From Streptomyces sp. MA5143a (GTDB lineage Bacteria > Actinomycetota > Actinomycetes > Streptomycetales > Streptomycetaceae): 64,000 nucleotides of DNA. The notes beneath the pieces are model-generated. The model saw only the letters and a program-made list of their open reading frames with translations. It had not been told where the DNA came from and did no database searches. The DNA is taken from contig NZ_OLMK01000061.1 in assembly GCF_900290235.1 (NCBI RefSeq), positions 1 through 64,000 of the forward strand. Reading direction: 5' to 3'. Every line of letters begins with the position of its first letter. Positions within the stretch are counted from its first letter, which is position 1. A program made the position numbers and the translations under genes. This document shows positions 1-64,000 of this stretch, piece by piece.

Positions 1-2858
1 AGGCGGTCCGTACCCTCGCCGACCAGGGCGTGACCACGTTCCTGGAACTCGGCCCGACCCCGCACCTGACCTCGGCAGTCAACGACATCCTCGACACGAC
101 CGCCTGCGTGCCCACCCTCCGCCCCGACGACCGCGAAGCGCGCGCCCTGTTGACCGGTGTCGCCACTCTCCACACCCGCGGCTCCAGCCTCGACTGGCCC
201 GCGCTCCTGCCGGGCGGCAAGCACGTCGACCTCCCCACCTATGCCTTCCAGCACCAGCCGTACTGGCTGGACACGGCACCCCGGACGTTCGACGTGACGT
301 CCGCAGGGCTCTCGGCGCCCGAACACCCCTTGCTGCAGAGCAAGCTCGACCTGCCGGGCTCGGGCGGGGCCGTGTTCACCGGGGTGATCTCCAGGAAGTC
401 CCAGCCGTGGCTGTGCGACCACTCCATCGCGGGTACGGTCCTCATGCCCGGCACCGGTTTCGTCGAGCTCAGCCTGCACGCCGCGCAGGAGACCGGGTAC
501 GCCGGCGTCGACGAGCTCATCATCGAGGCGCCCCTCGTCATCCCCGAGCACGGTGCGGTCCAACTCCAGGTCGCCGTACAGGCGGACGGGGGCCTGACCG
601 TCCACTCACGGTCCGAGGGGGACGACCCCGGAATTCCCTGGACCCGCCACGCGAGCGGCACCCTCACGACCACGGCGGAGCCCGCGGACTTCGACCTGGC
701 CGTCTGGCCGCCCAAGGACGCCCGGCCCCTCTCCCTCGACGCGGCGTACGAGGCGGTCGCCGCGGCCGGGTACCACTACGGGCCCGTGTTCCGGGGGCTC
801 ACGGCCGCGTGGACACGCGGTGACGAGGTCTTCGCGGAGGCCGCGCTGCCCGAGGAACACCACGAGCAAGCCGCCCGCTACGGCATCCACCCCGCGCTGC
901 TGGACACCGCCTTCCACGCGTCGATGCTCCACGGCGACCACGAAGGAGGGGAGGGGCGGACGGTGCTGCCGTTCGCGTGGAACGGAGTCACCCTGCACGC
1001 GGCCGGCACCCCGCACATCCGCGTCCGTGTGGTCCGGTCCGGCAGCGGTGCCACCACGGCCCAGCTCGCGGACTGCACCGGCGCCCCCGTGGTCAGCATC
1101 CGGTCCGTCGTCGCCCGACCCGCGGCCACCGACCGGCTCGCCGCGCCCGCCCCGGGCGCCGAGTCCCTCTACCGCGTCGAGTGGCACAAGGCCGTCACTC
1201 ACCCCACGAAGGAGGAACCGGCCACCGTACGTGTCAGCGGCGCGCACGACATCGCCGAACTCGTGGCGGCGTCGGCCGACGGATCGCCCGTACCCGAGCT
1301 GATCGTCCTCGACGTCGCCCGCGCGGCAGCGGAGAACGACGGTGGTACGGAAGGCCCGGCAGCCGTACACGCGCTCACCTCGCACGTCCTGTCCGTCGTG
1401 CAGACGTGGCTCGCGGAGCCCGCTCTCGACGGCACCCGGCTGCTCGCCCTCACCCGGGGCGCCGTCGCCGTCGACGCCCACGACCCCGTCAACGACCTGG
1501 CCGCCGCGGCCGTGTGGGGCCTGCTGCGGGCTGCCCAGTCGGAGCACCCGGGCCGGGTCGTCCTGGTCGACGTGGACGACGAGTCGGTCGACCAGGTGCC
1601 GGCCGCGTTGTCGAACGGAGAACCCCAACTCGCCCTGCGCGGCGGTACCGCGTACGTCCCCCGGTTCGTCCGGGGTGCCACGGACGCCGGGGCCGGCCGC
1701 ACCGGCGGCGAGCGGGACACGACACCGAGGACCCTCGATCCGGACGGCACTGTCCTCGTCACCGGCGGCACAGGCTCCCTCGGGGCACTCGTCGCCCGCC
1801 GGCTGGTCACCGAACACGGCGTCCGCCACCTCGTCCTGACCAGCCGCAGCGGGCCCAACGCCCCCGGAGCCCCCGAACTCGAGGCCGAGCTGACCGCACT
1901 GGGCGCATACGTCCGCGTCGAGGCCTGCGACGTCACCGACCGCGCCGCGCTCGCCGCGCTGCTGGACACCATCGCGCAGAGCGCGCCGCTCACGGCCGTC
2001 GTCCACACGGCGGGTGTGCTCGACGACGGTGTGCTCACCGCTCTCACCGCGGAGCGGCTGTCGACCGTCCTGCGGCCGAAAGTCGACGCGGCCTGGCACC
2101 TCCACGAGCTCACCAAGGACCTGGACCTGGCCGCGTTCGTGCTGTTCTCGTCCGTGTCCGGGCTCATGGGCGGCGCCGGGCAGGGCAACTACGCCGCAGC
2201 CAACGCCTACCTCAACGCCCTCGCCCACCGTCGACGCACGGAGGGCCGGGCCGCGCTCACCCTGGCGTGGGGACTGTGGGACCAGGCCGGCGGGATGACG
2301 TCCGGGCTCACCGAGACCGACCGCAAGCGGCTGTCACGCGGCGGACTCGCGCCGCTCGGCCCGGACGAGGGCCTCGCCCTGTTCGACGCGGCGCTGGCCG
2401 ACGCGGCACTGCGCGGGGGTGACACCCTCGCCGTGCCCGTACGGCTCGACTACACGGCCCTGCGCGCGCAGGCGGCCGACGGGACGCTCCCGCACCTGCT
2501 GCACGGGCTCGTCCGGCGCGTCCGCCGGGCCGCGACCGCGCCCCTCACCGGGACGGAGGTCGAGGAACCCCTCGCGGCCCGGCTGGCCGGGCTGTCGGCC
2601 GACGAGCAGGAAGAGATCCTGCAGGCGCTGATCAGGAGCACCGCCGCCCAGGTCCTCGGACTGCCCGCCGCGGAGAGCTTCCCCGCCGACGCGTTCTTCT
2701 TCGAGGCGGGCTTCGACTCGCTGACCGCCGTGGAACTGAGGAACCGGCTGAGCGAGGCCACCGCCGTACGGCTGTCGTCGACGTTCGTGTTCGACCACCC
2801 GACCCCGCAACTGCTCGCCGAGCAGCTGCGGCTGGAACTCACCACACAGGAGGCATAG
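1..2858 (+). CDS. Type I modular polyketide synthase, last module (AT C-terminus-DH-KR-ACP), 5' truncated
   Basis: This is the 3' end of a modular PKS gene. The frame is open from base 3 into the left edge, so the KS and most of the AT are missing. From about residue 40 come the AT tail and post-AT linker (TYAFQHQPYWL). A dehydratase follows with HSIAGTVLMP (HxxxGxxxxP) and the second catalytic motif LLDTAFH. The ketoreductase has an NADPH loop TGGTGSLG, an LDD motif typical of B-type KRs, and SSVSG...GNYAAANA with catalytic Ser/Tyr/Asn. A C-terminal ACP carries GFDSLTAVELRN. No thioesterase domain follows. The module should therefore leave an alpha,beta-unsaturated chain on the ACP, consistent with off-loading by the amide synthase 2 bp downstream. 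AT specificity cannot be read because the diagnostic motifs lie outside the window. Confidence 0.97.
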   Translation, partial: AVRTLADQGVTTFLELGPTPHLTSAVNDILDTTACVPTLRPDDREARALLTGVATLHTRGSSLDWPALLPGGKHVDLPTYAFQHQPYWLDTAPRTFDVTSAGLSAPEHPLLQSKLDLPGSGGAVFTGVISRKSQPWLCDHSIAGTVLMPGTGFVELSLHAAQETGYAGVDELIIEAPLVIPEHGAVQLQVAVQADGGLTVHSRSEGDDPGIPWTRHASGTLTTTAEPADFDLAVWPPKDARPLSLDAAYEAVAAAGYHYGPVFRGLTAAWTRGDEVFAEAALPEEHHEQAARYGIHPALLDTAFHASMLHGDHEGGEGRTVLPFAWNGVTLHAAGTPHIRVRVVRSGSGATTAQLADCTGAPVVSIRSVVARPAATDRLAAPAPGAESLYRVEWHKAVTHPTKEEPATVRVSGAHDIAELVAASADGSPVPELIVLDVARAAAENDGGTEGPAAVHALTSHVLSVVQTWLAEPALDGTRLLALTRGAVAVDAHDPVNDLAAAAVWGLLRAAQSEHPGRVVLVDVDDESVDQVPAALSNGEPQLALRGGTAYVPRFVRGATDAGAGRTGGERDTTPRTLDPDGTVLVTGGTGSLGALVARRLVTEHGVRHLVLTSRSGPNAPGAPELEAELTALGAYVRVEACDVTDRAALAALLDTIAQSAPLTAVVHTAGVLDDGVLTALTAERLSTVLRPKVDAAWHLHELTKDLDLAAFVLFSSVSGLMGGAGQGNYAAANAYLNALAHRRRTEGRAALTLAWGLWDQAGGMTSGLTETDRKRLSRGGLAPLGPDEGLALFDAALADAALRGGDTLAVPVRLDYTALRAQAADGTLPHLLHGLVRRVRRAATAPLTGTEVEEPLAARLAGLSADEQEEILQALIRSTAAQVLGLPAAESFPADAFFFEAGFDSLTAVELRNRLSEATAVRLSSTFVFDHPTPQLLAEQLRLELTTQEA

Positions 2859-2860
2859 GC

Positions 2861-3688
2861 GTGTTCGACGTGGATCGGTACCTGCGGACCCTGGGTCACG
2901 CGGGACCGGCGACGGCCACCCTGGAGACGCTCACCCGGCTGCACCGCGGGCATCTGGAGGCCATCCCCTACGACAACGGCCATGTCGCCGAGCTCGACCT
3001 GGACAACATCGCCGTCCTCGACGTCGACGAGACGTTCGAGACGGTGGTGTGCGGCAGGCGCGGCGGAATCTGCACCCAGCTCAACGGCATGTTCCGGCGG
3101 CTGCTCGCGGAGCTGGGCTTCGAGACGGACCTCATCGCGGCCAGCACACTGTTCCCCGGCAACGTGTTCGGTCCGCCGATCGAGCACATGCTCGTCCGGG
3201 TCCGGCTCGACGGTGACGACTGGCTGGCCGACGTCGGGTTCGGCGGGCTGTCCTTCGTCGAGCCCCTGCGGGTGTGCGACGAGGTGCAGACGCAGGACGG
3301 CACCGACTACCAGCTGGTGCGCGAGGGCGAGTACCACGTGCTGCGGTACCGCAACCGTGACGCGGACTGGCGGACCTCGTACCGGTTCGTGCCGAAGCCG
3401 CGCACGGTGGACGAATGGGAGGGCGCGTTCGACGCCATGGTCGGGCCGGACGCACCCCGGGGAGCGGTCGAACCGATCATCCGGAGGCGGCGCCTGGTCG
3501 GTGATGAACAGCTCACCCAGACCGGCAAGTTGTGCTCGACCGTGCGGGACGGGCGGGAGCGGATCGCGCACGCCATGGTGCACCGCGACGAGCACGAGAG
3601 GGTCGTGGCTGCCATCACGGCCCCCGCCAACCCTGGGCAAGACCTTTCTTGCAAAAGAAAGGACCAAGAAACAATGGATGTTCGGTGA
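2861..3688 (+). CDS. Ansamycin amide synthase (arylamine N-acetyltransferase family, RifF/GdmF-like)
   Basis: This 275-aa protein belongs to the arylamine N-acetyltransferase family. The catalytic triad is visible as Cys71 (RRGGICTQLN), His109 (IEHMLVRV) and Asp124 (LADVGFGG), almost the same spacing as in RifF. In ansamycin pathways this enzyme uses the aromatic amine of the starter unit to release the chain from the last PKS module as a macrolactam. Its GTG start is 2 bp after the stop of the PKS gene, so the two are co-translated, and the PKS lacks a thioesterase domain. The last ~15 codons are A/T-rich and contain a perfect hairpin (3643-3662), odd for this genome. The context rules out a simple xenobiotic NAT. 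The exact ansamycin cannot be told from this gene. Confidence 0.93.
   Translation: MFDVDRYLRTLGHAGPATATLETLTRLHRGHLEAIPYDNGHVAELDLDNIAVLDVDETFETVVCGRRGGICTQLNGMFRRLLAELGFETDLIAASTLFPGNVFGPPIEHMLVRVRLDGDDWLADVGFGGLSFVEPLRVCDEVQTQDGTDYQLVREGEYHVLRYRNRDADWRTSYRFVPKPRTVDEWEGAFDAMVGPDAPRGAVEPIIRRRRLVGDEQLTQTGKLCSTVRDGRERIAHAMVHRDEHERVVAAITAPANPGQDLSCKRKDQETMDVR
3643..3662 (+). promoter_or_regulatory. AT-rich hairpin at the 3' end of the amide synthase gene
   Basis: CCTTTCTTGCAAAAGAAAGG has perfect 8-bp arms and a 4-nt loop, inside the last codons of the amide synthase gene. It begins a roughly 80-bp A/T-rich stretch before the first LAL gene. It could be a terminator or attenuator for the PKS operon, or a protein-binding site. 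No U-run follows directly. Confidence 0.45.
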
Positions 3689-3693
3689 TCGCT

Positions 3694-3722
3694 TTGTCAA
3701 AAGGGTTAGGAAAGCATTAAGA
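3694..3722 (+). promoter_or_regulatory. Candidate promoter for the first LAL regulator
   Basis: TTGTCA (3694-3699) and TTAAGA (3717-3722) are separated by 17 nt in A/T-rich DNA just upstream of the LAL gene. A transcript would start near 3729. That is only about 4 nt before the GTG at 3733, so translation would be nearly leaderless there, or start at GTG 3772. Confidence 0.35.
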
Positions 3723-3732
3723 CACAGCGACA

Positions 3733-6408
3733 GTGTGCGCTTCTGCACGGCGCGGGCTCATAGGCTCGTGGGTGTGGAACAAAGCTGCGATAGCAGCCTT
3801 CAAAGGTGTTTCTGCGTGTAAGGAAGAGTCGGCGCACGGTTCCGGTCTCAGCAATGTCCTTCAGGCCAGGGTCGCGCGAAGCGGCCTCCTCGGCTCGCTC
3901 ATCGAGCGCACGGACGCCGTGGCCGAACTCAACCGGCTCCTGGCCGACGCCGAGGCGGGCCACTCCAGGCTTGCCGTCATCCAGGGCGCCCGTGGTACGG
4001 GCAAGAGCCGACTGGTCCACGACTACCTCGACGCGGTCTCGGGGCCGGGTGTCCGCACCGTCGCCATGACAGCCTTACCGGACGACGCCGAGGTGCCCTT
4101 CGGGGTGCTGAGGCAGGTCGGCGTCGGCACCCCGCTGCCCACCCCGCTGTGCGACCGGCGGGAGGCGTGGCCCGAGGAGGAGGCGGCGGCGGACGCGCAC
4201 CGTGTCGCCAGGGAGATCACCGCACTGGCCGAGCACGAGGTCCTGGTGATCTCGGTCGACGACATCCACTACGTCGATCCCGAGTCCCTGGACTACATCG
4301 TCCACGTCATGTCCCGGCTGAGGTCCGCCCGCGTCCTCGGGATCGTGACCCACGACGCGGGCCGCGGTCCCGCGGTACAGCGGCTCCTCCCGCTGTACCG
4401 CACGCCCGGTCTCGGACACATCACCCTGCACCCACTGTCCCTGGACGGGGTGGCCAGGCTCGCCGCCCGCCACCTCGGCGACACCACCGCGTACCCGCAC
4501 ACGGCGGAACTCTTCCTCCGCAGCGGCGGCAACCCGCTGGTCCTGCAGTCCCTCCTGCTCGGCCGGGGCGAGGCGGAGGGCGACACCGTGTCGATACCCG
4601 GCGGTGGCCGCGAGGCCGCCACGCACGGCGACCGCGTCGCCGCACCACAGGACGAGAGTCTGCCGGCCTCCGAGGCGGCGGCCCTGCACGTACGGATGGC
4701 CGAGTGCATGTTCGAAGGTGGGGCGCCGGCCCGGTGCATCGCGAAACATCTCCTCAGCGCCGCCTGGTCGGACGCCCCCTGGGCCGTGGCCAACCTCCGA
4801 GCCGCGGCGCGGGACGCGGTCCGGGAAGGGCATCTGTCCCAGGCCCTGCGCTACCTCGACCTGGCGCTCGGCGGCACCACCGACGCGCGGGAACGCGCCG
4901 CCCTCCGTGCCACCGCCGCCCGGCTCGAATGGTGCCACTCACCCGCCTCCGCCGCCCGTCATCTCGCCGCCCAGCAGGCCGACTTCTTCGCGGGGCACCT
5001 CGGGAACACGGAAGTGAGCGACCTTGTCTGGCGGCTGGCCTGGTACGGGCAGGTGGACGACGCGGTGGCGGTGCTCGCGGCGCTGCCCGGCACGCACCCG
5101 CAGCACCGGGACCTCGCCGACTGGCTGGGGGCCGTGTACCCGGAGCACGCCGTATCCATCGAAGCACCACCACCACCGACGCCGCGGTCGGACGGCGAGG
5201 AGACCGGCGATCCGTGCTTGGCGCTCGCCGCCGACCTGGTCCGCATCCTGGCGACCGGCCCCGACCGGCAGGCGGCCTCCGCTGCCGAACTCGCCCTCCA
5301 GACCGGCTGCCTCGACGCGGACTCGGTGTGGAGCGGTGTGGTCGCGCAGACGGCGGTCGTGGTGCTCATCCAGGCCGACCGCCTGGACACCGCCCAGGCA
5401 TGGTGCGACAAACTGCTCGGCGACACGGCGCTCGACGGCACCGGCCTCACCTGGCGTGCCGTGTTCACCGCGCTGCGCGGCGAAGTGGCCCTGCTCCGGG
5501 GCGACCTCACCACCGCGCATGACGACGCGCGCCGCGCGCTCGACCTCGTTCCGCCCCAGGGATGGGGCGCCACGATCGGCCAGCCCCTGGGGTGCGCCGT
5601 CCGCGCGGCCATCCGGCTCGGCAGGATCGGCGACGCCGACGCGTACATGAAAACCGGGGTACCGGACGCGATGCTGCAGAGCCGCTACGGGCTCTGCTAC
5701 CTGTACGCGCGCGGCGAGCACCGCCTCGCGACCGGCCGGGGACACGCCGCACTGGCCGACTTCCGCGCCTGTGAGGCGCTGCCCACGCGCCTGGGCCCCG
5801 GCCTCACCGGACGCGTGCCCTGGCAACTCGGCGCCGCTGCCGCGTGGTTGCAGCAGGGCGACAGGAAGGAGGCCCGGCTGCTGCTGCGGCCCCTGCTCGA
5901 CCGCCACACGCTGAGCGGAAGGGACCGAGGCGCCGCCCTTCGGCTGCTCGGCCGTGCCACCCGCCCCGAGCGCGGCGTCCATCTGCTCGCCCAGGCAGTG
6001 GAGACCCTGGAGGACTACGGGGACAAGTACGAGCTGGCCGCCGCCCTGGCCAACCTCAGCGAGGTGCACGAGCGGCTCGGCAACCAGCGCGCGGCACGGG
6101 ACACCGCCCGCAGGGCCTGGCTGTTCGCGAGGGAGGCGGGCGCGCTGTGGCTGTGCCGCCTGATGATCCCCGAGGGCGCACCACCGGAGCCGTCCCCGGG
6201 CCGGGCCGCGGCGCTGACCGAACAGGAACGCCGGGTGGCCGCCCTCGCCGCGGTCGGCTCCACCAACCGGGAGATCTCCGAACGCCTGCACATCACGGCG
6301 AGCACGGTCGAGCAACACCTGACCCGCGTCTACCGCAAGTTAGACGTCAGCGGGCGCCGTGAACTGCCCCCGTGGCTTGCGGCGGACAATGGCGCCGGGC
6401 CGAGGTGA
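3733..6408 (+). CDS. LAL-family (large LuxR) pathway-specific transcriptional regulator with two TTA codons
   Basis: This is a large STAND-type LuxR regulator of up to 891 aa. An N-terminal P-loop ATPase has Walker A GARGTGKS (about residues 85-92) and Walker B VLVISVDDIHY. A long helical TPR-like middle follows, then a C-terminal LuxR helix-turn-helix (about 827-885: LTEQERRVAALAA, then TNREISERLHITASTVEQHL). Such proteins are usually activators of the adjacent PKS cluster. Two in-frame TTA codons occur, at 4075-4077 and at 6340-6342, the latter inside the DNA-binding domain. Translation should therefore need the bldA tRNA. The start is uncertain: GTG 3733 or GTG 3772 is possible, and family members usually begin close to the LIERTDAV segment at residue 56. 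No clear ribosome site precedes either start. The gene converges on the thioesterase gene. Confidence 0.92.
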   Translation: MCASARRGLIGSWVWNKAAIAAFKGVSACKEESAHGSGLSNVLQARVARSGLLGSLIERTDAVAELNRLLADAEAGHSRLAVIQGARGTGKSRLVHDYLDAVSGPGVRTVAMTALPDDAEVPFGVLRQVGVGTPLPTPLCDRREAWPEEEAAADAHRVAREITALAEHEVLVISVDDIHYVDPESLDYIVHVMSRLRSARVLGIVTHDAGRGPAVQRLLPLYRTPGLGHITLHPLSLDGVARLAARHLGDTTAYPHTAELFLRSGGNPLVLQSLLLGRGEAEGDTVSIPGGGREAATHGDRVAAPQDESLPASEAAALHVRMAECMFEGGAPARCIAKHLLSAAWSDAPWAVANLRAAARDAVREGHLSQALRYLDLALGGTTDARERAALRATAARLEWCHSPASAARHLAAQQADFFAGHLGNTEVSDLVWRLAWYGQVDDAVAVLAALPGTHPQHRDLADWLGAVYPEHAVSIEAPPPPTPRSDGEETGDPCLALAADLVRILATGPDRQAASAAELALQTGCLDADSVWSGVVAQTAVVVLIQADRLDTAQAWCDKLLGDTALDGTGLTWRAVFTALRGEVALLRGDLTTAHDDARRALDLVPPQGWGATIGQPLGCAVRAAIRLGRIGDADAYMKTGVPDAMLQSRYGLCYLYARGEHRLATGRGHAALADFRACEALPTRLGPGLTGRVPWQLGAAAAWLQQGDRKEARLLLRPLLDRHTLSGRDRGAALRLLGRATRPERGVHLLAQAVETLEDYGDKYELAAALANLSEVHERLGNQRAARDTARRAWLFAREAGALWLCRLMIPEGAPPEPSPGRAAALTEQERRVAALAAVGSTNREISERLHITASTVEQHLTRVYRKLDVSGRRELPPWLAADNGAGPR

Positions 6409-6417
6409 GGCGGTAGC

Positions 6418-6471
6418 GGGTGCCGTTCGGACCACCTCGCGTCCCGAGCCGAGCTGGTCCGAACGGCACCC
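6418..6471. terminator. Bidirectional terminator between converging LAL and thioesterase genes
   Basis: A perfect 17-bp inverted repeat lies exactly in the 71-bp gap between the two converging stop codons. One arm (6418-6434) is gggtgccgttcggacca and the other is 6455-6471, with a 20-nt loop. The position and symmetry fit a shared terminator for both strands. Confidence 0.8.
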
Positions 6472-6479
6472 CCTCGCGG

Positions 6480-7238
6480 TCACGAGCCCGTCGATGCGTC
6501 CTGACCTCCGCGAGCCGCCCGCTCGACGAGCGCCGCGATCTCCCTGAGGTGCGGCGCCAGGAAGAAGTGCCCGCCGCGATACGTCCGCACATCGCACCGC
6601 GCCGTCGTGTGCGTCCGCCACGCGGCGGCCTCCTCGGCCGTCACCTTGGGATCCCGGTCGCCGGTCAGCACGGTGATCGGGCAGGACAACGGCTCGCCCG
6701 GATGGTGCCGGTAGGTCTCGGCGGCCTTGTAGTCGCTGCGTATCGCGGGGAGCGTCATCCGGACCAGCTCCTCGTCCGGTATCTCCATGTCGTCGCCGGC
6801 CAGCCGGAACACCTCGGCGATCAGGGCGTCGTCGTCCAGCAGGTACGTCGACTCCTCGCGGTGCGTGGAGGGCGCCCGGCGGCCCGACGCGAACAGCTCC
6901 AGCGGTACGACACCCCGTCGCCGCAGTCGTGTCGCCACCTCGAACGCGACCGTCGCCCCCATGCTGTGCCCGAACAGCACCAGCGGCCGGTCGAGCCACG
7001 GCACCAACTCGTCCACCACGAGGTCCGCGAGCTTGCCCAGTTCGTCCACACACGGCTCGGCACGCCGGTCCTGCCGCCCCGGATACTGGACGGCCAGGAC
7101 CTCCGACGACGGCGCGAGCGCCCGTGACAACGGAAAGTAGAAACTGGCCGAGCCTCCGGCATGCGGCAGGCAGACGACACGCGCCGCCGCCCCCTCAGCC
7201 GGATGAAACCTGCGAATCCATGGTGATCCTGCCGACAT
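6480..7238 (-). CDS. Type II thioesterase (PKS editing)
   Basis: This is a 252-aa alpha/beta-hydrolase of the type II thioesterase family found with PKS/NRPS clusters. The nucleophile motif GHSMGA places Ser92. The acid lies in GDRDPKV (about 194-196), and the His is His224 in RGGHFF. These enzymes free stalled or mis-primed acyl chains from PKS acyl carrier domains. The ATG at 7238 was chosen because GAGGG sits 4-8 nt upstream. A TTG eight codons further upstream (7262) is in frame but has poorer support. The gene is convergent with the first LAL gene and divergent from the second. It serves the ansamycin cluster by position, since the last module has no thioesterase of its own. Confidence 0.9.
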   Translation of the reverse strand: MSAGSPWIRRFHPAEGAAARVVCLPHAGGSASFYFPLSRALAPSSEVLAVQYPGRQDRRAEPCVDELGKLADLVVDELVPWLDRPLVLFGHSMGATVAFEVATRLRRRGVVPLELFASGRRAPSTHREESTYLLDDDALIAEVFRLAGDDMEIPDEELVRMTLPAIRSDYKAAETYRHHPGEPLSCPITVLTGDRDPKVTAEEAAAWRTHTTARCDVRTYRGGHFFLAPHLREIAALVERAARGGQDASTGS

Positions 7239-7325
7239 GACCGCCCTCACTCCCGGGTGCAACCGCGTCAGCCTTCACCAAGACCACCGTCCGCCGCCAG
7301 CGGATCGGACCGAATTCTCGGGTGG

Positions 7326-7432
7326 TTAGGGGGGTGTTCAAGGGACGGCGTCCGAAACCGCCAGCGATATAGGGCGGTGTTGCGGAGGGCGGCGTGAATC
7401 ACCGGCACATAGGGGTCTATTAAGGGGGGTGC
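7326..7432 (+). promoter_or_regulatory. Cluster of TAGGGG-type repeats in the divergent promoter region
   Basis: The 318-bp gap between the thioesterase gene and the second LAL gene holds four related elements on the + strand: TTAGGGGGGTGT (7326-7337), ATAGGGCGGTGT (7369-7380), ATAGGGGTCTAT (7409-7420) and ATTAAGGGGGGTGC (7419-7432). They are candidate operator sites for the LAL proteins or another cluster regulator. The rest of the gap shows no gene. Confidence 0.4.
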
Positions 7433-7556
7433 AAGGGCTTGAGTAATGCGAACCTGGCGGATGTACCCACTCGGTGGAAAGCGGCGGAGACAGTGCGGTC
7501 CCCGTTGCCGCCGAGCGTCGGTGAGCTCGTTTTGTGAATGTCTGGGCAGGTGGCAC

Positions 7557-10256
7557 ATGAAACTGGTCGAGCGGGACGGAAGCGTCTTGCGGCTCCGTAC
7601 CTTCTTCGAGGAGTGCGCGAGAGGGCAGGGACAGCACGTCCTGCTCGACGGTCCCCCGGGCAGCGGCCGGACCGGGCTCCTGCTCGACCTCGTCCGGTAC
7701 GCCGAGCAGTCCGGCGCGCTCGTGCTGCGCGCCGAAGCGACACCCGTCGAGAAGACCCTCCCCTTCGGTGTACTGACCCAGCTGTTCGACAGCCCCGGAG
7801 TGCCCGCGGACATGAACGCCCTGCTGGCCGCCCTGTCGGGGCTGCCGGACACCCCCGAGAGCCACAACGAGATCCACCACGCGTTCCGCCGCCTCGTCGG
7901 TGACGGCCACCCGATGGTGATAGCCGTCGACGACCTCTCTGCCGGCGACGAGCCCTCGTTGCGCTGCCTCTCCCATCTCGCCCGCAGGATGAAGGCGCTT
8001 CCCATCCTGCTGCTGGTCACCGACCACGCCGAGACCCACGGCACCCAACCGGTGCTGTGCGCCGAGCTGTACCGGCAGCCGGCCTTCCACCGCATCCCCG
8101 TCAGGCCGCTCACCCGCGAGGGCGTACACCGGCTGCTGGCCGCTGAACTGGGCGAGCACGCCGCCGACCGGTTCGCCGCCGACTTCGGCGATCTCAGCGG
8201 CGGCAACCTGCGGCTGCTGCACGCGCTGATCCACGACGCACGGGCTGGGAGCGCTCCCCATCAGGCCTACGCCCGCGAGCTGCTGCGGTGTGTACGCCGC
8301 GGGGAACCCGAAGTCCTCGCCGTCGCCCGCGCCCTCGCCGTCCTCGGGGACAGCGCCCGTCCCCAGCACATCGCCCGCCTCACCGGTCTGGGCACCGGCA
8401 CCATCACCGGCACCCTCGACACACTGACCACGGCCGGACTTCTCGACGGCACCCGCTTCCGGCACCCCACCGCCGCCCGCGCGATCATCGACGACCTGCC
8501 GGTCGACCAGGCGGGCGACCTGCACCGCCGGGCCGCCGAACTGCTCCACCAGGACGGCGCGCCCGCCACTGTCGTCGCGGACCGGCTCGCCCGCGCCGGG
8601 GAGGCCCAGGAGAGCTGGGAATGCGACGTGCTGCGCGAGGCCGCCCGCCAACTCCTCGCCGAAGGCAGGGCACGCGAGGCCGTCGACCACCTGACGATGG
8701 CCGAGGGATCCTGCCGAGAACCCACCCTGCGCGCGACCGTCCGGGCCGAACTGGCCGACGCCCAGTGGCAGGTCAACCCGTTCGCCGCGGCCGGGCACCT
8801 CGCACCGTCGGTCGCCGCCGTGCTCGCCGACCGGCTCGGCACCCGCGAGTGGACCGACGTCGTACGCCGCCTCGCCTGGCACGGCCGGGCCGACGAACTG
8901 GCCCGCGTTCTCACCCATCTGAAAAGCCGCCAGATCGTCGCCGAGAAAGAGGAGTTCCGCGACCTGTCGACCTGGCTGGCCTGCACCCACCCGGGCCTCG
9001 TCCACCCCACCCAGCCCCGGGTGACGGCCGACACCAGGCGCTTCACCACCGAACCCTCCCTCTCGGCCGCCGCCGAGGTCGCCGGGCACCTCATCAGCGG
9101 ACTCGGCCGGGACTCCCTGCCCCGCATCCACGGCATCATCGGCGACTTCCGCTGGTCCGGCGACTCACCCTGGGGCGGCGAGGCCTGCCTGCTGGCCCTG
9201 CTGGCGCAACTCTACGGCGGGCAGGCCCAGCAGGCGCTGGACTGGTGCGACAAGCTCCTCGCCGACCCGCGCTGCGCAAACACCCCCGCCTGGCAGGCGG
9301 CCCTCACCGCCGCCCGCGCGGAGGCCTGTCTGCGCCTGGGCCACCTGGTCCAGGCCGCCGAACAGGCCGAGGAGGCGCTGTCCCTCATCACCCCGGAGAG
9401 CTGGGGTGTCGTCATCGGCCTGCCGCTGGGCACCGCGATCACCGCCGCCGTCCGCATCGGCAGGCTCGAACTCGCCGCACGCCACGTCAACCGGCCCGTG
9501 CCCGACGCGCTGCTCCAGACCCGCTACGGACTTCACTATCTGCACGCCCGCGGCGAGTACGCGTCCGCCGCGGGCCGCCACCGGGCCGCGCTCGCCGACT
9601 TTCTGCTGTGCGGCGAGCGCATCCGGGCCTGGGGACTGGGCGGCGCCCAGATCGTTCCCTGGTGCACCAGCGCCGCGGAGGCCTGGCTACGGCTCGGCAA
9701 CCGCGACCAGGCCAAGTGGCTGCTCGACGAACACCTCGCACGGCTCGGCGGCGGTGACTCCCCGCACCGCGGCCTCGCGCTGCGCGTGGCCGCCGCGCTC
9801 GGCCCGGCGGGCCGCCGTACGAAACTGCTCGGCGAGGCCGCCGACATCCTGAGCCGGCACGGCGGCCGGTACGAACTCGCCCTCGTGCTCACCGAACTGG
9901 CCGACGCGCACACCACGGCGGGCGAACGCCGCAGCGCCCAGCGCGTCGTCCGCCGTGCCTGGCACGTCGCCAAGTCCTGCGGCGCCGAGCGGCTCTGCGA
10001 GCAACTGCTGCCCGAGGGCAACCCCGCACAGCTGGAGCGGTCCGCGGCCACCTCACTGACCATGGCCGAGCGCAGGGTCGCCGGGCTGGCGGTCGTCGGG
10101 TACACCAACCGGGAGATCGCCGCCATGCTTCACGTCACCCCCAGTACCGTCGAACAGCACCTGACCCGTGTCTTCCGCAAACTCGATGTCAGGCGCCGGG
10201 AGGACCTGCCCGCCGAACTCCACGCCCGCCATCCGGACACCCGCCTGGTCGGCTGA
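7557..10256 (+). CDS. LAL-family (large LuxR) transcriptional regulator
   Basis: This 899-aa protein is the second LAL regulator of the cluster and is similar in layout to the first. The start is the ATG at 7557, preceded by GGGCAGG, giving the typical family N-terminus MKLVERDGSV; an upstream in-frame start at 7446 is less likely. The P-loop reads GPPGSGRT (residues 32-39), with Arg38 where Walker A normally has the catalytic Lys. Walker B is MVIAVDDLS. The C-terminus is a LuxR HTH (LTMAERRVAGLAV, TNREIAAMLHVTPSTVEQHL). Unlike the first LAL gene, I found no TTA codon. The pair resembles the paired LuxR activators known from geldanamycin-type clusters (comparison from memory). It is probably an activator of the PKS genes. 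Confidence 0.92.
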   Translation: MKLVERDGSVLRLRTFFEECARGQGQHVLLDGPPGSGRTGLLLDLVRYAEQSGALVLRAEATPVEKTLPFGVLTQLFDSPGVPADMNALLAALSGLPDTPESHNEIHHAFRRLVGDGHPMVIAVDDLSAGDEPSLRCLSHLARRMKALPILLLVTDHAETHGTQPVLCAELYRQPAFHRIPVRPLTREGVHRLLAAELGEHAADRFAADFGDLSGGNLRLLHALIHDARAGSAPHQAYARELLRCVRRGEPEVLAVARALAVLGDSARPQHIARLTGLGTGTITGTLDTLTTAGLLDGTRFRHPTAARAIIDDLPVDQAGDLHRRAAELLHQDGAPATVVADRLARAGEAQESWECDVLREAARQLLAEGRAREAVDHLTMAEGSCREPTLRATVRAELADAQWQVNPFAAAGHLAPSVAAVLADRLGTREWTDVVRRLAWHGRADELARVLTHLKSRQIVAEKEEFRDLSTWLACTHPGLVHPTQPRVTADTRRFTTEPSLSAAAEVAGHLISGLGRDSLPRIHGIIGDFRWSGDSPWGGEACLLALLAQLYGGQAQQALDWCDKLLADPRCANTPAWQAALTAARAEACLRLGHLVQAAEQAEEALSLITPESWGVVIGLPLGTAITAAVRIGRLELAARHVNRPVPDALLQTRYGLHYLHARGEYASAAGRHRAALADFLLCGERIRAWGLGGAQIVPWCTSAAEAWLRLGNRDQAKWLLDEHLARLGGGDSPHRGLALRVAAALGPAGRRTKLLGEAADILSRHGGRYELALVLTELADAHTTAGERRSAQRVVRRAWHVAKSCGAERLCEQLLPEGNPAQLERSAATSLTMAERRVAGLAVVGYTNREIAAMLHVTPSTVEQHLTRVFRKLDVRRREDLPAELHARHPDTRLVG

Positions 10257-10306
10257 CCACCACCGAGCCACCCTCGTCACCGCACCCCCCGGCCCCAGGA
10301 GCACCC

Positions 10307-11407
10307 GTGCAGAGCGACACGAGAGACAACAGCAGTGAACGCGGCAAGAGCAGCGAGCACAGCAGGAGCGACCAGGGCGGCGGACCCGGCCGCGTCCGCG
10401 TCGAGCTGGGCGAGCGCTCCTACGACGTGCACATCGGCGCCGGCGTCCGCCACCGGCTCGCCGAAACAGTGGCCGAACTGGGCGCGGGCAGGGCCGTGAT
10501 CGTCTCGGCGCGCCCCGCCGACCTCGTCCCCGACCCCGGCGTCCCGTACCGGCTGATCGAGACGCGGGACGGGGAACCGCACAAGACGCTGGCCACGGTC
10601 GGCGAACTGTGCCGCCGGTTCGCCGACGCCGGCCTGACCCGAGGCGACGTCGTCGTCTCGTGCGGCGGCGGCACCACCACCGACACCGTCGGTCTGGCCG
10701 CCGCGCTCTACCACCGGGGCGTCCCCGTGATCCACCTGCCGACCTCCCTGCTCGCCCAGGTGGACGCCAGCACCGGCGGCAAGACCGCCGTCAACCTGCC
10801 CGAGGGCAAGAACCTGGTCGGTACGTACTGGCAGCCCAAGGCGGTGCTCTGCGACACCGACCACCTCGCCACCCTGCCCGAGCGCGAATGGCGCAACGGC
10901 TACGGCGAGATCGCCCGCTGCCACTTCATCGGCGCCGGCGACCTGCGCGGCCGTACCACCGTCGAACAGATCACGGCGAGCGTGCGGCGCAAGGCCGAGA
11001 TCGTCTCGGCCGACGAACGCGACACCGGACCGCGCCACCTGCTCAACTACGGCCACACCCTGGCCCACGCGCTGGAGACGGAGACCGGCTTCGACCTCCG
11101 CCACGGCGAGGCCGTCGCCATCGGCACGGCCTTCGTGGGGCGGCTCGCGGGCGCCCTCGGCCGCATCGACCAGGCCCGGACGGACGAACACCTCGCGGTC
11201 GTACGGCACTACGGGCTGCCCTGGCGACTTCCGGGCTCGGCGGACATCGACCGCCTCATCGCCCTGATGCGGCTCGACAAGAAGGCCGCGGGCACCGCGC
11301 CCGGCCGGCTCGCCTTCGTCCTCGACGGCCCGGACGGCGCCGAACTCGTGCCCGACGTGCCGGAGGAGGCGGTGAAGGACTGCCTGGCCGGCATGGACCG
11401 CGACTGA
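10307..11407 (+). CDS. Aminodehydroquinate synthase of AHBA biosynthesis (RifG-like, dehydroquinate synthase family)
   Basis: This 366-aa protein is of the dehydroquinate synthase family. The NAD-binding CGGGTTTDTVG is present, as are PTSLLAQVDASTGGKTAVN, the metal ligands in RNGYGEIAR (Glu), NYGHTLAHALE (His) and RHGEAVAIG (His). In ansamycin clusters the paralogue RifG makes 5-deoxy-5-amino-dehydroquinate en route to 3-amino-5-hydroxybenzoic acid, the aromatic starter. Location beside the amide synthase and LAL genes supports that role over primary shikimate metabolism. The GTG start at 10307 has AGGAG 6 nt upstream. The N-terminus has about 28 extra polar residues. Other AHBA genes are not in this window, so they must lie to the left or elsewhere. 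It is the last recognisable cluster gene. Confidence 0.88.
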   Translation: MQSDTRDNSSERGKSSEHSRSDQGGGPGRVRVELGERSYDVHIGAGVRHRLAETVAELGAGRAVIVSARPADLVPDPGVPYRLIETRDGEPHKTLATVGELCRRFADAGLTRGDVVVSCGGGTTTDTVGLAAALYHRGVPVIHLPTSLLAQVDASTGGKTAVNLPEGKNLVGTYWQPKAVLCDTDHLATLPEREWRNGYGEIARCHFIGAGDLRGRTTVEQITASVRRKAEIVSADERDTGPRHLLNYGHTLAHALETETGFDLRHGEAVAIGTAFVGRLAGALGRIDQARTDEHLAVVRHYGLPWRLPGSADIDRLIALMRLDKKAAGTAPGRLAFVLDGPDGAELVPDVPEEAVKDCLAGMDRD

Positions 11408-11548
11408 GCCGTGCGCCGGCCCGGCTTCCTCGGGGATGCTCGGCTCACCTCGGCGGGGCCTCACCAGTCGCGTGGTGACGGCCTTGTGTGGAGACCGCGT
11501 CCGAAGAAGGACAGGGGAGCCACGACAGGCACGGCCTGGACCCCGGCA

Positions 11549-12559
11549 TCAGCGTGAACCGCTTCGCCGCAGGACCTGGTCGACGCCGACCGCGACGACG
11601 ACGAGGGTCCCGGTCGCGACATCCTGGTAGAGACTGTCGATGCCCGCCTGAGTGAGGCCGGAGCGGAGCACAATGACGATGAGGGCCCCGATCAGCGTGC
11701 CGATGATGCTGCCCCGGCCGCCGAACAAGCTGGTGCCGCCGAGCACGACGGCGGTGATGCTCTCCAGGTTGGCCGTCTGGTAGGCGTTCGGGTCGGCGTT
11801 GGCGATCCGGCCGAGGGCCTGCCAGGCGGCGATGCCGTAGAGGAATCCGGCGGTGACGTAGACCGAGAGGACCGTGCTCCACACGTTGATGCCGGTCAGG
11901 CGGGCGGACTCGGGTGCGTCGCCGACGGCGTAGACGTGCCGGCCCCAGGCGGTGTTGGCGAATACGTACCAAAACAGCCCGTAGAGGCCCACGAGCAGGA
12001 ACGTCCCCCAGGTGAGGCGCATCGCTCCGAGCTGGATGCCGTACCCCCAGAACAGGAGCAGATCAGAGGTCACCTGATAGCTGCGCGAATCGGAGTAGAG
12101 CCTGCTCACCGCGAAAACGACGGTCAGGGCGCCCAGGGTCACGATGAAGGGGGGCAAGCCCAGCCGGGCGACGAGCAGGCCGTTCACCAGTCCCAGGAAC
12201 GTCGCCACGGCCAGGCCGAGAAGCAGAGCCCCCCCGGGGTTGCCACCTTCGAAGGCGAGTTTGGCCATGACGATCGTGCCGAGGACCGCGATGGCGCCGT
12301 TCGAGAGGTCGATGCCGGCGGTGAGGATGATCAGGGACTGGCCCAGTGCCAGAGTGCCGATCACGATGGACTGCTGGAGCACCAGCGAGAGGTTCTGCGA
12401 CGTCAGGAACGTATCCGTGATGATCGAGAAGACCACCACGGCAATGACCAGAGCAGTGAGAGGGCCGATGGCCGGCGTGCGCAGGGCGTACCGGAGTCTC
12501 TCCCGGAGCCGGGCGTGCCGTTCACTGCCGACGGCGTGGCCGGTGACAGATGTTCTCAT
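11549..12559 (-). CDS. Ribose/xylose-type sugar ABC transporter permease (RbsC-like)
   Basis: This 336-aa polytopic membrane protein belongs to the branched-chain/ribose permease family. Many hydrophobic segments are visible (LTALVIAVVVFSIITD, LALGQSLIILTAGIDLS, LLLGLAVATFLGLVNGLLV). The conserved C-terminal loop that contacts the ATPase is present (ESITAVVLGGTSLFGGRGS). It works with the binding protein 40 bp upstream on the same strand and the ATPase encoded divergently. The substrate is likely a monosaccharide but cannot be named. The gene converges on the RifG-like gene across a 141-bp gap. Nothing suggests a role in antibiotic export. Confidence 0.9.
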   Translation of the reverse strand: MRTSVTGHAVGSERHARLRERLRYALRTPAIGPLTALVIAVVVFSIITDTFLTSQNLSLVLQQSIVIGTLALGQSLIILTAGIDLSNGAIAVLGTIVMAKLAFEGGNPGGALLLGLAVATFLGLVNGLLVARLGLPPFIVTLGALTVVFAVSRLYSDSRSYQVTSDLLLFWGYGIQLGAMRLTWGTFLLVGLYGLFWYVFANTAWGRHVYAVGDAPESARLTGINVWSTVLSVYVTAGFLYGIAAWQALGRIANADPNAYQTANLESITAVVLGGTSLFGGRGSIIGTLIGALIVIVLRSGLTQAGIDSLYQDVATGTLVVVAVGVDQVLRRSGSR

Positions 12560-12599
12560 CGGTCAGCCTGATCCCCTTCGACCGCTCGACGTCGGTACG

Positions 12600-13640
12600 T
12601 CATCCCCAGCAACGCTTCAGTCCCCAGTCCGTATTCTGAGACGCCAGTCCGTCCACCGGCTTGTCGGTGATGAGCACGGTGCCCGTGTCAGAGAGTCCGT
12701 GCGGCTTCTTGCCGCTCTTGGCGTACTCGATGACCGCGTCGACGCCTCGCGTGGCCATCCTGACCGGGAACTGCATGACCGTGGCCGCGTACTTACCGGA
12801 CCGGACGTCGCGGACGCCGTCGCACCCACCGTCGATGGAGCCGATGGTCACCTTCTGGGTGAGGCCGCGGGCCGCCATGGCCGCGGAGGCGCCGCCCGCC
12901 ACCGGCTCGTTGATCGTGTAGACCGTGTTGATGTCGCTCGTGCGCTCCAGAAGGTTCTCCGTCGCAGCCTGTGCCGGATTGCGTTCTCCATTGGTGTTCG
13001 CCTGTCCGCGAATCGCCGGGGAGTCGCTCGCGATGCCGAAGCCCTTGAGGAACCCCTCGTGACGCTGCTCGCTGACGGTGGAGTCGTCAGTGCCGTCGAG
13101 CATGATCACCTTGGGCGGCCGACCGGCGAGAGCGGCCCTGAGGTAGGCGCCCTGGAGGCGTCCCGCCTCGACGTTGTCCGTCGCGTAGGTGGCGTCGGTC
13201 GCGCTCGGCGGCTCGGTGGTGGAGTCCAGCGCGATCACCACAATGCCCTGCCGACGGGCCTCCGCGATGGTGCTCAGGAGCCCCGTGCCGTTCGAGGGGG
13301 TGATGAGGATGCCCTTCACACCGCTGGAGATGAGACTCTCCATCGCGGCGACCTGGCCCTCGTTGTCCCCGTCGAACCGGCCGGCCAGGGCGATGAGCTC
13401 GGCGTCGTTCTCCGTCGCCGCCGCCGCGGCGGCCTCGCGCAGAGTTACGAAGTAGGGATTGGTCTCGGTCTTGGTCACCAGGCCGATCTTGACCTTCCCT
13501 GACCCCGCGCCACCGCTGTCGCTCTGCCCCCCGCCGCATCCGGCGGCCCCGAGAAGGAGACCGCCCGCCATGAGGAGCGCCGCTCCCCGTCGGCACCGCC
13601 ACTGACATGCGCGCTCGCGGCTCGAACGGTCGTGTGTCAT
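12600..13640 (-). CDS. Sugar ABC transporter substrate-binding lipoprotein (periplasmic-binding fold type 1)
   Basis: This 346-aa protein is a type-1 periplasmic-binding protein. The N-terminus has a basic stretch, a hydrophobic core (AALLMAGGLLLGAAG) and a lipobox-like Cys followed by a Gly/Ser-rich linker, so it is probably membrane-anchored. The binding domain begins KIGLVTKTETNPYF. The ATG at 13640 is preceded by AGAGGAGGG and was preferred to an in-frame start nine codons upstream. It delivers sugar to the permease encoded 40 bp downstream. The ATPase gene is divergent from it, sharing a 174-bp promoter region. Confidence 0.88.
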   Translation of the reverse strand: MTHDRSSRERACQWRCRRGAALLMAGGLLLGAAGCGGGQSDSGGAGSGKVKIGLVTKTETNPYFVTLREAAAAAATENDAELIALAGRFDGDNEGQVAAMESLISSGVKGILITPSNGTGLLSTIAEARRQGIVVIALDSTTEPPSATDATYATDNVEAGRLQGAYLRAALAGRPPKVIMLDGTDDSTVSEQRHEGFLKGFGIASDSPAIRGQANTNGERNPAQAATENLLERTSDINTVYTINEPVAGGASAAMAARGLTQKVTIGSIDGGCDGVRDVRSGKYAATVMQFPVRMATRGVDAVIEYAKSGKKPHGLSDTGTVLITDKPVDGLASQNTDWGLKRCWG

Positions 13641-13814
13641 GGTCACGCCCTCCTCTGGCCGGTCCAACGCCCCACGATCCCCATCTCTGCCTCATGTGTC
13701 GAGATTATTCTGAAAGGTAACGTAAGCGTGCTTTGGCCTACCGTTGGCCACGGGGCGGATTTCCGCCGAGACCTTGCACTCTCAGCGCCGCCGCACGGAG
13801 GAGGCGAGGTACGC

Positions 13815-14576
13815 GTGACCGGTTCGCCGCTGCTCGCACTGCATGGCATCTCCAAACGGTTCGGTGCCGTGCAGGCCCTCAAGGACGTCGAGCTGGAGGT
13901 CCACGCGGGCGAGGTCGTCGCCCTTCTGGGGGACAACGGCGCCGGCAAGTCCACTCTCGTCAGGATCATCGCGGGCGTCGCAGCGGCCGACGCCGGCGTC
14001 ATCGAGTGGGAGGGCCGGGCGGTGCAGATCAGGACCCCTCAGGTCGCCCAACACCTCGGTATCGCGACCGTGTACCAGAACCTGGCACTGTGTGACGGCC
14101 TCGATGTGGCCGAGAACCTCTTTCTCGGCCGGGAGCGGAGACGTCCCGGTGTCCTGGGCCGCCTCTTGCGGCACATGGACAAGAACAGCATGCGCGAGGA
14201 GGCACGTCGGCAGTTGGACACACTGGGCATTCGCGTCCCCGACGTGCGCACCCCCGTTGCCGCGCTGTCGGCGGGCCAGCGGCAGACGGTCGCGATCTCT
14301 CGGGCGCTCCTGGGCAAACCGAAGGCCGTCCTACTCGACGAGCCCACCGCGACACTCGGCGCACAGCAGGCGGGCCATGTCCTCGACATGGTCGACGAGC
14401 TCCGCGAACAGGGGGTCGGGGTGATCCTCATCAGTCACAACATGGGCGACGTCAAGGCCGTCGCGGACCGGGCCGCGGTGCTGCGGCTCGGCTGCAACAA
14501 CGGCTTCTTCCATGTGTCGACCGCATCTCAGGACCGGATCATCTCCTCCATCACAGGGATCTCGAGCAGCCCCTGA
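13815..14576 (+). CDS. Sugar ABC transporter ATP-binding protein (single NBD)
   Basis: This 253-aa ATPase has Walker A LLGDNGAGKST, a Q-loop (VYQNLALC), signature LSAGQRQTVAISRAL, Walker B AVLLDEPTATLG and switch His (LISHNM). It carries one nucleotide-binding domain, not the two of RbsA, so it presumably acts as a dimer, as in FrcA-like systems. GTG 13815 has GGAGGCGAGG upstream; the reading frame extends back to 13632 but that part overlaps the divergent promoter region. It is transcribed divergently from the binding protein and permease. The C-terminus (NNGFFHVSTASQDR) departs from the usual ending. Confidence 0.9.
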   Translation: MTGSPLLALHGISKRFGAVQALKDVELEVHAGEVVALLGDNGAGKSTLVRIIAGVAAADAGVIEWEGRAVQIRTPQVAQHLGIATVYQNLALCDGLDVAENLFLGRERRRPGVLGRLLRHMDKNSMREEARRQLDTLGIRVPDVRTPVAALSAGQRQTVAISRALLGKPKAVLLDEPTATLGAQQAGHVLDMVDELREQGVGVILISHNMGDVKAVADRAAVLRLGCNNGFFHVSTASQDRIISSITGISSSP

Positions 14577-14828
14577 CCCGCGCAGGATCCGCAACCCCGC
14601 GCGGGACCGGAAAGCCGGTGCCGAACTTGTTTCCCACCCGGTTCCCTCATCACTCCGGGCCGGTGGAGCTCGAGCGTGGGCAGGGACGCGGGCCCCTTCG
14701 AGACCAGTCCTGCCTCACCCGCTTGGCCCACTCGCGCCGCCGACGCCGCACCGAGCGTGCGCTCGCCCGATGGCCCTCGGTCATCACCACCGAGATCGTC
14801 TCGTTCGACCGCCCGGTCTCGGCCGCTC
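14577..14828. other. No gene recognised
   Basis: Between the ATPase stop and the CoA-transferase remnant I see no convincing reading frame, repeat or RNA gene. Codon bias is weak in all six frames, consistent with decayed DNA. Confidence 0.4.
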
Positions 14829-15145
14829 ATCATTCTGAGCGGTGCGGTCGAACACCAGGTTGCCGTGCCGGTCCCCGCGTGCGGCGGCGACCAGGGCGTA
14901 GTCGGTGGTGATCGACTCCTCCGGCACGTACTCCTCGCCGCCGAAGCTACGGACCTCCGTCGGTGGGGAGGCCAGTGCTACGGCGCCGGGCGCGTCGTAG
15001 CGCCAGGGAATGCCACCGTCGGCGATCGGAGTGCCGACCCCGGCCGGGGTGTGGAAGGCGGGAATGCCGCACGTGCCGGCCCGCAGCCGCTCGGCCAGAG
15101 TTCCTTGTCCGTCCCGCCCCAGGTCAGCTCGATGAACGCGCCGCG
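14829..15145 (-). pseudogene. Remnant of 3-oxoacid CoA-transferase subunit A (PcaI/ScoA-like), frameshifted
   Basis: Two minus-strand frames together resemble the C-terminal half of a family I CoA-transferase alpha subunit. The first frame gives RGAFIELT. A shift of frame then gives GQGTLAERLRAG, GIPAFHTPAGVGTPIADGG, EEYVPEESITTDYALVAAARGDRHGNLVFDRTAQND. Known family members read IELTPQGTLAERLRAG without interruption, so a frameshift lies near 15120. The N-terminal half and the last residues are missing, and no subunit B is seen. The intact enzyme transfers CoA from succinyl-CoA to 3-oxoacids (beta-ketoadipate pathway or ketone bodies). This copy cannot make a working protein. Confidence 0.7.
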
Positions 15146-15277
15146 CTGACGCTGCTGCGGGCCGGAGATCGTGCCGGACCGAACAGATCCCCGGTGCGCG
15201 CCGAGGCGCCGACGTGACATCTGAGGTGCTTCTGCCGCCGTGCACCGGCGAGGAGTCTGCGTGGACGGGAACCTGAC

Positions 15278-15317
15278 GCGACGGGCATCGCGGGGCTGCT
15301 CCGGCGATGCCCGTCGC
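15278..15317. terminator. GC-rich hairpin downstream of the lipid-synthase operon
   Basis: Perfect 13-bp arms gcgacgggcatcg (15278-15290) and its complement (15305-15317) flank a 14-nt loop. It lies about 210 bp beyond the stop of the methyltransferase gene that ends the minus-strand operon, so it may end that transcript. Between it and 15525 I see no gene. Confidence 0.5.
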
Positions 15318-15525
15318 GCAGTGGGACAAGGTGCCCCGGCAGAATCCGTCTGTGCAGCTCGTGCCGATCAATGCCGTTTCCTGGCTCGCATTCCCTGATG
15401 TGCTCTTGGGGCCCGCTCACCAGAGGGCGCCCTGCTCGGCTGACGGGCTGGGCGTCGGAGGTGTCGCGGTCAGGTGCACGCGCGGCGTCTTTCATCTTCT
15501 CCAGTCCCAGCTCGTGCTGGGCTGG

Positions 15526-16650
15526 TCACTCCTCGCGGCGGGCGATCACCCGGAAGGCGTTGGAGAAGCGGCTGCGGCGGATCAGTGGGGCGAGGAGCCG
15601 GTCCAGGGCGTACATCGGGAAGCAGAACGGTATGCCCGCCCGGAAGACCGTCTTCGTGACCGCGGCGCCGAGACGGCCCGGGGGCTCGGGCAGCCAGGGC
15701 TCGTCGCGGAACGGCAGCAGCCGCAGCACGTACAGCCCTACGAGCGCGGTGAAGTCCACGGGGATGTGGGACTCCTCACGGTCCGTCGCCACCACCGTGA
15801 AGCCCAGCTCGGTGAGGGCCCGGCGCAGGTTCCTCATGGTCACGAAGTGCTGGTGCTGAGGCTGGAACCACGGCAGCCAGTACCGGCCGAAGAGGCGGCC
15901 GAAGGGCGACTCTGGGTTGGGTACCTCGATGATCAGGTGGCCGCCGGGGCGGAGCACGGTGTGAACCGCGGCCAGTTGGGCCCCCGGGTCCGTGGTGTGC
16001 TCCAGGCAGTGGAACATGCTCACCGCGTCGTACTGGCCGGCGAGTTCGTCCGCGAGGTCGGGGAGAAAGCCCTGGTAGGCCCGCTCGATGCGCCCCGACT
16101 GCTGCGCCCCGAGCACATGGGCGCCGATGTCGAGCCCGTCGAAGGCGGTGCCGGGCAGTGCTTCCTTGGCCGCCAGGCAGAAGTCACCGCCCGCCGTGCC
16201 GACGTCCAGCCAGCGTTTCGGCTGGGCGTGCCGCCGCATGGCCACGGCCCGGTCGCGGTTGCGTTTCCTCGCGGCGTCGCTGTCCAGGGCGCCGCCGATC
16301 TTCTCGGCGTACAGGCCGTCGTAGAAGTCCCGGTAGTAGAAGTCCAGTCCGGCGGCGCTGAGCTGCGGGTTCTGGAAGGTGTGTCCGCAGTCGCGGCACT
16401 GGTCCAGGGTGAAGGTGCCGGGCTTTCGCTGCAGGTGGTCCTTGGTGCGCAGACGGCGACGCAGCTGCCGCGCGCCGCACCAGGGGCAGTCGGTGCGGCG
16501 CGGCTCGAAGAACCGGTCTATGCCGTCGGCCAGCTCTGCCTGGTACGCGGGGCGCAGGCGGGCGACGCGTTCGGCGTCGGAACCAGGGGGCGGTGGGGCG
16601 GGTGGGGCGGGTGTGTCGGGGGTGTCAGGGGGCTGGTTCGTGGTGGCCAT
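15526..16650 (-). CDS. SAM-dependent methyltransferase with N-terminal zinc ribbon
   Basis: This 374-aa protein has a Pro-rich N-terminus (about 1-25) and a zinc-ribbon-like pair CPWCG...CRDCG (about 55-95). A class I methyltransferase domain follows, with SAM-binding WLDVGTAGGDF and the later FHCLEHTTDP and LRPGGHLIIEVPNP motifs. This layout is common in C- or O-methyltransferases acting on sugars or polyketide intermediates. The ATG at 16650 has AGAGGAG upstream. It is the last gene of the PUFA-synthase-like operon, 59 bp after the glycosyltransferase, suggesting it methylates the glycosylated product or its sugar. The C-terminal ~60 residues are basic and hydrophobic and may touch membrane. 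The target is unknown. Confidence 0.85.
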   Translation of the reverse strand: MATTNQPPDTPDTPAPPAPPPPGSDAERVARLRPAYQAELADGIDRFFEPRRTDCPWCGARQLRRRLRTKDHLQRKPGTFTLDQCRDCGHTFQNPQLSAAGLDFYYRDFYDGLYAEKIGGALDSDAARKRNRDRAVAMRRHAQPKRWLDVGTAGGDFCLAAKEALPGTAFDGLDIGAHVLGAQQSGRIERAYQGFLPDLADELAGQYDAVSMFHCLEHTTDPGAQLAAVHTVLRPGGHLIIEVPNPESPFGRLFGRYWLPWFQPQHQHFVTMRNLRRALTELGFTVVATDREESHIPVDFTALVGLYVLRLLPFRDEPWLPEPPGRLGAAVTKTVFRAGIPFCFPMYALDRLLAPLIRRSRFSNAFRVIARREE

Positions 16651-16709
16651 GTCCGTGGTCTCCTCTCGTTCCACTCTTCGGCACAGCGGTCGCCCTGCCG
16701 ATCGGTCGC

Positions 16710-17948
16710 TCACCGCTCCCGTGACTCCTGCGGCTCCCGTGACTCCTGCGGCGCCCGTGACTCCTGCGGCGCCCGTGACTCCTGCGGCGCCCGGGGCTTC
16801 TGTGCCGCGAACTTCTCCAGGTACGCAGCCGCGGCCGCCGCCCCGCCCGCCGCACGGAAGGAGTCCCCGACGCGCCGGGCCGCCGCGCGGTAGGCGGGCC
16901 CGTCGAGTACGGCGTCGAGGGCGGCACCGATCCGTCGGCGGTCGGCGCGCCCGAAGCGCACCCGCACTCCGGCGCCGGCGCCGGTGACCTGGGCGGCGAT
17001 CAGTGGCTGGTCGTCCCGGATGGGCGCGACCACCAGCGGTACGCCGTGCCACAGACACTCGGCGACGGTGTTCTGCCCGGCGTGGCTGACCATCGCGGAC
17101 GCCCGGCGCAGGAGCGGCAGTTGGGGGATCCGGGGCAGCACCAGGAGGTCGGCGTCGGACTCTTGGTCGAGTACCCCTCCGGGGTCGGCGAGTACCGCCT
17201 GCAGCCGCCGCCCGCGCTCCCGCGCGGCGGCCGCGCACTCGGCGAGGAAACGCGCCCCCAGGTCGGTGTTGGCAGTGCCGAGTGAGACCAGGACGGTGGC
17301 CCGGTGCTCGTCGAGCCAGTCCCAGGGGAAATCGGCGGCCGGGCGCCCGGTGAACGCCGGACCGACGTACCGCAGCTGCGGCAGCTGAGGGCCCGGGCCC
17401 GCGAGTTCGGGGGTGGTGAAGGAGAGCACCAGGTCGGGGGAGAAGCGCGGATCGTGGGTGCGCCCCGGGTCGCCGAGGCGGGCGCGCAGCTCCGCGACGA
17501 GCCCGGCGGTCCACTGAGCCACCTTCGGCATGCCGTCCAGGGCGTCGCTGAACTCCGCCGGGGTGGTCGACGCGGTGGCGTACGGCACCCCGAGGCGCTC
17601 GGCGACGAGGGCACCGGCGAGGGTCTGCTGGTCGGCGACGACGACATCGGGCCGGAACCCCTCGACCGCGCGGCGCACACCGGGCGCCATCGCCCCGGCG
17701 AGCGGCACGAGGAACTCCTCCCACAGGAAGCGCAAGGCTGCGGCACCGCGCAGGGCAGCCGGACGTTCCGGGAGCGTGGGCACGTCGCACGGGTACACCT
17801 CGGCGTCGGGCCCGGCCAGTTCCCCGACGAACCCGGGCAGTCCGGCCCAGGCGGCCCGGTGCCCGCATCTGGTCAGCTCGGCGGCCACGCTGACCGCCGG
17901 GTTGACGTGCCCGACCAGGGGCGGCACGACGAACAGAAAGCGGCTCAC
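16710..17948 (-). CDS. UGT/MGT-family glycosyltransferase with repetitive C-terminal tail
   Basis: This 412-aa GT-B fold enzyme resembles macrolide or carotenoid/sterol glycosyltransferases. The N-terminus SRFLFVVPPLVGHVNP is the acceptor-side signature. The donor-binding motif near the C-terminus is SHAGQNTVAECLWHGVPLV, then RDDQP. The GTG start at 17948 overlaps the upstream hydrolase stop by four bases (GTGA), so translation is coupled. The last ~26 residues are a tandem APQESR-type repeat coded by four 18-bp units, outside the normal GT fold. It probably glycosylates the lipid or polyketide made by the adjacent synthases. The sugar donor and acceptor cannot be inferred from sequence. Confidence 0.9.
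   Translation of the reverse strand: MSRFLFVVPPLVGHVNPAVSVAAELTRCGHRAAWAGLPGFVGELAGPDAEVYPCDVPTLPERPAALRGAAALRFLWEEFLVPLAGAMAPGVRRAVEGFRPDVVVADQQTLAGALVAERLGVPYATASTTPAEFSDALDGMPKVAQWTAGLVAELRARLGDPGRTHDPRFSPDLVLSFTTPELAGPGPQLPQLRYVGPAFTGRPAADFPWDWLDEHRATVLVSLGTANTDLGARFLAECAAAARERGRRLQAVLADPGGVLDQESDADLLVLPRIPQLPLLRRASAMVSHAGQNTVAECLWHGVPLVVAPIRDDQPLIAAQVTGAGAGVRVRFGRADRRRIGAALDAVLDGPAYRAAARRVGDSFRAAGGAAAAAAYLEKFAAQKPRAPQESRAPQESRAPQESREPQESRER
16723..16794. repeat. Four tandem 18-bp repeats in the glycosyltransferase C-terminus
   Basis: The unit gactcctgcggcgcccgt occurs four times head-to-tail (16723, 16741, 16759, 16777), with one base change in the first copy and one in the last. It is in frame and codes for a hexapeptide repeat (APQESR) on the minus strand. 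Such arrays expand and contract by slippage. Confidence 0.9.
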
Positions 17949-18763
17949 GGCGCGACCAGCTCCCGGTGGCCGTCCCGTAGCCAGTCGAGCAGCAGCGGGA
18001 CGACCGTCTCGGGGGTGCCGACGAGCACGGAGTGCCCGTGCCCGGGCACCGTCACGGTGCGGCAGCGGGGCAGCAGCGATTCCAGCCAGGGTGCCGTGTC
18101 GGCCAGGTCGGAGGTAGCGCCGTACACCGCGCAGACCGGCACGTGCAGGCTCTGCCAGGACTCCTCGGCGGGGACGGGGCAGGACGCGATGTCCTCGGCG
18201 ATGGAGGTGCCGTGCAGCAGCCGGGTGGCCCAGCGCACCAGGCGGGCCTCGTGGCGGCCGTAGGTCTCCTCGATCCACGGCAGGGTGCGCTCGTCGTGGA
18301 GCTGGTGGGCGGAGCCGGCCAGGATGCCGCTCATCTTCTTTGCCCAGGCGGCGGTCGGAGGCTCGGACTCGAGCATCAGGATGCCGGCGACCCGCTCCGG
18401 GCGGCGCAGCGCGTAGGCGAGGGCGACGGTGCCGCCGAAGGAGTTGCCGATCAGGTGGACGGGCCCTTCCAGGGCGAGGGCGTCGAGGAGCGCGTCCAGG
18501 TCGCCGCTGAAGTCCTCGATGCCGTAGCCGCGCGGGGGGCGGGAGCTGCGGCCGTGGCCGCGCTGGTCGTACATCACGACGTCGTGTCCGGCTGCGGCGA
18601 GCGCGGGCGCGATGGTGAAGTAGTAGCTGGTCAGGTTGTCGGTCGCGATGCCGTGCACGAGGACGACCGTCTGGGGCGGGCCCGGTGCCGGGATGGGTGC
18701 GCCGTTCAGCCGCTCCACGTTCAGCCGGATCCCGCCCGCCTCGATCGTGGTCACCGCAGGCAT
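17945..18763 (-). CDS. Alpha/beta hydrolase, probable product-releasing thioesterase/esterase
   Basis: This 272-aa alpha/beta-hydrolase has an oxyanion region LVHGIATDN, nucleophile elbow GNSFGG, acid in GATSDLAD and catalytic His in PGHGHSVL. It belongs to the broad lipase/haloperoxidase-like group. Neither megasynthase in the operon has a thioesterase domain, so this protein is the best candidate to hydrolyse or transfer the finished chain from the ACP. Its ATG (18763) lies inside the end of the ACP gene (13-bp overlap), and its stop overlaps the glycosyltransferase start. It could instead be an esterase acting later on the product. Confidence 0.85.
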   Translation of the reverse strand: MPAVTTIEAGGIRLNVERLNGAPIPAPGPPQTVVLVHGIATDNLTSYYFTIAPALAAAGHDVVMYDQRGHGRSSRPPRGYGIEDFSGDLDALLDALALEGPVHLIGNSFGGTVALAYALRRPERVAGILMLESEPPTAAWAKKMSGILAGSAHQLHDERTLPWIEETYGRHEARLVRWATRLLHGTSIAEDIASCPVPAEESWQSLHVPVCAVYGATSDLADTAPWLESLLPRCRTVTVPGHGHSVLVGTPETVVPLLLDWLRDGHRELVAP

Positions 18764-19050
18764 CCCGCGATGTACTGCACGAGTTGTCCGACGGTCAGTC
18801 CGATGATGTCGGAGAGTTCGAGCGAGGCGAACCAGGCGGGGAAGTCGACCCGGTCGCCGTAGCGCCCGCCCAGCTCGGCGGTGAGCGTGACCAGGTCGAT
18901 GGACTCCAGGTCGAGGTCCTCCACGAAGCGGGTGTCGGAGGTGATCGGGGTGTCGTCCAGTTCGAGGTCGTCGAGGACCGTGCGCAGAGCGTCGGTGATC
19001 TCGGCGAGGACCGCGGCGTACGCGGGGCCGGTGGTGGTGGGGCTGGTCAT
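18751..19050 (-). CDS. Free-standing acyl carrier protein
   Basis: This 99-aa acyl carrier protein has phosphopantetheine site Ser50 in DLDLESIDLVTL, and the acidic flanks usual for ACPs. The ATG at 19050 overlaps the stop of the second synthase (ATGA) and has GAGGAG upstream, so it is made in step with it. The PPTase domain fused to that synthase could attach its prosthetic group. It may hold the finished chain for the hydrolase, or act as an extra carrier beside the single ACP domain in the first synthase. Confidence 0.92.
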   Translation of the reverse strand: MTSPTTTGPAYAAVLAEITDALRTVLDDLELDDTPITSDTRFVEDLDLESIDLVTLTAELGGRYGDRVDFPAWFASLELSDIIGLTVGQLVQYIAGCLR

Positions 19051-22000
19051 GATGGGCTCTCCTCGGTCCAAGCGACGGCGTAGGTACGGGTGGGCAGCCC
19101 CGGCGGGTTGGTCACATCGGCGAGCCGGATGCGCCGCAGTCGGCCGGAGGGCGCCCGGACCGTGAGGGCACGGGCGCCGTCTTCGACCTCGACCGCCGTG
19201 AAGTCCCGCGGTCGGCCGCCCAGTCCGGTGCCCTCGGCCTTGGCCGCGGCTTCCTTGGCGGCCCAGAACCGGGTCAGCGGGCCGGGGCCGCCGCCGAGCC
19301 CGGTGAAGAGCGCCCGCTCGGCTGGGGCGAGGACGGCGTCGTAGGTCGTTTCGGGGCGCTCGACGATCTCCTCGATGTCGATGCCGGTGCCGGTGCCAGG
19401 GCTGTCGGCGGCGGGGTGGACGAGTGCGACGGCGGCCTCCCGGCAGTGCGCCAGCGACAGCTCCAGAGGCGGGAGTTCTCTGCCGTGTACGCCCTCGGGG
19501 CGCGGTCTGCCGCCAGGGTCGTTGGCGACCCGTATCTCGGCGGGGAAGACGGGGCCCGCGCCGTGCGCCCACAGGTGGCGGCGTACGGCGTCCTTGGCGG
19601 CGATACGGCCGAGCAGCCACTGGCGCCGGCCGCGCGGGGGGTGCCCGGCGTACTGCTCGCGCTCAGGGCCCGCGAGCTGGCTGCGCATGTATATCTCGCG
19701 GGATGCGGGGTCGGGCCAGCGTTCGAAGACCAGCTGCCAACCGCCCTCCTGGGTGACCGACAGAGTGTTGTGCTCGGGCCATCGTTTGACCGGATCGACC
19801 TCGGGCGGCGAGTCGAAGCGCCGGTCCCGCCAGCCACGGATCTCGGCCCAGACCTCGCCGTCGCGGGCGAGCTGCGCGTCAGCCACCAGGGCGGTGTCCG
19901 TCACGGTGGTGACCCTGATGTGGCAGTCGAGTGCGGTGCCCTGTTCCGGTGGCGGGCCGTGGAAACGGATCTCCTCGACGCCCGTCGGGAAGACGATGGT
20001 GCGGTCGGAGTGCGTGGCCATCAGCCAGTAGCCCAGCAGCTGACCGACGTTGTCGAGGAGCGCGCCGGGCGCGGACGGGGTGGTCAGGACACCGCGGACG
20101 TGCCGCTCGCCGAGCGCTCCGATCTCGGTGATGCCGCGGAACCGTGGCCCGTGGAACATCCAGCGGTCGTCGTACATCTGCCGCGCGGACACAGCCGGAC
20201 GGCTCTCCGGGGCGTCCGGCCGCCACGGCCGTGGGCGGGGCGCGGTGTCGTGCCCGTGGGCGGTCTCGACCGTGGCGCGGGCCTGGCGCCCGAACTCCAC
20301 GGCGTAACGCCCCTGTCCCTCGGGCCGGACCGTGACCGTGGCCTCGGTGGGCGGGGCGGCGACGGTCCACTGCAGGAACCGGGCGTCGTGCACGGCCACG
20401 GCCCTCCCTGGGCCGGGCACGGCGTCGATCATGTGCTGCACCAGGGTGGTGGCGGGCACCACGGGCCAGCGGTCGGCGATCTCGGGCCAGTGCGCGGGCT
20501 GCCGGAAGAAACAGTGGTCGGCGAGGTACGGCATGGTGTCGAGTGCGATGCGCAGGGTGATGGCGCAGGGGGTGACGGCAGGCGGCGGCACCGCCCTGGT
20601 CGCCGCGGGCCCGGGGGGCGGCGCCGCGGGCGCGGTGCGGCGCGGGGCCGCTGCCGCGGCGAACAGTTCCGCCAGTTCCGCTGCCGTGTCCGCCGTCTCG
20701 CCGAGCAGCGAGCGCAGTTCGGCCGCCACGGGGCTCCGCGCGGCCACGGCCGCGAGCCGGTCCATCCCGGGTGCGGGTGCCGCGCGCAGGGTGCTGCGGA
20801 GCCGGTCCCGGGTGGCGGCGTCGAGCGAGACCAGCCCGGAGCCGAGGGTGAGGGGGACGACGGTGACGGGGGCGGGGACGGGGACGGCTCGCGGGCTCTC
20901 CGCGGCCGTACGGACGGTCTCCGCCGCAGGGTCGGTCTCCGCCGTACGGGCAGGCGCCGCCGTCGACCGAGGCATGGCCCCCGCGCGCAGCGCCGCGAAG
21001 TCCGGCTCGGCACCGTGCGACCAGAGTCCGGCCGCCACCCGGTACAGCTGCGAAAGCCCGCTGTGCCGGGGCGTGTTGGCGCTGAGCGTCAGGCACGCGC
21101 GGCTGGTGAGGGTGTCGTCCACGAGAGCCGGCAGCTGGCCCTGGCCCAGCTGTACGAAGGCCCGGAACCCGGCGTCGTACAGGGCCGTGGTGAGCTGCCG
21201 GAAGCGGACCGGTTCGAGCAGGTGGCGCACGAAGAGCGCGCGCGCTGCGGCCTCGTCGGCCGGGAAGGGCGCGGCGGTCGTGGCGGACCAGACGGGCACC
21301 CGGGGCGGGTGCAGCGTGAAGCCGCGCGCGGCCTTCTCGATGGAGGTGAGGTACGGGGCGAGCATCGGCGTGTGGAAGCCGGACTCGAAGGGCAGCAGCC
21401 GACCGAGCACTCCCGCGCCGCGCAGCCGCCCGATGAGCGCCTCGACCTGGTCGTGAGGCCCGCAGACGACAGTCTGGTGGGGCGCGTTGTCGTGCGAGAC
21501 GACGACGTCCGGGTACGCCACGAGCTCGGCATCCACCTGGTCCGCACCGGTGCCGAACGCGGCGAAGGCGAGCCCCGGGACGCGCAGCGCGGCCGGGTCG
21601 AAGTCCCGCAGGAAGGCGTCGACCTCGGCGTCCGCGTACATCCCGGCGACCGCCATCGCCGTCCACTCCCCCACACTGTGCCCGGCCAGCGCGTCCGGCC
21701 GGACGCCGATCCGGGCGAGCGCTCCGGCGAGCAGCCGGCCGAGGCCGACGACGGCCGCGCCGTGCCGGGCGACGTCGCCCACGCGGGCGTCCGGCCAGTG
21801 CGGCGTCGGCAGGTCGAAGTGGCGGGCGACGTCCTCGGCCCGCGGTTCGAACTCGGCCTCCAGCCCTGGGCAGAGGAAGGCGATCTTCCCGCCGCCCATG
21901 CCGAGCACCGGCCGCGGCGCGCACCAGACGTCGCTCCGGCCGCCCCATGTCCGGGCGCGGGCGACTGCCTTGCGGGCCAGGGCGAGGCGGCGGTCGGTGG

Positions 22001-23726
22001 GGTCCAGGACGGCGACGCGGGCGCCTCCGGCTCCCCTCGCTCCGCCCTCGGCGGCGGCCGCGCGCAGCTCGGTGTCGTCGGCGTCGAGCAGTTCGGCGAG
22101 GTCCTGCGGGGTCGCGGCGGCGAGCCGCAACAGCCGGGGCGGCTCGGCCACTTCGGCACGGCCCGAGGAGGCAGCAGGCCCGGCGCCCGGGCCGCCGGGT
22201 GCCGGGGCCGCAGGCGCGACGACCGGAGCCGATGCCGGTGCGGGAGCCGACGCCGGGGCAGGCGCCCATGCCGGGGCGGGCACGGGCTCCGGTACCGACT
22301 CCAGGACGACGTGGGCGTTGATCCCGCCGAAACCGAAGGCGCTGACCGCGGCACGTCGGACCTCCCCGTCCCAGGTCCGGGCCTGCTGGGCCGGAGCGAA
22401 GCGGGTGACGCGGAGCGCCGGGTGCGGGTCGTCGCAGTGCAGGGTCGGCAGGAGCATGCCGTGGTGCACCGCCAGGGCCGCCTTGACGAGGCCCGCCACA
22501 CCCGCCGCCGGCATCGTGTGGCCGATCATCGACTTCACGGAGCCGATCACGGCGTCGGGCCCGGCGTCCGGGTCCGGCGGCCCGAACACGTCGGCCAGCG
22601 CGGCCAGTTCGGCCCGGTCGCCGCCGGGGGTCCCGGTGCCGTGCGCCTCCAGGAGGCCGAGCGACCCCGGTGCCGCCGGGTCGAGCCCCGCTTCCGCCCA
22701 GGCGAGCCGGACGGCGCGGGCCTGGCCGCCGGGGTCCGGATTGACCAGGGAGCCGGCCCGTCCGTCGCCGGCCACGCCGACGCCGCGGACCACGGCGTAG
22801 ATCCGGTCGCCGTCGCGCCGCGCGTCCGCGAGCCGTTTGAGTACGACCACGCCGGTGCCCTCGCCCATCAGCACGCCGTCCGCGTCCCGGTGGAACGGGC
22901 GGATTCGTTGGGACGGCGACAGCGCCCGCAGCCGGCTGAAGACGGACCAGATCGTGATGTCGTGGCAGTGGTGTACGCCGCCCGCGAGCATCACGTCACA
23001 GCTGCCCGCCGCGAGCGCGCCGACGGCCTGGTCGAGTGCGACGAGCGAGGAGGCGCAGGCCGCGTCCACGGTGTAGGCGGGGCCACGCAGATCGAGCCGG
23101 TTGGCGACCCGGGACGCCGCGAAGTTGGGCACCAGGCCGATCACCGACTCGGGGCTCTGCTCCGCGCCGAGCGCGGCCGTGAACGCCATCCGTACCGCGT
23201 CGAGCCGCTCGCCGTCAAGCTCGGGCAGTAACTCGTGCAGGGTGCGCACCAGTTGGGCGGACGTACGCATCCGCTGGTCGAGTCGGGCGAGCCCGTCGCT
23301 CAGATAACCGCCGCGGCCGAGCACGACACCGACCCGGGAGCGGTCTTCGGGCAGTGCGGCGTCCCCCGCGTCGGCGAGCGCGGCCGCGGCGGTGCGCAGT
23401 GCGATCAGCTGGTCGGGTTCGGTGCCGGGCACGGAGTCCGGCATGAGCCCGAAGACGGTCGGGTCGAAGGCGGCGAGCGCGTCGAGCCCGTCGACGAAGC
23501 CGCCGCGGCGGCAGTAGACGCCATCGAGGCCGCGCCGTCCGTCCGGGTCGTAGTAGGTGTCCGCGTCCCAGCGGGCCTTGGGCACCTCGGAGATGGCGTC
23601 GGCGCCGGTGACGAGGTTGTGCCAGTACGCGGCCAGGTCACAGGCGCCGGGCAGGGTCACCGCCATGCCGACGATGGCGACGGGCTGCCGGTGCCGCGGG
23701 GCGGTCGGTCGCATCGTGGGGCTCAC
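19047..23726 (-). CDS. PUFA-synthase-like iterative PKS subunit: KS-AT-DH-PPTase
   Basis: This 1559-aa synthase has four domains. The KS (about 10-480) has Cys224 in VDAACASS, EAHGTGTPGGD and GSVKSMIGHT. A Pro/Ala-rich linker follows (about 480-525). The acyltransferase (about 570-940) has GHSVGE near residue 683. After a second linker comes a hot-dog dehydratase (about 1050-1330) with His about 1071 in LADHCFF and a second acid in ALLDNVGQ about 1223. The C-terminus is a 4'-phosphopantetheinyl transferase (about 1360-1559) with GTGIDIEE and FWAAKEAAAK. The GTG start overlaps the previous gene's stop (GTGA) and its own stop overlaps the ACP start. It lacks ACP and KR domains, so it must work in trans with the first synthase. 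Family: secondary-lipid (Pfa-like) synthases; product unknown. Confidence 0.93.
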   Translation of the reverse strand: MSPTMRPTAPRHRQPVAIVGMAVTLPGACDLAAYWHNLVTGADAISEVPKARWDADTYYDPDGRRGLDGVYCRRGGFVDGLDALAAFDPTVFGLMPDSVPGTEPDQLIALRTAAAALADAGDAALPEDRSRVGVVLGRGGYLSDGLARLDQRMRTSAQLVRTLHELLPELDGERLDAVRMAFTAALGAEQSPESVIGLVPNFAASRVANRLDLRGPAYTVDAACASSLVALDQAVGALAAGSCDVMLAGGVHHCHDITIWSVFSRLRALSPSQRIRPFHRDADGVLMGEGTGVVVLKRLADARRDGDRIYAVVRGVGVAGDGRAGSLVNPDPGGQARAVRLAWAEAGLDPAAPGSLGLLEAHGTGTPGGDRAELAALADVFGPPDPDAGPDAVIGSVKSMIGHTMPAAGVAGLVKAALAVHHGMLLPTLHCDDPHPALRVTRFAPAQQARTWDGEVRRAAVSAFGFGGINAHVVLESVPEPVPAPAWAPAPASAPAPASAPVVAPAAPAPGGPGAGPAASSGRAEVAEPPRLLRLAAATPQDLAELLDADDTELRAAAAEGGARGAGGARVAVLDPTDRRLALARKAVARARTWGGRSDVWCAPRPVLGMGGGKIAFLCPGLEAEFEPRAEDVARHFDLPTPHWPDARVGDVARHGAAVVGLGRLLAGALARIGVRPDALAGHSVGEWTAMAVAGMYADAEVDAFLRDFDPAALRVPGLAFAAFGTGADQVDAELVAYPDVVVSHDNAPHQTVVCGPHDQVEALIGRLRGAGVLGRLLPFESGFHTPMLAPYLTSIEKAARGFTLHPPRVPVWSATTAAPFPADEAAARALFVRHLLEPVRFRQLTTALYDAGFRAFVQLGQGQLPALVDDTLTSRACLTLSANTPRHSGLSQLYRVAAGLWSHGAEPDFAALRAGAMPRSTAAPARTAETDPAAETVRTAAESPRAVPVPAPVTVVPLTLGSGLVSLDAATRDRLRSTLRAAPAPGMDRLAAVAARSPVAAELRSLLGETADTAAELAELFAAAAAPRRTAPAAPPPGPAATRAVPPPAVTPCAITLRIALDTMPYLADHCFFRQPAHWPEIADRWPVVPATTLVQHMIDAVPGPGRAVAVHDARFLQWTVAAPPTEATVTVRPEGQGRYAVEFGRQARATVETAHGHDTAPRPRPWRPDAPESRPAVSARQMYDDRWMFHGPRFRGITEIGALGERHVRGVLTTPSAPGALLDNVGQLLGYWLMATHSDRTIVFPTGVEEIRFHGPPPEQGTALDCHIRVTTVTDTALVADAQLARDGEVWAEIRGWRDRRFDSPPEVDPVKRWPEHNTLSVTQEGGWQLVFERWPDPASREIYMRSQLAGPEREQYAGHPPRGRRQWLLGRIAAKDAVRRHLWAHGAGPVFPAEIRVANDPGGRPRPEGVHGRELPPLELSLAHCREAAVALVHPAADSPGTGTGIDIEEIVERPETTYDAVLAPAERALFTGLGGGPGPLTRFWAAKEAAAKAEGTGLGGRPRDFTAVEVEDGARALTVRAPSGRLRRIRLADVTNPPGLPTRTYAVAWTEESPS

Positions 23727-26700
23727 CGGCCCGACGCCGTCAGGACGACCTCGTCGGTCTCCGGCTCGCCCCAGGCCAGCTCCCGCAGCAGCGCGAGCAC
23801 TCCTTCCTCCGGGTCGATCAGCTCGATGCCGCGGCGCGCGTACTCCCGGCCCAGCTCAGGGCGGACCATGCCGCCGTGCGCCCCGGCCGGTGCCCACGGG
23901 CCCCAGTGCACGGTGACGGTACGACTGCCGGTGCCGGCGCGCCAGAGGCGGCCGAGGCGGGCGAGTGCGTCGTTGGCGGCGGCGTAGTCGGCCTGGCCGC
24001 GGTTGCCGTACACCGCCGAGACGGAGCCGAACATGACGGTGAAGGCGGGCAGTTGGGGAAGTCGCCGGAGAGCCGAGAGCAGTGCGCGGGCGCCGTCCAC
24101 CTTGGTGCCGTAGACCCGTTCGAAGGAGACGGGGTCCTTCTCGGCGAGCAGCCGGTCCTCGATCACTCCGGCGGCGTGTACGACCCCGTCGATCCGGCCG
24201 TACGTCGCGTACGTCTCCTTGACCGCCTGCTGCACGGCCTCCGCGTCCCGCAGGTCGAGTGCCCGGTACCTGGCCCTGCCGCCCGCGTCGTGTACCTCGG
24301 CCAGGGTCGCGGCGATCTCGCGGCGGGCCAGGACGCGGCCCGCTTCGCGGTCGATCTCTGCGGTGCTCAGACCGCCCCGGGCGGCGAGCGCCGCACGCAG
24401 CGCGGGCAGGTCGGTGGCGTGGGCCAGCTCGTGCTGGCCGCCCGCGCCGTCGTCGAGCGGCGTACGCCCGAGCAGTTCGACCCGGCAGCGTGCGGCGGCG
24501 GCAAGGGCGAGGGTGAACCGGGCTGTGATGCCGCGCGCGCCGCCCGCGAGGACGACGACCGACTCCGGGCCGAGCCCGAGTGCCGCGACTGCGGCGGCGC
24601 CGGAGGAGGCGGGCCCGGCGCCGGAGGAGACGGGCGGGCCCAGAGGGCTCTCGTACGGTACCGGGGCGCGGCGGAGCCCGCAGGTGCGCAGCACGACGGG
24701 CTCCCGGTCGGGCGCCAGCAGTTCCCCGACGAGTGCCTCGGCCTGCTCGGTGGCGGGCTCGTCGGGGTCGAGCTCCACGGCGCGGACCACGGTGTCGGGG
24801 TATTCGCGGGCCGCGGTGCGCACGAAGCCGTCGAGGCCGCTGGTGTCGTCGGGGAGGCGGGGACAGAGCAGTCGGCGCGGGCCGCGCAGCAGCAGTTCCT
24901 GGAGCACGGTGAGCTTGGCGGGCAGCAGTTGCTGTTCCGCACCCGCGAGAGCGCCCAGGTGCAGCACTCCGTCGACCGGGCCGGTGTGCCCGGCGAGCTG
25001 TGCGGTGTCCGGGCCGCCACGGGCGGCGAGCGCGCCGAGTGCGGTGAGCCGGATGACAAGTGCCCGTGCGAGTGGCGTGTCGTCCGCGACGATCAGGAAC
25101 CGTTTCCCGCGCAGCTGTGCCGCGCCTTCGGCGCCGGGCACGGGTGCCGGGTCGAGCGGGGCGGGCCGCAGCAGATAACGGTGGGGAGCCCGGCCGGTGA
25201 GCGGGTCGGGGGACCCCTCGGCGACGGGGGCCGGGGTGGCGAGGGCGGGAGCCGGGTCCGGGTCGGCGAGCGCCTTGACGCGGGCCCGCAGCCAGTCGGC
25301 GATCCCGGCGGCGGTGCGCTCCCGGGTCAGCTCCTCCAGGTCCGCGTCCGGCAACGACCGCAGATCCGCACCCGAGCCCAGCAGCCGCCGTCCCAGCTCC
25401 CCGGCGATCTCCGTCCGCTTGATCGAATCCACACTCAGATCCGCCTCCAGATCCGACTCCGCCCCCACCATCTCCACCGGATATCCCGTACGTTCCGCGA
25501 TCACCGCCAGCACCTCGGCCAGCACATCCACTCCCACCGGAGCGGGAGCGGGGGCCGGAGCCGCAGCGAGAGCGGCCGGAGCCGGGGCCGGAAGGGGTTC
25601 GGGGGTCGGCAAAGCCGCCTGCGGCGCGGGCGAAGCCCCGAGGTAGCCGAGGAGCACGTCCCGTTGTGCGGCCAGCATCTCCCGGCTGTTGCGCAGGAAC
25701 TCCCGGAGCAGTTCTTCCCGTTCGCCCATCGTCGTCGCCTCACTGGTCCGCTCTCCGGCCCGCGGGATGCCCGAGGTGCGCCGGGCCGGGCGCAGCGCTC
25801 CCGGCACCGGCCGGCCGTCCGCCGTTCGTACGAGGTGGCCGTCGACCGTCCAGCCCGGCCGCTCCGGCACGGCGGCCGGGTCGGCGAACGCCGTGTCGCG
25901 TCCGCTGAAGAGCCGTGCGGGCGCCACCGGGACACCGGCCGCGGCGAGCCGGGCCAGGGCCTCGAGGTGACCGCGCAGGCCCGCGTCGGGGCGGGGTTCG
26001 AACGGGACGGCGACGTGCGGTCGGTCGCCGAGGATCTGGCCGACCAGACCGGTGAGCACCGTGCCGGGCCCGCACTCGACGAAGATCCGCGCCCCGGCGT
26101 CGTACATCGCCTCGATCTGCTCGGCGAAACGGACGGGGGCGGCGATCTGCTCGGCGAGGTCGGCCCGTACCCGGGCGGGGTCCGAGGCATAGCGGGTGCC
26201 GGTGAGATTGGCCCAGACCGGGAACTCGGGGGCGCGCACGGCGTACGCCGTCAGGGTCTCGGCGAAGCGGGACACGGCCCCGGCGACCAGCGGGCTGTGG
26301 AAGGCACAGGCGACGGGCAGCGGGCGGACGGCGAACCCGGCGGCGGTGAGCGCGTCGACGGCTTCGGCGACGGCGTCCCTCGGGCCCGAGAGCACGCTCT
26401 GCGTGGGCGCGTTGTGGTTGGCGACGACGACCCGCTCGGCCAGGCCCGCCCCGGCGAGCACCCGGGTCACCTGCTCGGCGGAGGCCACGGCGGCGGCCAT
26501 GGTGCCGGGATCGGACCCCTGTGCGCCGATCGCGGCGAGGATCGCCTCGGCCCGCTCCCGGCTGAGGTCACCGAGCGTGTCGGGGTCGAGGGCACCCGCG
26601 GCGCAGAGCGCGACGAGTTCGCCGTAGGAGTGCCCTGCGGCCATGTCGGGGCGGACACCGACCGCGGTGAGGGTGTCGTACGCGGCGAGGCCGACCGCCC

Positions 26701-29700
26701 CGAGCGCGGGCTGGGCGTGGCGGGTGTCGGTGAGCCGGGCGACCTGTGCGGCGCGTTCGGCGGCGTCGAAGGCGGCGGGCGGGAAGAGGGCGGCGGCCGG
26801 GGCGTGGTACAGGTGGCGGCCGAGTTCGGGGAAGGCGGTGAACAGCTCGGCGAACATGCCGGGGCGCTGGCTGCCCTGGCCGGGGAAGAGGAACGCCACC
26901 TTGCCACCGTCGTCGCCGTCGGCCGCCACGGCGGCGGCGCCTGTGGCCGGGAACACTCCGCTTCTCCCGGGCGTGCCGTCGAGGAGGTCCCGTATCAGGT
27001 GCGGGAGTTCGGTGACGGACCCGGCGACCACGGCACCGAGGAGCGGGCCCGGGCCGGTCTCCGCGCGTTGTGCGGCGGTACGCGCCAGGTCCCGCAGCCG
27101 CCAGTGGCCGCTCGCCGCGAGGCCGGCGAGTTCCTCGGCCGCCGCGCGGGTGCGGAAGACGAACAGCTCGGCGGGCCAGACGTCGTGGCCCTGGCGCGGC
27201 GGCGCTCCGGCGTCGGCGTGGGCCCGCAGCACCACGTGGAAGTTGGTGCCGCCGAATCCGAAGGCGCTCACCCCGGCGACGCGGCGGGCGGCGGGCTCGG
27301 CCCAGGGCCGGGCCTCGCTGTGGAAGACGAAGGGGCTGTCGGGGCCGGTCCAGACGGGGTTGGGCACGTCGATGTGCAGGGTGGGCGGGCGCACCCCGGT
27401 ATGCAGGGCGAGCGCGGTCTTGATCAGTCCGGCGAGACCGGCGGCGCACTTGGTGTGCCCGATCTGGGACTTGACGGAGCCCACGACGCAGTTGCCGGGC
27501 GCGGCCCCGGCGTCCTCGAACAGCCGGGTGAGCGTGCTGAGTTCGGTGCGGTCGCCGACGACGGTGCCGGTGCCGTGGGCCTCGATCAGGCCGACCTCGG
27601 CGGGCGAGACGCGGGCCTGCGCGTAGGCGCGTTCCAGGGCGGCGCGCTGGCCCTCGGGGCGCGGCGCGGTCAGGCCGAGGGAGCGGCCGTCGCTGGCGCT
27701 GCCGACGCCCTTGATGACGGCGTAGATCCGGTCGCCGTCCCGCTCGGCGTCGGTGCGGCGCTTGAGTACGAGACAGGCGACGCCCTCGCCGAGTGCGATG
27801 CCGTCGGCGGCCGCGTCGAACGTGCGGCAGCGGCCGGTGGGCGAGAGCGCGTGCGCGGAGGAGAAGAGCAGGTAGTCGTTGATGCCGTTGTGCAGGTCGG
27901 CGCCGCCGCACAGGGCCACGTCGGCGGCGCCGAAGGCCAGTTCCTTGCAGGCGGCGTCGACGGCGGCCAGGGAGGAGGCGCAGGCGGCGTCGACGGTGTA
28001 GTTGGCGCCGCCGAGGTCGAGCCGGTTGGCGATCCGGCCGGCGATGACGTTGGCGAGCATGCCGGGGAAGGAGTCCTCGGTGAGCTTCGGGAGCTGCTCC
28101 TCCAGGTCCTCGGGAAGACGGCCGATGTACGAGGGCAGGACGCTGCGCAGCGTCGCGGCGCCGGAGATGTCGCTGCCCGCCTCGGCACCGAAGACGACGC
28201 AGGTCCGCTCGCGCGGGAAGGACCGGCGGTCGAGCCCGGCGTCGGCGAGCGCCCGCCTGGCCGCCTCCAGGGCGAGGAGCTGGACGGGTTCGATGGCGGC
28301 CAGGGAGGCGGGCGGGATTCCGTAGGCCAGCGGGTCGAAGGGGATCAGAGGCAGGAAACCGCCCCACTTGGACGCGGACACGTCGTCCGCCTCGGCGTCC
28401 GCGCCGAAGTGCAGCGCGGGATCCCAGCGGGTGTCCGGGACCTCGGTGATCGCGTCGGCGCCGGCGAGCACCTGGGCCCAGTAGGCGGGCAGGTCGGCGG
28501 CGCCGGGGAACATGCCGGCCATGCCGACGACGGCGATGTCGAGCGGTTCGGGAGTGGGGGCCGGGTTCCGTGCGGGTACCGTACCGCCCGCGTCGCGTAC
28601 GTCTGCGGCGAGTTCGGCGGTGCGGCGTCCGTAGAAGTCGGCGGCCCCGTCGGTGACCGCGTGGTGCAGGGCGTCCACGGTGGTGACGGCGGAGCGGAGC
28701 ACGGCGACCTCGCCGGCCATGAACATGCCCGCTTCGCGCTGGCGCTCCTCGTCGACGTCGAGCAGCTCGTGGCCGACCCGCTCGACGCCCTTGCTGGCGA
28801 TGCGCAGGCGGCCGACGTTGAGCCGCTCCAGCTCCTGCCAGACCTGCCGCTCGGGTATCCCCTGAGTCCGCAGCTCGTCCTTGACCTCCTGATACGTGTC
28901 GCTGAACGCGCTGGGCAGACAGCGGGTGGCGTGGCCGGGCGCGGTGCGCAGGAGCGTGGTCGACCTGGCGTCCAGGGCCGCGCGCTGGAACAGTGGCCGG
29001 ATGGCACCGCACTCGACGGCCTCCTCGGTGAAGAGGTAGCCGGTGCCCATCAGAACGCCGAAGACGGCACCGCGTGTGGTGAGCGGGGCGGCGAGCGCGG
29101 CGACCATGGCGGCGGAGCGCTCGTCGTGGATGCCGCCCGCGAACAGCACCTGTACGTCCTGTGGGTCGGCGGCGGCACCGCCATCGGCGTGACCGTCGTC
29201 GGCCGCCGCGTCGAGGAAGTCCTCCAGGACGGCCAGTTGCGCCTCCCAGAGCGGGAAGCTGTTGCGCGGCCCGATGTGCCCGCCGCACTCGGCGCCCTCG
29301 AAGACGAAGCGCCGGACGCCGGCCGCCAGGAACTGGCCGAGCAGCCCGGGCGACGGCGCGTGCAGAAAGGTACGGATGCCCTCGGCCTCCAGAGCGGCCG
29401 CCTGGGAGGGACGGCCGCCCGCGATGACGGCGTGGCTGGGGCGCAGCTCACGGACGGCCTCCAGTTGGGCGGTACGTATCTCTTCCGGAACGAAGCCGAG
29501 GATGCCGACGCCCCAGGAGCGGTCGCCGAGCGCGGACCTGGTCTGCTCGAGCAGGGTGCGGGTCTGCTCGGGCCCGGCCAGGGCGAGCGCGACGAACGGC
29601 AGTCCGCCGCCGTCCGCGACGGCCGCCGCGAACCGTGCCTGGTCGCTGACCCGGGTCATCGGGCCCTGGACGACCGGCAGTGTGGTGCCGAGCGCCCGGC

Positions 29701-30589
29701 ACATCGGCGAGCCGCCGCGCAGCACGGCGCCGTCGTTCGCCACGGCGGCGTCGATGCCCTCCCTGACGGCGGCGAGGGCGCGGTCCACGGTGCCGTACCG
29801 CTCGGCGAACCGGGCGGCGAGAAAGGCATCCTGGCCCAGCGGCAGGGGCCGGTCGCGCAGGACGGCCGGGAGACCGGGGCGGCTTCGGTCGAGCACCCGG
29901 CAGCCGTCGACGACGACGGTCTCGGTGCCGTCGGCGGCGCGCAGCAGACCGGCGACCGCGGGGGCCGTACCGGCCTCGTCGAGCAGTGCGAGCTGGATGT
30001 CCAGCACGACTCCGCGGGCGCCCGCGAGCACGGCGGCGGCCGCGGTGTGCGGCCCGATGCCGCCGCAGGCCCACACCGGCAGATCGGCCGGTACGGCGCC
30101 GAGGACGCGCTGGAGCAGCACGAAGGTGGAGTGTTCGCCGCAGGGGCCGCCGGACTCCTCGCCGCGCACGACGAGCCCGGTGACACCGTCGGCCACGGCC
30201 CGGACGGCCTCGCCGGGGCCGCGGACCTCGGCGAGCACGGCGGGGTCCGCGGCGGCGGCGCGGGCGGTGGCCCGGACCTCGGCGACGGTCCAGGGCGCGT
30301 CGGGGGCGAGGAGCACGGTGCACGGTCCGGCGGCGGCCGGGTCCGCGGCCCGCCGCGTTCCGGCGGGCGCCGGGGCCCACAGCTCTTCGGGGCGCAGCGC
30401 ACAGTCGGCGGGGACCCGCACGCCGTGGCGGCCCGGGGCCCACTGCCGCAAGAGGGTCAGGGCCTCGCGGGCGGCGCGGGCGCCCGGGCCGAGGTCGAGG
30501 ACACCGGACCCACCGGCCCGGCATACGGCGGCGGCGAGGCGGGGGTCTGGTGCACCCAACGGGCTGACACCGATAACGGTGTGCGTCAT
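23723..30589 (-). CDS. PUFA-synthase-like iterative PKS subunit: NPD-NPD-KS-AT-ACP-KR
   Basis: This 2288-aa synthase begins with two nitronate-monooxygenase/PfaD-type TIM-barrel segments. The first (about 1-290) has GVTGLVVRGEESGG and CGGIGPHTAAA. The second (about 320-640) has VVQGPMTRVSD and GAECGGHIGPR. Together they could form an FMN-dependent enoyl reductase. The KS (about 735-1180) has Cys about 868 in VDAACASS, EAHGTGTVVGD and KSQIGHT. The AT follows (FPGQGSQ, GHSYGE about 1320). The ACP has DLSVDSIKRTEI (Ser about 1721), a motif characteristic of PUFA-synthase ACPs. The C-terminal KR has VLAGGARGIT and SSVSA...DYAAAND. ATG 30589 has GAGGAG about 10 nt upstream. It heads a six-gene minus-strand operon and needs the next gene for dehydration and ACP activation. 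Confidence 0.93.
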   Translation of the reverse strand: MTHTVIGVSPLGAPDPRLAAAVCRAGGSGVLDLGPGARAAREALTLLRQWAPGRHGVRVPADCALRPEELWAPAPAGTRRAADPAAAGPCTVLLAPDAPWTVAEVRATARAAAADPAVLAEVRGPGEAVRAVADGVTGLVVRGEESGGPCGEHSTFVLLQRVLGAVPADLPVWACGGIGPHTAAAAVLAGARGVVLDIQLALLDEAGTAPAVAGLLRAADGTETVVVDGCRVLDRSRPGLPAVLRDRPLPLGQDAFLAARFAERYGTVDRALAAVREGIDAAVANDGAVLRGGSPMCRALGTTLPVVQGPMTRVSDQARFAAAVADGGGLPFVALALAGPEQTRTLLEQTRSALGDRSWGVGILGFVPEEIRTAQLEAVRELRPSHAVIAGGRPSQAAALEAEGIRTFLHAPSPGLLGQFLAAGVRRFVFEGAECGGHIGPRNSFPLWEAQLAVLEDFLDAAADDGHADGGAAADPQDVQVLFAGGIHDERSAAMVAALAAPLTTRGAVFGVLMGTGYLFTEEAVECGAIRPLFQRAALDARSTTLLRTAPGHATRCLPSAFSDTYQEVKDELRTQGIPERQVWQELERLNVGRLRIASKGVERVGHELLDVDEERQREAGMFMAGEVAVLRSAVTTVDALHHAVTDGAADFYGRRTAELAADVRDAGGTVPARNPAPTPEPLDIAVVGMAGMFPGAADLPAYWAQVLAGADAITEVPDTRWDPALHFGADAEADDVSASKWGGFLPLIPFDPLAYGIPPASLAAIEPVQLLALEAARRALADAGLDRRSFPRERTCVVFGAEAGSDISGAATLRSVLPSYIGRLPEDLEEQLPKLTEDSFPGMLANVIAGRIANRLDLGGANYTVDAACASSLAAVDAACKELAFGAADVALCGGADLHNGINDYLLFSSAHALSPTGRCRTFDAAADGIALGEGVACLVLKRRTDAERDGDRIYAVIKGVGSASDGRSLGLTAPRPEGQRAALERAYAQARVSPAEVGLIEAHGTGTVVGDRTELSTLTRLFEDAGAAPGNCVVGSVKSQIGHTKCAAGLAGLIKTALALHTGVRPPTLHIDVPNPVWTGPDSPFVFHSEARPWAEPAARRVAGVSAFGFGGTNFHVVLRAHADAGAPPRQGHDVWPAELFVFRTRAAAEELAGLAASGHWRLRDLARTAAQRAETGPGPLLGAVVAGSVTELPHLIRDLLDGTPGRSGVFPATGAAAVAADGDDGGKVAFLFPGQGSQRPGMFAELFTAFPELGRHLYHAPAAALFPPAAFDAAERAAQVARLTDTRHAQPALGAVGLAAYDTLTAVGVRPDMAAGHSYGELVALCAAGALDPDTLGDLSRERAEAILAAIGAQGSDPGTMAAAVASAEQVTRVLAGAGLAERVVVANHNAPTQSVLSGPRDAVAEAVDALTAAGFAVRPLPVACAFHSPLVAGAVSRFAETLTAYAVRAPEFPVWANLTGTRYASDPARVRADLAEQIAAPVRFAEQIEAMYDAGARIFVECGPGTVLTGLVGQILGDRPHVAVPFEPRPDAGLRGHLEALARLAAAGVPVAPARLFSGRDTAFADPAAVPERPGWTVDGHLVRTADGRPVPGALRPARRTSGIPRAGERTSEATTMGEREELLREFLRNSREMLAAQRDVLLGYLGASPAPQAALPTPEPLPAPAPAALAAAPAPAPAPVGVDVLAEVLAVIAERTGYPVEMVGAESDLEADLSVDSIKRTEIAGELGRRLLGSGADLRSLPDADLEELTRERTAAGIADWLRARVKALADPDPAPALATPAPVAEGSPDPLTGRAPHRYLLRPAPLDPAPVPGAEGAAQLRGKRFLIVADDTPLARALVIRLTALGALAARGGPDTAQLAGHTGPVDGVLHLGALAGAEQQLLPAKLTVLQELLLRGPRRLLCPRLPDDTSGLDGFVRTAAREYPDTVVRAVELDPDEPATEQAEALVGELLAPDREPVVLRTCGLRRAPVPYESPLGPPVSSGAGPASSGAAAVAALGLGPESVVVLAGGARGITARFTLALAAAARCRVELLGRTPLDDGAGGQHELAHATDLPALRAALAARGGLSTAEIDREAGRVLARREIAATLAEVHDAGGRARYRALDLRDAEAVQQAVKETYATYGRIDGVVHAAGVIEDRLLAEKDPVSFERVYGTKVDGARALLSALRRLPQLPAFTVMFGSVSAVYGNRGQADYAAANDALARLGRLWRAGTGSRTVTVHWGPWAPAGAHGGMVRPELGREYARRGIELIDPEEGVLALLRELAWGEPETDEVVLTASGR

Positions 30590-30679
30590 GGGGGGAGGCT
30601 CCTCTGTGCGATCGAGGGGGTGTGCGATCGGGACGAGCGGATTGGTGCACGCCGCGCCCTTTGGAGCTGATGACCCGTC

Positions 30680-30705
30680 AGATACTAATGGGTAGTCAGT
30701 TATCT
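30680..30705 (-). promoter_or_regulatory. Candidate operator/promoter upstream of the lipid-synthase operon
   Basis: About 90-115 nt before the synthase ATG the DNA turns A/T-rich and holds an imperfect palindrome with outer arms AGATA (30680-30684) and TATCT (30701-30705). On the minus strand it contains TAGTAT, a possible -10 element. The shape suits a TetR-type operator. No good -35 was found. Confidence 0.35.
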
Positions 30706-30921
30706 GGCTGCACCCCTGACACCGATCGATGAACAGGAACCGCAATGAGTCGGACTCGGTCGCCGCAGAGCTCGGCCATGTCGTCGATGTCGGAAATCGG
30801 CTTGACCGCCGGCCGTGACCGCACGCCTTACCGCGCGGACTCTCAGCCTTGATTCACCGATCCACGGCCGGTCCGGAGCCTGGACATGAGGGTGAGCAGC
30901 CGTGGGTGTCCGATTCGCCCC

Positions 30922-30987
30922 TGCCTGCCGCGGTCCTGGTCGCGTTCGCGGCAGGCACGGATGACCGTGGGGGCCCGTGCCTGCCGC
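30922..30987. terminator. Tandem, mutually exclusive hairpins after the cutinase-like gene
   Basis: Three arms share one sequence. The left arm tgcctgccgcg (30922-30932) pairs with 30947-30957. The middle segment 30948-30960 can instead pair with 30975-30987 over 13 bp. Both loops are 14 nt. It lies 28 bp beyond the stop of the secreted hydrolase gene and so probably ends that transcript. The rest of 30590-31014 shows no gene. Confidence 0.6.
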
Positions 30988-31014
30988 GCTTCCGCTGGGT
31001 TGCGTCCGCTGAAG

Positions 31015-31878
31015 TTACAGCGGGCAGGTGATCTGGAAGACGACCGTGTGGGGGTCGTTGGGGGTGGGGCAGAGGAACTGGTCGTAGCGGGTGTCGTTGT
31101 CGACGAAGCGCTTCAGCCAGGAAACGCTGTACTGGGCGATCGTGGTGTTCGGCTTGGCGAAGGTGAAGTGGTCGGTGTCCTTGAGCACGATGAGTGACTT
31201 GTCGGGGGCGTTGGCCAGCCCGTTGTAGAAGGGCAGGGCGAAGTCGTCGACGGAGGCGACGGTGTCACCGTCGGCGCCGAAGATCATGGTGGGGACCGTG
31301 ATCCGGCTGGAGACGTTGCTGAGGTCCCAGGGTGCCAGCGGGATGGCCGCCTTGAGCGACGGGGTGCTCGCCGCGCTCTGCAGCGAGCCGCCGCCGCCCA
31401 TCGACCAGCCCATCACGGCCAGCCGGGCGGGGTCGATCCGGTTCTTCACCGTGCTCTGGGCCGTCAGATAGGTGAGTGCGGCGAGTTGCTGCCTACTGCG
31501 GTCGGTGGGGAAGTCCCACAGCGCGTTGGTGTTCAGGGTCATCACCACGAAGCCCTGGGAAGCCAGCCGGGGTCCGTACCAGGCGATGTCCGACTGCGAG
31601 GCGAGGAAGCCGGGCATGATGGCGATGGCACCGAAGGTGCCCTCGCTGGTATCGGTCGGGTAGTAGACGGTGCCGCTGTTGAAGCCTTGGCCGCTGCCTG
31701 CCGGCACGGTGACCGAGCCGATGTCGAAGGGACCGGTTTCGGCGGTGATGCTCTCCAGGGTCGGGGCCGGGCCGCGCTCGTAGGGGTTCTGCGAATCAGC
31801 CTGGGCCGGGGTGGCGAGGGCGGTCGCCATGACGACCGCGACGATCGCCGTGAGCGCTCGGAACGGGAGCAGTTTCAC
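31015..31878 (-). CDS. Secreted PET-hydrolase/cutinase-family polyester hydrolase
   Basis: This 287-aa exported hydrolase has a Sec-type signal peptide (MKLLPFRALTAIVAVVMATA, likely cleaved after AQA at residue 27). The mature part begins NPYERGPAPTLESI as in actinobacterial cutinases. Catalytic residues are Ser159 in GWSMGGGGS, Asp205 in GADGDTVA and His237 in DTDHF. Trp184 (PWD) matches the PETase substrate-cleft Trp. Trp158 before Ser replaces the His common in Thermobifida cutinases and matches IsPETase. Phe91 replaces the usual oxyanion-hole Tyr (PGY to PGF). Two C-terminal Cys (270, 285) fit the conserved disulfide, and the extra PETase disulfide is absent. The GTG start has GAGAGGA upstream. 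It lies 23 bp after a secreted-protein gene. Probable substrates are cutin, polyhydroxyalkanoate or lipids. Confidence 0.93.
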   Translation of the reverse strand: MKLLPFRALTAIVAVVMATALATPAQADSQNPYERGPAPTLESITAETGPFDIGSVTVPAGSGQGFNSGTVYYPTDTSEGTFGAIAIMPGFLASQSDIAWYGPRLASQGFVVMTLNTNALWDFPTDRSRQQLAALTYLTAQSTVKNRIDPARLAVMGWSMGGGGSLQSAASTPSLKAAIPLAPWDLSNVSSRITVPTMIFGADGDTVASVDDFALPFYNGLANAPDKSLIVLKDTDHFTFAKPNTTIAQYSVSWLKRFVDNDTRYDQFLCPTPNDPHTVVFQITCPL

Positions 31879-31901
31879 GGGGGGTCCTCTCGGACAGGCT
31901 G

Positions 31902-32564
31902 TCAGTTGGTGTAGATGACGGGAGAGTCGCTGACGCTGCTGTCGACCACGGGGGCGTAGGTGGCGGTGAAGTAGCCGTTGGCCGTGCACAGCGCCGAGCC
32001 GGAGACCTTGATGAACCTCTGGTTGGTGAAGGTCAGACTGTTGTCGCTGTTGGAGCTCACTGCGGAGAGGCTGGGCGCCTGGTAGACACAGGTGATGGAG
32101 CCCAGCAGAGTGGAGAGCGCCACCGTGGTCTGGATCGCCCTGCCCGGGGCCGCGGTCACCGTGACGGTGCCGTCGGAGGAGGCGGCTGTGTTGTAGGGCA
32201 GGCCATCGACGGTGATGCTCTGCACCCCGAAGACGCCGAAGACGTTGCTGGTGCAGCCGTTGAAGGTCTGTGAGGTCGCGGACTCGGTGGCGGTGCCCGG
32301 GGCGGCGGGGTTCGCCGTCACCGTGGCGGAGAGTGTCGATTCGGCGCAGGTGATGCCGGAGGTGCCGTTGCCGCTGGTGGCCAGGGTGGCGTTGGTGCCG
32401 CTCGCCAACGATGCGGTGAGTACGTCGCCGACGGAGACGGCGTTGCCGTCGGCACTGCCGTAGGTGAGCACGGCGGTGTCCGCCGGGGCGGCGGTGGCCG
32501 GGAGGATGGCCAGGGCCGTCGAGGCGGCTGTGGCGACCAGGGTGGAGACGGCGTATCTGCGCAT
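31902..32564 (-). CDS. Secreted Cys-containing protein of unknown function
   Basis: This 220-aa protein has an N-terminal signal sequence (MRRYAVSTLVATAASTALAI, cleavage near ATAAPA). The mature part is Ser/Thr/Ala-rich and looks beta-stranded, with four Cys (ITCAES, NGCTSN, ITCVYQ, SALCTA) that could form two disulfides. I recognise no family. It is exported and probably beta-sandwich-like. The ATG at 32564 has AGAGGAA upstream. It precedes the cutinase-like gene by 23 bp in the same operon, so it may bind the same polymer or the cell surface. No catalytic motif is visible. Confidence 0.75.
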   Translation of the reverse strand: MRRYAVSTLVATAASTALAILPATAAPADTAVLTYGSADGNAVSVGDVLTASLASGTNATLATSGNGTSGITCAESTLSATVTANPAAPGTATESATSQTFNGCTSNVFGVFGVQSITVDGLPYNTAASSDGTVTVTAAPGRAIQTTVALSTLLGSITCVYQAPSLSAVSSNSDNSLTFTNQRFIKVSGSALCTANGYFTATYAPVVDSSVSDSPVIYTN

Positions 32565-32801
32565 GCGGGTTCCTCTTCCACTTGCATGGGTGACGAGCAG
32601 GGTCGGGCCGCTGTCCCGGGGGAGTGGGGGGCAGCGGCTCGCGCATTGCCGTTCCCGGGTGAGATGGAACGGCCGGACCGGCCCGGTCTCAGACCTGGCG
32701 TCAGAGACTCGGTGCACTTGTTGCGGCCTTGCAGGGTGCGTGACACTTTCGGCCCCGGCTGCTCTACGACCGCGGGCCGCACGAGAAGAAAACCTGTGAG
32801 A

Positions 32802-32830
32802 GTTGTAAACCTGACGGGTATTCAAGTCAA
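32802..32830 (-). promoter_or_regulatory. Candidate promoter for the secreted protein/cutinase operon
   Basis: On the minus strand TTGACT (32825-32830) and TACAAC (32802-32807) are 17 nt apart in an A/T-richer patch. The leader to the ATG at 32564 would be about 230 nt. The 314-bp gap is shared with the divergent TetR gene and contains no gene. Confidence 0.45.
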
Positions 32831-32878
32831 GGCACGCGCACAAGAGGGCGCGCGCGCAAGTTCGAGGAAGGATGCGGA

Positions 32879-33631
32879 ATGGCAGCAGGCTCGTCGGCAC
32901 GGCCTCCGCTGGTGCTGCCCGGTACCCGCACGGGACGCGATCCGGAGCGTTCCCTGCGGCGTGGACCGCGCCGCACCCCGCCCGAGGTGGTCGCCGCCAA
33001 CCAGCGTGACCGGCTCCTGGACGGTTTCGTCCGCACCGTTGCCCAGGTCGGCTACGCCCGCACCCGGGTCAGCGACATCTGCCAGGCGGCAGGCGTGACC
33101 AGGCCGGTCTTCTACGAGCTGTTCAAGGGCAAGGAGGACGCCTTCCTCGCTGCCCACCAGTACGGCACCTCCCTGGTCTTCAGCGCCATGGAGGAGGCCC
33201 ACGCCCAGGCCTCCGACTGGCCGGGTCGGGTGCGCGCCGGGCTCGGCGCGCTGCTCGGCATCCTCGCCAACGCGCCCGCATTCGCCGTCATGGCCATCGT
33301 GGAGATCGACGCGGTCGGCCCGGCCGGGCGGGAAGCACGCGAGGAACTGTTGGCCCGGTTCCGGGACTTCTTCACCGACCTGCACGAGGTCGAACTTCCC
33401 GTCCCGACCGAGGAGTTGGTCGACATGGTGATCGGCGGGGTGTACTCCGCGATCTACCGGCGGATCGCCGCCGACCGAACCGCCGAGCTGCCCGGCCTGC
33501 TGCCCGGCCTGGCCTTCTCCGTACTGGCCCCCTTCCTCGGTCCGGAACGCGCAGCTGCCGACCTGGCCGACCTCGCCGACCCGGCGCCCTCCGCCAGCCC
33601 CGTCCCGGCCTGCCTGGCCCGGGAGACCTGA
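32879..33631 (+). CDS. TetR-family transcriptional regulator
   Basis: This 250-aa protein has an N-terminal TetR helix-turn-helix (about 42-90: RDRLLDGFVRTVAQVGYARTRV, then ICQAAGVTRPVFYELFKGKEDAF). The rest is a helical ligand-binding part ending in a Pro/Ala tail. An extra ~35 basic residues precede the HTH. The ATG at 32879 has GAGGAAGG upstream. It is divergent from the secreted protein/cutinase operon, so it probably represses that operon, possibly with itself, in response to a lipid-like ligand. The palindrome at 30680-30705 ahead of the synthase operon is another conceivable target. Confidence 0.9.
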   Translation: MAAGSSARPPLVLPGTRTGRDPERSLRRGPRRTPPEVVAANQRDRLLDGFVRTVAQVGYARTRVSDICQAAGVTRPVFYELFKGKEDAFLAAHQYGTSLVFSAMEEAHAQASDWPGRVRAGLGALLGILANAPAFAVMAIVEIDAVGPAGREAREELLARFRDFFTDLHEVELPVPTEELVDMVIGGVYSAIYRRIAADRTAELPGLLPGLAFSVLAPFLGPERAAADLADLADPAPSASPVPACLARET

Positions 33632-34085
33632 TTCCGAATACAGCGGAAGATCGCGTCATCGCCCCGGAAGGATCCACTCCCGTCGCACGTGCAAGCTGTG
33701 GCACGCGTCCACCGGAGCGATGGCGTACCAGCCATCCCAAGGCCCCGCACCCAATGAGCGACTCCTCATCAACGCTCCCGGACACCAGCCGCTGTAGCCT
33801 GGCGTCGACCCAACGGTGCCGCCAACATCACCGAGGCGACCCGGCTGCTGCGGGAGACGCTGACCATGGCGCTTTGTCGACCCGCATGACGCGCGGCACC
33901 ACGTGGCGCGGCCCTCGCCCACTCGGCGGCGTCTGCTCCTGACCCGCTGAGAGGGCCTGCACGCAGGCGACCCGGGAGGCCAAGATCACGGCGGCGAAGA
34001 TCCGCCATCGCCCCGCGCTTCGACTGGGGTGCAGTCGTGGGAGGAATCGGGAGTTGGCGCGCAAACCGGGCCGGGAACGGAGCGT
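33632..34085. other. No gene recognised; edge of IS-rich region
   Basis: No frame in this 454-bp stretch has a convincing start, codon bias and family motif. Short open frames exist on both strands but resemble nothing I know. It begins the rearranged region and is likely decayed DNA. Confidence 0.4.
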
Positions 34086-34481
34086 GTGAGCGAAGGGCGC
34101 CTGGCCAAGCAGCTTCAGGAGGTCCAGGTCGAGCGGGACGAACTGGCGATCGCGGAACGGGTGTTGAACCGCCTGGCCGAGCAGGTTCAGGCCGAGGCTG
34201 TCGCTCCGGCATCGGCGAAGGTGGCCGGGCGGGCAGTCCTGCTCATCCCGCACCGCAGCGATGCGGCCGACGAGGGGGCGCTGCCCGGCGACTACCGCAA
34301 GATCCTGGCGATCGTGCGGGAGGCCGACGGCCCGGTGCAGGTCAGGGCGGTCCGCGAGCGGATGGGCCTGGACGCCTCGGTGCGCGGGAAGCTGGAGCCG
34401 CTGCGGGCGAAGATGACCAAGCTCGCCGACCGCGGCTGGCTGCATAAACGGGGCGACGGGCGGCTCACCGCGCGTCCGTGA
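34086..34481 (+). CDS. Hypothetical protein with winged-helix-like C-terminus
   Basis: This 131-aa protein has a GTG start at 34086. The N-terminal ~45 residues look like a coiled coil (GRLAKQLQEVQVERDELAIAERVLNRL). The C-terminal half resembles a winged helix-turn-helix (YRKILAIVREADGPVQVRAVRERMG, then KLEPLRAKMTKLADRGWLHKR). Similar small proteins sit next to IS elements in streptomycetes, and here a broken transposase gene starts about 50 bp downstream. The start is uncertain because the ribosome site is weak. The function is unknown. Confidence 0.6.
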   Translation: MSEGRLAKQLQEVQVERDELAIAERVLNRLAEQVQAEAVAPASAKVAGRAVLLIPHRSDAADEGALPGDYRKILAIVREADGPVQVRAVRERMGLDASVRGKLEPLRAKMTKLADRGWLHKRGDGRLTARP

Positions 34482-34532
34482 CCGCGCGAGCCGGCTGTAA
34501 CTGGCGCGCCGCCGAAGGCAGTTGAGTTTAGT

Positions 34533-35230
34533 GTGAAGAAAAACAACGGTCTCGCCGAGGGCCCTGACGGCCTCGTTTACACCGCCCGCCTGCCGCTGTC
34601 GAGCGCGACCTTGAACTATCTCGCCGGCCTGATACGCGGCCACCTGAAGAAGATCGGCTCGCGGTGGCGGGCGCTGCCCGCCGGGAAGATCGCCGGCATC
34701 GTGCTGGCGGTGCTGCGCTGTGACCAGCGGTCTGGTGATCTGGCCGGCGGGAACGGGGTGCACCGCACCACCGTGAGCCGGTGGGTGCGCGAGGTCGTCG
34801 GCCTGCTGGCCGTCCGCGCCCCCGCCTGGACCGCGCGTTGAAGAAGATCACCCGAAAGGGCGGTGGCGTCGTCCTGCTGGACGGCTCCCTGATACGCACC
34901 CGTCGGCGCACCGGGGCGGACAACCGGCCGAACTACTCGGGCAAGCACAAATGCCATGGCCGACCTGGGGTTCGTCGGCCTCGACGACGGTCCTCCTGAC
35001 GCCGATCCGGCGGTAATCTGCGGCTACAAGGCGGCCCGGAACCGGCTCCTGACCCGCGGCCAGAGGCTGTCCAACAAGGCACTGGCCGCGGTGCGGGCCC
35101 CGGTCGAGCACGGCTTTGCCCATCTCAAGAACTGGCGCGTCCTCACCAAGTGGTGCGCACCGACCCGAAGTGGGCGACCGTGCTGGTCAGGGCCCTGCTC
35201 GTGCTGACGAACCGGGAAGTCACCCGCTGA
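34533..35230 (+). pseudogene. Broken IS5-like (DDE_Tnp_4) transposase
   Basis: Pieces of one transposase lie in different frames. 34533-34841 has the N-terminal HTH part (LIRGHLKKIGSRWRALPAGK, VHRTTVSRWVREVVGLL). A shifted frame has KGGGVVLLDGSLIRTRR and NYSGKHKCHG. 34956-35150 has the C-terminal part (RGQRLSNKALAAVRAPVEHGFAHLKNWRVLTK), and after another shift TDPKWATVLVRALLVLTN up to the TGA at 35228. Compared with intact streptomycete homologues, the central catalytic segment is largely deleted and at least two more frameshifts are present. No terminal repeats could be placed with confidence. Confidence 0.75.
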
Positions 35231-35304
35231 CTGACTACCTTGTCGCTGGACTATCGCCCCGGACCTGCCCGGGCCGCCCGACGCCTACGCACACCAGACC
35301 ATCT

Positions 35305-35337
35305 GACGTGCAGCTTTCACGATGCACCGGGCTCACT
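35305..35337 (+). repeat. 33-bp repeat, inverted copy of 37729-37761
   Basis: This 33-bp segment matches the reverse complement of 37729-37761 with one mismatch. The other copy forms the last codons of the LysR gene and the few bases after its stop. It marks one end of a 2.4-kb segment bounded by inverted repeats. Confidence 0.85.
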
Positions 35338-35436
35338 CAGAGCTGGAGACGAGATGACCACGGGTTTCCCGCTGACCGTCGGGCGTGCTCCGGTCCTGCG
35401 GAGTTTCTGACCCGTGGTCACCATGCGGACTGCTGC

Positions 35437-36147
35437 CTAGTGGGCGGTCCCGGCCAGCTGCGGGTAGAGGGCTGCAACGCCTTCGGCCAGCCTGGACTGC
35501 ACCTGGCGGCTGAAGTCGTCCGCGATGATCTCGTGGGCGTCGGCGGCGATGCCGTCGACCGCGATACGGGCGATGTCGGCCGGGTCGGACTTGGGCTCGC
35601 TGCTCTCCTTGGTCAAGTCGGTGTCCATGTAGCCGACGTGCAGTCCGGCCACCCGGATGCCCTGCTGCGCAAGGTCCATGCGCAGGGAGTTGGTCAACGA
35701 CCACTGCGCGGCCTTGGCGGCGCTGTAGGCGCCGACCTGCGGAAAGCTGAGCCAGGACAGGGCGGAGAGGATGTTCAGGATCGCGCCGCCGCCGTTGGCC
35801 GCGATCTGCGGGGCGAAGCCCCGGACCACCGAGAGCGTGCCGAAGTAGTGGGTCTCCATCTCCAGGCGGATGGCGTCCTGGTCGCCGGCGAGCAGGGTGG
35901 CGCCGGTGGAGATGCCGGCGTTGTTGATCAGGACGGTGACGTCGCCGGTGGCCCGGACCGCGGCGGCGACGGAGGCGGCGTCGGTGATGTCGAGCGCGAT
36001 CGGCTTGGCGCCGGGCAGGTCGACCTGGTCGGGGTTGCGGGCTGCGGCGTAGACGGCGGCGCCGCGGTCGAGCAGTTCGGCGGCGAGGGCGCGGCCAAGA
36101 CCCCGGGTGGTTCCGGTGACGAGAACGGTGCTGGTGGACAGGTCCAC
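35437..36147 (-). CDS. Short-chain dehydrogenase/reductase
   Basis: This 236-aa classical SDR has the cofactor loop TGTTRGLG, NNAG, and catalytic Ser...YSAAK (SALSWLSFPQVGAYSAAK). The GTG at 36147 has AGGAG 6 nt upstream and was chosen over upstream in-frame starts that would run into IS sequence. The substrate is unknown. It lies in the rearranged region. A broken epimerase gene ends 48 bp upstream on the same strand, and the divergent LysR gene may once have controlled both. Confidence 0.9.
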   Translation of the reverse strand: MDLSTSTVLVTGTTRGLGRALAAELLDRGAAVYAAARNPDQVDLPGAKPIALDITDAASVAAAVRATGDVTVLINNAGISTGATLLAGDQDAIRLEMETHYFGTLSVVRGFAPQIAANGGGAILNILSALSWLSFPQVGAYSAAKAAQWSLTNSLRMDLAQQGIRVAGLHVGYMDTDLTKESSEPKSDPADIARIAVDGIAADAHEIIADDFSRQVQSRLAEGVAALYPQLAGTAH

Positions 36148-36246
36148 GGACGACTCCTGGTGCAGGTTGTGGTGTCGGGGGATGGGGGTATCGGTCAGGC
36201 GGACAACTGGTTGAGCTTGCGGATCTGCCGGTCGAAGGCGCGGGAG

Positions 36247-36544
36247 GGCGTTGTCACGTTGTTGGCTCTGTGACTGCCTGACGGCGCGTGGGGGCAGGGT
36301 GGGCCGAATTTCACACACCAGCGGCGGACCGTCTCGTACGAGACGACGACACCGCGCTCAAGCCTCAGTTCCTCGACCTCGCGGAACGACAACGGGAAAC
36401 GGTGGTACAGCCACACACAGTGGGAGATGACCTCTACCGGGTACCGGTGCCCCTTGTACGACGGCGACGCGCCCCCCACGGACGACCCTTCCCAGGCTGA
36501 TCAACCAGAAGATCACCCCGCCGGTCAGCCAACATGACAGTGCC
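36247..36544 (-). mobile_element. IS6-family deletion derivative (MITE-like), 298 bp
   Basis: The ends are inverted repeats: GGCGTTGTCACGTTG at 36247-36261, and GGCACTGTCATGTTG on the minus strand at 36530-36544 (12 of 15 match). Inside is only the N-terminal part of an IS6-family transposase ([40 protein letters not shown]), after which the sequence jumps to the right end. It interrupts an epimerase gene. No 8-bp target duplication is visible. Confidence 0.65.
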
Positions 36545-36637
36545 GGCAAGACCGACGACCTGATGCCCGGCATCGATGAGTTCGCGGACGACGGTGGAAC
36601 CGATGAATCCGGTTGCGCCGGTGACGAATACGCGCAT
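36545..36637 (-). pseudogene. 5' fragment of NAD-dependent epimerase/dehydratase gene cut by IS6 derivative
   Basis: An ATG at 36637 opens an extended-SDR N-terminus with Rossmann motif [13 protein letters not shown]. It runs for about 31 codons and then enters the IS6-derived element. A normal family member has about 300 residues. A short frame beyond the element (ending SRAFDRQIRKLNQLSA at 36195) may be an unrelated 3' end. It is divergent from the LysR gene, so it was probably its target. Confidence 0.75.
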
Positions 36638-36840
36638 GGTGCAATCCTTCGGTGAAATGACATGGTGCGGCCCTGGCGCCGTATCGAAGGGGCGCCGTGA
36701 ACCGGTGATTCCATCGTCCGAAGGGGAAGCGCTCCAAGTCCAAAGCCTGTTTCGCAACGGGCAATGCAACTCAGGCATCACCACACGTCAGAAAGACTTT
36801 CAGAAGCGTTCCCACGTCGCTGCGGACTACGCTTGCGGGC

Positions 36841-37749
36841 ATGCCCGACTCAGCTCCCGCGCCGGACCTCGATCTGCGGCTGGTGCGGTACTTCATCGTC
36901 GTCGCCGAGCACCGGCACTTCGGCCGCGCCGCCGAGGCCCTCTACATCACCCAGCCGTCCTTGAGCCGTCAGATCCGCCGCCTCGAAGAGCAATTGGGCG
37001 CTCGCCTGCTGGACCGCACCCCGCAGGGCAGCCAGCTCACCGAGGCCGGGGAGGTCTTTCTGCCCCGTGCCAAGGCGCTGCTGCGCTCGGCCGCCCAGGC
37101 CGCGGCCTACACCCGTGCCGCCGCCGAGCCCAGCCGGATCACCATCGGGTACACCATGGGCCTCATCGTCACCCCGGCGGTGCGCGAGCTGCGGCGCCGG
37201 CACCCGGACGCCGACGTGCAGGCCTTGCATCTGGCCTGCAACGAACCGCGCGCGGCCCTGCTCGATCACCGAGTGGACGCGGCGGTGACCCGGCTGCCGT
37301 TCCCGACCGACCAACTGCACGTGACGGTCCTCTACGACGAACCCCGCTTGCTGCTGGTACCTCTCGGCCACCGCCTGGCCGGCAAGGAATCCGTCACCCT
37401 CGACGACATCGCCGACGAACCCCTTCCCCGGGTGCGGCGATCCGACCCGGTCTGGAGCGCCTTCTGGCGCATAGACCCCCGGCCCGACGGAAGCCCGGCA
37501 CCCGATGGCCCGCTCGTCGAGGCCGTCGAGGACAAGTTCGAACTCATCGCCGCCGGGCAAGCCGTGGCTATCGGCCTCCGCGCCCCCGGCCTCCGCCCCG
37601 ACGTCACCGCGGTCCCCCTGCACGGCGTCGAGCCGAGCCACGTCGTGCTGGCGACCCGGGCCGGCGACCACAACCGCCTGGTGGCGGCCTTCCGCAAGTC
37701 CGCCCAAGCCCACCTCACGGGCGACCTCAGTGAGCCCGGTGCATCGTGA
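36841..37749 (+). CDS. LysR-family transcriptional regulator
   Basis: This 302-aa LysR regulator has an N-terminal winged HTH (DLRLVRYFIVVAEHRHFGRAAEAL, ITQPSLSRQIRRLEEQLG) and a C-terminal effector domain starting ITIGYTMGLIVTPAV. It is divergent from the truncated epimerase gene and likely regulated it and perhaps the SDR gene, sensing a small molecule. The 203-bp intergenic region should hold the operator. The last seven codons and stop fall within the 33-bp inverted repeat shared with 35305-35337, and an IS6 fragment starts 12 bp after the stop. The gene appears intact. Confidence 0.93.
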   Translation: MPDSAPAPDLDLRLVRYFIVVAEHRHFGRAAEALYITQPSLSRQIRRLEEQLGARLLDRTPQGSQLTEAGEVFLPRAKALLRSAAQAAAYTRAAAEPSRITIGYTMGLIVTPAVRELRRRHPDADVQALHLACNEPRAALLDHRVDAAVTRLPFPTDQLHVTVLYDEPRLLLVPLGHRLAGKESVTLDDIADEPLPRVRRSDPVWSAFWRIDPRPDGSPAPDGPLVEAVEDKFELIAAGQAVAIGLRAPGLRPDVTAVPLHGVEPSHVVLATRAGDHNRLVAAFRKSAQAHLTGDLSEPGAS

Positions 37750-37761
37750 AAGCTGCGCGTC
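37729..37761 (-). repeat. 33-bp repeat, inverted copy of 35305-35337
   Basis: It contains the final codons of the LysR gene, its stop and the next 12 bases, and abuts the left end of the IS6 fragment at 37762. It differs from the other copy by one base. Confidence 0.85.
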
Positions 37762-38150
37762 GGCGCTGTCACGTTGGTTAGCCGGGTGGGATGATCTTCT
37801 GGTTGATCGTGCTGGAGGGGGCTGTCCGTGGGGGCCGTGTGGCCGTCGCACAAGGGGCACCGGTACCCGGTCGAGGTCATCTCCCACTGCGTGTGGCTGT
37901 AATTCCGCTTCCCGCTGTCGTTCCGCGAGGTCGAGGAGCTCATGCTCGAGTGGGGATCGTCGTCTCGTACGAGACGGTGCGCCGCTGGTGCGCCAAGTTC
38001 GGGCAGCGATACGCAGGCGCGCTGCGCCGGCGGCAGCCCCGGCCGGGTGACAAATGGCACCTGGACGAGGTCTTCATCAAAATCAACGGCGAGCAGCGGT
38101 ACCTGTGGCGGGCCGTCGACCAGGACGGCAACGTCCTGGACATCGGGCCT
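37762..38150 (+). mobile_element. IS6-family fragment, decayed and cut by an IS3-family element
   Basis: The left end GGCGCTGTCACGTTGG at 37762 matches the ends of the smaller IS6 derivative. The transposase reads [17 protein letters not shown], then a TAA at 37900-37902 where a Tyr is expected. After FREVEELMLEWG it is frameshifted to IVVSYETVRRWCAKFGQRY...DKWHLDEVFIKINGEQRYLW. It stops where the IS3-family element begins at 38151. The C-terminal half is not found beyond that element. Confidence 0.75.
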
Positions 38151-38182
38151 TGCCCCCGAAGAGTGGACACCCGTTCGTGTTG

Positions 38183-39073
38183 TTATGCGGCGAGTGTCAG
38201 GGTAGCTGACTGCTGTTCGTAGACGTTCGGTGCCTGCTGTCCGTTCGCCGAGTGCCGTCGGCGGGTGTTGTAGCGGGTGGTCCAGAGGAAGACCGCCAGG
38301 CGGCAGGCGTGGGCCCCGTCGAAGCGGCGGGCGCCACAAAGCGTCTCGCGTTTGAGGGCGGCGTTGAACGACTCGGCGAGTGCGTTGTCCGCAGTCGTGC
38401 CGACCGCTCCCATGGACTGCCGTACCCCCAACTCTGCGCAGACATCGGCGAATTCACGAGAGGTGTACTGCGCCCCGTGATCACTGTGGAACGCCGCGCC
38501 GGCCAGGCTGCCGCGGGTCGCCTCGGCGGCCCGGAGCGCGTCGGTGACCAGCTCGGTGCGCATGTGGTCGGCGACCGACCAGCCCACCAGACGGCGCGAG
38601 AAGCAGTCGATCACCGTCGCCGGATACAGGAACTCGCCGTCGCCCACCGGCAGGTAGGTGATGTCCCCGACGTACTTCATGTTCGGTGCGCTCGCGGTGA
38701 AATCGCGCCGCAGCAGGTCCGGCACCGGGGTGGCGGACGGTTCGGGCACGGTCGTGACCTGGCGCTTGCGCAGCCGCAGCCCGGCGATGCCGAACTTGCG
38801 CATGACCCGTCCGACGCGCTTGTGGTTCACCGTATCGCCGTCGTCGCGCAGCTCGGCGGTGATACGGGGGCGGCCGTAGGTGCCGTCCCACTCGGCGTGC
38901 ACGGCCCTGATCCGCTCGGCGAGAACGGCGTCGGCCCGCTCGCGCGCGGCCCGTGCCGCGCGGCCGGCCCGCTACTTGTAGAAGCTGGAGCGGGCCACCC
39001 CCAGCACCTGGCACAACCGCTTCACGCCCCAGGCGTGGTGGTGGTCCTCGACGAACTGGAAGCGGCTGGTCAC
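38183..39073 (-). pseudogene. IS3-family transposase OrfB with internal amber codon
   Basis: The DDE integrase core is intact: Asp in VGDITYLP, Asp in FHSDHGAQYTS and Glu in ALAESFNAALKRE. Upstream the frame continues from a GTG at 39073 that overlaps the OrfA stop. It is broken by TAG at 38972-38974 within SSFYK(stop)RAGRAAR, where related elements have Trp (TGG). A GTG at 38902 could give a shorter protein without the N-terminal helical region. Frameshifted OrfAB cannot be made full-length unless the stop is suppressed, so transposition is probably lost. Confidence 0.8.
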
Positions 39074-39420
39074 CAGGTCATCTCTTGTGCGAAAAACTTC
39101 GTCGCCTTGCGCAGGATGTCCCGCTCGGTGGCCAGTTTCTGGTTCTCCTTGCGCACCGTCGCCAGCTCACGGCGCAGGGCCTCGTTCTCGGCCTGAAGCT
39201 CTTCGGCCGTCGGCGGGGAATCCACCGTGTTCTTCTCCGTGCTCGTACTCGTCGTGCCGCCCCCGACGTGGCGGGCCCGTTCGGTCCGTACCCAGTTGCG
39301 CAGCGTCTCGCGACTGATCCCCAGATCCTTGCCGATGCCCTCGAAGGTGTGGCTCGGGTCCGACAGGTACAGCGCGACAGCGTCCGCCTTGAACTCGGGC
39401 GAGTAGACCTTCATCACCAT
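39070..39420 (-). CDS. IS3-family transposase OrfA
   Basis: This 116-aa protein has an HTH (YSPEFKADAVALYLSDPSHTF, LGISRETLRNWV) and a leucine-zipper-like helix at the C-terminus (AEELQAENEALRRELATVRK). This is the usual DNA-binding and dimerising subunit of IS3 elements. The ATG at 39420 has GGAGGAGGG upstream. The stop overlaps the OrfB start (GTGA). A run of T near the end could allow the usual -1 frameshift. Confidence 0.88.
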   Translation of the reverse strand: MVMKVYSPEFKADAVALYLSDPSHTFEGIGKDLGISRETLRNWVRTERARHVGGGTTSTSTEKNTVDSPPTAEELQAENEALRRELATVRKENQKLATERDILRKATKFFAQEMTW

Positions 39421-39561
39421 AAGAGATCCCTCCTCCCCGGCCCCTGGCGGGGCCGGGCTCAGAGGTGTCCACCACTCGGCGACAGGTCCCCACGACCCTG
39501 GGCATCCCGTGATCACCGGTGCCTTGTCGAGAACGACACAGTCCTGAGGCTAACGTGAACG

Positions 39562-39719
39562 GGTGAATCAGCTCTGGGCATCGTTGATCGGTGTCGTACT
39601 CGGCGGAGGCATGTCCTACCTGGCCCACTTCACCACCGCACGCCAGGCCGCCCGCACCGAGGACAGCGCCAGGCTACGCAACTGGCCGAGGCCCGCCGTG
39701 CCGAACGGCTCGACGTGAT
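39562..39719 (+). pseudogene. N-terminal fragment of a small membrane-anchored hypothetical protein
   Basis: A GTG at 39562 opens a frame with one membrane segment (QLWASLIGVVLGGGMSYLAH) and a basic helix (TTARQAARTEDSA). After a frame change it continues as ATQLAEARRAERLDVI. Streptomycetes have many proteins with this N-terminus (one helix, then a charged coiled coil). Here it stops after about 50 codons. It is probably another casualty of the IS region. The stretch up to 39827 shows no other gene. Confidence 0.4.
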
Positions 39720-39827
39720 CGGGCCTTGGCCCGGAAATGCCCCGGAACAGCTGGTCAGAGGTGGGATAGCAGTGGGACATATCAGGAGTTACTCTGCACT
39801 TCACCCCGCGGCTTAGATGCACGCCGG

Positions 39828-39869
39828 GAAGGGCGCCTGGCAGGTGAAATGCCTGGTCAGGCGCCCTTC
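39828..39869 (-). terminator. Terminator of the aldehyde dehydrogenase gene
   Basis: Perfect 12-bp arms gaagggcgcctg (39828-39839) and caggcgcccttc (39858-39869), with further pairing possible inside the 18-nt loop. It lies 8 bp beyond the dehydrogenase stop on the minus strand. Confidence 0.8.
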
Positions 39870-39877
39870 TTTGGCGT

Positions 39878-41401
39878 CTAGAAGAAGCCCAGCCTCTTCG
39901 GCGAGTACGACACCAGAAGATTCTTCGTCTGCTGGTAGTGGTCCAGCATCATCTTGTGGGTCTCGCGGCCGATGCCCGAGCCCTTGTAGCCGCCGAACGC
40001 GGCGTGGGCGGGGTACGCGTGGTAGCAGTTCGTCCAGACGCGGCCCGCCTGGATCGCACGGCCCGCTCGGTACGCCGTGTTGGCGTCCCGCGTCCACACA
40101 CCGGCCCCCAGCCCGTACAGTGTGTCGTTGGCGATCTTGATCGCGTCGTCGAAGTCGTCGAACGACGTGACGGACACGACCGGCCCGAAGATCTCCTCCT
40201 GGAAGATCCGCATACGGTTGTGGCCCTCGAAGATCGTCGGCTGGACGTAGTAGCCGCCCTTCAATTCACCATCGTGCTCGATGCGTTCACCGCCCGTGAG
40301 GACCTTGGCCCCTTCCTGCCTGCCGATGTCCAGGTAGGAGAGGATCTTCTCCAACTGGTCGTTGGACGCCTGTGCCCCGATCATGGTGTCGGTGTCCAGC
40401 GGGTGCCCCGTCTTGATCTGCTCCGTGCGGGCCACGGCCGCCTCGAGGAACTCCGCGTAGTGCCCACGCTGCACCAGCGCCCGCGACGGGCACGTGCACA
40501 CCTCGCCCTGGTTGAGCGCGAACATCGTGAACCCTTCGAGGGCCTTGTCGCGGAAGTCGTCGTTCGCCGACCACACGTCGTCGAAGAAGATGTTCGGCGA
40601 CTTGCCGCCGAGTTCGAGCGTCACCGGTGTGATGTTCTCCGAGGCGTACTGCATGATCAGACGTCCGGTCGTCGTCTCACCCGTGAACGCCACCTTCGCC
40701 ACCCGCGGGCTCGACGCCAGCGGCTTCCCCGCCTCCACCCCGAACCCGTTGACGATGTTCACAACGCCCGGCGGCAGCAGGTCCGCGACCAGGCTCAGCC
40801 ACACATGGATGGACGCCGGAGTCTGCTCCGCCGGCTTGAGCACGACCGCGTTGCCCGCCGCCAGCGCCGGCGCCAGCTTCCACGTCGCCATGAGGATCGG
40901 GAAGTTCCACGGGATGATCTGCGCGACCACCCCCAGCGGCTCGTGGAAGTGGTACGCCACCGTGTCGTCGTCGAGCTCCGCCAGCGAACCCTCCTGCGCA
41001 CGCACCACCCCCGCGAAGTACCGGAAGTGGTCGATGGCGAGCGGGATGTCGGCGGCCAGCGTCTCGCGCACCGGCTTGCCGTTCTCCCAGCTCTCGGCGA
41101 CCGCCAGTTTCTCCAGGTTCGCCTCCATCCGGTCGGCGATCTTCCGCAGGATGTCCGAACGCTCCGTCACCGACGTACGACCCCAGCCGGGCGCGGCCGC
41201 GTGCGCCGCGTCCAGCGCCCGTTCCACGTCCTCACTCGTACCGCGCGCGATCTCCGTGAACGGCAGCCCGTTCACCGGACTCGGGTTCTCGAAGTACTGC
41301 CCGCGCGCCGGCGGCACGTACTCACCGCCGATGAAGTGGTCGTATCGCGCCTCGTAGGAGACGACCGCGCCATTCGTACCAGGTGCTGCGAAACGGGTCA
41401 T
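39878..41401 (-). CDS. NAD-dependent aldehyde dehydrogenase (ExaC/AcoD-type)
   Basis: This 507-aa protein is a full-length aldehyde dehydrogenase. It has the cofactor-binding [23 protein letters not shown], catalytic Glu in [11 protein letters not shown] (about 264) and the nucleophile Cys in [11 protein letters not shown] (about 300). The paired Cys motif and [20 protein letters not shown] are typical of the AcoD/ExaC subgroup, which oxidises acetaldehyde and similar short aldehydes to acids. It is downstream of a GAF-type regulator on the same strand, a pairing common in actinobacteria. The 193-bp leader contains a striking run of G tracts. A terminator follows the gene. Confidence 0.96.
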
Positions 41402-41536
41402 GGAATACCTGCCTCCCCAGAAGCGCCACCCGCCGTTGGGCGGCTCTCGTGTGGAGGCTAGGAATCCGACGGTTGCAACGACGTTGCGCCGCGACCCGTG
41501 GCGAGGACACCTCCGGCCTCCCGCATGCAGCGCCGT

Positions 41537-41561
41537 CCCCTCCCCTCCCTCCCCCCTCCCC
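41537..41561 (-). promoter_or_regulatory. G-tract cluster (potential G-quadruplex) upstream of the aldehyde dehydrogenase
   Basis: On the minus strand five G runs of 4, 6, 3, 4 and 4 bases are each separated by a single A. The site is 136-160 nt before the dehydrogenase ATG, on the coding (RNA-like) strand. This pattern fits a very stable G-quadruplex in DNA or in the leader RNA. Confidence 0.6.
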
Positions 41562-41594
41562 TCCGTCCAGTCCGCCCTTCCGTCCCGCCGTTCC

Positions 41595-42872
41595 TCAGGG
41601 ACGTCTCCGCTGTGCCCATCCCTTCGGCGCCCTCAGCTCCCTCTCCAGTTCCCGCAACCGCGCGCGTACCGCCGGGGTGGGGCGTACGGCCGCGAGGGCG
41701 CGCCATACGTCAAGGTCATCCTCGCCCCAGGGCGCGTGTGCCCAGTCGGCCAGCAGGTCGGGATCGCGGCGGGCCATGAGAGCCGTGCGCAGCCCCTCGG
41801 CGAGCCTGTGACGCAGGCGGACGACCGCCGGGGCCTGCGAACCAGGCAGCAGCGGACCTGCGTACCCCGTCGCGGCCGACGTCACCGCACCCGTCTCCAA
41901 CCTCCTCTCCACGACCGCCACATCGGACTCCACCGGAACCATGAGCCGATACGGACGCGAACCGAGCAACCCGGGGCCGAGCAGTCTGCGCAGCCTCGCC
42001 AGCTCGGCCCGCAACGTCACCGGCGTCACCGACTCGTCCTCATACAGGGCACAGAGCAACTCGTCACCGGAGAGCCCTTCCGGATGCAGGGCGAGCAGCA
42101 CCAGGATCTCGCTGTGCCGTCGGCTGAGCCTCACCTTCCTTCCCGCCACCAGCAGTTGCGCCTCGTCCCGACCCAGGGCCGTCAGCTCCAGCGCGTCGGC
42201 AGGGGCGCCGGGCGGTGCGAGCAGGGCCAACTGGGACTCGGCGGCCCTAGCCACCGCCTGCACGAAACCGAGACTGTGCGGGTGTGCCAGCCGGTCGCCA
42301 CCGGTGATGTCGATCGCGCCGAGCACCCGACCGGTGCGCGGATCGTGCACCGGCGCCGCCGCACACGTCCACGGCTGCACTTGCCGTATGAAGTGCTCAG
42401 CCGCGAACACCTGCACCGGCCGGTCGACGGCGACGGCCGTACCCGGCGCGTTGGTCCCGACCTCGGACTCCGCCCAGCGCGCCCCGGGCACGAAGTTCAT
42501 CCCGTCCGCCCGGCGTCTGGTCGCCGGATGTCCCTCCACCCACAACAGCCTGCCCTGCGCGTCGCACACGGCCAGCAGATGCTCGCCGTCCGCCGCGAAC
42601 GTGCCCAGCAATTCCCGGACCAGCGGCATCACCCTGGCGAGGGGATGCTCCGCGCGATAGGAACCGAGGTCACCGTCCGTCAGCTCCACACGCGCGGTGC
42701 CCTCCGGCCCGACGCCGGCTTTCGCGGAGCGCCGCCATGAATCGGCCACCACGGAACGGACCGGCTGGGCCACCGCGCCGCCCTGGGTGAACGCCTCGTG
42801 CGCACGGCGCAGCACCCGCACTCGCTCGACAGGGTCGGCTCCCGCCTCCAGAGCCACCCATGGATCGGTCAA
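41595..42872 (-). CDS. GAF-domain transcriptional regulator of the aldehyde dehydrogenase
   Basis: This 425-aa protein has the N-terminal sensor layout of AcoR-type activators: [15 protein letters not shown], then a GAF domain (about 90-210: [42 protein letters not shown]). The C-terminal half has a winged-helix-like region ([28 protein letters not shown]) instead of the sigma-54 AAA+ domain. Such proteins usually precede aldehyde dehydrogenase genes in streptomycetes and probably sense the aldehyde or its alcohol. The start is TTG 42872, supported by GGGAGG 6 nt upstream. It lies 193 bp before the dehydrogenase gene. Confidence 0.85.
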
Positions 42873-42973
42873 CTCGGCCTCCCGGCAGTCCGTGCATGGC
42901 AGGGTCCATCGTCAACCTCGTGCCCGCGCCCGACAAGCCGTCAGACGTACCCGGCGGTTCCGCCTTCACGGCC

Positions 42974-43573
42974 TCAGACGGCGTTGACCAGACGTATGTA
43001 CCGGGCCCAGTCCCAGTGCGGCCCGGGATCGGTGTGGTCGGTGCCCGGCACCTCGTGGTGGCCGATGATGTGGTCGCGGTCCTTGGGGATGTCGTATCTG
43101 TCGCAGACTTCCGAGGCGAGGGCCGCCGACTGCTCGTACAGGGCGCCGGTGAAGTACTCGGGGCGCTCGACCCACCCTTCGTGTTCGATGCCGATGCTGC
43201 GTGCGTTGTAGTCCCAGTTGCCCGCGTGCCAGGCGATGTCCCGTTCACGGACGCACTGGGTGACTCTGCCGTCGGCCGATCGCAGGACGTAGTGCGCGGA
43301 GACCTGCTTCGCCGGGTCCCAGAAGACGGGCATCGTGTTCTTGTAGGTCGTCTGCGTCACATGAATGATCACCAGGTCGACGGGGTGGCTCGTCGGGCGG
43401 TCCGCCGCCGTGTAGTTGGCCTCGCTCGCCGGCTCCCACAGGGCGAACGCGTGGTCCACGGGCGCTGGGTGGGCATCCGCGCGAGGACTCGGGAGCAACG
43501 CGTAGGGGATCGCGGCGAAAGCGGTGCCTTTCAGCAGCCGCCGCCTGCTCGGCAACGCTTCGGCTCGCTCCAT
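42974..43573 (-). CDS. Tat-exported N-acetylmuramoyl-L-alanine amidase (Amidase_2)
   Basis: This 199-aa secreted amidase has a twin-arginine signal (SRRRLLKGTAFAAIPYALLP). The Amidase_2/PGRP domain has zinc-ligand candidates in VIIHVTQTTY, IAWHAGNWDYN and TDHTDPGPHWDW, plus IGIEHEG. It cleaves the amide between N-acetylmuramic acid and L-alanine in peptidoglycan. The protein lacks a wall-binding domain. The ATG at 43573 has GAAAGG upstream. It is on the same strand as the GAF regulator with a 101-bp gap and is probably an independent cell-wall turnover gene. Confidence 0.92.
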   Translation of the reverse strand: MERAEALPSRRRLLKGTAFAAIPYALLPSPRADAHPAPVDHAFALWEPASEANYTAADRPTSHPVDLVIIHVTQTTYKNTMPVFWDPAKQVSAHYVLRSADGRVTQCVRERDIAWHAGNWDYNARSIGIEHEGWVERPEYFTGALYEQSAALASEVCDRYDIPKDRDHIIGHHEVPGTDHTDPGPHWDWARYIRLVNAV

Positions 43574-43855
43574 GGGGTCTGCCTTTCAGAGGGGGCTGAA
43601 TCCGAACTGCGGGGAGGGGCGCCCGTGTGTGAGACGCATCCGCAGGTCGAACGGCTGCGCCTCACGTGATTCACGGTACGGCGATCAGCCCGTGCGCCGT
43701 CGAGGCGTGGGAAAAACGGTGGAAAAGCAAGCCGTTGTGGACAACTCCGCCACCCTCAGGGGTGAGATGGCCGTGACCGCCCGCGACTGGAGGACTGCTC
43801 CTCCCTCTTCGGCGCACCCGCGCACTGTGCGCGTAACGCCCGGGGACCTCTGCGG

Positions 43856-45064
43856 TTACGCCCGCACCCCGACTGTCGCCGGGTCGTCGAGCACCGCCCG
43901 CACCACCGAATGGGCCGCGCCCAGCAACGGTCCCTCGGAGCCGAGGCGCGACACGGTCACGGCGCACGCGGGCCCCGCTGTCCGCCGGGCCAGCTCACGT
44001 TCCAGTGACGGGACGAGCCAGGGTGCGAGAGCGGCCAGAGCACCGCCCAGGACCACCGTCTCGGGGTCCAGCAGATTGACCGCGCCGGTCAGCGCGATAC
44101 CCAGCGCGGTACCGGCGCCGCGCAGCGCCCGGCGTACCTCCTGGTCCCCGGCGGCGGCCCGCTCGGCGAGCTGCTCCACCCGGTCCTCGCCCGGCTCCAG
44201 CCCGGCCGCACGCAGCACGGCCTCCTCGCCGGCGTACTGCTCGAGACAGCCACGCCCCCCGCACGCGCACTGCGGGCCCTCCGGCCGTACGGGGACATGG
44301 CCCAGCTCGCCCGCGAAGCCGCGGGTGCCTCGCAGCAGTCGGCCGTCCACGACCACCGCGCCACCGATACCGATCTCCGCGGAGACATGCAGGAAGTCGC
44401 GTGGCGTCGCGGCGCCGAGCCAGAGCTCGGCGAGGCCGCCGAAATTGGCCTCGTTGTCGACGGTCAGCGCCAGACCGTCGGGGAGCAGTGCACCGAGGTC
44501 CGTGTCCTGCCAGTCGAGGTTGGGGGCACGCACCACGGTGCGGGCGTCCCGCGCCACCAGTCCGGGCACGGCGACCGCGAGGCCCGCCGCCCACAGTCCC
44601 TCCTTCTCGGCCTCGGCGACGACCTGCCGTACGAGCGCCGTCAGCTCGTCGATCACCGGCTCGGGGGAGCGGCCGCGGTTGGTCCCCTGCCGCACCGCAC
44701 GCGCGCGTACCGCGCCGCGCAGGTCCACCGCGCACACCGCGAGATGATCGACGCCGATCTCGGCGCCGATCCCGGCGGGACCGCGTCCGCTGAGAGCGAG
44801 CGCCGAACCGGGACGGCCGACCCGGCCGGGACGCTCCGGACCCAGTTCCTCCAGGAGCCCCGCCCGGATCAGCTCGTCCACCAGCGTGGACACGGCAGCC
44901 CGGGTGAGGCCGATGTGCGACGCCACCGCCGCGCGGGAGAGCGGGCCCTCGGCGTTGACGGTGTGCATCACCCGGGAGAGGTTGCGGCGACGCATGCCCT
45001 GCTGGGTGTCGGGCAGGCGGCGGCCGGGACTGCTCGGGTGCGCCTCGTGCAGCGGTGCGGTCAT
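43856..45064 (-). CDS. ROK-family transcriptional repressor, probable xylose-locus regulator
   Basis: This 402-aa protein has an N-terminal winged HTH (about 22-85: NLSRVMHTVNAEGPLSRAAV, HIGLTRAAVSTLVDELIRAG) and a C-terminal ROK sugar-kinase-like domain. The zinc-binding motif is CACGGRGCLEQYAG, with a preceding GELGHVPV. This is the usual layout of XylR/NagC-type repressors. It is 91 bp downstream of xylB on the same strand. It probably represses xylA and xylB until xylose binds. The likely operator is the palindromic element between xylB and xylA. Confidence 0.9.
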   Translation of the reverse strand: MTAPLHEAHPSSPGRRLPDTQQGMRRRNLSRVMHTVNAEGPLSRAAVASHIGLTRAAVSTLVDELIRAGLLEELGPERPGRVGRPGSALALSGRGPAGIGAEIGVDHLAVCAVDLRGAVRARAVRQGTNRGRSPEPVIDELTALVRQVVAEAEKEGLWAAGLAVAVPGLVARDARTVVRAPNLDWQDTDLGALLPDGLALTVDNEANFGGLAELWLGAATPRDFLHVSAEIGIGGAVVVDGRLLRGTRGFAGELGHVPVRPEGPQCACGGRGCLEQYAGEEAVLRAAGLEPGEDRVEQLAERAAAGDQEVRRALRGAGTALGIALTGAVNLLDPETVVLGGALAALAPWLVPSLERELARRTAGPACAVTVSRLGSEGPLLGAAHSVVRAVLDDPATVGVRA

Positions 45065-45155
45065 ACCTCCCCCGGTTCCTCTCGACGTGTCGTGGCTGAT
45101 GCCCCTCAGATCATGCCGGAAGCGTATCTCCCCACTTCAGGCGCCCCTTGCCCGG

Positions 45156-46601
45156 TCAGCGGCCGCCCGGCTCGCGCTCCAGCAGCGGCGCCGCGTCGGA
45201 GAGTACCCCCGAGATCCTGGCCAGCGTCTCCACGTCCCGCTCCACCGCCTCCAGTACCGGCCCGCGCGTGGTGTCCCAGCGGCGGGCGACCGCGGCCGGG
45301 TCCTCGCCGGTGAGCAGCCCCGCGGCCTGCGCGGCAGCGCCCAGCGCGACCAGTTCCTTCGCCTCGGGGACCTGCACCGCACGCCCCGACAGCCGTCGCA
45401 CGGTCTGCTGCCAGGCCGTACCCCGCGCGCCGCCGCCGATCAGCAGCAGCGGAGCCGCAGGGTCCGCGTCCGCGTCGAGCACCAGGTCGAGGGCGCCGAG
45501 CAGGGAGTGCACGGCACCGTCGTACGCGGCCTGGAGGAGCTGTCCGCCGGTCGTGTCGTGCCGCAGGCCGTGCAGGAGACCGGAGGCGTGGGGGAGGGCC
45601 GGGGTGCGTTCGCCGTCCAGGTAGGGGAGGAGGGTGACGCCCGTGCCGGGCTCCACGGCCTCGCGGTCCAGGCCCAACAGGGCGGCGACGCGGTCGACGG
45701 CCTGGGTGCAGTTCAGGGTGCAGGCCAGCGGCAGCCAGTCCCCGTGGGCGTCCGCGAAGCCCGCCACCGTGCCGGTCGGGTCGGCCGGGCGGTGTTTCGA
45801 CACGGCGTACACCGTGCCGGACGTGCCGAGGCTCAGCACCGGCGTGCCGGGCCGCAGGCCGAGACCCAGCGCGGCGGCCGCGTTGTCCCCGGTGCCCGGG
45901 GCGACGAGGGTGCCCTTCGCGAACGGCAGGTCGTGGGCGTCCCGCACGGTGCCGGCGACCTCGCCGGGCCGGACCACACGGGGCAGCAAGGCCAGGTCCA
46001 GCCCCACATGGGCGAGGACTTCCTCGTCGTACGCCTCCGTCCCGGAAGCCCACCAGCCGGTGCCGGAGGCGTCACCGCGGTCGGTGGTGCCCTGGCCCGT
46101 GAGGCGCTCGGTCAGATAGTCGTGCGGCAGCCGGACGGCAGCGGTGGCGCGGACCGCCTCGGGCTCGTTCTCGGCGAGCCAGGCCCACTTCGTGACGGTG
46201 AAGGACGTGCCGGGGACGCTTCCGGTGCGCTCGGCCCAGGCCTTCGGGCCGCCCAGTTCCGCCACCAGCCGACGCACCTGCGGTGCGGAACGCACGTCGT
46301 TCCACAGCAGCGCGGGGCGCACAGGATCGCCCTGGGCGTCGAGCGTGACCAGTCCGTGCTGCTGACCGCCGATCGACACCGCCGCGGCCTCCCGGGCGGG
46401 CTCACCGCACTGGCGCAACGCCTCGCACAGCGCGTCCCACCACTGCCGCGGATCGCTCTCCCGGCCCGCGCCGGACGACACCGTGTGCGGGGCCTGCCCG
46501 CTCGCCACCACCCGTCCGGTGGACGCGTCGACGACCAGGGCCTTGGTGGACTGTGTGGACGAGTCCACACCGACGACGAGTGGACCCTCGGCTGCTGACA
46601 T
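45156..46601 (-). CDS. xylB: Xylulokinase
   Basis: This 481-aa FGGY-family kinase phosphorylates D-xylulose to xylulose 5-phosphate. The N-terminal phosphate loop is VVGVDSSTQSTKALVVD. SIGGQQHGLV, then LLWNDVRS follow, and the C-terminal FGGY part has LLLIGGGARGTAWQQ. The length matches bacterial xylulokinases. The ATG at 46601 has GAGGGAGAG upstream. It is divergent from xylA with a 146-bp regulatory region and followed by the ROK regulator gene, the standard actinobacterial xylose locus. Confidence 0.95.
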   Translation of the reverse strand: MSAAEGPLVVGVDSSTQSTKALVVDASTGRVVASGQAPHTVSSGAGRESDPRQWWDALCEALRQCGEPAREAAAVSIGGQQHGLVTLDAQGDPVRPALLWNDVRSAPQVRRLVAELGGPKAWAERTGSVPGTSFTVTKWAWLAENEPEAVRATAAVRLPHDYLTERLTGQGTTDRGDASGTGWWASGTEAYDEEVLAHVGLDLALLPRVVRPGEVAGTVRDAHDLPFAKGTLVAPGTGDNAAAALGLGLRPGTPVLSLGTSGTVYAVSKHRPADPTGTVAGFADAHGDWLPLACTLNCTQAVDRVAALLGLDREAVEPGTGVTLLPYLDGERTPALPHASGLLHGLRHDTTGGQLLQAAYDGAVHSLLGALDLVLDADADPAAPLLLIGGGARGTAWQQTVRRLSGRAVQVPEAKELVALGAAAQAAGLLTGEDPAAVARRWDTTRGPVLEAVERDVETLARISGVLSDAAPLLEREPGGR

Positions 46602-46669
46602 CGGGCTCTCCCTCTCACACGGGCTCGTGACTGCCGCCGACGCGGCTGACGCGTCCGGCGGGCGACATC

Positions 46670-47914
<1,245 letters not shown>

Positions 47915-47931
47915 TCACGCGCGCGTGAACG

Positions 47932-47962
47932 AGGCCCCCGCCGCCCGGGGCGGCGGGGGCCT
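47932..47962. terminator. Terminator between xylA and the converging SWIM gene
   Basis: Perfect 14-bp arms AGGCCCCCGCCGCC (47932-47945) and GGCGGCGGGGGCCT (47949-47962) with a 3-nt loop. Just before it, 47915-47928 is a 14-bp perfect palindrome TCACGCGCGCGTGA. Confidence 0.85.
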
Positions 47963-48064
47963 GCCGCCGTTCCGGGCGGCGGGTTCGGCCCGACTCTCGG
48001 GAGTGGCGGTTACCTTGCCGAGGCCCGCGCAGGTCTCCGACACGCTCACGCCTCGCAGACGCGC

Positions 48065-49336
48065 TCACGCCTCGGGGTCGACCGAGGCCAGTGCCGTCGC
48101 CGGATCGTGGGCGGCCGGGCCCGCCGGTGCCCAGCGGCCCCGCTCCTTGCGGTACGGCCACCAGCGGCCGTCCCGTCCGAGGCGCAGCTGGGCGGAGCCG
48201 CCGACCACGGTCCAGCGGTTGTGGGCGGGGCGCAACCGTGGCCGTTCGTCGTCGTCCCAGGCCACTTCCAGGGCGGCACACGCGCGTGCGAGCGGTTCCG
48301 CCGGGACGGTCCACTCCTCGTCGAGGACGGCGAGCCCGGCCGCGCCGCCGTACCGCCAGGCGCGGACCGCGAGCGCCAGCCCTTCCCGGCCACGCCCGGA
48401 GCCCTCCGCGAGCCGTGCCGCCACGCTCGGCTCCGGGGCGCCGGCGGCCAGGCGCACGGCGTCCTGATCCGGCGTGGGTTCTGCCGCGACAGCCTGCTGA
48501 TCATGTCCGTCGCGCAGGGCCTCGGCCAGCAGCCTGTGGGCCTCCTGCGCGGTCCGGGCCGCCAGGAACTCCAACGCGCCCGGGTCGACGCCGGGCCCTG
48601 GCGGCACCTCGGTGTCGAGGGACGGCGGCAGACCGGGCTCCGCGGGCAGCCCGGGCGGCTCCGGGAGCGGAGGCAGGATGTCGCCGGCCGCGTACGCCTC
48701 GGCGGCGTCCAGGCCGTCCTGGGGGCTCTCCGGTGCGCTCCGCCCGTCGGCCACGGGGGCGGCACTGCGGAGCTGGAGTTCGTCCAGCAGCGCCCGCTCG
48801 GCGCGGCCCCGCATCAGCAGCAGGACGAACGGATCCTGGTCCAGCAGTCGCGTCACCTGGTAGCAGAGCGCCGCGGTGTGCCCGCAGTGGTCCCAGGCGC
48901 CGCAGTCGCACTCCGCCTCCAGGTCTCCGAGCCCGGGCAGCAGGTCGACCCCGGCCGTCGCCGCGTCCTCGACGAGATGCGGCGGCATCTCACGGTCGAG
49001 CAGGGCGGCGATGTGCCCCGACCGCTCCGCGGCCATCCCGAGGAAACGGGCCCAGTGCTCCTCGGACAGTTCCTGGAGCAGGACATCGGCGCGATGGATC
49101 GTGCCGTCCGGGTCCCGGACCACGGCGGTAACCCGTCCGGGGCGCACCGCCACGGCTCCCACAGCTCCCGCGCGCGCGAGTCTGCGCCCCTCCTTGAGCT
49201 GACCCGCGTCCAGTGCCGCGTCCTCCAGCGCTTTCAGCCAGGCCCGGCCCCACCACGTCTGCGCGAATCCACGCCCGTACACCGGCGCGAGCGCGGCGAA
49301 CGTGCGTTCCTCGTCCGGTCCGCTGCGTTCCGTCAT
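48065..49336 (-). CDS. SWIM zinc-finger protein
   Basis: This 423-aa protein has a SWIM zinc finger, CDCGAWDHCGH (CxC...CxH), around residue 145-156. The N-terminus FAQTWWGRAWLKALE is common to SWIM proteins linked with SNF2 ATPases. The middle is Pro/Glu-rich. The ATG at 49336 overlaps the SNF2 stop (ATGA), so the two are co-translated and probably form a complex on DNA. The true role of this pair in actinobacteria is unclear. An alternative reading frame joining it to upstream sequence is only a shadow of the SNF2 gene. Confidence 0.9.
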   Translation of the reverse strand: MTERSGPDEERTFAALAPVYGRGFAQTWWGRAWLKALEDAALDAGQLKEGRRLARAGAVGAVAVRPGRVTAVVRDPDGTIHRADVLLQELSEEHWARFLGMAAERSGHIAALLDREMPPHLVEDAATAGVDLLPGLGDLEAECDCGAWDHCGHTAALCYQVTRLLDQDPFVLLLMRGRAERALLDELQLRSAAPVADGRSAPESPQDGLDAAEAYAAGDILPPLPEPPGLPAEPGLPPSLDTEVPPGPGVDPGALEFLAARTAQEAHRLLAEALRDGHDQQAVAAEPTPDQDAVRLAAGAPEPSVAARLAEGSGRGREGLALAVRAWRYGGAAGLAVLDEEWTVPAEPLARACAALEVAWDDDERPRLRPAHNRWTVVGGSAQLRLGRDGRWWPYRKERGRWAPAGPAAHDPATALASVDPEA

Positions 49337-52239
49337 CGTGCGTCCCCTCGCAGTTCCACCAGGTCGGCCAGTTCGGCGTCGGACAGCTCGGTGAGGGCCG
49401 TGTCGCCGGAACCGAGCACCGCCTCGGCCAACGCACGCTTGCGGACCAGCATGTCCGCGATGCGGTCCTCGATCGTTCCCTCCGTGATCAGCCGGTGCAC
49501 CTGCACCGGCCGCGTCTGACCGATGCGGTACGCCCGGTCGGTCGCCTGGGCCTCGACGGCGGGGTTCCACCAGCGGTCGTAGTGCACGACGTGCTCGGCG
49601 CGCGTCAGGTTCAGGCCGGTGCCGGCGGCCTTCAGGGACAGCAGGAAGACGGGCACTCCTCCCTCCTGGAAGCTCTCGACCATCGCCTCGCGCTCCGGGA
49701 TCGGTGTGCCGCCGTGCAGGAACCGTGTCGGAACGCCACGCGCTGCGAGATGGCGCTCCAGGAGCCGCGCCATCCCCACGTACTGCGTGAACACCAGAAC
49801 GCTCGCCCCCTCGGAGAGGATGGTGTCCAGCAGTTCGTCCAGCAGTTCCAACTTCCCCGACCTGCCGGCGATCCATGGCCGCTCCTCCTTGAGGAACTGG
49901 GCCGGGTGATTGCAGATCTGTTTGAGGCCGGTGAGCAGCTTCACGATCAGCCCGCGCCGTTCCATGCCGTCGGCCCGGGCGATCTCCGCCATCGTCTCGC
50001 GGACCAAGGCCTCGTACAGGCCCACCTGTTCCCTGGTCAACGACACGGCGCGGTCCGTCTCGGTCTTCGGCGGCAGTTCCGGGGCGATGCCCGGATCCGA
50101 CTTGCGGCGCCGCAGCAGGAACGGCCGTACGAGACGGGCGAGCCGCTCCGCCGCGGCGGGGTCGCGGCTGCCCTCGACGGCCTGCGCGTACCGGGTGCGG
50201 AAGGTGCCGAGCCTGCCGAGGAGCCCCGGGGTCGTCCAGTCGAGGATCGCCCACAGCTCTGACAGGTTGTTCTCCACCGGAGTGCCTGTGAGCGCCACAC
50301 GCGCGCGTGCCCCGATGGAGCGCAGCTCCTTCGCCGTGGCCGAGTACGGGTTCTTCACATGCTGCGCCTCGTCCGCGACGACCATGCCCCAGGGGACGTC
50401 GCCGAGCCGAGGCGCGTCGAGCCGCATCGTGCCGTACGTGGTCAGGACGACCTCTCCGTCCGCCAGCCCGTCCAGGGTGCGTCGGGCGCCGTGGAAGCGG
50501 CGCACCGGAACGCCGGGCGCGAACTTCTCGATCTCGCGCTGCCAGTTGCCCATCAGGGAGGCCGGGCAGACCACGAGCGTGGGGCCGGCGGAGGAGGCGT
50601 CGGACTGCCTGTGCAGATGCAGGGCGATCAGGGTGATCGTCTTGCCGAGCCCCATGTCGTCCGCGAGGCAGCCGCCGAGCCCCAGCGAGGTCATCCGGGC
50701 CAGCCAGCCGAGGCCCCGCAACTGGTAGTCGCGCAGGGTCGCGGCGAGCCCCGACGGCTGCCCGACCGGTACCTGCCCCTCCGGGTCCGACAGCCGCTCC
50801 CGCACAGTGGCCAGCCAGCCCGTGGGCCGCACGTCGACCATCCGGCCGTCGATCTCGGTGGAGCCCGTGAGGGCGGCGCCGAGCGCGTGGACCGGGGACA
50901 CCCTGTGGTCCCGCTGCGCGCGGGCACGGCGGATCTCCTCCGGGTCGACGAGGACCCACTGGTCGCGCAGGCGCACCATCGGGCGGTTCGCCTCCGCCAG
51001 CGCGTCCAGCTCCTCGCGCGTCAGCCGCTGGTCGCCCAGGGAGAACCGCCAGTCGAAGGCGAGCAACGCGTCGGCCGACAGGAACGACGGAGCGCCGGAG
51101 GCGGACCCGCCGGAACCGGTCGTGGCGGGGCTGCCCGTACCGGCCTTCTTTTCGTCGTGCTTTTCGTCGTCCTGTTCGTCGTCCGGCGGACCGATGACCG
51201 CGCGGGCGGTCAACGTGCGTGCCAGCTCCTTGGGCCAGTGCACGTCGACGCCTGTGGCGGCCAGTGTCCGGGCCCCCTCGCCCAGGAGGTCGGTGATCTC
51301 CTCGTCGGCGAGATCCACCGCGTCCGGTACCGCCGCCGACAGCAGCGGGCTGAGCGGGGCCCAGGCGCGAGCCGCGCGGCGCAGCGCGAGCAGGGCGTCC
51401 ATCCGCGCGCGCGGGCCGAACGCCTCGACGCCGGCCCACACGGCGGAGGCGTCCGCGACCAGCGACGGATCGCTGACGCTGTGCACCTGGAGGACGGCCC
51501 GGAACGACAACCCGGTCTCGTCCGGGTCGGCCGAGGCCAGTCCGGGGACCTCCAGGCGCAGTGACAGACGGACCCCCGCGTCGTGACCGGCGGCGACATC
51601 GGCGGCCCAGGCGCGCTGCTCGGGCACCGACCGCGGCTCCCGTGCCGCGAAGGCAGAGCCGCCCGCCGCGAGGGCGGCGGCGGGGGAGCGCGGCAGCGAG
51701 TCGGCGACCGCGTCGAGGAACGCGCGCAGCAGCCGCTCGGGGTCCGGTAGACGCAGCGGCGAGGTGTGGTCGACGGGCACGGCATGTGCCTCCGGCGGCA
51801 TCGCCGCCGCCAGCTCGCGGACCCGTTCCAGGTCCTCCGCCCGCAGAGGGCCGATCCGCCAGGCGTCATGGCCCGCCGCGGTCACACCGGGCAACAGAAG
51901 TCCGCGCGCGACGAGTTGCAGGGCCATGACGGCGGCGGTACCCCAGAAGACGGTCGACCGGTCGGCGTCCGCCGTCGCACGCGCGCGTGTGAGGACCGGC
52001 AGGGCGGCGCTCACCGGGAGCGACACGACGGGAACCGTCAGCAGCTCGACACCCGTCTCGCCGGGCACGACGACTGCCGACTCCCCGGCCAAGCCCACTG
52101 CGACGGGCGGCGGTGCCGCGCCGTAAGGGCGCCGGAAGACGAAATGGCCAGTGCGTGCCGGGTCGTCGGGCACGAAAGCGGCGTGACAGCGGGACAGCTC
52201 GGAGACATCGGCAGGGGACGCCGCGAGATTCATCGGCAC
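49333..52239 (-). CDS. SNF2-family DNA-dependent ATPase/helicase-like protein
   Basis: This 968-aa Swi2/Snf2 ATPase has Walker A DDMGLGKT about residue 530, the DEAQH box (VVADEAQHVKN) about 623 and C-terminal helicase motifs (VLVFTQYVGMARLLERHL, RAYRIGQTRPVQVHR). The N-terminal ~450 residues are poorly conserved; an acidic, Lys-containing linker (DDEQDDEKHDEKK) precedes the ATPase part. It should translocate on double-stranded DNA without true strand separation. The GTG start has GAGGAG 12 nt upstream; ATG two codons later is an alternative. It is coupled to the SWIM gene. Confidence 0.94.
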   Translation of the reverse strand: MPMNLAASPADVSELSRCHAAFVPDDPARTGHFVFRRPYGAAPPPVAVGLAGESAVVVPGETGVELLTVPVVSLPVSAALPVLTRARATADADRSTVFWGTAAVMALQLVARGLLLPGVTAAGHDAWRIGPLRAEDLERVRELAAAMPPEAHAVPVDHTSPLRLPDPERLLRAFLDAVADSLPRSPAAALAAGGSAFAAREPRSVPEQRAWAADVAAGHDAGVRLSLRLEVPGLASADPDETGLSFRAVLQVHSVSDPSLVADASAVWAGVEAFGPRARMDALLALRRAARAWAPLSPLLSAAVPDAVDLADEEITDLLGEGARTLAATGVDVHWPKELARTLTARAVIGPPDDEQDDEKHDEKKAGTGSPATTGSGGSASGAPSFLSADALLAFDWRFSLGDQRLTREELDALAEANRPMVRLRDQWVLVDPEEIRRARAQRDHRVSPVHALGAALTGSTEIDGRMVDVRPTGWLATVRERLSDPEGQVPVGQPSGLAATLRDYQLRGLGWLARMTSLGLGGCLADDMGLGKTITLIALHLHRQSDASSAGPTLVVCPASLMGNWQREIEKFAPGVPVRRFHGARRTLDGLADGEVVLTTYGTMRLDAPRLGDVPWGMVVADEAQHVKNPYSATAKELRSIGARARVALTGTPVENNLSELWAILDWTTPGLLGRLGTFRTRYAQAVEGSRDPAAAERLARLVRPFLLRRRKSDPGIAPELPPKTETDRAVSLTREQVGLYEALVRETMAEIARADGMERRGLIVKLLTGLKQICNHPAQFLKEERPWIAGRSGKLELLDELLDTILSEGASVLVFTQYVGMARLLERHLAARGVPTRFLHGGTPIPEREAMVESFQEGGVPVFLLSLKAAGTGLNLTRAEHVVHYDRWWNPAVEAQATDRAYRIGQTRPVQVHRLITEGTIEDRIADMLVRKRALAEAVLGSGDTALTELSDAELADLVELRGDAR

Positions 52240-52495
52240 AGTGATGCTGAACTCCTCAAATTTGACTACCGCACTGAGAATCGCCGACAGTACCTCACTT
52301 CAAACGTGCCGGGAGTGCGATCAGAGGTGACGCCGGTCACGGGGTGGGGGTGATGCCGAGAAAGGTCGAAGGCATCTCGGGGTTGCGCCGGGGGCGGAGT
52401 CAGGGTTGCGTCAGGGTCGTGGTCCGGAACTGCGGGGAGCGGGAACCCGTTTTCAGGACAGAGAGCGGCAGTGGGCCGCGAAGGAGGCGACGGAG

Positions 52496-52684
52496 ATGTC
52501 GAAGAGCACGAAGATCGTCGCGGGGGGTGCGGCCATCGGGATCGTCCTGCTGTTCCTGTTGCCGTTCCCGTTCTGGGCCAATCTCCTGATAGTCCTGGGG
52601 ATCCCCACGGCCGCGTACCTGACACTCGACCCCTCGCAGCGACGCAGGCTGCGCCGGGTCGGCCGCAAGGAGCTCGGACGCTGA
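52496..52684 (+). CDS. Small conserved membrane protein
   Basis: This 62-aa protein is mostly hydrophobic from residue 7 to 43 (IVAGGAAIGIVLLFLLPFPF, LLIVLGIPTAAYLTL), giving one or two membrane helices. A basic C-terminus follows (RRRLRRVGRKELGR). GGAGG lies about 8 nt before the ATG. It is divergent from the SNF2 gene. The function is unknown, but codon use and the ribosome site support a real gene. Confidence 0.75.
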   Translation: MSKSTKIVAGGAAIGIVLLFLLPFPFWANLLIVLGIPTAAYLTLDPSQRRRLRRVGRKELGR

Positions 52685-52685
52685 G

Positions 52686-52717
52686 GTGTCACCGGCCCGC
52701 TGCCGGGCCGGTGACAC
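52686..52717. terminator. Bidirectional terminator
   Basis: Perfect 14-bp arms gtgtcaccggcccg (52686-52699) and its complement (52704-52717) with a 4-nt loop, in the gap between converging genes. Confidence 0.85.
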
Positions 52718-52744
52718 GCGGCGGAGTCCGGGGCGAGCTCGCAC

Positions 52745-53590
52745 TCAGTTGGGGCGTACCGCGATCTTGTCGAGGGACTCCAGAAGTCCGGGCAGTTCCT
52801 CGCCCCGCCCCACCGGGAGCACTTCCCCCGGTTCGTCGTCGAGAAGGACGAAGGCGATGTCGTCGGTCCGGGCCACCATCGACCACCCCGGGCCGTCGGC
52901 ACGAAGGGTCCGCGCGTCGCCCGGAGCGAACGACGAGCGCACACGTCCGAGGGGCGGCGGCGACTCGACGTAGGCGCGTGCCTCGGCGAGGACTCGGCGG
53001 ATGCCCGAGCGGACGCCGCCCTCGTCGCGGCCGGACTCGGCGGCGTCCGCGGCTGCCGCCGCGCTCGCGCCGTTCTGTCCCGTGAAGGCGGAGTCGTCGA
53101 TCTGCGCCCGCCAGGTGCTCCACTGAAGCGCGATCTCATCGGCGCCCAGGCGTCGCTGTGCGGGACCCCAGACCGTGGTGTCCGGCGGGCTCAGCGGCGG
53201 CAGGTCGGAGACCTCCGGGTCCGGGTCGTGCGGAGCCGGCACACCGGGAGCGGCCACGGCCACCGCGAGGGGCCAGCCGGGCAGCGCGGCCACCATGGAG
53301 TCCTCGTCGGGCGACAGGTCGTACTCCATGCCGCAGTCCCACGAGGCGATGGCCACGGCCACCAGTGACACGTCGTCCACCACGACCGTCCACCGGGCGC
53401 CGTCGCCGTCCTGGCCCAGGACGATCCCGTATCCGTCGGCGAGCGGGGCGAGACCGAGCGCCGCGCAGGCCTCGGGGTAGTCGTCGCCCAGCACGCTGGG
53501 GAAGTTCGCGGGCGTGAGCAGCACCGCCGTCAGCACATACAGTGCGTCGTCGTCCCCGGCGGCGACGGCGTCATCGTCCGTCCCGGCCAT
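52745..53590 (-). CDS. Conserved hypothetical protein
   Basis: This 281-aa acidic, soluble protein has no signal peptide, membrane segment or recognised catalytic motif. The first half is beta-rich (ALYVLTAVLLTPANFPSVL, WTVVVDDVSLVAVAIASW). The second half has an acidic segment and ends FVLLDDEPGEVLPVGRG. The length and coding bias support a real gene. The ATG at 53590 is the only good start. It is convergent with the small membrane-protein gene and shows no operon partner. Confidence 0.7.
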   Translation of the reverse strand: MAGTDDDAVAAGDDDALYVLTAVLLTPANFPSVLGDDYPEACAALGLAPLADGYGIVLGQDGDGARWTVVVDDVSLVAVAIASWDCGMEYDLSPDEDSMVAALPGWPLAVAVAAPGVPAPHDPDPEVSDLPPLSPPDTTVWGPAQRRLGADEIALQWSTWRAQIDDSAFTGQNGASAAAAADAAESGRDEGGVRSGIRRVLAEARAYVESPPPLGRVRSSFAPGDARTLRADGPGWSMVARTDDIAFVLLDDEPGEVLPVGRGEELPGLLESLDKIAVRPN

Positions 53591-53726
53591 GCCGGCCTCC
53601 CATTGGTCTCGCTCGTCCGTCGGCGCACCCTAATGCGCCCGGCGGGCCCTTGTCACGAGAGTGAAACCCACGCAGAGCTGCGGTTCCGGCCGGACAGGGG
53701 CGAATCGACCGGTGCTTCTCGCCCCT

Positions 53727-54023
53727 TCAGGCGGCGGGCAGCCCCAGAAGCGACCGCGCCACCGTCTGCGGCGACTCGTCCCGCTCGCGCGCCAGCGCTA
53801 TGACCGCACGACACGCCAGCTCGCTCACCCCGAACGACAGCGCCTCGGGTGACACCCAGGTCACGGTCTCGTCGATCCGGTCCTGGTCGTCGTCGGCACA
53901 CGCAGAGATGTAGGCGGCCGCCGCCTCGAACAGGTTGTGCGTGCGCTTTTCCTCCTGCGAGGTCGTCCTGGTGCGCGTCGAGTCGAGGAGTCTGTCGAAG
54001 GACTTACGGAGCCTGTCGAACAC
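53727..54023 (-). CDS. Small conserved hypothetical helical protein
   Basis: This 98-aa protein looks all-helical: FDRLRKSFDRLLDSTRTRTT, HNLFEAAAAYISACADDDQDR and SFGVSELACRAVIALARERD. The GTG at 54023 has GGGGGAAGG 8 nt upstream; an ATG at 54050 is the alternative. I recognise no family, and no membrane or signal sequence is seen. Confidence 0.6.
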   Translation of the reverse strand: MFDRLRKSFDRLLDSTRTRTTSQEEKRTHNLFEAAAAYISACADDDQDRIDETVTWVSPEALSFGVSELACRAVIALARERDESPQTVARSLLGLPAA

Positions 54024-54184
54024 AAGGGACACCTTCCCCCATCTCGGCATTCACATATCGTTCACCTGTTCCTACTCAACGTAGAGACGGAGGCGCGGCG
54101 ACAGAAGGGGGCCCATCCCGGGATCAGGGCCGAGCGGCGAGGTCGCGGTCCAGGGACGGTGCTGGTCAGAGGGTGTCTCGCGGT

Positions 54185-54793
54185 TCAGTCGGCGCGTACG
54201 GCGAGCGCCAGGAATCGGCTGTCCTCGTCGACGTACGACGTCATGCGCCAGCCCGAACCGGCCAGCAGCGGGCCGAGGTTCGCCTCCGCCCGGAGATCGG
54301 CCGGGGTGATCTGGCGCCCCTGGCGCGCAGCGAGCGCGGCCCTGCCGATCGGGTGGAACAGCGCCAACGCCCCGCCCGGCCGGACCACCCGAGCGAGCTC
54401 CCGGAGATTCCCCACCGGGTCCGCGAGATGTGCGAGCAGCCCCGCGGCGAACACCGCGTCCAGAGACCCCGTGCGCAGCGGCAGCGCCGCCACGTCCCCG
54501 AGCAGCAGCTGCCCGTCGAGGTGCCGCCCGGCTCGCACGGCGGCCTCCAGCATCGCCGGGGTCAGATCCGCCCCGAGGACCACACCGGAGGGGCCCACGG
54601 CCGTCCGCAGCGGCGTCAGGGCCCTTCCCGTACCGCAGCCCGCGTCGAGCACACGGTCACCCGGCCGCAGACCGAGGTCGGCGACGGCGGCGGCATAGGC
54701 GGGTCCGTCGTCGGGGAACCGGGCGTCCCAGTCGGCCGCCCGTGCCGTGAAGAACTCCTGGACGTGTGTGTGGTCGTCGCTCATGCTCCGCAT
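54185..54793 (-). CDS. Class I SAM-dependent methyltransferase
   Basis: This 202-aa protein has SAM-binding VLDAGCGTGRALTPL, the acidic residue in VLGADLTPAML, LPLRTGSLDAVFAAGLL and LARVVRPGGALALFHP. This is the Methyltransf_11 type. ATG 54793 is preceded by GGTGGGGG; ATG 54784 is equally possible. The substrate cannot be inferred. It is divergent from the MHYT gene, 143 bp away. Confidence 0.88.
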   Translation of the reverse strand: MRSMSDDHTHVQEFFTARAADWDARFPDDGPAYAAAVADLGLRPGDRVLDAGCGTGRALTPLRTAVGPSGVVLGADLTPAMLEAAVRAGRHLDGQLLLGDVAALPLRTGSLDAVFAAGLLAHLADPVGNLRELARVVRPGGALALFHPIGRAALAARQGRQITPADLRAEANLGPLLAGSGWRMTSYVDEDSRFLALAVRAD

Positions 54794-54936
54794 GATCCCC
54801 CACCGTCGAGTGAGCGGGCACGGTGTGCATGTTCGAGCGCGAGGCGATCGTTCCGACGCATATATGCGCCACCTTCCACCACTTTTCGAAATGCGCCCCC
54901 TTGGTGCACCCGTGCTCCCACTAGCGTCCCGGAGCC

Positions 54937-55713
54937 ATGGGACACCTGGACCACGCCACCTTCGGCTGGCTGACCCCCGTGCTGTCGTACGTGATGGCCT
55001 GCATGGGCGCGGCACTCGGACTGCGTTGCACCGTCCGTGCGCTGGGCGCCACCGGCCGCGCCCGCCGCAACTGGCTCGTCACCGCGGCGTCCGCGATCGG
55101 CACCGGCATCTGGACCATGCACTTCGTGGCCATGCTCGGCTTCGGTGTGAGCGGCACCGAACTCCGCTACGACGTGCCGTTGACCATCCTCAGCCTGCTC
55201 GTCGCCATGGCCGTCGTCTGCGGCGGAGTCTTCGCCGTCGGCTACAGCCGCAACCGCGGACGGGCGCTTCTTCTCGGCGGACTCACCACCGGACTGGGCG
55301 TCGCCAGCATGCACTACCTGGGCATGGCGGCGGTGCGGATGCACGGCGAGGTGACCTACGACCCGGCGCTCGTCGCGCTCTCCGTGGTGATCGCCGTTGT
55401 CGCGGCAACCGCCGCCCTGTGGGCGGCGCTCAACATCAGGTCGCCCCTCGCGGTCACCGTCGCCTCCCTGGTCATGGGCGGCGCAGTGAGCAGCATGCAC
55501 TACACCGCCATGTGGGCGGTGCGCGTGGAGGTCGCTCCCTCCGGCGAGAACCTGCCCGGGGCCACGGCGATGCAGTTCATCTTCCCCCTCGCCGTCGGCC
55601 TCGGGTCCTATCTCTTCCTCACCTCGGCGTTCGTCGCGCTGTCACCGACGGCCGGGGAACGCGAGGCCTCCGCGTCGGCCCAACGGCCCGTCGGGAGCGC
55701 CGCCGCCCACTAG
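54937..55713 (+). CDS. MHYT-domain integral membrane sensor protein
   Basis: This 258-aa protein has about seven membrane helices and the three MHYT motifs: MHFVAML, MHYLGMA and MHYTAMW. MHYT domains are thought to bind copper and sense a diatomic gas or redox state (a family proposal). It has no attached signalling domain, unlike many MHYT proteins. The conservon sensor kinase starts 54 bp downstream on the same strand, so it may feed into that system. Confidence 0.9.
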   Translation: MGHLDHATFGWLTPVLSYVMACMGAALGLRCTVRALGATGRARRNWLVTAASAIGTGIWTMHFVAMLGFGVSGTELRYDVPLTILSLLVAMAVVCGGVFAVGYSRNRGRALLLGGLTTGLGVASMHYLGMAAVRMHGEVTYDPALVALSVVIAVVAATAALWAALNIRSPLAVTVASLVMGGAVSSMHYTAMWAVRVEVAPSGENLPGATAMQFIFPLAVGLGSYLFLTSAFVALSPTAGEREASASAQRPVGSAAAH

Positions 55714-55767
55714 CAGCGCACCGCGGCGGCACGTAGGCACACCCAGACCACTCCGAGCGAGGAGGCC

Positions 55768-58305
55768 ATGCGTACACCCGGCAGGACCTCGACCACCGGC
55801 GCCGAGACGCCGCCCCGGCCCGCGGCGCGCGGACGCCGCGCCCACGCGGGGCCACCGGCCGACGAGGGTTTCGACCCCGACGAGACCGGGGCCCCCACGA
55901 CCGGCCCACCCAGACGCGAGGGCCGCCCGCACATACGCCCCCGCACCGTCCGAGCCAAGATCATCTGCCTGTTGATGGTGCCCGTCGTCTCCCTGCTCGC
56001 CCTGTGGGGGTACGCCACCGTCACCACCGCCCAGGACGTCGCCCGGCTGCGGCAGCTCCAGCGTGTCGACGCCTCCGTGCGCGCCCCGGTCGCCGACGCG
56101 GTCGCCGCGCTCCAGGCCGAGCGTGCCGCCGCCGTGCGGTACACCACGAGGCCCTCCGACGCACACGGGAGTGACCTGAAGACGCTCTCCCGGGCCTCCG
56201 ATCGTGCGGTCGCCCGACTGCGTCTGGGCGGCCGGCACACCGTCGCCGACGGTATCGACCTGCCCGCCGGGGTCGCCGAGCGGCTCGCCGCCTTCGTCTC
56301 CGGTGCCGAGCAACTGCGCCCCCTGCGCGCGTCGGTGCTGGACCGTCGCAGCGGCTGGGCGCAGACGTACCGGACGTACACCACGACCATCTCCACGGCC
56401 TTCGGTGTGGGCGGCGCACTCAGCGGCATCCAGGACGCGGAAACCGGCTCCGACGCGCGCGTGCTGCTCGAGTTCTCCCGGGCGGCCGAGGCCCTCGCCC
56501 AAGAGGACGCGTTGCTGGCCGGCGCACGGCTCTCCGGCACCCTCGACGGCGAACGACTGCGTCTGTTCAGCGGCGCCGCGGGTGCCCGCCGCACGCTGAC
56601 CGAAGCGGCTGCCGCCGACCTCCGTGGCCCCGAACGGGCGGCATGGGGCGACCTCGCCGAGGGCGACGCCTACACCGGCCTGAACGCCGTCGAGGACAAG
56701 GTGCTCGCGAGCCGTCCCGGCACCAAGGCGCTGACCGCCGCCCCGGAGGATGTCTGGGAGTCGGCCCACGCGCGCGTGCGGGACGGGATGCGGAAGATCG
56801 AGGTCGACGCCGGACGCGACGTGGCCGAGCGGGCCGACCCGTTCACGCGCGCCCTCCTCACCCCGGCCGGTGCCGCCGTACTCCTCGGTCTCGCCGCCGT
56901 CGCCGCGTCGCTCGTGATCTCCGTACGCATCGGGCGCGGACTCGTCGTCGAGCTGGTGAGCCTGCGCAACGGTGCCCTGGAGATCGCCCGCCGCAAACTG
57001 CCCCACGCCATGCGGAAGCTGCGGGCCGGAGAGGAGATCGACGTCGACGCCGAGGCCCCGCCGGGGCCCGCCGCAGAGGACGAGACCGGCCAGGTCGCCG
57101 AGGCGCTGCACATCGTCCACCGGGCCGCCCTCCGCGCGGCGGTCGAGCGTGCCGAACTGGCCGGCGGTATCTCCGGGGTGTTCGTCAACCTCGCCCGCCG
57201 CAGCCAGGTCCTCGTCCACCGCCAGCTGAGCCTCCTCGACAGCATGGAACGCAGGTCCGAGGACCCCGACGAGCTCAGCGACCTCTTCCGGCTCGACCAC
57301 CTCACCACCCGGATGCGACGCCACGCGGAGAGCCTGATCATCCTGTCCGGGGCCGCGCCGGGCCGCGCCTGGCGCATGCCGGTCTCCCTGACGAACGTCG
57401 TCCGCGCAGCCGTCTCCGAGATCGAGGACTACGCGCGCGTGGAGGTACGGCAACTGCCCGAGGCGGGGATCGCCGGAGCGGCCGTCGCCGACCTCATCCA
57501 CCTCCTCGCCGAACTCGTCGAGAACGCCGCCCAGTTCTCACCACCGCACACGCGCGTGCGGATCACCGGGGAACCCGTCGGCAACGGGTACGCCGTCGAG
57601 GTCGAGGACCGCGGACTCGGCATGGGCAAGGAGACCCTCGACGAGGCCAACCGCAGGATCGAGCAGTCGGAAGCCCTCGACCTCTTCGACAGCGACCGTC
57701 TCGGACTGTTCGTGGTGAGCCGACTCTCCTCCCGCCACGGCATCAAGGTCCATCTGAGGCCCTCTCCCTACGGCGGCACCACAGCCGTGGTCCTCCTGCC
57801 GACCGCTCTGCTGCACAACGGCACGACGGAACGTTCCCCCCTAGCCACCGTCGAGGCACAGCGACAGCCCGAGCAACGGGAGTACGCGCGCGTGCACGCC
57901 GGTCCGCGTCAGGACCCCGTGGAGCAGTCCGTCGACCGGCGGGCACTGATGGCTCCCGTGGCCTCCGCCGGGGAGCCCATGGCGGGCGGCCCGCCCGAAC
58001 CGCCCCCGCCGGGCGTCACCGCCCTGCGGCAGCACCGTCCGCCGCAGGAGCCGGACCCCACAGGTGAACTGCCGCGCCGGGTACGGCAGGCCCATCTCGC
58101 CCCCCAGTTGCGCGACCGGCACAGCGGCGGCCCGGACCCGGCCCCGAGCCACGGGGGCGACGACGACCGCACCCCCGAACTCGTACGGGACCGTATGGCG
58201 GCCTACCGCGACGGCTGGACGCGAGGCGGCGGCAGGGCACCCGGACGAGGCATCACCCACGCCCCCGCGACGGGCGGCGACAGCAGCGAAGGAGACCCCG
58301 CATGA
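55768..58305 (+). CDS. cvnA: Conservon sensor histidine kinase-like protein (CvnA) with nitrate/nitrite-sensing domain
   Basis: This 845-aa membrane kinase has a helix at about 50-75 (IICLLMVPVVSLLALWGYAT), an extracytoplasmic NIT-type sensor (about 80-365) and a second helix (about 371-395). A HAMP-like linker follows, then an ATPase domain (about 570-690): N box ELVENAAQFSPP, G1 DRGLGM, and GLFVVSRLSSRHGI. The usual H-box is not evident, as in other conservon kinases. The last ~170 residues are Pro/Arg-rich and probably disordered. It overlaps cvnB (ATGA). Conservons act as membrane-linked G-protein-like switches affecting development and antibiotic production. Confidence 0.92.
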   Translation: MRTPGRTSTTGAETPPRPAARGRRAHAGPPADEGFDPDETGAPTTGPPRREGRPHIRPRTVRAKIICLLMVPVVSLLALWGYATVTTAQDVARLRQLQRVDASVRAPVADAVAALQAERAAAVRYTTRPSDAHGSDLKTLSRASDRAVARLRLGGRHTVADGIDLPAGVAERLAAFVSGAEQLRPLRASVLDRRSGWAQTYRTYTTTISTAFGVGGALSGIQDAETGSDARVLLEFSRAAEALAQEDALLAGARLSGTLDGERLRLFSGAAGARRTLTEAAAADLRGPERAAWGDLAEGDAYTGLNAVEDKVLASRPGTKALTAAPEDVWESAHARVRDGMRKIEVDAGRDVAERADPFTRALLTPAGAAVLLGLAAVAASLVISVRIGRGLVVELVSLRNGALEIARRKLPHAMRKLRAGEEIDVDAEAPPGPAAEDETGQVAEALHIVHRAALRAAVERAELAGGISGVFVNLARRSQVLVHRQLSLLDSMERRSEDPDELSDLFRLDHLTTRMRRHAESLIILSGAAPGRAWRMPVSLTNVVRAAVSEIEDYARVEVRQLPEAGIAGAAVADLIHLLAELVENAAQFSPPHTRVRITGEPVGNGYAVEVEDRGLGMGKETLDEANRRIEQSEALDLFDSDRLGLFVVSRLSSRHGIKVHLRPSPYGGTTAVVLLPTALLHNGTTERSPLATVEAQRQPEQREYARVHAGPRQDPVEQSVDRRALMAPVASAGEPMAGGPPEPPPPGVTALRQHRPPQEPDPTGELPRRVRQAHLAPQLRDRHSGGPDPAPSHGGDDDRTPELVRDRMAAYRDGWTRGGGRAPGRGITHAPATGGDSSEGDPA

Positions 58306-58739
58306 TCCAGGACCCGACCACCAGGGCCACCGGACGGTCCGGAGAACTCGACTGGCTGCTGGACGACCTCGTAGTGCGCGTGCACGAGGTACGACACGCG
58401 GTGGTGCTGTCCAACGACGGACTCGCCGTCGGCGCGTCCACCGACCTCACACGCGAGGACGCCGAGCATCTCGCGGCCGTCGCCTCCGGTTTCCACAGCC
58501 TCGCCAAGGGGACGGGCCGCCACTTCGGCACCGGGGGAGTACGCCAGACCATGGTGGAGATGGACGACGGCTTCCTCTTCGTGGCGGCCGCCGGAGACGG
58601 CTCCTGCCTGGCCGTCCTCACGGCCGTCACCGCGGACATCGGCCTCGTGGCGTACGAGATGGCACGGCTCGTGAAACGCGTGGGCGAGCACCTCTACACC
58701 GCTCCTCGCGCCGGCGCGCGCCCACCCGTCGCCGGATGA
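58302..58739 (+). CDS. cvnB: Roadblock/LC7-domain protein (CvnB)
   Basis: This 145-aa protein has a roadblock/LC7 fold: LDWLLDDLVVRVHEVRHAVVL, SNDGLAVGAS, EDAEHLAAVASGFHSLAKGTG and QTMVEMDDGFLFVAAAGDGS. In conservons it regulates the partner small GTPase CvnD. The ATG overlaps the cvnA stop (ATGA). A closely similar orphan copy is at 60567-60980. Confidence 0.93.
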   Translation: MIQDPTTRATGRSGELDWLLDDLVVRVHEVRHAVVLSNDGLAVGASTDLTREDAEHLAAVASGFHSLAKGTGRHFGTGGVRQTMVEMDDGFLFVAAAGDGSCLAVLTAVTADIGLVAYEMARLVKRVGEHLYTAPRAGARPPVAG

Positions 58740-58752
58740 GCGGGAACGAGCC

Positions 58753-59175
58753 GTGCTCATGACCGAGGACAGCACGAGCGCTCCGCACGAGCCGCCGGGC
58801 AGCCAGTGGTACGACCACGAGGCCGGGCCCCTCGTCCGCCCCTACGCGATGACCGGCGGACGCACCGCCCCCGGCCCCGGTGGAGTCCGCTTCGACCTGA
58901 TCGCCCTGGTCTCCCTCCACATCGGCGCACCCGACGTCGACGGGGACACCTCACTCGGTCCCGAACACCGCACACTGATCGAACTGTGCCGGACCGAGAC
59001 CCAGTCGGTCGCAGAACTCGCCGCCGGAGCCGACCTGCCGGTCGGCGTGGTGCGCGTACTCCTCGGTGACCTCCTCGAACTGGGCCACGTCACGGTCAGC
59101 CGGCCGGTGCCGCCCGCGCAACTGCCGGACGAGCGCATCCTGCGTGAGGTGATCGCCGGGCTGAGGGCACTGTAG
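58753..59175 (+). CDS. cvnC: DUF742-family conservon protein (CvnC)
   Basis: This 140-aa DUF742 protein has the signature GPLVRPYAMTGGRT and a C-terminal winged-helix-like part (TQSVAELAAGADLPVGVVRV, LLELGHVTVSRPV). It is the third conserved member of conservons. The GTG at 58753 is 13 bp after cvnB; an ATG two codons on is the alternative. Unlike most conservons, cvnD does not overlap it but starts 213 bp later. Confidence 0.92.
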   Translation: MLMTEDSTSAPHEPPGSQWYDHEAGPLVRPYAMTGGRTAPGPGGVRFDLIALVSLHIGAPDVDGDTSLGPEHRTLIELCRTETQSVAELAAGADLPVGVVRVLLGDLLELGHVTVSRPVPPAQLPDERILREVIAGLRAL

Positions 59176-59388
59176 TAATGAACAACAGTACGAGCCGTAG
59201 GGATGGGCAACGGTGCGGGTCGATCTCGTACGAACTTGTGCATCCAACCGGGCATCGAACACGCACGAGTCGGTCGATGCCAGGAAGAACCGGTCCAACC
59301 CCGCTCCGGAGCGGCAGTTGTGATGATGCTGGCTCCGCACAGCAGTACCGATGTCGACCTTGCCCCGCACTCCCGAGAGAAGTGATCG

Positions 59389-59994
59389 ATGGCCTCCGAG
59401 CACTCCGACACGACAGACGACGACACGGGCGCCCTGGCATTGAAGATCCTCGTCGCCGGTGGTTTCGGCGTGGGCAAGACCACCCTGGTGGGGGCGGTCA
59501 GCGAGATCAAGCCGTTGCGCACCGAGGAACTCCTGAGCGAGGCCGGACAGTCGGTCGACGACACCGGCGCGGTGGACCAGAAGGTGACCACCACGGTGGC
59601 CATGGACTTCGGCCGCATCACCATCCGGTCCGGCCTGTCGCTCTATCTGTTCGGCACCCCGGGCCAGGACAGGTTCTGGTTCCTGTGGGACGAATTGGCC
59701 CAGGGCGCGTTGGGGGCGGTCGTCCTGGCGGACACGAGGCGACTCCAGGACTGCTTCCCGGCGGTCGACTTCTTCGAGCACCGGCACATCCCCTTCGTGG
59801 TCGCCGTCAACTGCTTCTCCGGAGCAGGCGCCTACGGCCCCGACGACGTGTCGCGCGCCCTCGACCTCGACCAGGGCACTCCCGTGGTCCTCTGCGACGC
59901 GCGGGACCGCGCCTCCGGCAAGGAGGTACTGATACGCCTCGTCGAGTACGCCGGACGGATGCACACCGCCCGGCTGCTCGACTCGGTGAGCTGA
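59389..59994 (+). CDS. cvnD: Conservon small GTPase-like ATP/GTP-binding protein (CvnD)
   Basis: This 201-aa small GTPase-like protein has the P-loop AGGFGVGKTTL, switch GTPGQDRFWFLWDELAQGALG and a degenerate NKxD-type region (VVAVNCFSGA). It is the output switch of the conservon. The ATG at 59389 has GAGAGAAG upstream. The 213-bp gap from cvnC is unusual and may hold an own promoter. It converges on the PPOX-family gene. Confidence 0.94.
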   Translation: MASEHSDTTDDDTGALALKILVAGGFGVGKTTLVGAVSEIKPLRTEELLSEAGQSVDDTGAVDQKVTTTVAMDFGRITIRSGLSLYLFGTPGQDRFWFLWDELAQGALGAVVLADTRRLQDCFPAVDFFEHRHIPFVVAVNCFSGAGAYGPDDVSRALDLDQGTPVVLCDARDRASGKEVLIRLVEYAGRMHTARLLDSVS

Positions 59995-60041
59995 CGCGCC
60001 CCGATCGGCCCGGTGCCGACAGGTGACGACCGGGTAGGCGC

Positions 60042-60470
60042 TCAGTCGGAGACGGCGGAGTACGCGAGGACCTTGTCCACACGCACCCGCACGAGAAGCT
60101 CGCCCGGTACGCCGTTGCGAGCGCCGAACTCCTCGGCCCGGTCCTCGCCCATGTAGCGGGCGCCTATGCGCGCGGCCCAGTGCCGTACTTCGTCGAGATC
60201 CTCGGAGAGCTCCGCCCGGCCTTCCAGCACCACGAAGTCGTACGGCGGCACATCGGAGTCCACACAGAGCGCCACACGGCCGTCCCTGGCCAGATTCCGT
60301 CCCTTGACACTTTCCTTGCCGGTGTTGAAGAGCAACTCGTCACCGTGCAGCAAGAACCAGATGGGCGTGACGTGGGGACGTCCGTCGGCACGGGAGATCG
60401 CCAGTTTTCCGGTGCGAGTCCCGTGTGAGACGAAGGCCCGCCATTCCTTGTCGGTCATCTTCTTTGCCAT
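60042..60470 (-). CDS. Pyridoxamine-5'-phosphate-oxidase-family (PPOX, split-barrel) flavin/F420 protein
   Basis: This 142-aa split beta-barrel protein starts MAKKMTDKEWRAFVSHGTRT, then KLAISRADGRPHVTPIWFLLHGDELLFNT and NLARDGRVALCVDSDVPPYDFVVLEGRA. This matches the Rv1155-like PPOX class, many of which use F420 or FMN to reduce small molecules. The reaction cannot be named. The ATG at 60470 has AGGATGGGG upstream. It lies between the conservon and an orphan roadblock gene, divergent from the latter. Confidence 0.88.
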   Translation of the reverse strand: MAKKMTDKEWRAFVSHGTRTGKLAISRADGRPHVTPIWFLLHGDELLFNTGKESVKGRNLARDGRVALCVDSDVPPYDFVVLEGRAELSEDLDEVRHWAARIGARYMGEDRAEEFGARNGVPGELLVRVRVDKVLAYSAVSD

Positions 60471-60566
60471 GTCCCCATCCTGCTTGCTCCTGCGGCAGCA
60501 GTGGGGAAGGCTGAACCGTCGAATCCTCCTCGCCAGGGGGAGCGACGAAAACGGGGAGTAGGAAAA

Positions 60567-60980
60567 ATGCCGCAGAACGCGGGACTCGGTTGGTTGCTGG
60601 ACGACTTGACCGAGCGGCTGCAACCCGTACGGCACGCACTGGTGCTGTCCAGCGACGGATTGGTCACGGCGGCCAGCACCGGGCTGAGGCGTGAGGACGC
60701 CGAGCACCTGGCCGCGGTCTCCTCGGGGCTGCACAGCCTCGCCAAGGGCTCGGGACGCCACTTCGGCGCCGGTGACGTACGGCAGACGATGATCGAGTTC
60801 GACGACGCCATACTCTTCGTCACCGCGGCGGGCGCGGGCAGTTGCCTGTGCGTGCTCAGCGCCGCGGAAGCGGACATCAGTCAGATCGCCTACGAGATGA
60901 CCTTGATGGTGAACCGTGTCGGCGAACACCTCGGCGTGGACGCCCGACAACCCGAACCTTCCACCGCCAGGGACCTCTGA
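60567..60980 (+). CDS. Orphan roadblock/LC7-domain protein (CvnB-like)
   Basis: This 137-aa roadblock/LC7 protein reads LGWLLDDLTERLQPVRHALVLSS, LRREDAEHLAAVSSGLHSLAKGSG and VRQTMIEFDDAILFVTAAGAGS. It is strongly similar to CvnB at 58302. The ATG at 60567 has GGGAGTAGG upstream. It is not followed by DUF742 or GTPase genes, so it looks like a lone duplicate that could compete with CvnB for the GTPase. Confidence 0.9.
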   Translation: MPQNAGLGWLLDDLTERLQPVRHALVLSSDGLVTAASTGLRREDAEHLAAVSSGLHSLAKGSGRHFGAGDVRQTMIEFDDAILFVTAAGAGSCLCVLSAAEADISQIAYEMTLMVNRVGEHLGVDARQPEPSTARDL

Positions 60981-61106
60981 CCTGCGGGTTCGATGGTCGG
61001 ATGCAAGTTATCCACAGGCCCGCCACGACTTCCCGTGAACGGGCTACGGTTTTCCCGAGGCGACGCGCACCGGCGTCGCGGCACCACCGCACGGGGGAGA
61101 ACCACC

Positions 61107-62060
61107 ATGTCCGGCAACACCATCACACGACCTGCCCCACCCACCACGGCGGCCGTCGCCGCAGTACCGGCCGGCGCGGCCGACCGGCCACTCGCCCAGA
61201 GCCGCGCCGCACGTGAACTGAGCCTGAAACGAAGCGAACTCGACCTGGCCGTCCACCTCGGATGCGTACGAACCGTCCCCGACGAGGGAGGCGGAGGACG
61301 CCGAGTCGCCCGTAGCGAGATCGACCGGCTCCGCGCCGAGGAGGGCTTCCCCCAGACGCTGCGCGCACGGGTCCAAGCCGTCGGCTCCAAGGACGCCGCA
61401 GCGATCCTGGAGGTGGCGCCGACGCGTTTCGTCCGCCTCGCACGGCTGGGGCTCGTCACACCGGTCAAGTTCTATCTGAACCGCTACCGTGCCGTCGTCT
61501 GGCTCTATCTGGCGGACGAAGTACGGCGGTTCGCCGCCGACGAGAACAACGCCCCGTGGCTGACGGGGCGTCTCCCCCAGGAGCTGAGGACCCAGTTGGA
61601 CGACGGCCTCGATCTGCGGCCCAGGAACTGGCGAGGGCGCCATCTGGGATTCCTGCTCCGGCAGGCCGAAGATCCCTGGGCGCGTGCCGCCGCGCCGGCC
61701 TCCCTCCTCGACCCCGTTCACCTCGCGGAGATCGTCCGGGATCCGTACGAGCGCGCCCATCTCAACCGCCACCGGCCCCCACGAACCGACCAGGGGCCGA
61801 CCGACTCACCCGCGGCCCGGCTCACCGGCACGATCATGACGGCGGACGACCCCGACGAGATCGAGTGGCTTCGAGCGGACCTCCGGCAGGCTCTCGTCGA
61901 GGCCCGCGCCCACCGCCTGGCGCCGAGGCCCCGCAGGAAGGAACCGGCCCCGCGCCCGGCGAGGAACGTGAAGCGTCCCGCGAACCGCCCCGAGACACCG
62001 GGTCCGGCATCCGAGAAGCGCCACGGCCTGCTCGGCTGGCTGACGCGCAGACACCCCTGA
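61107..62060 (+). CDS. Conserved actinobacterial hypothetical protein with HTH-like N-terminal part
   Basis: This 317-aa soluble protein begins with a Pro/Ala stretch and then has a possible helix-turn-helix (ARELSLKRSELDLAVHLGCV, GGRRVARSEIDRLRAEEGFP). A second region follows (SKDAAAILEVAPTRFVRLAR, VTPVKFYLNRYRAVVWLYLADEV). The C-terminal ~80 residues are basic and Pro-rich. The ATG has GGGGGAGA upstream. I recall similar DUF-type proteins in Streptomyces but cannot name the family with certainty. The motifs suggest DNA binding, which is only an inference. Confidence 0.75.
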   Translation: MSGNTITRPAPPTTAAVAAVPAGAADRPLAQSRAARELSLKRSELDLAVHLGCVRTVPDEGGGGRRVARSEIDRLRAEEGFPQTLRARVQAVGSKDAAAILEVAPTRFVRLARLGLVTPVKFYLNRYRAVVWLYLADEVRRFAADENNAPWLTGRLPQELRTQLDDGLDLRPRNWRGRHLGFLLRQAEDPWARAAAPASLLDPVHLAEIVRDPYERAHLNRHRPPRTDQGPTDSPAARLTGTIMTADDPDEIEWLRADLRQALVEARAHRLAPRPRRKEPAPRPARNVKRPANRPETPGPASEKRHGLLGWLTRRHP

Positions 62061-62112
62061 TCCGTCGACCGGGCGCGGTACGACCGGCCGCGGCCGCCGG
62101 CCGACGGACGCG

Positions 62113-62988
62113 TCAGGAACCGAGCTTGCGGAACAGTCCCTCCTGGACGACCGACACGAGCAGGCGCCCCTCCAGGTCGTAGATGCGGCCACGGGCCAGA
62201 CCACGTCCGCCCACCGCGATCGGCGACTCCTGGTCGTACAGGAACCACTCGTCCGCACGGAACGGCCGGTGGAACCACATGGCGTGGTCCAGCGACGCCA
62301 TGTCGAAGCCACGCGGTCCCCACAACGGCTCGACGGGAAGGCGGACGGCATCCAGCAGCGTCATGTCGCTGGCGTACGTCAACGCGCACGTGTGGACGAG
62401 CGGATCGTCCCCCAGAGGGCCCACGGCCCGCATCCACACCGCGCTCCGCGGTTCCGCGTGCTCGACCTCCTCGGGGGTCCAGCGCAGCCGGTCGACATAA
62501 CGGATGTCGAAGGGCTGACGCCGCGCCATGCGCTGCAACTGCTCGGGCAGCGCGCCCAGATGATCGGTGATCTCCTGCGTCAGCGTCGGCAGTGACTCCG
62601 GGTCCGGCACCTCGCGGGCCGGTGGCAGCTGGTGCTCGAAGCTCCCCTCTTCAGGCTTGTGAAAGGAGGCGGTCAGATTGAAGATCGTGCGGCCCTGCTG
62701 CACGGCGGTGACCCGGCGCGTGGTGAACGACCGCCCGTCGCGGACCCGCTCGACCTGGTACACGATCGGCACCCCAGGACGGCCCGGGCGGAGGAAGTAC
62801 GCGTGCAGCGAATGCACGGGTCGGTCGCCCTCGGTGGTGCGTCCGGCGGCGACCAGCGCCTGGCCCGCCACCTGGCCACCGAAGACCCGCTGCAAGGACT
62901 CCTGCGGGCTGCGCCCGCGGAAGATGTTGACCTCGATCTGCTCCAGGTCGAGGAGGTCGACGAGCCGCTCGGCGGGGTTGGTCGTCAT
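62113..62988 (-). CDS. tesB: Acyl-CoA thioesterase II
   Basis: This 291-aa double hot-dog thioesterase has an N-terminal half with FGGQVAGQALVAAGRT and HSLHAYFLRPGRPGVPIVY, and a C-terminal half with ASLDHAMWFHRPFRADEWFLY and GRGLARGRIYD. It hydrolyses medium- and long-chain acyl-CoAs. The ATG at 62988 has GGAGAGG upstream; the reading frame extends further but without a good ribosome site. It is 19 bp downstream of a helicase gene on the same strand. Confidence 0.95.
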   Translation of the reverse strand: MTTNPAERLVDLLDLEQIEVNIFRGRSPQESLQRVFGGQVAGQALVAAGRTTEGDRPVHSLHAYFLRPGRPGVPIVYQVERVRDGRSFTTRRVTAVQQGRTIFNLTASFHKPEEGSFEHQLPPAREVPDPESLPTLTQEITDHLGALPEQLQRMARRQPFDIRYVDRLRWTPEEVEHAEPRSAVWMRAVGPLGDDPLVHTCALTYASDMTLLDAVRLPVEPLWGPRGFDMASLDHAMWFHRPFRADEWFLYDQESPIAVGGRGLARGRIYDLEGRLLVSVVQEGLFRKLGS

Positions 62989-63007
62989 CTGCCGGCCTCT
63001 CCAGTGC

Positions 63008-64000
63008 TCACAGTTGACCGACGTCGGTGACCCGGACGACGGCTCGGCCCTCGGCGTCGGAGGCCGCAAGGTCGATCTCCGCGCTGATGCCCCAGTCATG
63101 ATCGCCGTTCGGGTCGGCGAAGGTCTGACGGACGCGCCACAACCCGTTCTGCGGCTCCTCCTCGATCATCAGCAGGCGAGGACCGCGGGCATCGGGACCG
63201 GTGCCGAGCTCGTCGTACTCGTCCCAGTACTTGTCCATCGCCTCACCCCACCGCTCGGCGTCCCAGCCGGACTCGGCGTCCAACTCGCCCAGTTGGTCGA
63301 CCTGGTCGAGGGCGGCCAGCTCGACACGCCGGAACATGGCGTTGCGGACGAGGACACGGAAGGCGCGCGCGTTGGAGGTGACCGGCTTGACCTGGTCGGC
63401 CTTCTCCTGGGCCTCCTCGGCGGTCATCTCCTCGGGGTTGGCGAGCTGCTCCCACTCGTCGAGGAGGCTGGAGTCGACCTGGCGGACCATCTCGCCGAGC
63501 CAGGCGATCAGATCCTCCAGGTCGTCCGACTTCAGGTCGTCGGGGACGGTGTGATCGAGGGTCTTGTAGGCGCCGGCCAGGTAGCGCAGCACGATGCCCT
63601 CGGTGCGGGCCAGCTCGTAGTAGGACACCAACTCGGTGAAGGAGAGCGCCCGTTCGTACATGTCCCGGATCACCGACTTCGGGGACAGCGGATGGTCGCC
63701 GACCCACGGGTGACTCTTGCGGTACGTGTTGTACGCGTGGAAGAGCAACTCCTCCAGCGGCTTGGGGTAGGTGACGTCCTGGAGCCGTTCCATGCGCTCC
63801 TCGTACTCGACGCCGTCCGCCTTCATCGCCGCCACGGCCTCACCGCGCGCCTTGTTCTGCTGGGCCACGAGGATCTGCCGCGGGTCGTCGAGCGTCGACT
63901 CGACGACGGAGACCATGTCCAGGGCGTACGACGGCGACTCCGGGTCGAGCAGCTCGAACGCGGCCAGCGCGAACGTGGACAGCGGCTGGTTGAGCGCGAA
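63008..64000 (-). CDS. DEAD/DEAH-box helicase, C-terminal DUF3516 part, 5' truncated
   Basis: This is the 3' part of a long helicase gene; the frame is open through the right edge (FALNQPLSTFALAAFELLDP). The visible ~330 residues match the DUF3516 C-terminal region of actinobacterial DEAD/DEAH helicases: YPKPLEELLFHAYNTYRKSH, SPKSVIRDMYERALSFTELVSYYELARTEG and RLLMIEEEPQNGLWRVRQTF. The ATPase motifs lie outside the window. The family acts on nucleic acids; a specific role is not known from this part. Confidence 0.88.
   Translation of the reverse strand, partial: FALNQPLSTFALAAFELLDPESPSYALDMVSVVESTLDDPRQILVAQQNKARGEAVAAMKADGVEYEERMERLQDVTYPKPLEELLFHAYNTYRKSHPWVGDHPLSPKSVIRDMYERALSFTELVSYYELARTEGIVLRYLAGAYKTLDHTVPDDLKSDDLEDLIAWLGEMVRQVDSSLLDEWEQLANPEEMTAEEAQEKADQVKPVTSNARAFRVLVRNAMFRRVELAALDQVDQLGELDAESGWDAERWGEAMDKYWDEYDELGTGPDARGPRLLMIEEEPQNGLWRVRQTFADPNGDHDWGISAEIDLAASDAEGRAVVRVTDVGQL

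Follow-up and report, generated by a model that had tools for sequence, protein, structure and literature searches.

A predicted type I cutinase/PETase-family esterase of Streptomyces from a clade with Trp158 and Phe213 in the cleft

Results

A clade of Streptomycetaceae hydrolases with two replaced cleft residues

The window, a stretch of 64,000 nucleotides from Streptomyces sp. MA5143a, encodes a hydrolase of the cutinase/PETase family that belongs to a Streptomycetaceae clade carrying Trp158 and Phe213 in the cleft. We put the probability at about 0.78 that it is an extracellular esterase on a type I scaffold, acting on natural lipids or polyesters. Its family, its residue content, its clade and, by prediction, its fold are established by the results below. 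The coordinates of the features are collected in Table 1.

Table 1. Features of the hydrolase gene, its neighbours and two disrupted homologues. Coordinates refer to the window unless a locus is named.
Feature	Coordinates	Strand	Basis or remark
CDS of PF12740 hydrolase, 287 aa	31015..31878	-	GTG start, stop included; ORF and sequence
Probable Sec signal peptide, residues 1-27, AQA before the cleavage site	31798..31878	-	Translation read by eye
Phe91 codon, clamp residue; main-chain NH expected to supply one half of the oxyanion hole	31606..31608	-	Alignment with PHL7 variant F63 and IsPETase Y87; function as described in PMC10076380
Nucleophile elbow GWSMGGGGS, residues 157-165, with Trp158, Ser159, Met160	31384..31410	-	Sequence and alignment
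Asp205, putative catalytic acid	31264..31266	-	Alignment with IsPETase D206
Phe213, replacing His (IsPETase S214, PHL7 H185) beside the mobile clamp Trp	31240..31242	-	Alignment; role of the position as described in PMC10076380 and PMC10080609
His237, putative catalytic base	31168..31170	-	Alignment
220-aa protein, signal peptide by eye, predicted all-beta	31902..32564	-	Directly upstream of the hydrolase, 23-nt gap
Divergent TetR-family regulator	32879..33631	+	PF00440, 37 bits; synteny
PfaA-like multidomain synthase, downstream neighbour	23723..30745	-	ORF extent; true start probably inside
S. lanatus hydrolase without 5' end, adjoining resolvase-domain gene (PF00239)	L007 720-3087	-	
Hydrolase body fused in frame to carboxyl-transferase N-terminus (PF01039), signal peptide lost	L085 (G068) 1501-2802	-	

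Family assignment, fold and predicted catalytic machinery

The GTG start of the hydrolase gene was preceded by a purine-rich GAGAGGA stretch. A signal peptide, read by eye from the translation as was that of the upstream protein, suggested that the hydrolase would be secreted. In a profile search, PF12740 scored 353.5 bits (cut-off 28), and no second PF12740 match at E 0.001 was found in the same genome, leaving the hydrolase as the sole match. Together with the motifs GWSMGGGGS (from residue 157), GADGDT (from 201) and DTDHF (from 234), this score bore out the cutinase/PETase assignment of the first-pass annotation, whose numbering of Phe91 and Trp158 on the precursor also agreed with the translation. 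The NCBIfam model for bis(hydroxyethyl) terephthalate hydrolase (NF051441) gave 383.7 bits, below its equivalog cut-off of 520 bits, and this score was counted against our main reading.

In the alignment, Ser159, Asp205 and His237 coincided with the triad of known enzymes, Met160 and Trp184 were kept, and so was the C-terminal cysteine pair C270/C285. The hydrolase thus shows a putative Ser-His-Asp triad in a G-x-S-M-G frame and, by alignment and model, an alpha/beta-hydrolase fold. The AlphaFold2 model, built with 37 window and locus sequences as input, had a mean pLDDT of 94.9, and Foldseek superposed it on 7ykq_A with a TM of 0.98, an rmsd of 0.8 and 54% identity. The solved structures nearest by structure were type I enzymes, with the T. 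curvata hydrolase at the top and 1JFR near the top. By sequence, engineered PHL7 variants came first and wild-type PHL7 (7nei) lower; the variants were followed by 8ety and its kin (named ancestral PETases), engineered MtCut, 1JFR, the T. curvata hydrolase and PET40. Neither its modelled fold nor its predicted chemistry sets the hydrolase apart within the family.

Phe91 and the oxyanion hole

Phe91 had been singled out as an altered oxyanion-hole residue replacing a near-invariant Tyr. Residue counts came from two sets that have genomes in common and each contain the window: a Streptomyces set with all 130 family matches from 295 genomes (E 1e-60 or better) and a class set with all 85 from 394 class-wide genomes (E 1e-80 or better). 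At position 91 the Streptomyces matches had 80 Phe, 48 Tyr, one Trp and one Leu; the class set held 27 Phe and 58 Tyr, and the 80 nearest named loci 60 Phe, 19 Tyr and one not covered. Phe was thus the commoner residue in Streptomyces and frequent across the class, and the supposed invariance of Tyr was not upheld. According to the published descriptions, the hole is formed by main-chain NH groups, those of F63 and M132 (the Met after Ser) in PHL7 (PMC10076380) and of F98 and M172 in PE-H (PMC7031157), so both enzymes have Phe at this position. Replacing the wild-type Phe of PHL7 with Tyr (F63Y) is reported to lower activity only slightly (PMC10076380). Because Phe is common and the hole uses backbone NH, Phe91 is neither unusual nor oxyanion-altering, and an altered hole was ruled out.

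Distribution of Trp158 and Phe213

Trp158 aligned with IsPETase W159, at which position the PHL7 variant has His. Of the 130 Streptomyces matches, 125 had His here and 5, from 5 of the 295 genomes, had Trp; in the class set Trp was found in 3 of 85 matches, namely the window and two copies (L201, L202) in genome G632. These results bore out the earlier match of Trp158 to IsPETase and showed the residue to be rare among actinobacterial relatives. Genome G632 held six PETase-family matches (L144, L201, L202, L211, L247 and L248), two of them with the Phe and Trp pair. Two Micromonosporaceae hydrolases (L036, L044) had Tyr before the nucleophilic Ser (GYSMGGG).

Position 213 corresponds to the S214/H185/H218 site next to the clamp Trp, which is described as controlling the mobility of that Trp and whose His is called strictly conserved outside IsPETase (PMC10080609). 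The Streptomyces set had 116 His, 5 Phe, 5 Tyr, 2 Leu and 1 Met at this site, with one match not covered. Since His was found in 116 of 130 matches, strict conservation is too strong a description, though Phe is rare. The same 5 of 130 matches carried both Trp158 and Phe213, and the two residues marked the same 11 of 158 distinct sequences in a pooled set (171 loci, merged), a share biased toward near relatives because the sequences were chosen by similarity. Each residue also occurred without the other: Trp158 with His213 in L201 and L202, and Phe213 with His158 in L250.

The trees comprised every third ordinary relative of the pooled set and the unusual ones, and a tree of 83 rows added 13 loci. 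In this tree the 11 Streptomycetaceae rows with Trp158 were monophyletic (support 100/99), on a different branch from IsPETase, the outgroup. L201 and L202, from another actinobacterial family, lay elsewhere and carried the Phe and Trp pair on their own branch; the Trp character needs two changes, with IsPETase uncounted. The co-occurrence of Trp158 and Phe213 reflects one branch event in the clade and therefore has no statistical weight; a joint change on a single branch proves no coupling.

Two further cleft positions differed in the clade: position 92 was Leu, Val or Phe, against Thr in 119 of the 130 Streptomyces matches, and position 97 was Asp, Glu or Gln, against Ser in 108 of 130. The neighbouring branches (Actinomadura L008-L010; Streptomyces L017, L025 and L087) kept His158 but had Met213 with Val or Ile at 92, so the substitutions at 92 and 213 arose before, or in parallel with, that to Trp. 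Two other candidate marks of the clade were rejected: Asp236 was also present in one PHL7 variant and in 13 of 130 Streptomyces matches, and Asp185 was shared, in the alignment, with IsPETase and with Actinomadura relatives.

The combination of residues in the hydrolase had been called unusual, and this held for Trp158 (5 of 130) but not for the pairing of Phe with Trp, which is known from PE-H (F98/W170; PMC12117601), from the PHL7 variant H130W and from L201 and L202. Among the sequences compared, the cleft variant is rare and the two headline residues, Phe91 and Trp158, are not unique; Phe213 is more unusual than either. A shifted substrate range is possible, and Phe213, Leu92 and Asp97, which the first-pass annotation did not mention, would be a better basis for it. 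In the literature searched, whose coverage was partial and included few subscription journals, we found neither activity data for a member of the Trp158/Phe213 clade nor a paper attributable to one.

Comparison with characterized PET hydrolases

No Cys stood at the positions equivalent to IsPETase C203/C239, and the loop after the catalytic His was three residues shorter than in IsPETase. The hydrolase thus has neither a second disulfide nor an extended loop, as in type I, and lacks the type II counterparts. The absence of the PETase disulfide had been listed as a peculiarity; it was indeed absent, but it does not distinguish the hydrolase, being missing in type I enzymes as a rule according to PMC10076380 and PMC10080609. 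Two type I features differed. The hydrolase has Phe213/Phe217 at the S214/I218 positions, where His/Phe is the type I feature, and its nucleophilic Ser is preceded by Trp158 instead of His. Trp before Ser is a type II (IsPETase/PE-H) feature, found here on a separate branch. Trp is also reported there in PHL4-6, as described in PMC10076380, so His may be usual in type I without being a strict mark of it.

The hydrolase was 58% identical to one PHL7 variant over the mature part and shared with PHL7 (type I) the clamp Phe, the Met, the Trp, the lack of a second disulfide and the C-terminal cysteines. It differed in having Trp158 and Phe213 where PHL7, described as thermophilic, has H130 and H185, and Leu92 where the residue following the clamp Phe is Thr in the aligned variant. 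PE-H of Pseudomonas aestusnigri (6SBN, type IIa), compared from published residue descriptions rather than from its full sequence, resembled the hydrolase in the F98/W170 pair and in PGF followed by a non-polar residue (PGFV), whereas its extra disulfide, its extra residues near the catalytic His and its Tyr250 are missing from the hydrolase. IsPETase (type IIb) shared the triad, the Met and W159 and D186, the counterparts of Trp158 and Asp185; the hydrolase was 51% identical to it and lacked the three residues S214, I218 and S238 as well as the second disulfide and the extended loop. SM14est and the S. exfoliatus lipase 1JFR matched the hydrolase in genus and fold, but SM14est is described with Y88/H155 and 1JFR was 54% identical by structure alignment. 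Among the enzymes compared, therefore, we met no characterized Streptomyces hydrolase of close identity with the same residues, a find that would have spoken against the novelty claimed earlier.

Published variants bear on the replacement at 158. PHL7 H130W, which places the Phe/Trp pair on a type I scaffold, had its Tm lowered by 4.4 degrees and kept 15% of its activity after 8 h at 70 C, and IsPETase W159H gained 8.5 degrees in Tm and lost activity at 37 C; the authors read Trp as suiting ambient and His as suiting high temperature (PMC10076380). Higher PET activity has been reported for the IsPETase double mutant W159H/S238F (PMC10080609), so this reading is not uniform. Our best guess, by analogy with the authors' reading of Trp, is that Trp158 would suit ambient temperature.

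Selection and gene breakage in the clade

Ratios of dN/dS were computed for hydrolase pairs with one method over the same 690-nt stretch; one sequence can enter several pairs, and the ratios are inflated where dS is low in GC-rich third positions. The median was 0.61 in the clade (19 non-independent pairs, 7 sequences) and 0.26 in the His-type relatives (72 pairs, 58 sequences). At dS of 0.15-0.35, the clade ranged over 0.41-0.64 in 11 pairs, whereas 68 His-type pairs had a median of 0.27. For the window hydrolase, eight comparisons gave 0.53-1.16, the highest value coming from the close pair with L003. In the same strains, the upstream gene gave 0.64-0.82 (8 comparisons), the TetR gene 0.16-0.29 (6 comparisons) and the PfaA-like gene 0.31-0.54 (4 comparisons), so both secreted-type genes exceeded their flanks. 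Against L006, dS was 0.277 for the hydrolase, 0.180 for the upstream gene and 0.439 for TetR, and dN was 0.148, 0.127 and 0.087, respectively. The raised ratios thus stem partly from higher dN and partly from a dS lower than that of TetR in both secreted-type genes, for which strong codon bias or high expression may be responsible.

The gene was full length, with a GTG start and a stop, in 9 of 11 distinct clade members (the window and eight others), and its 5' end was lost in L007 and L085. The resolvase-domain gene adjoining the L007 remnant, together with a 569-aa ORF at this locus that had no Pfam match and appeared transposon-associated by eye, suggests insertion of a mobile element. The fusion in L085 is either a real rearrangement or an assembly artefact. 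Since the 5' end was lost in one strain and the gene fused in another, the hydrolase gene is dispensable in places. Trp158, Phe213, the triad, the clamp and both cysteines were invariant in the 10 aligned clade sequences, down to 72% identity.

The upstream gene and its neighbourhood

The window copy of the upstream protein had no Pfam or NCBIfam match, and 10 of 25 relatives gave weak hits to DUF7143 (Pfam, best E 0.0077). Its model was all-beta with a pLDDT of 80.3. Foldseek returned nothing under E 0.001 (best E 0.12), and a structural second look (VIA) gave hollow barrels, OmpW at Z 9.3 and DynF at Z 8.2, values near background, so that none of these matches gives a confident fold. Of the 11 distinct clade members, 9 had this gene adjoining the hydrolase (the window, L002-L006, L084, L086 and L172; L083 is an exact copy of mature L004); it was not found at L007 or L085. 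It stood beside none of 25 His-type Streptomyces relatives (L087-L111, flanks up to 1.5 kb). Of 295 Streptomyces genomes, at least 103 carried a member of the family, a lower bound because only 10 candidates per genome were scored; the genome of the window has a second copy, on C147. At L115, L116 and L118, a close form lay beside TetR with no hydrolase in the flanks examined.

The TetR gene lay beside the upstream gene in 6 of 8 full-length clade members outside the window (L002-L006, L084) and was not seen at L086 or L172 within about 0.7 kb. The PfaA-like synthase was not seen beside L005, L006, L085, L086 or L172 within the flanks examined; a link between hydrolase and synthase is not general, because the two adjoin only in a tight subgroup. 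At 19047-30745 on the minus strand, the window encodes two large PUFA-synthase-like multidomain proteins, one with a nitronate-monooxygenase-like domain, KS, AT, ACP and KR, the other with KS, AT, dehydratase and phosphopantetheinyl transferase. Downstream of these genes lie an alpha/beta hydrolase and a methyltransferase-domain ORF.

Discussion

From these results we infer catalysis, substrate, temperature range and the effect of each residue. The protein would be a secreted serine carboxylester hydrolase of the cutinase/PETase family (PF12740) on a type I scaffold, using a Ser159-His237-Asp205 triad and an oxyanion hole formed by the backbone NH of Phe91 and Met160, with Phe91 and Trp184 as an aromatic clamp. 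The clade differs in its cleft, with Trp158 for His in subsite II and Phe213 for His behind the clamp Trp in subsite I. The substrates would most likely be natural lipid or aliphatic polyester esters, hydrolysed outside the cell at moderate temperature, and any PET activity would be incidental and weak.

We consider it unlikely that the hydrolase is instead a true PET-active, IsPETase-like mesophilic PETase, in which Trp158 and Asp185 would give PET hydrolysis at ambient temperature. Both residues match IsPETase (W159, D186); PGF, Ser-Met and DNDTRYDQFLC agree with the part of the M5 motif of PET-active enzymes (PMC12224614) that was compared; and PE-H, with the same Phe/Trp pair, is reported to hydrolyse amorphous PET (PMC7031157). 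IsPETase S214, I218 and S238 are nevertheless replaced here by Phe213, Phe217 and Phe238, and restricting the clamp Trp by S214H is reported to have halved MHET release by IsPETase (PMC10076380). The missing disulfide, the shorter loop and the separate branch also argue against a PETase. If the gene were instead an accessory one decaying under relaxed selection, its active-site changes would be drift; this would account for the higher dN/dS of the clade and for the losses at L007 and L085, and on these two grounds a reduced role is possible. Yet Trp158, Phe213, the triad, the clamp and both cysteines are unchanged across the aligned clade sequences, each of the nine distinct members besides L007 and L085 keeps the gene at full length, and clade pairs of intermediate dS stay at 0.41-0.64, so that decay appears a rather poor candidate beside a functional esterase.

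The neighbouring gene raises a different question. The hydrolase and the all-beta protein may act as a pair, the partner binding a lipid substrate or product or stabilizing the enzyme outside the cell, as would be consistent with the 23-nt gap, the adjacency in 9 of 11 clade members against 0 of 25 His-type relatives, dN/dS raised in both genes and not in their flanks, and the hollow barrels among the partner's best structural matches. Those matches are near background, however, and the partner family is widespread without the hydrolase, at L115, L116 and L118 even beside TetR, while a codon bias shared by two exported proteins, with lower dS than TetR in both, could explain the ratios; we judge the pairing improbable. 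Further still from what we expect is the broader proposal that this lineage rebuilt a type I cutinase cleft (Trp at 158, Phe at 213, acidic residues at 97, 185 and 236) for a distinct natural ester, alongside a co-transcribed secreted beta-barrel carrying the hydrophobic substrate or product, with both genes changing together faster than their neighbours.

Collectively, these results give no grounds for seeing a new kind of enzyme in the Phe213/Trp158 clade, which is a variant of a well-known family. As a natural clade, it offers a wild-type test of the trade-offs among stability, temperature and substrate at both positions.
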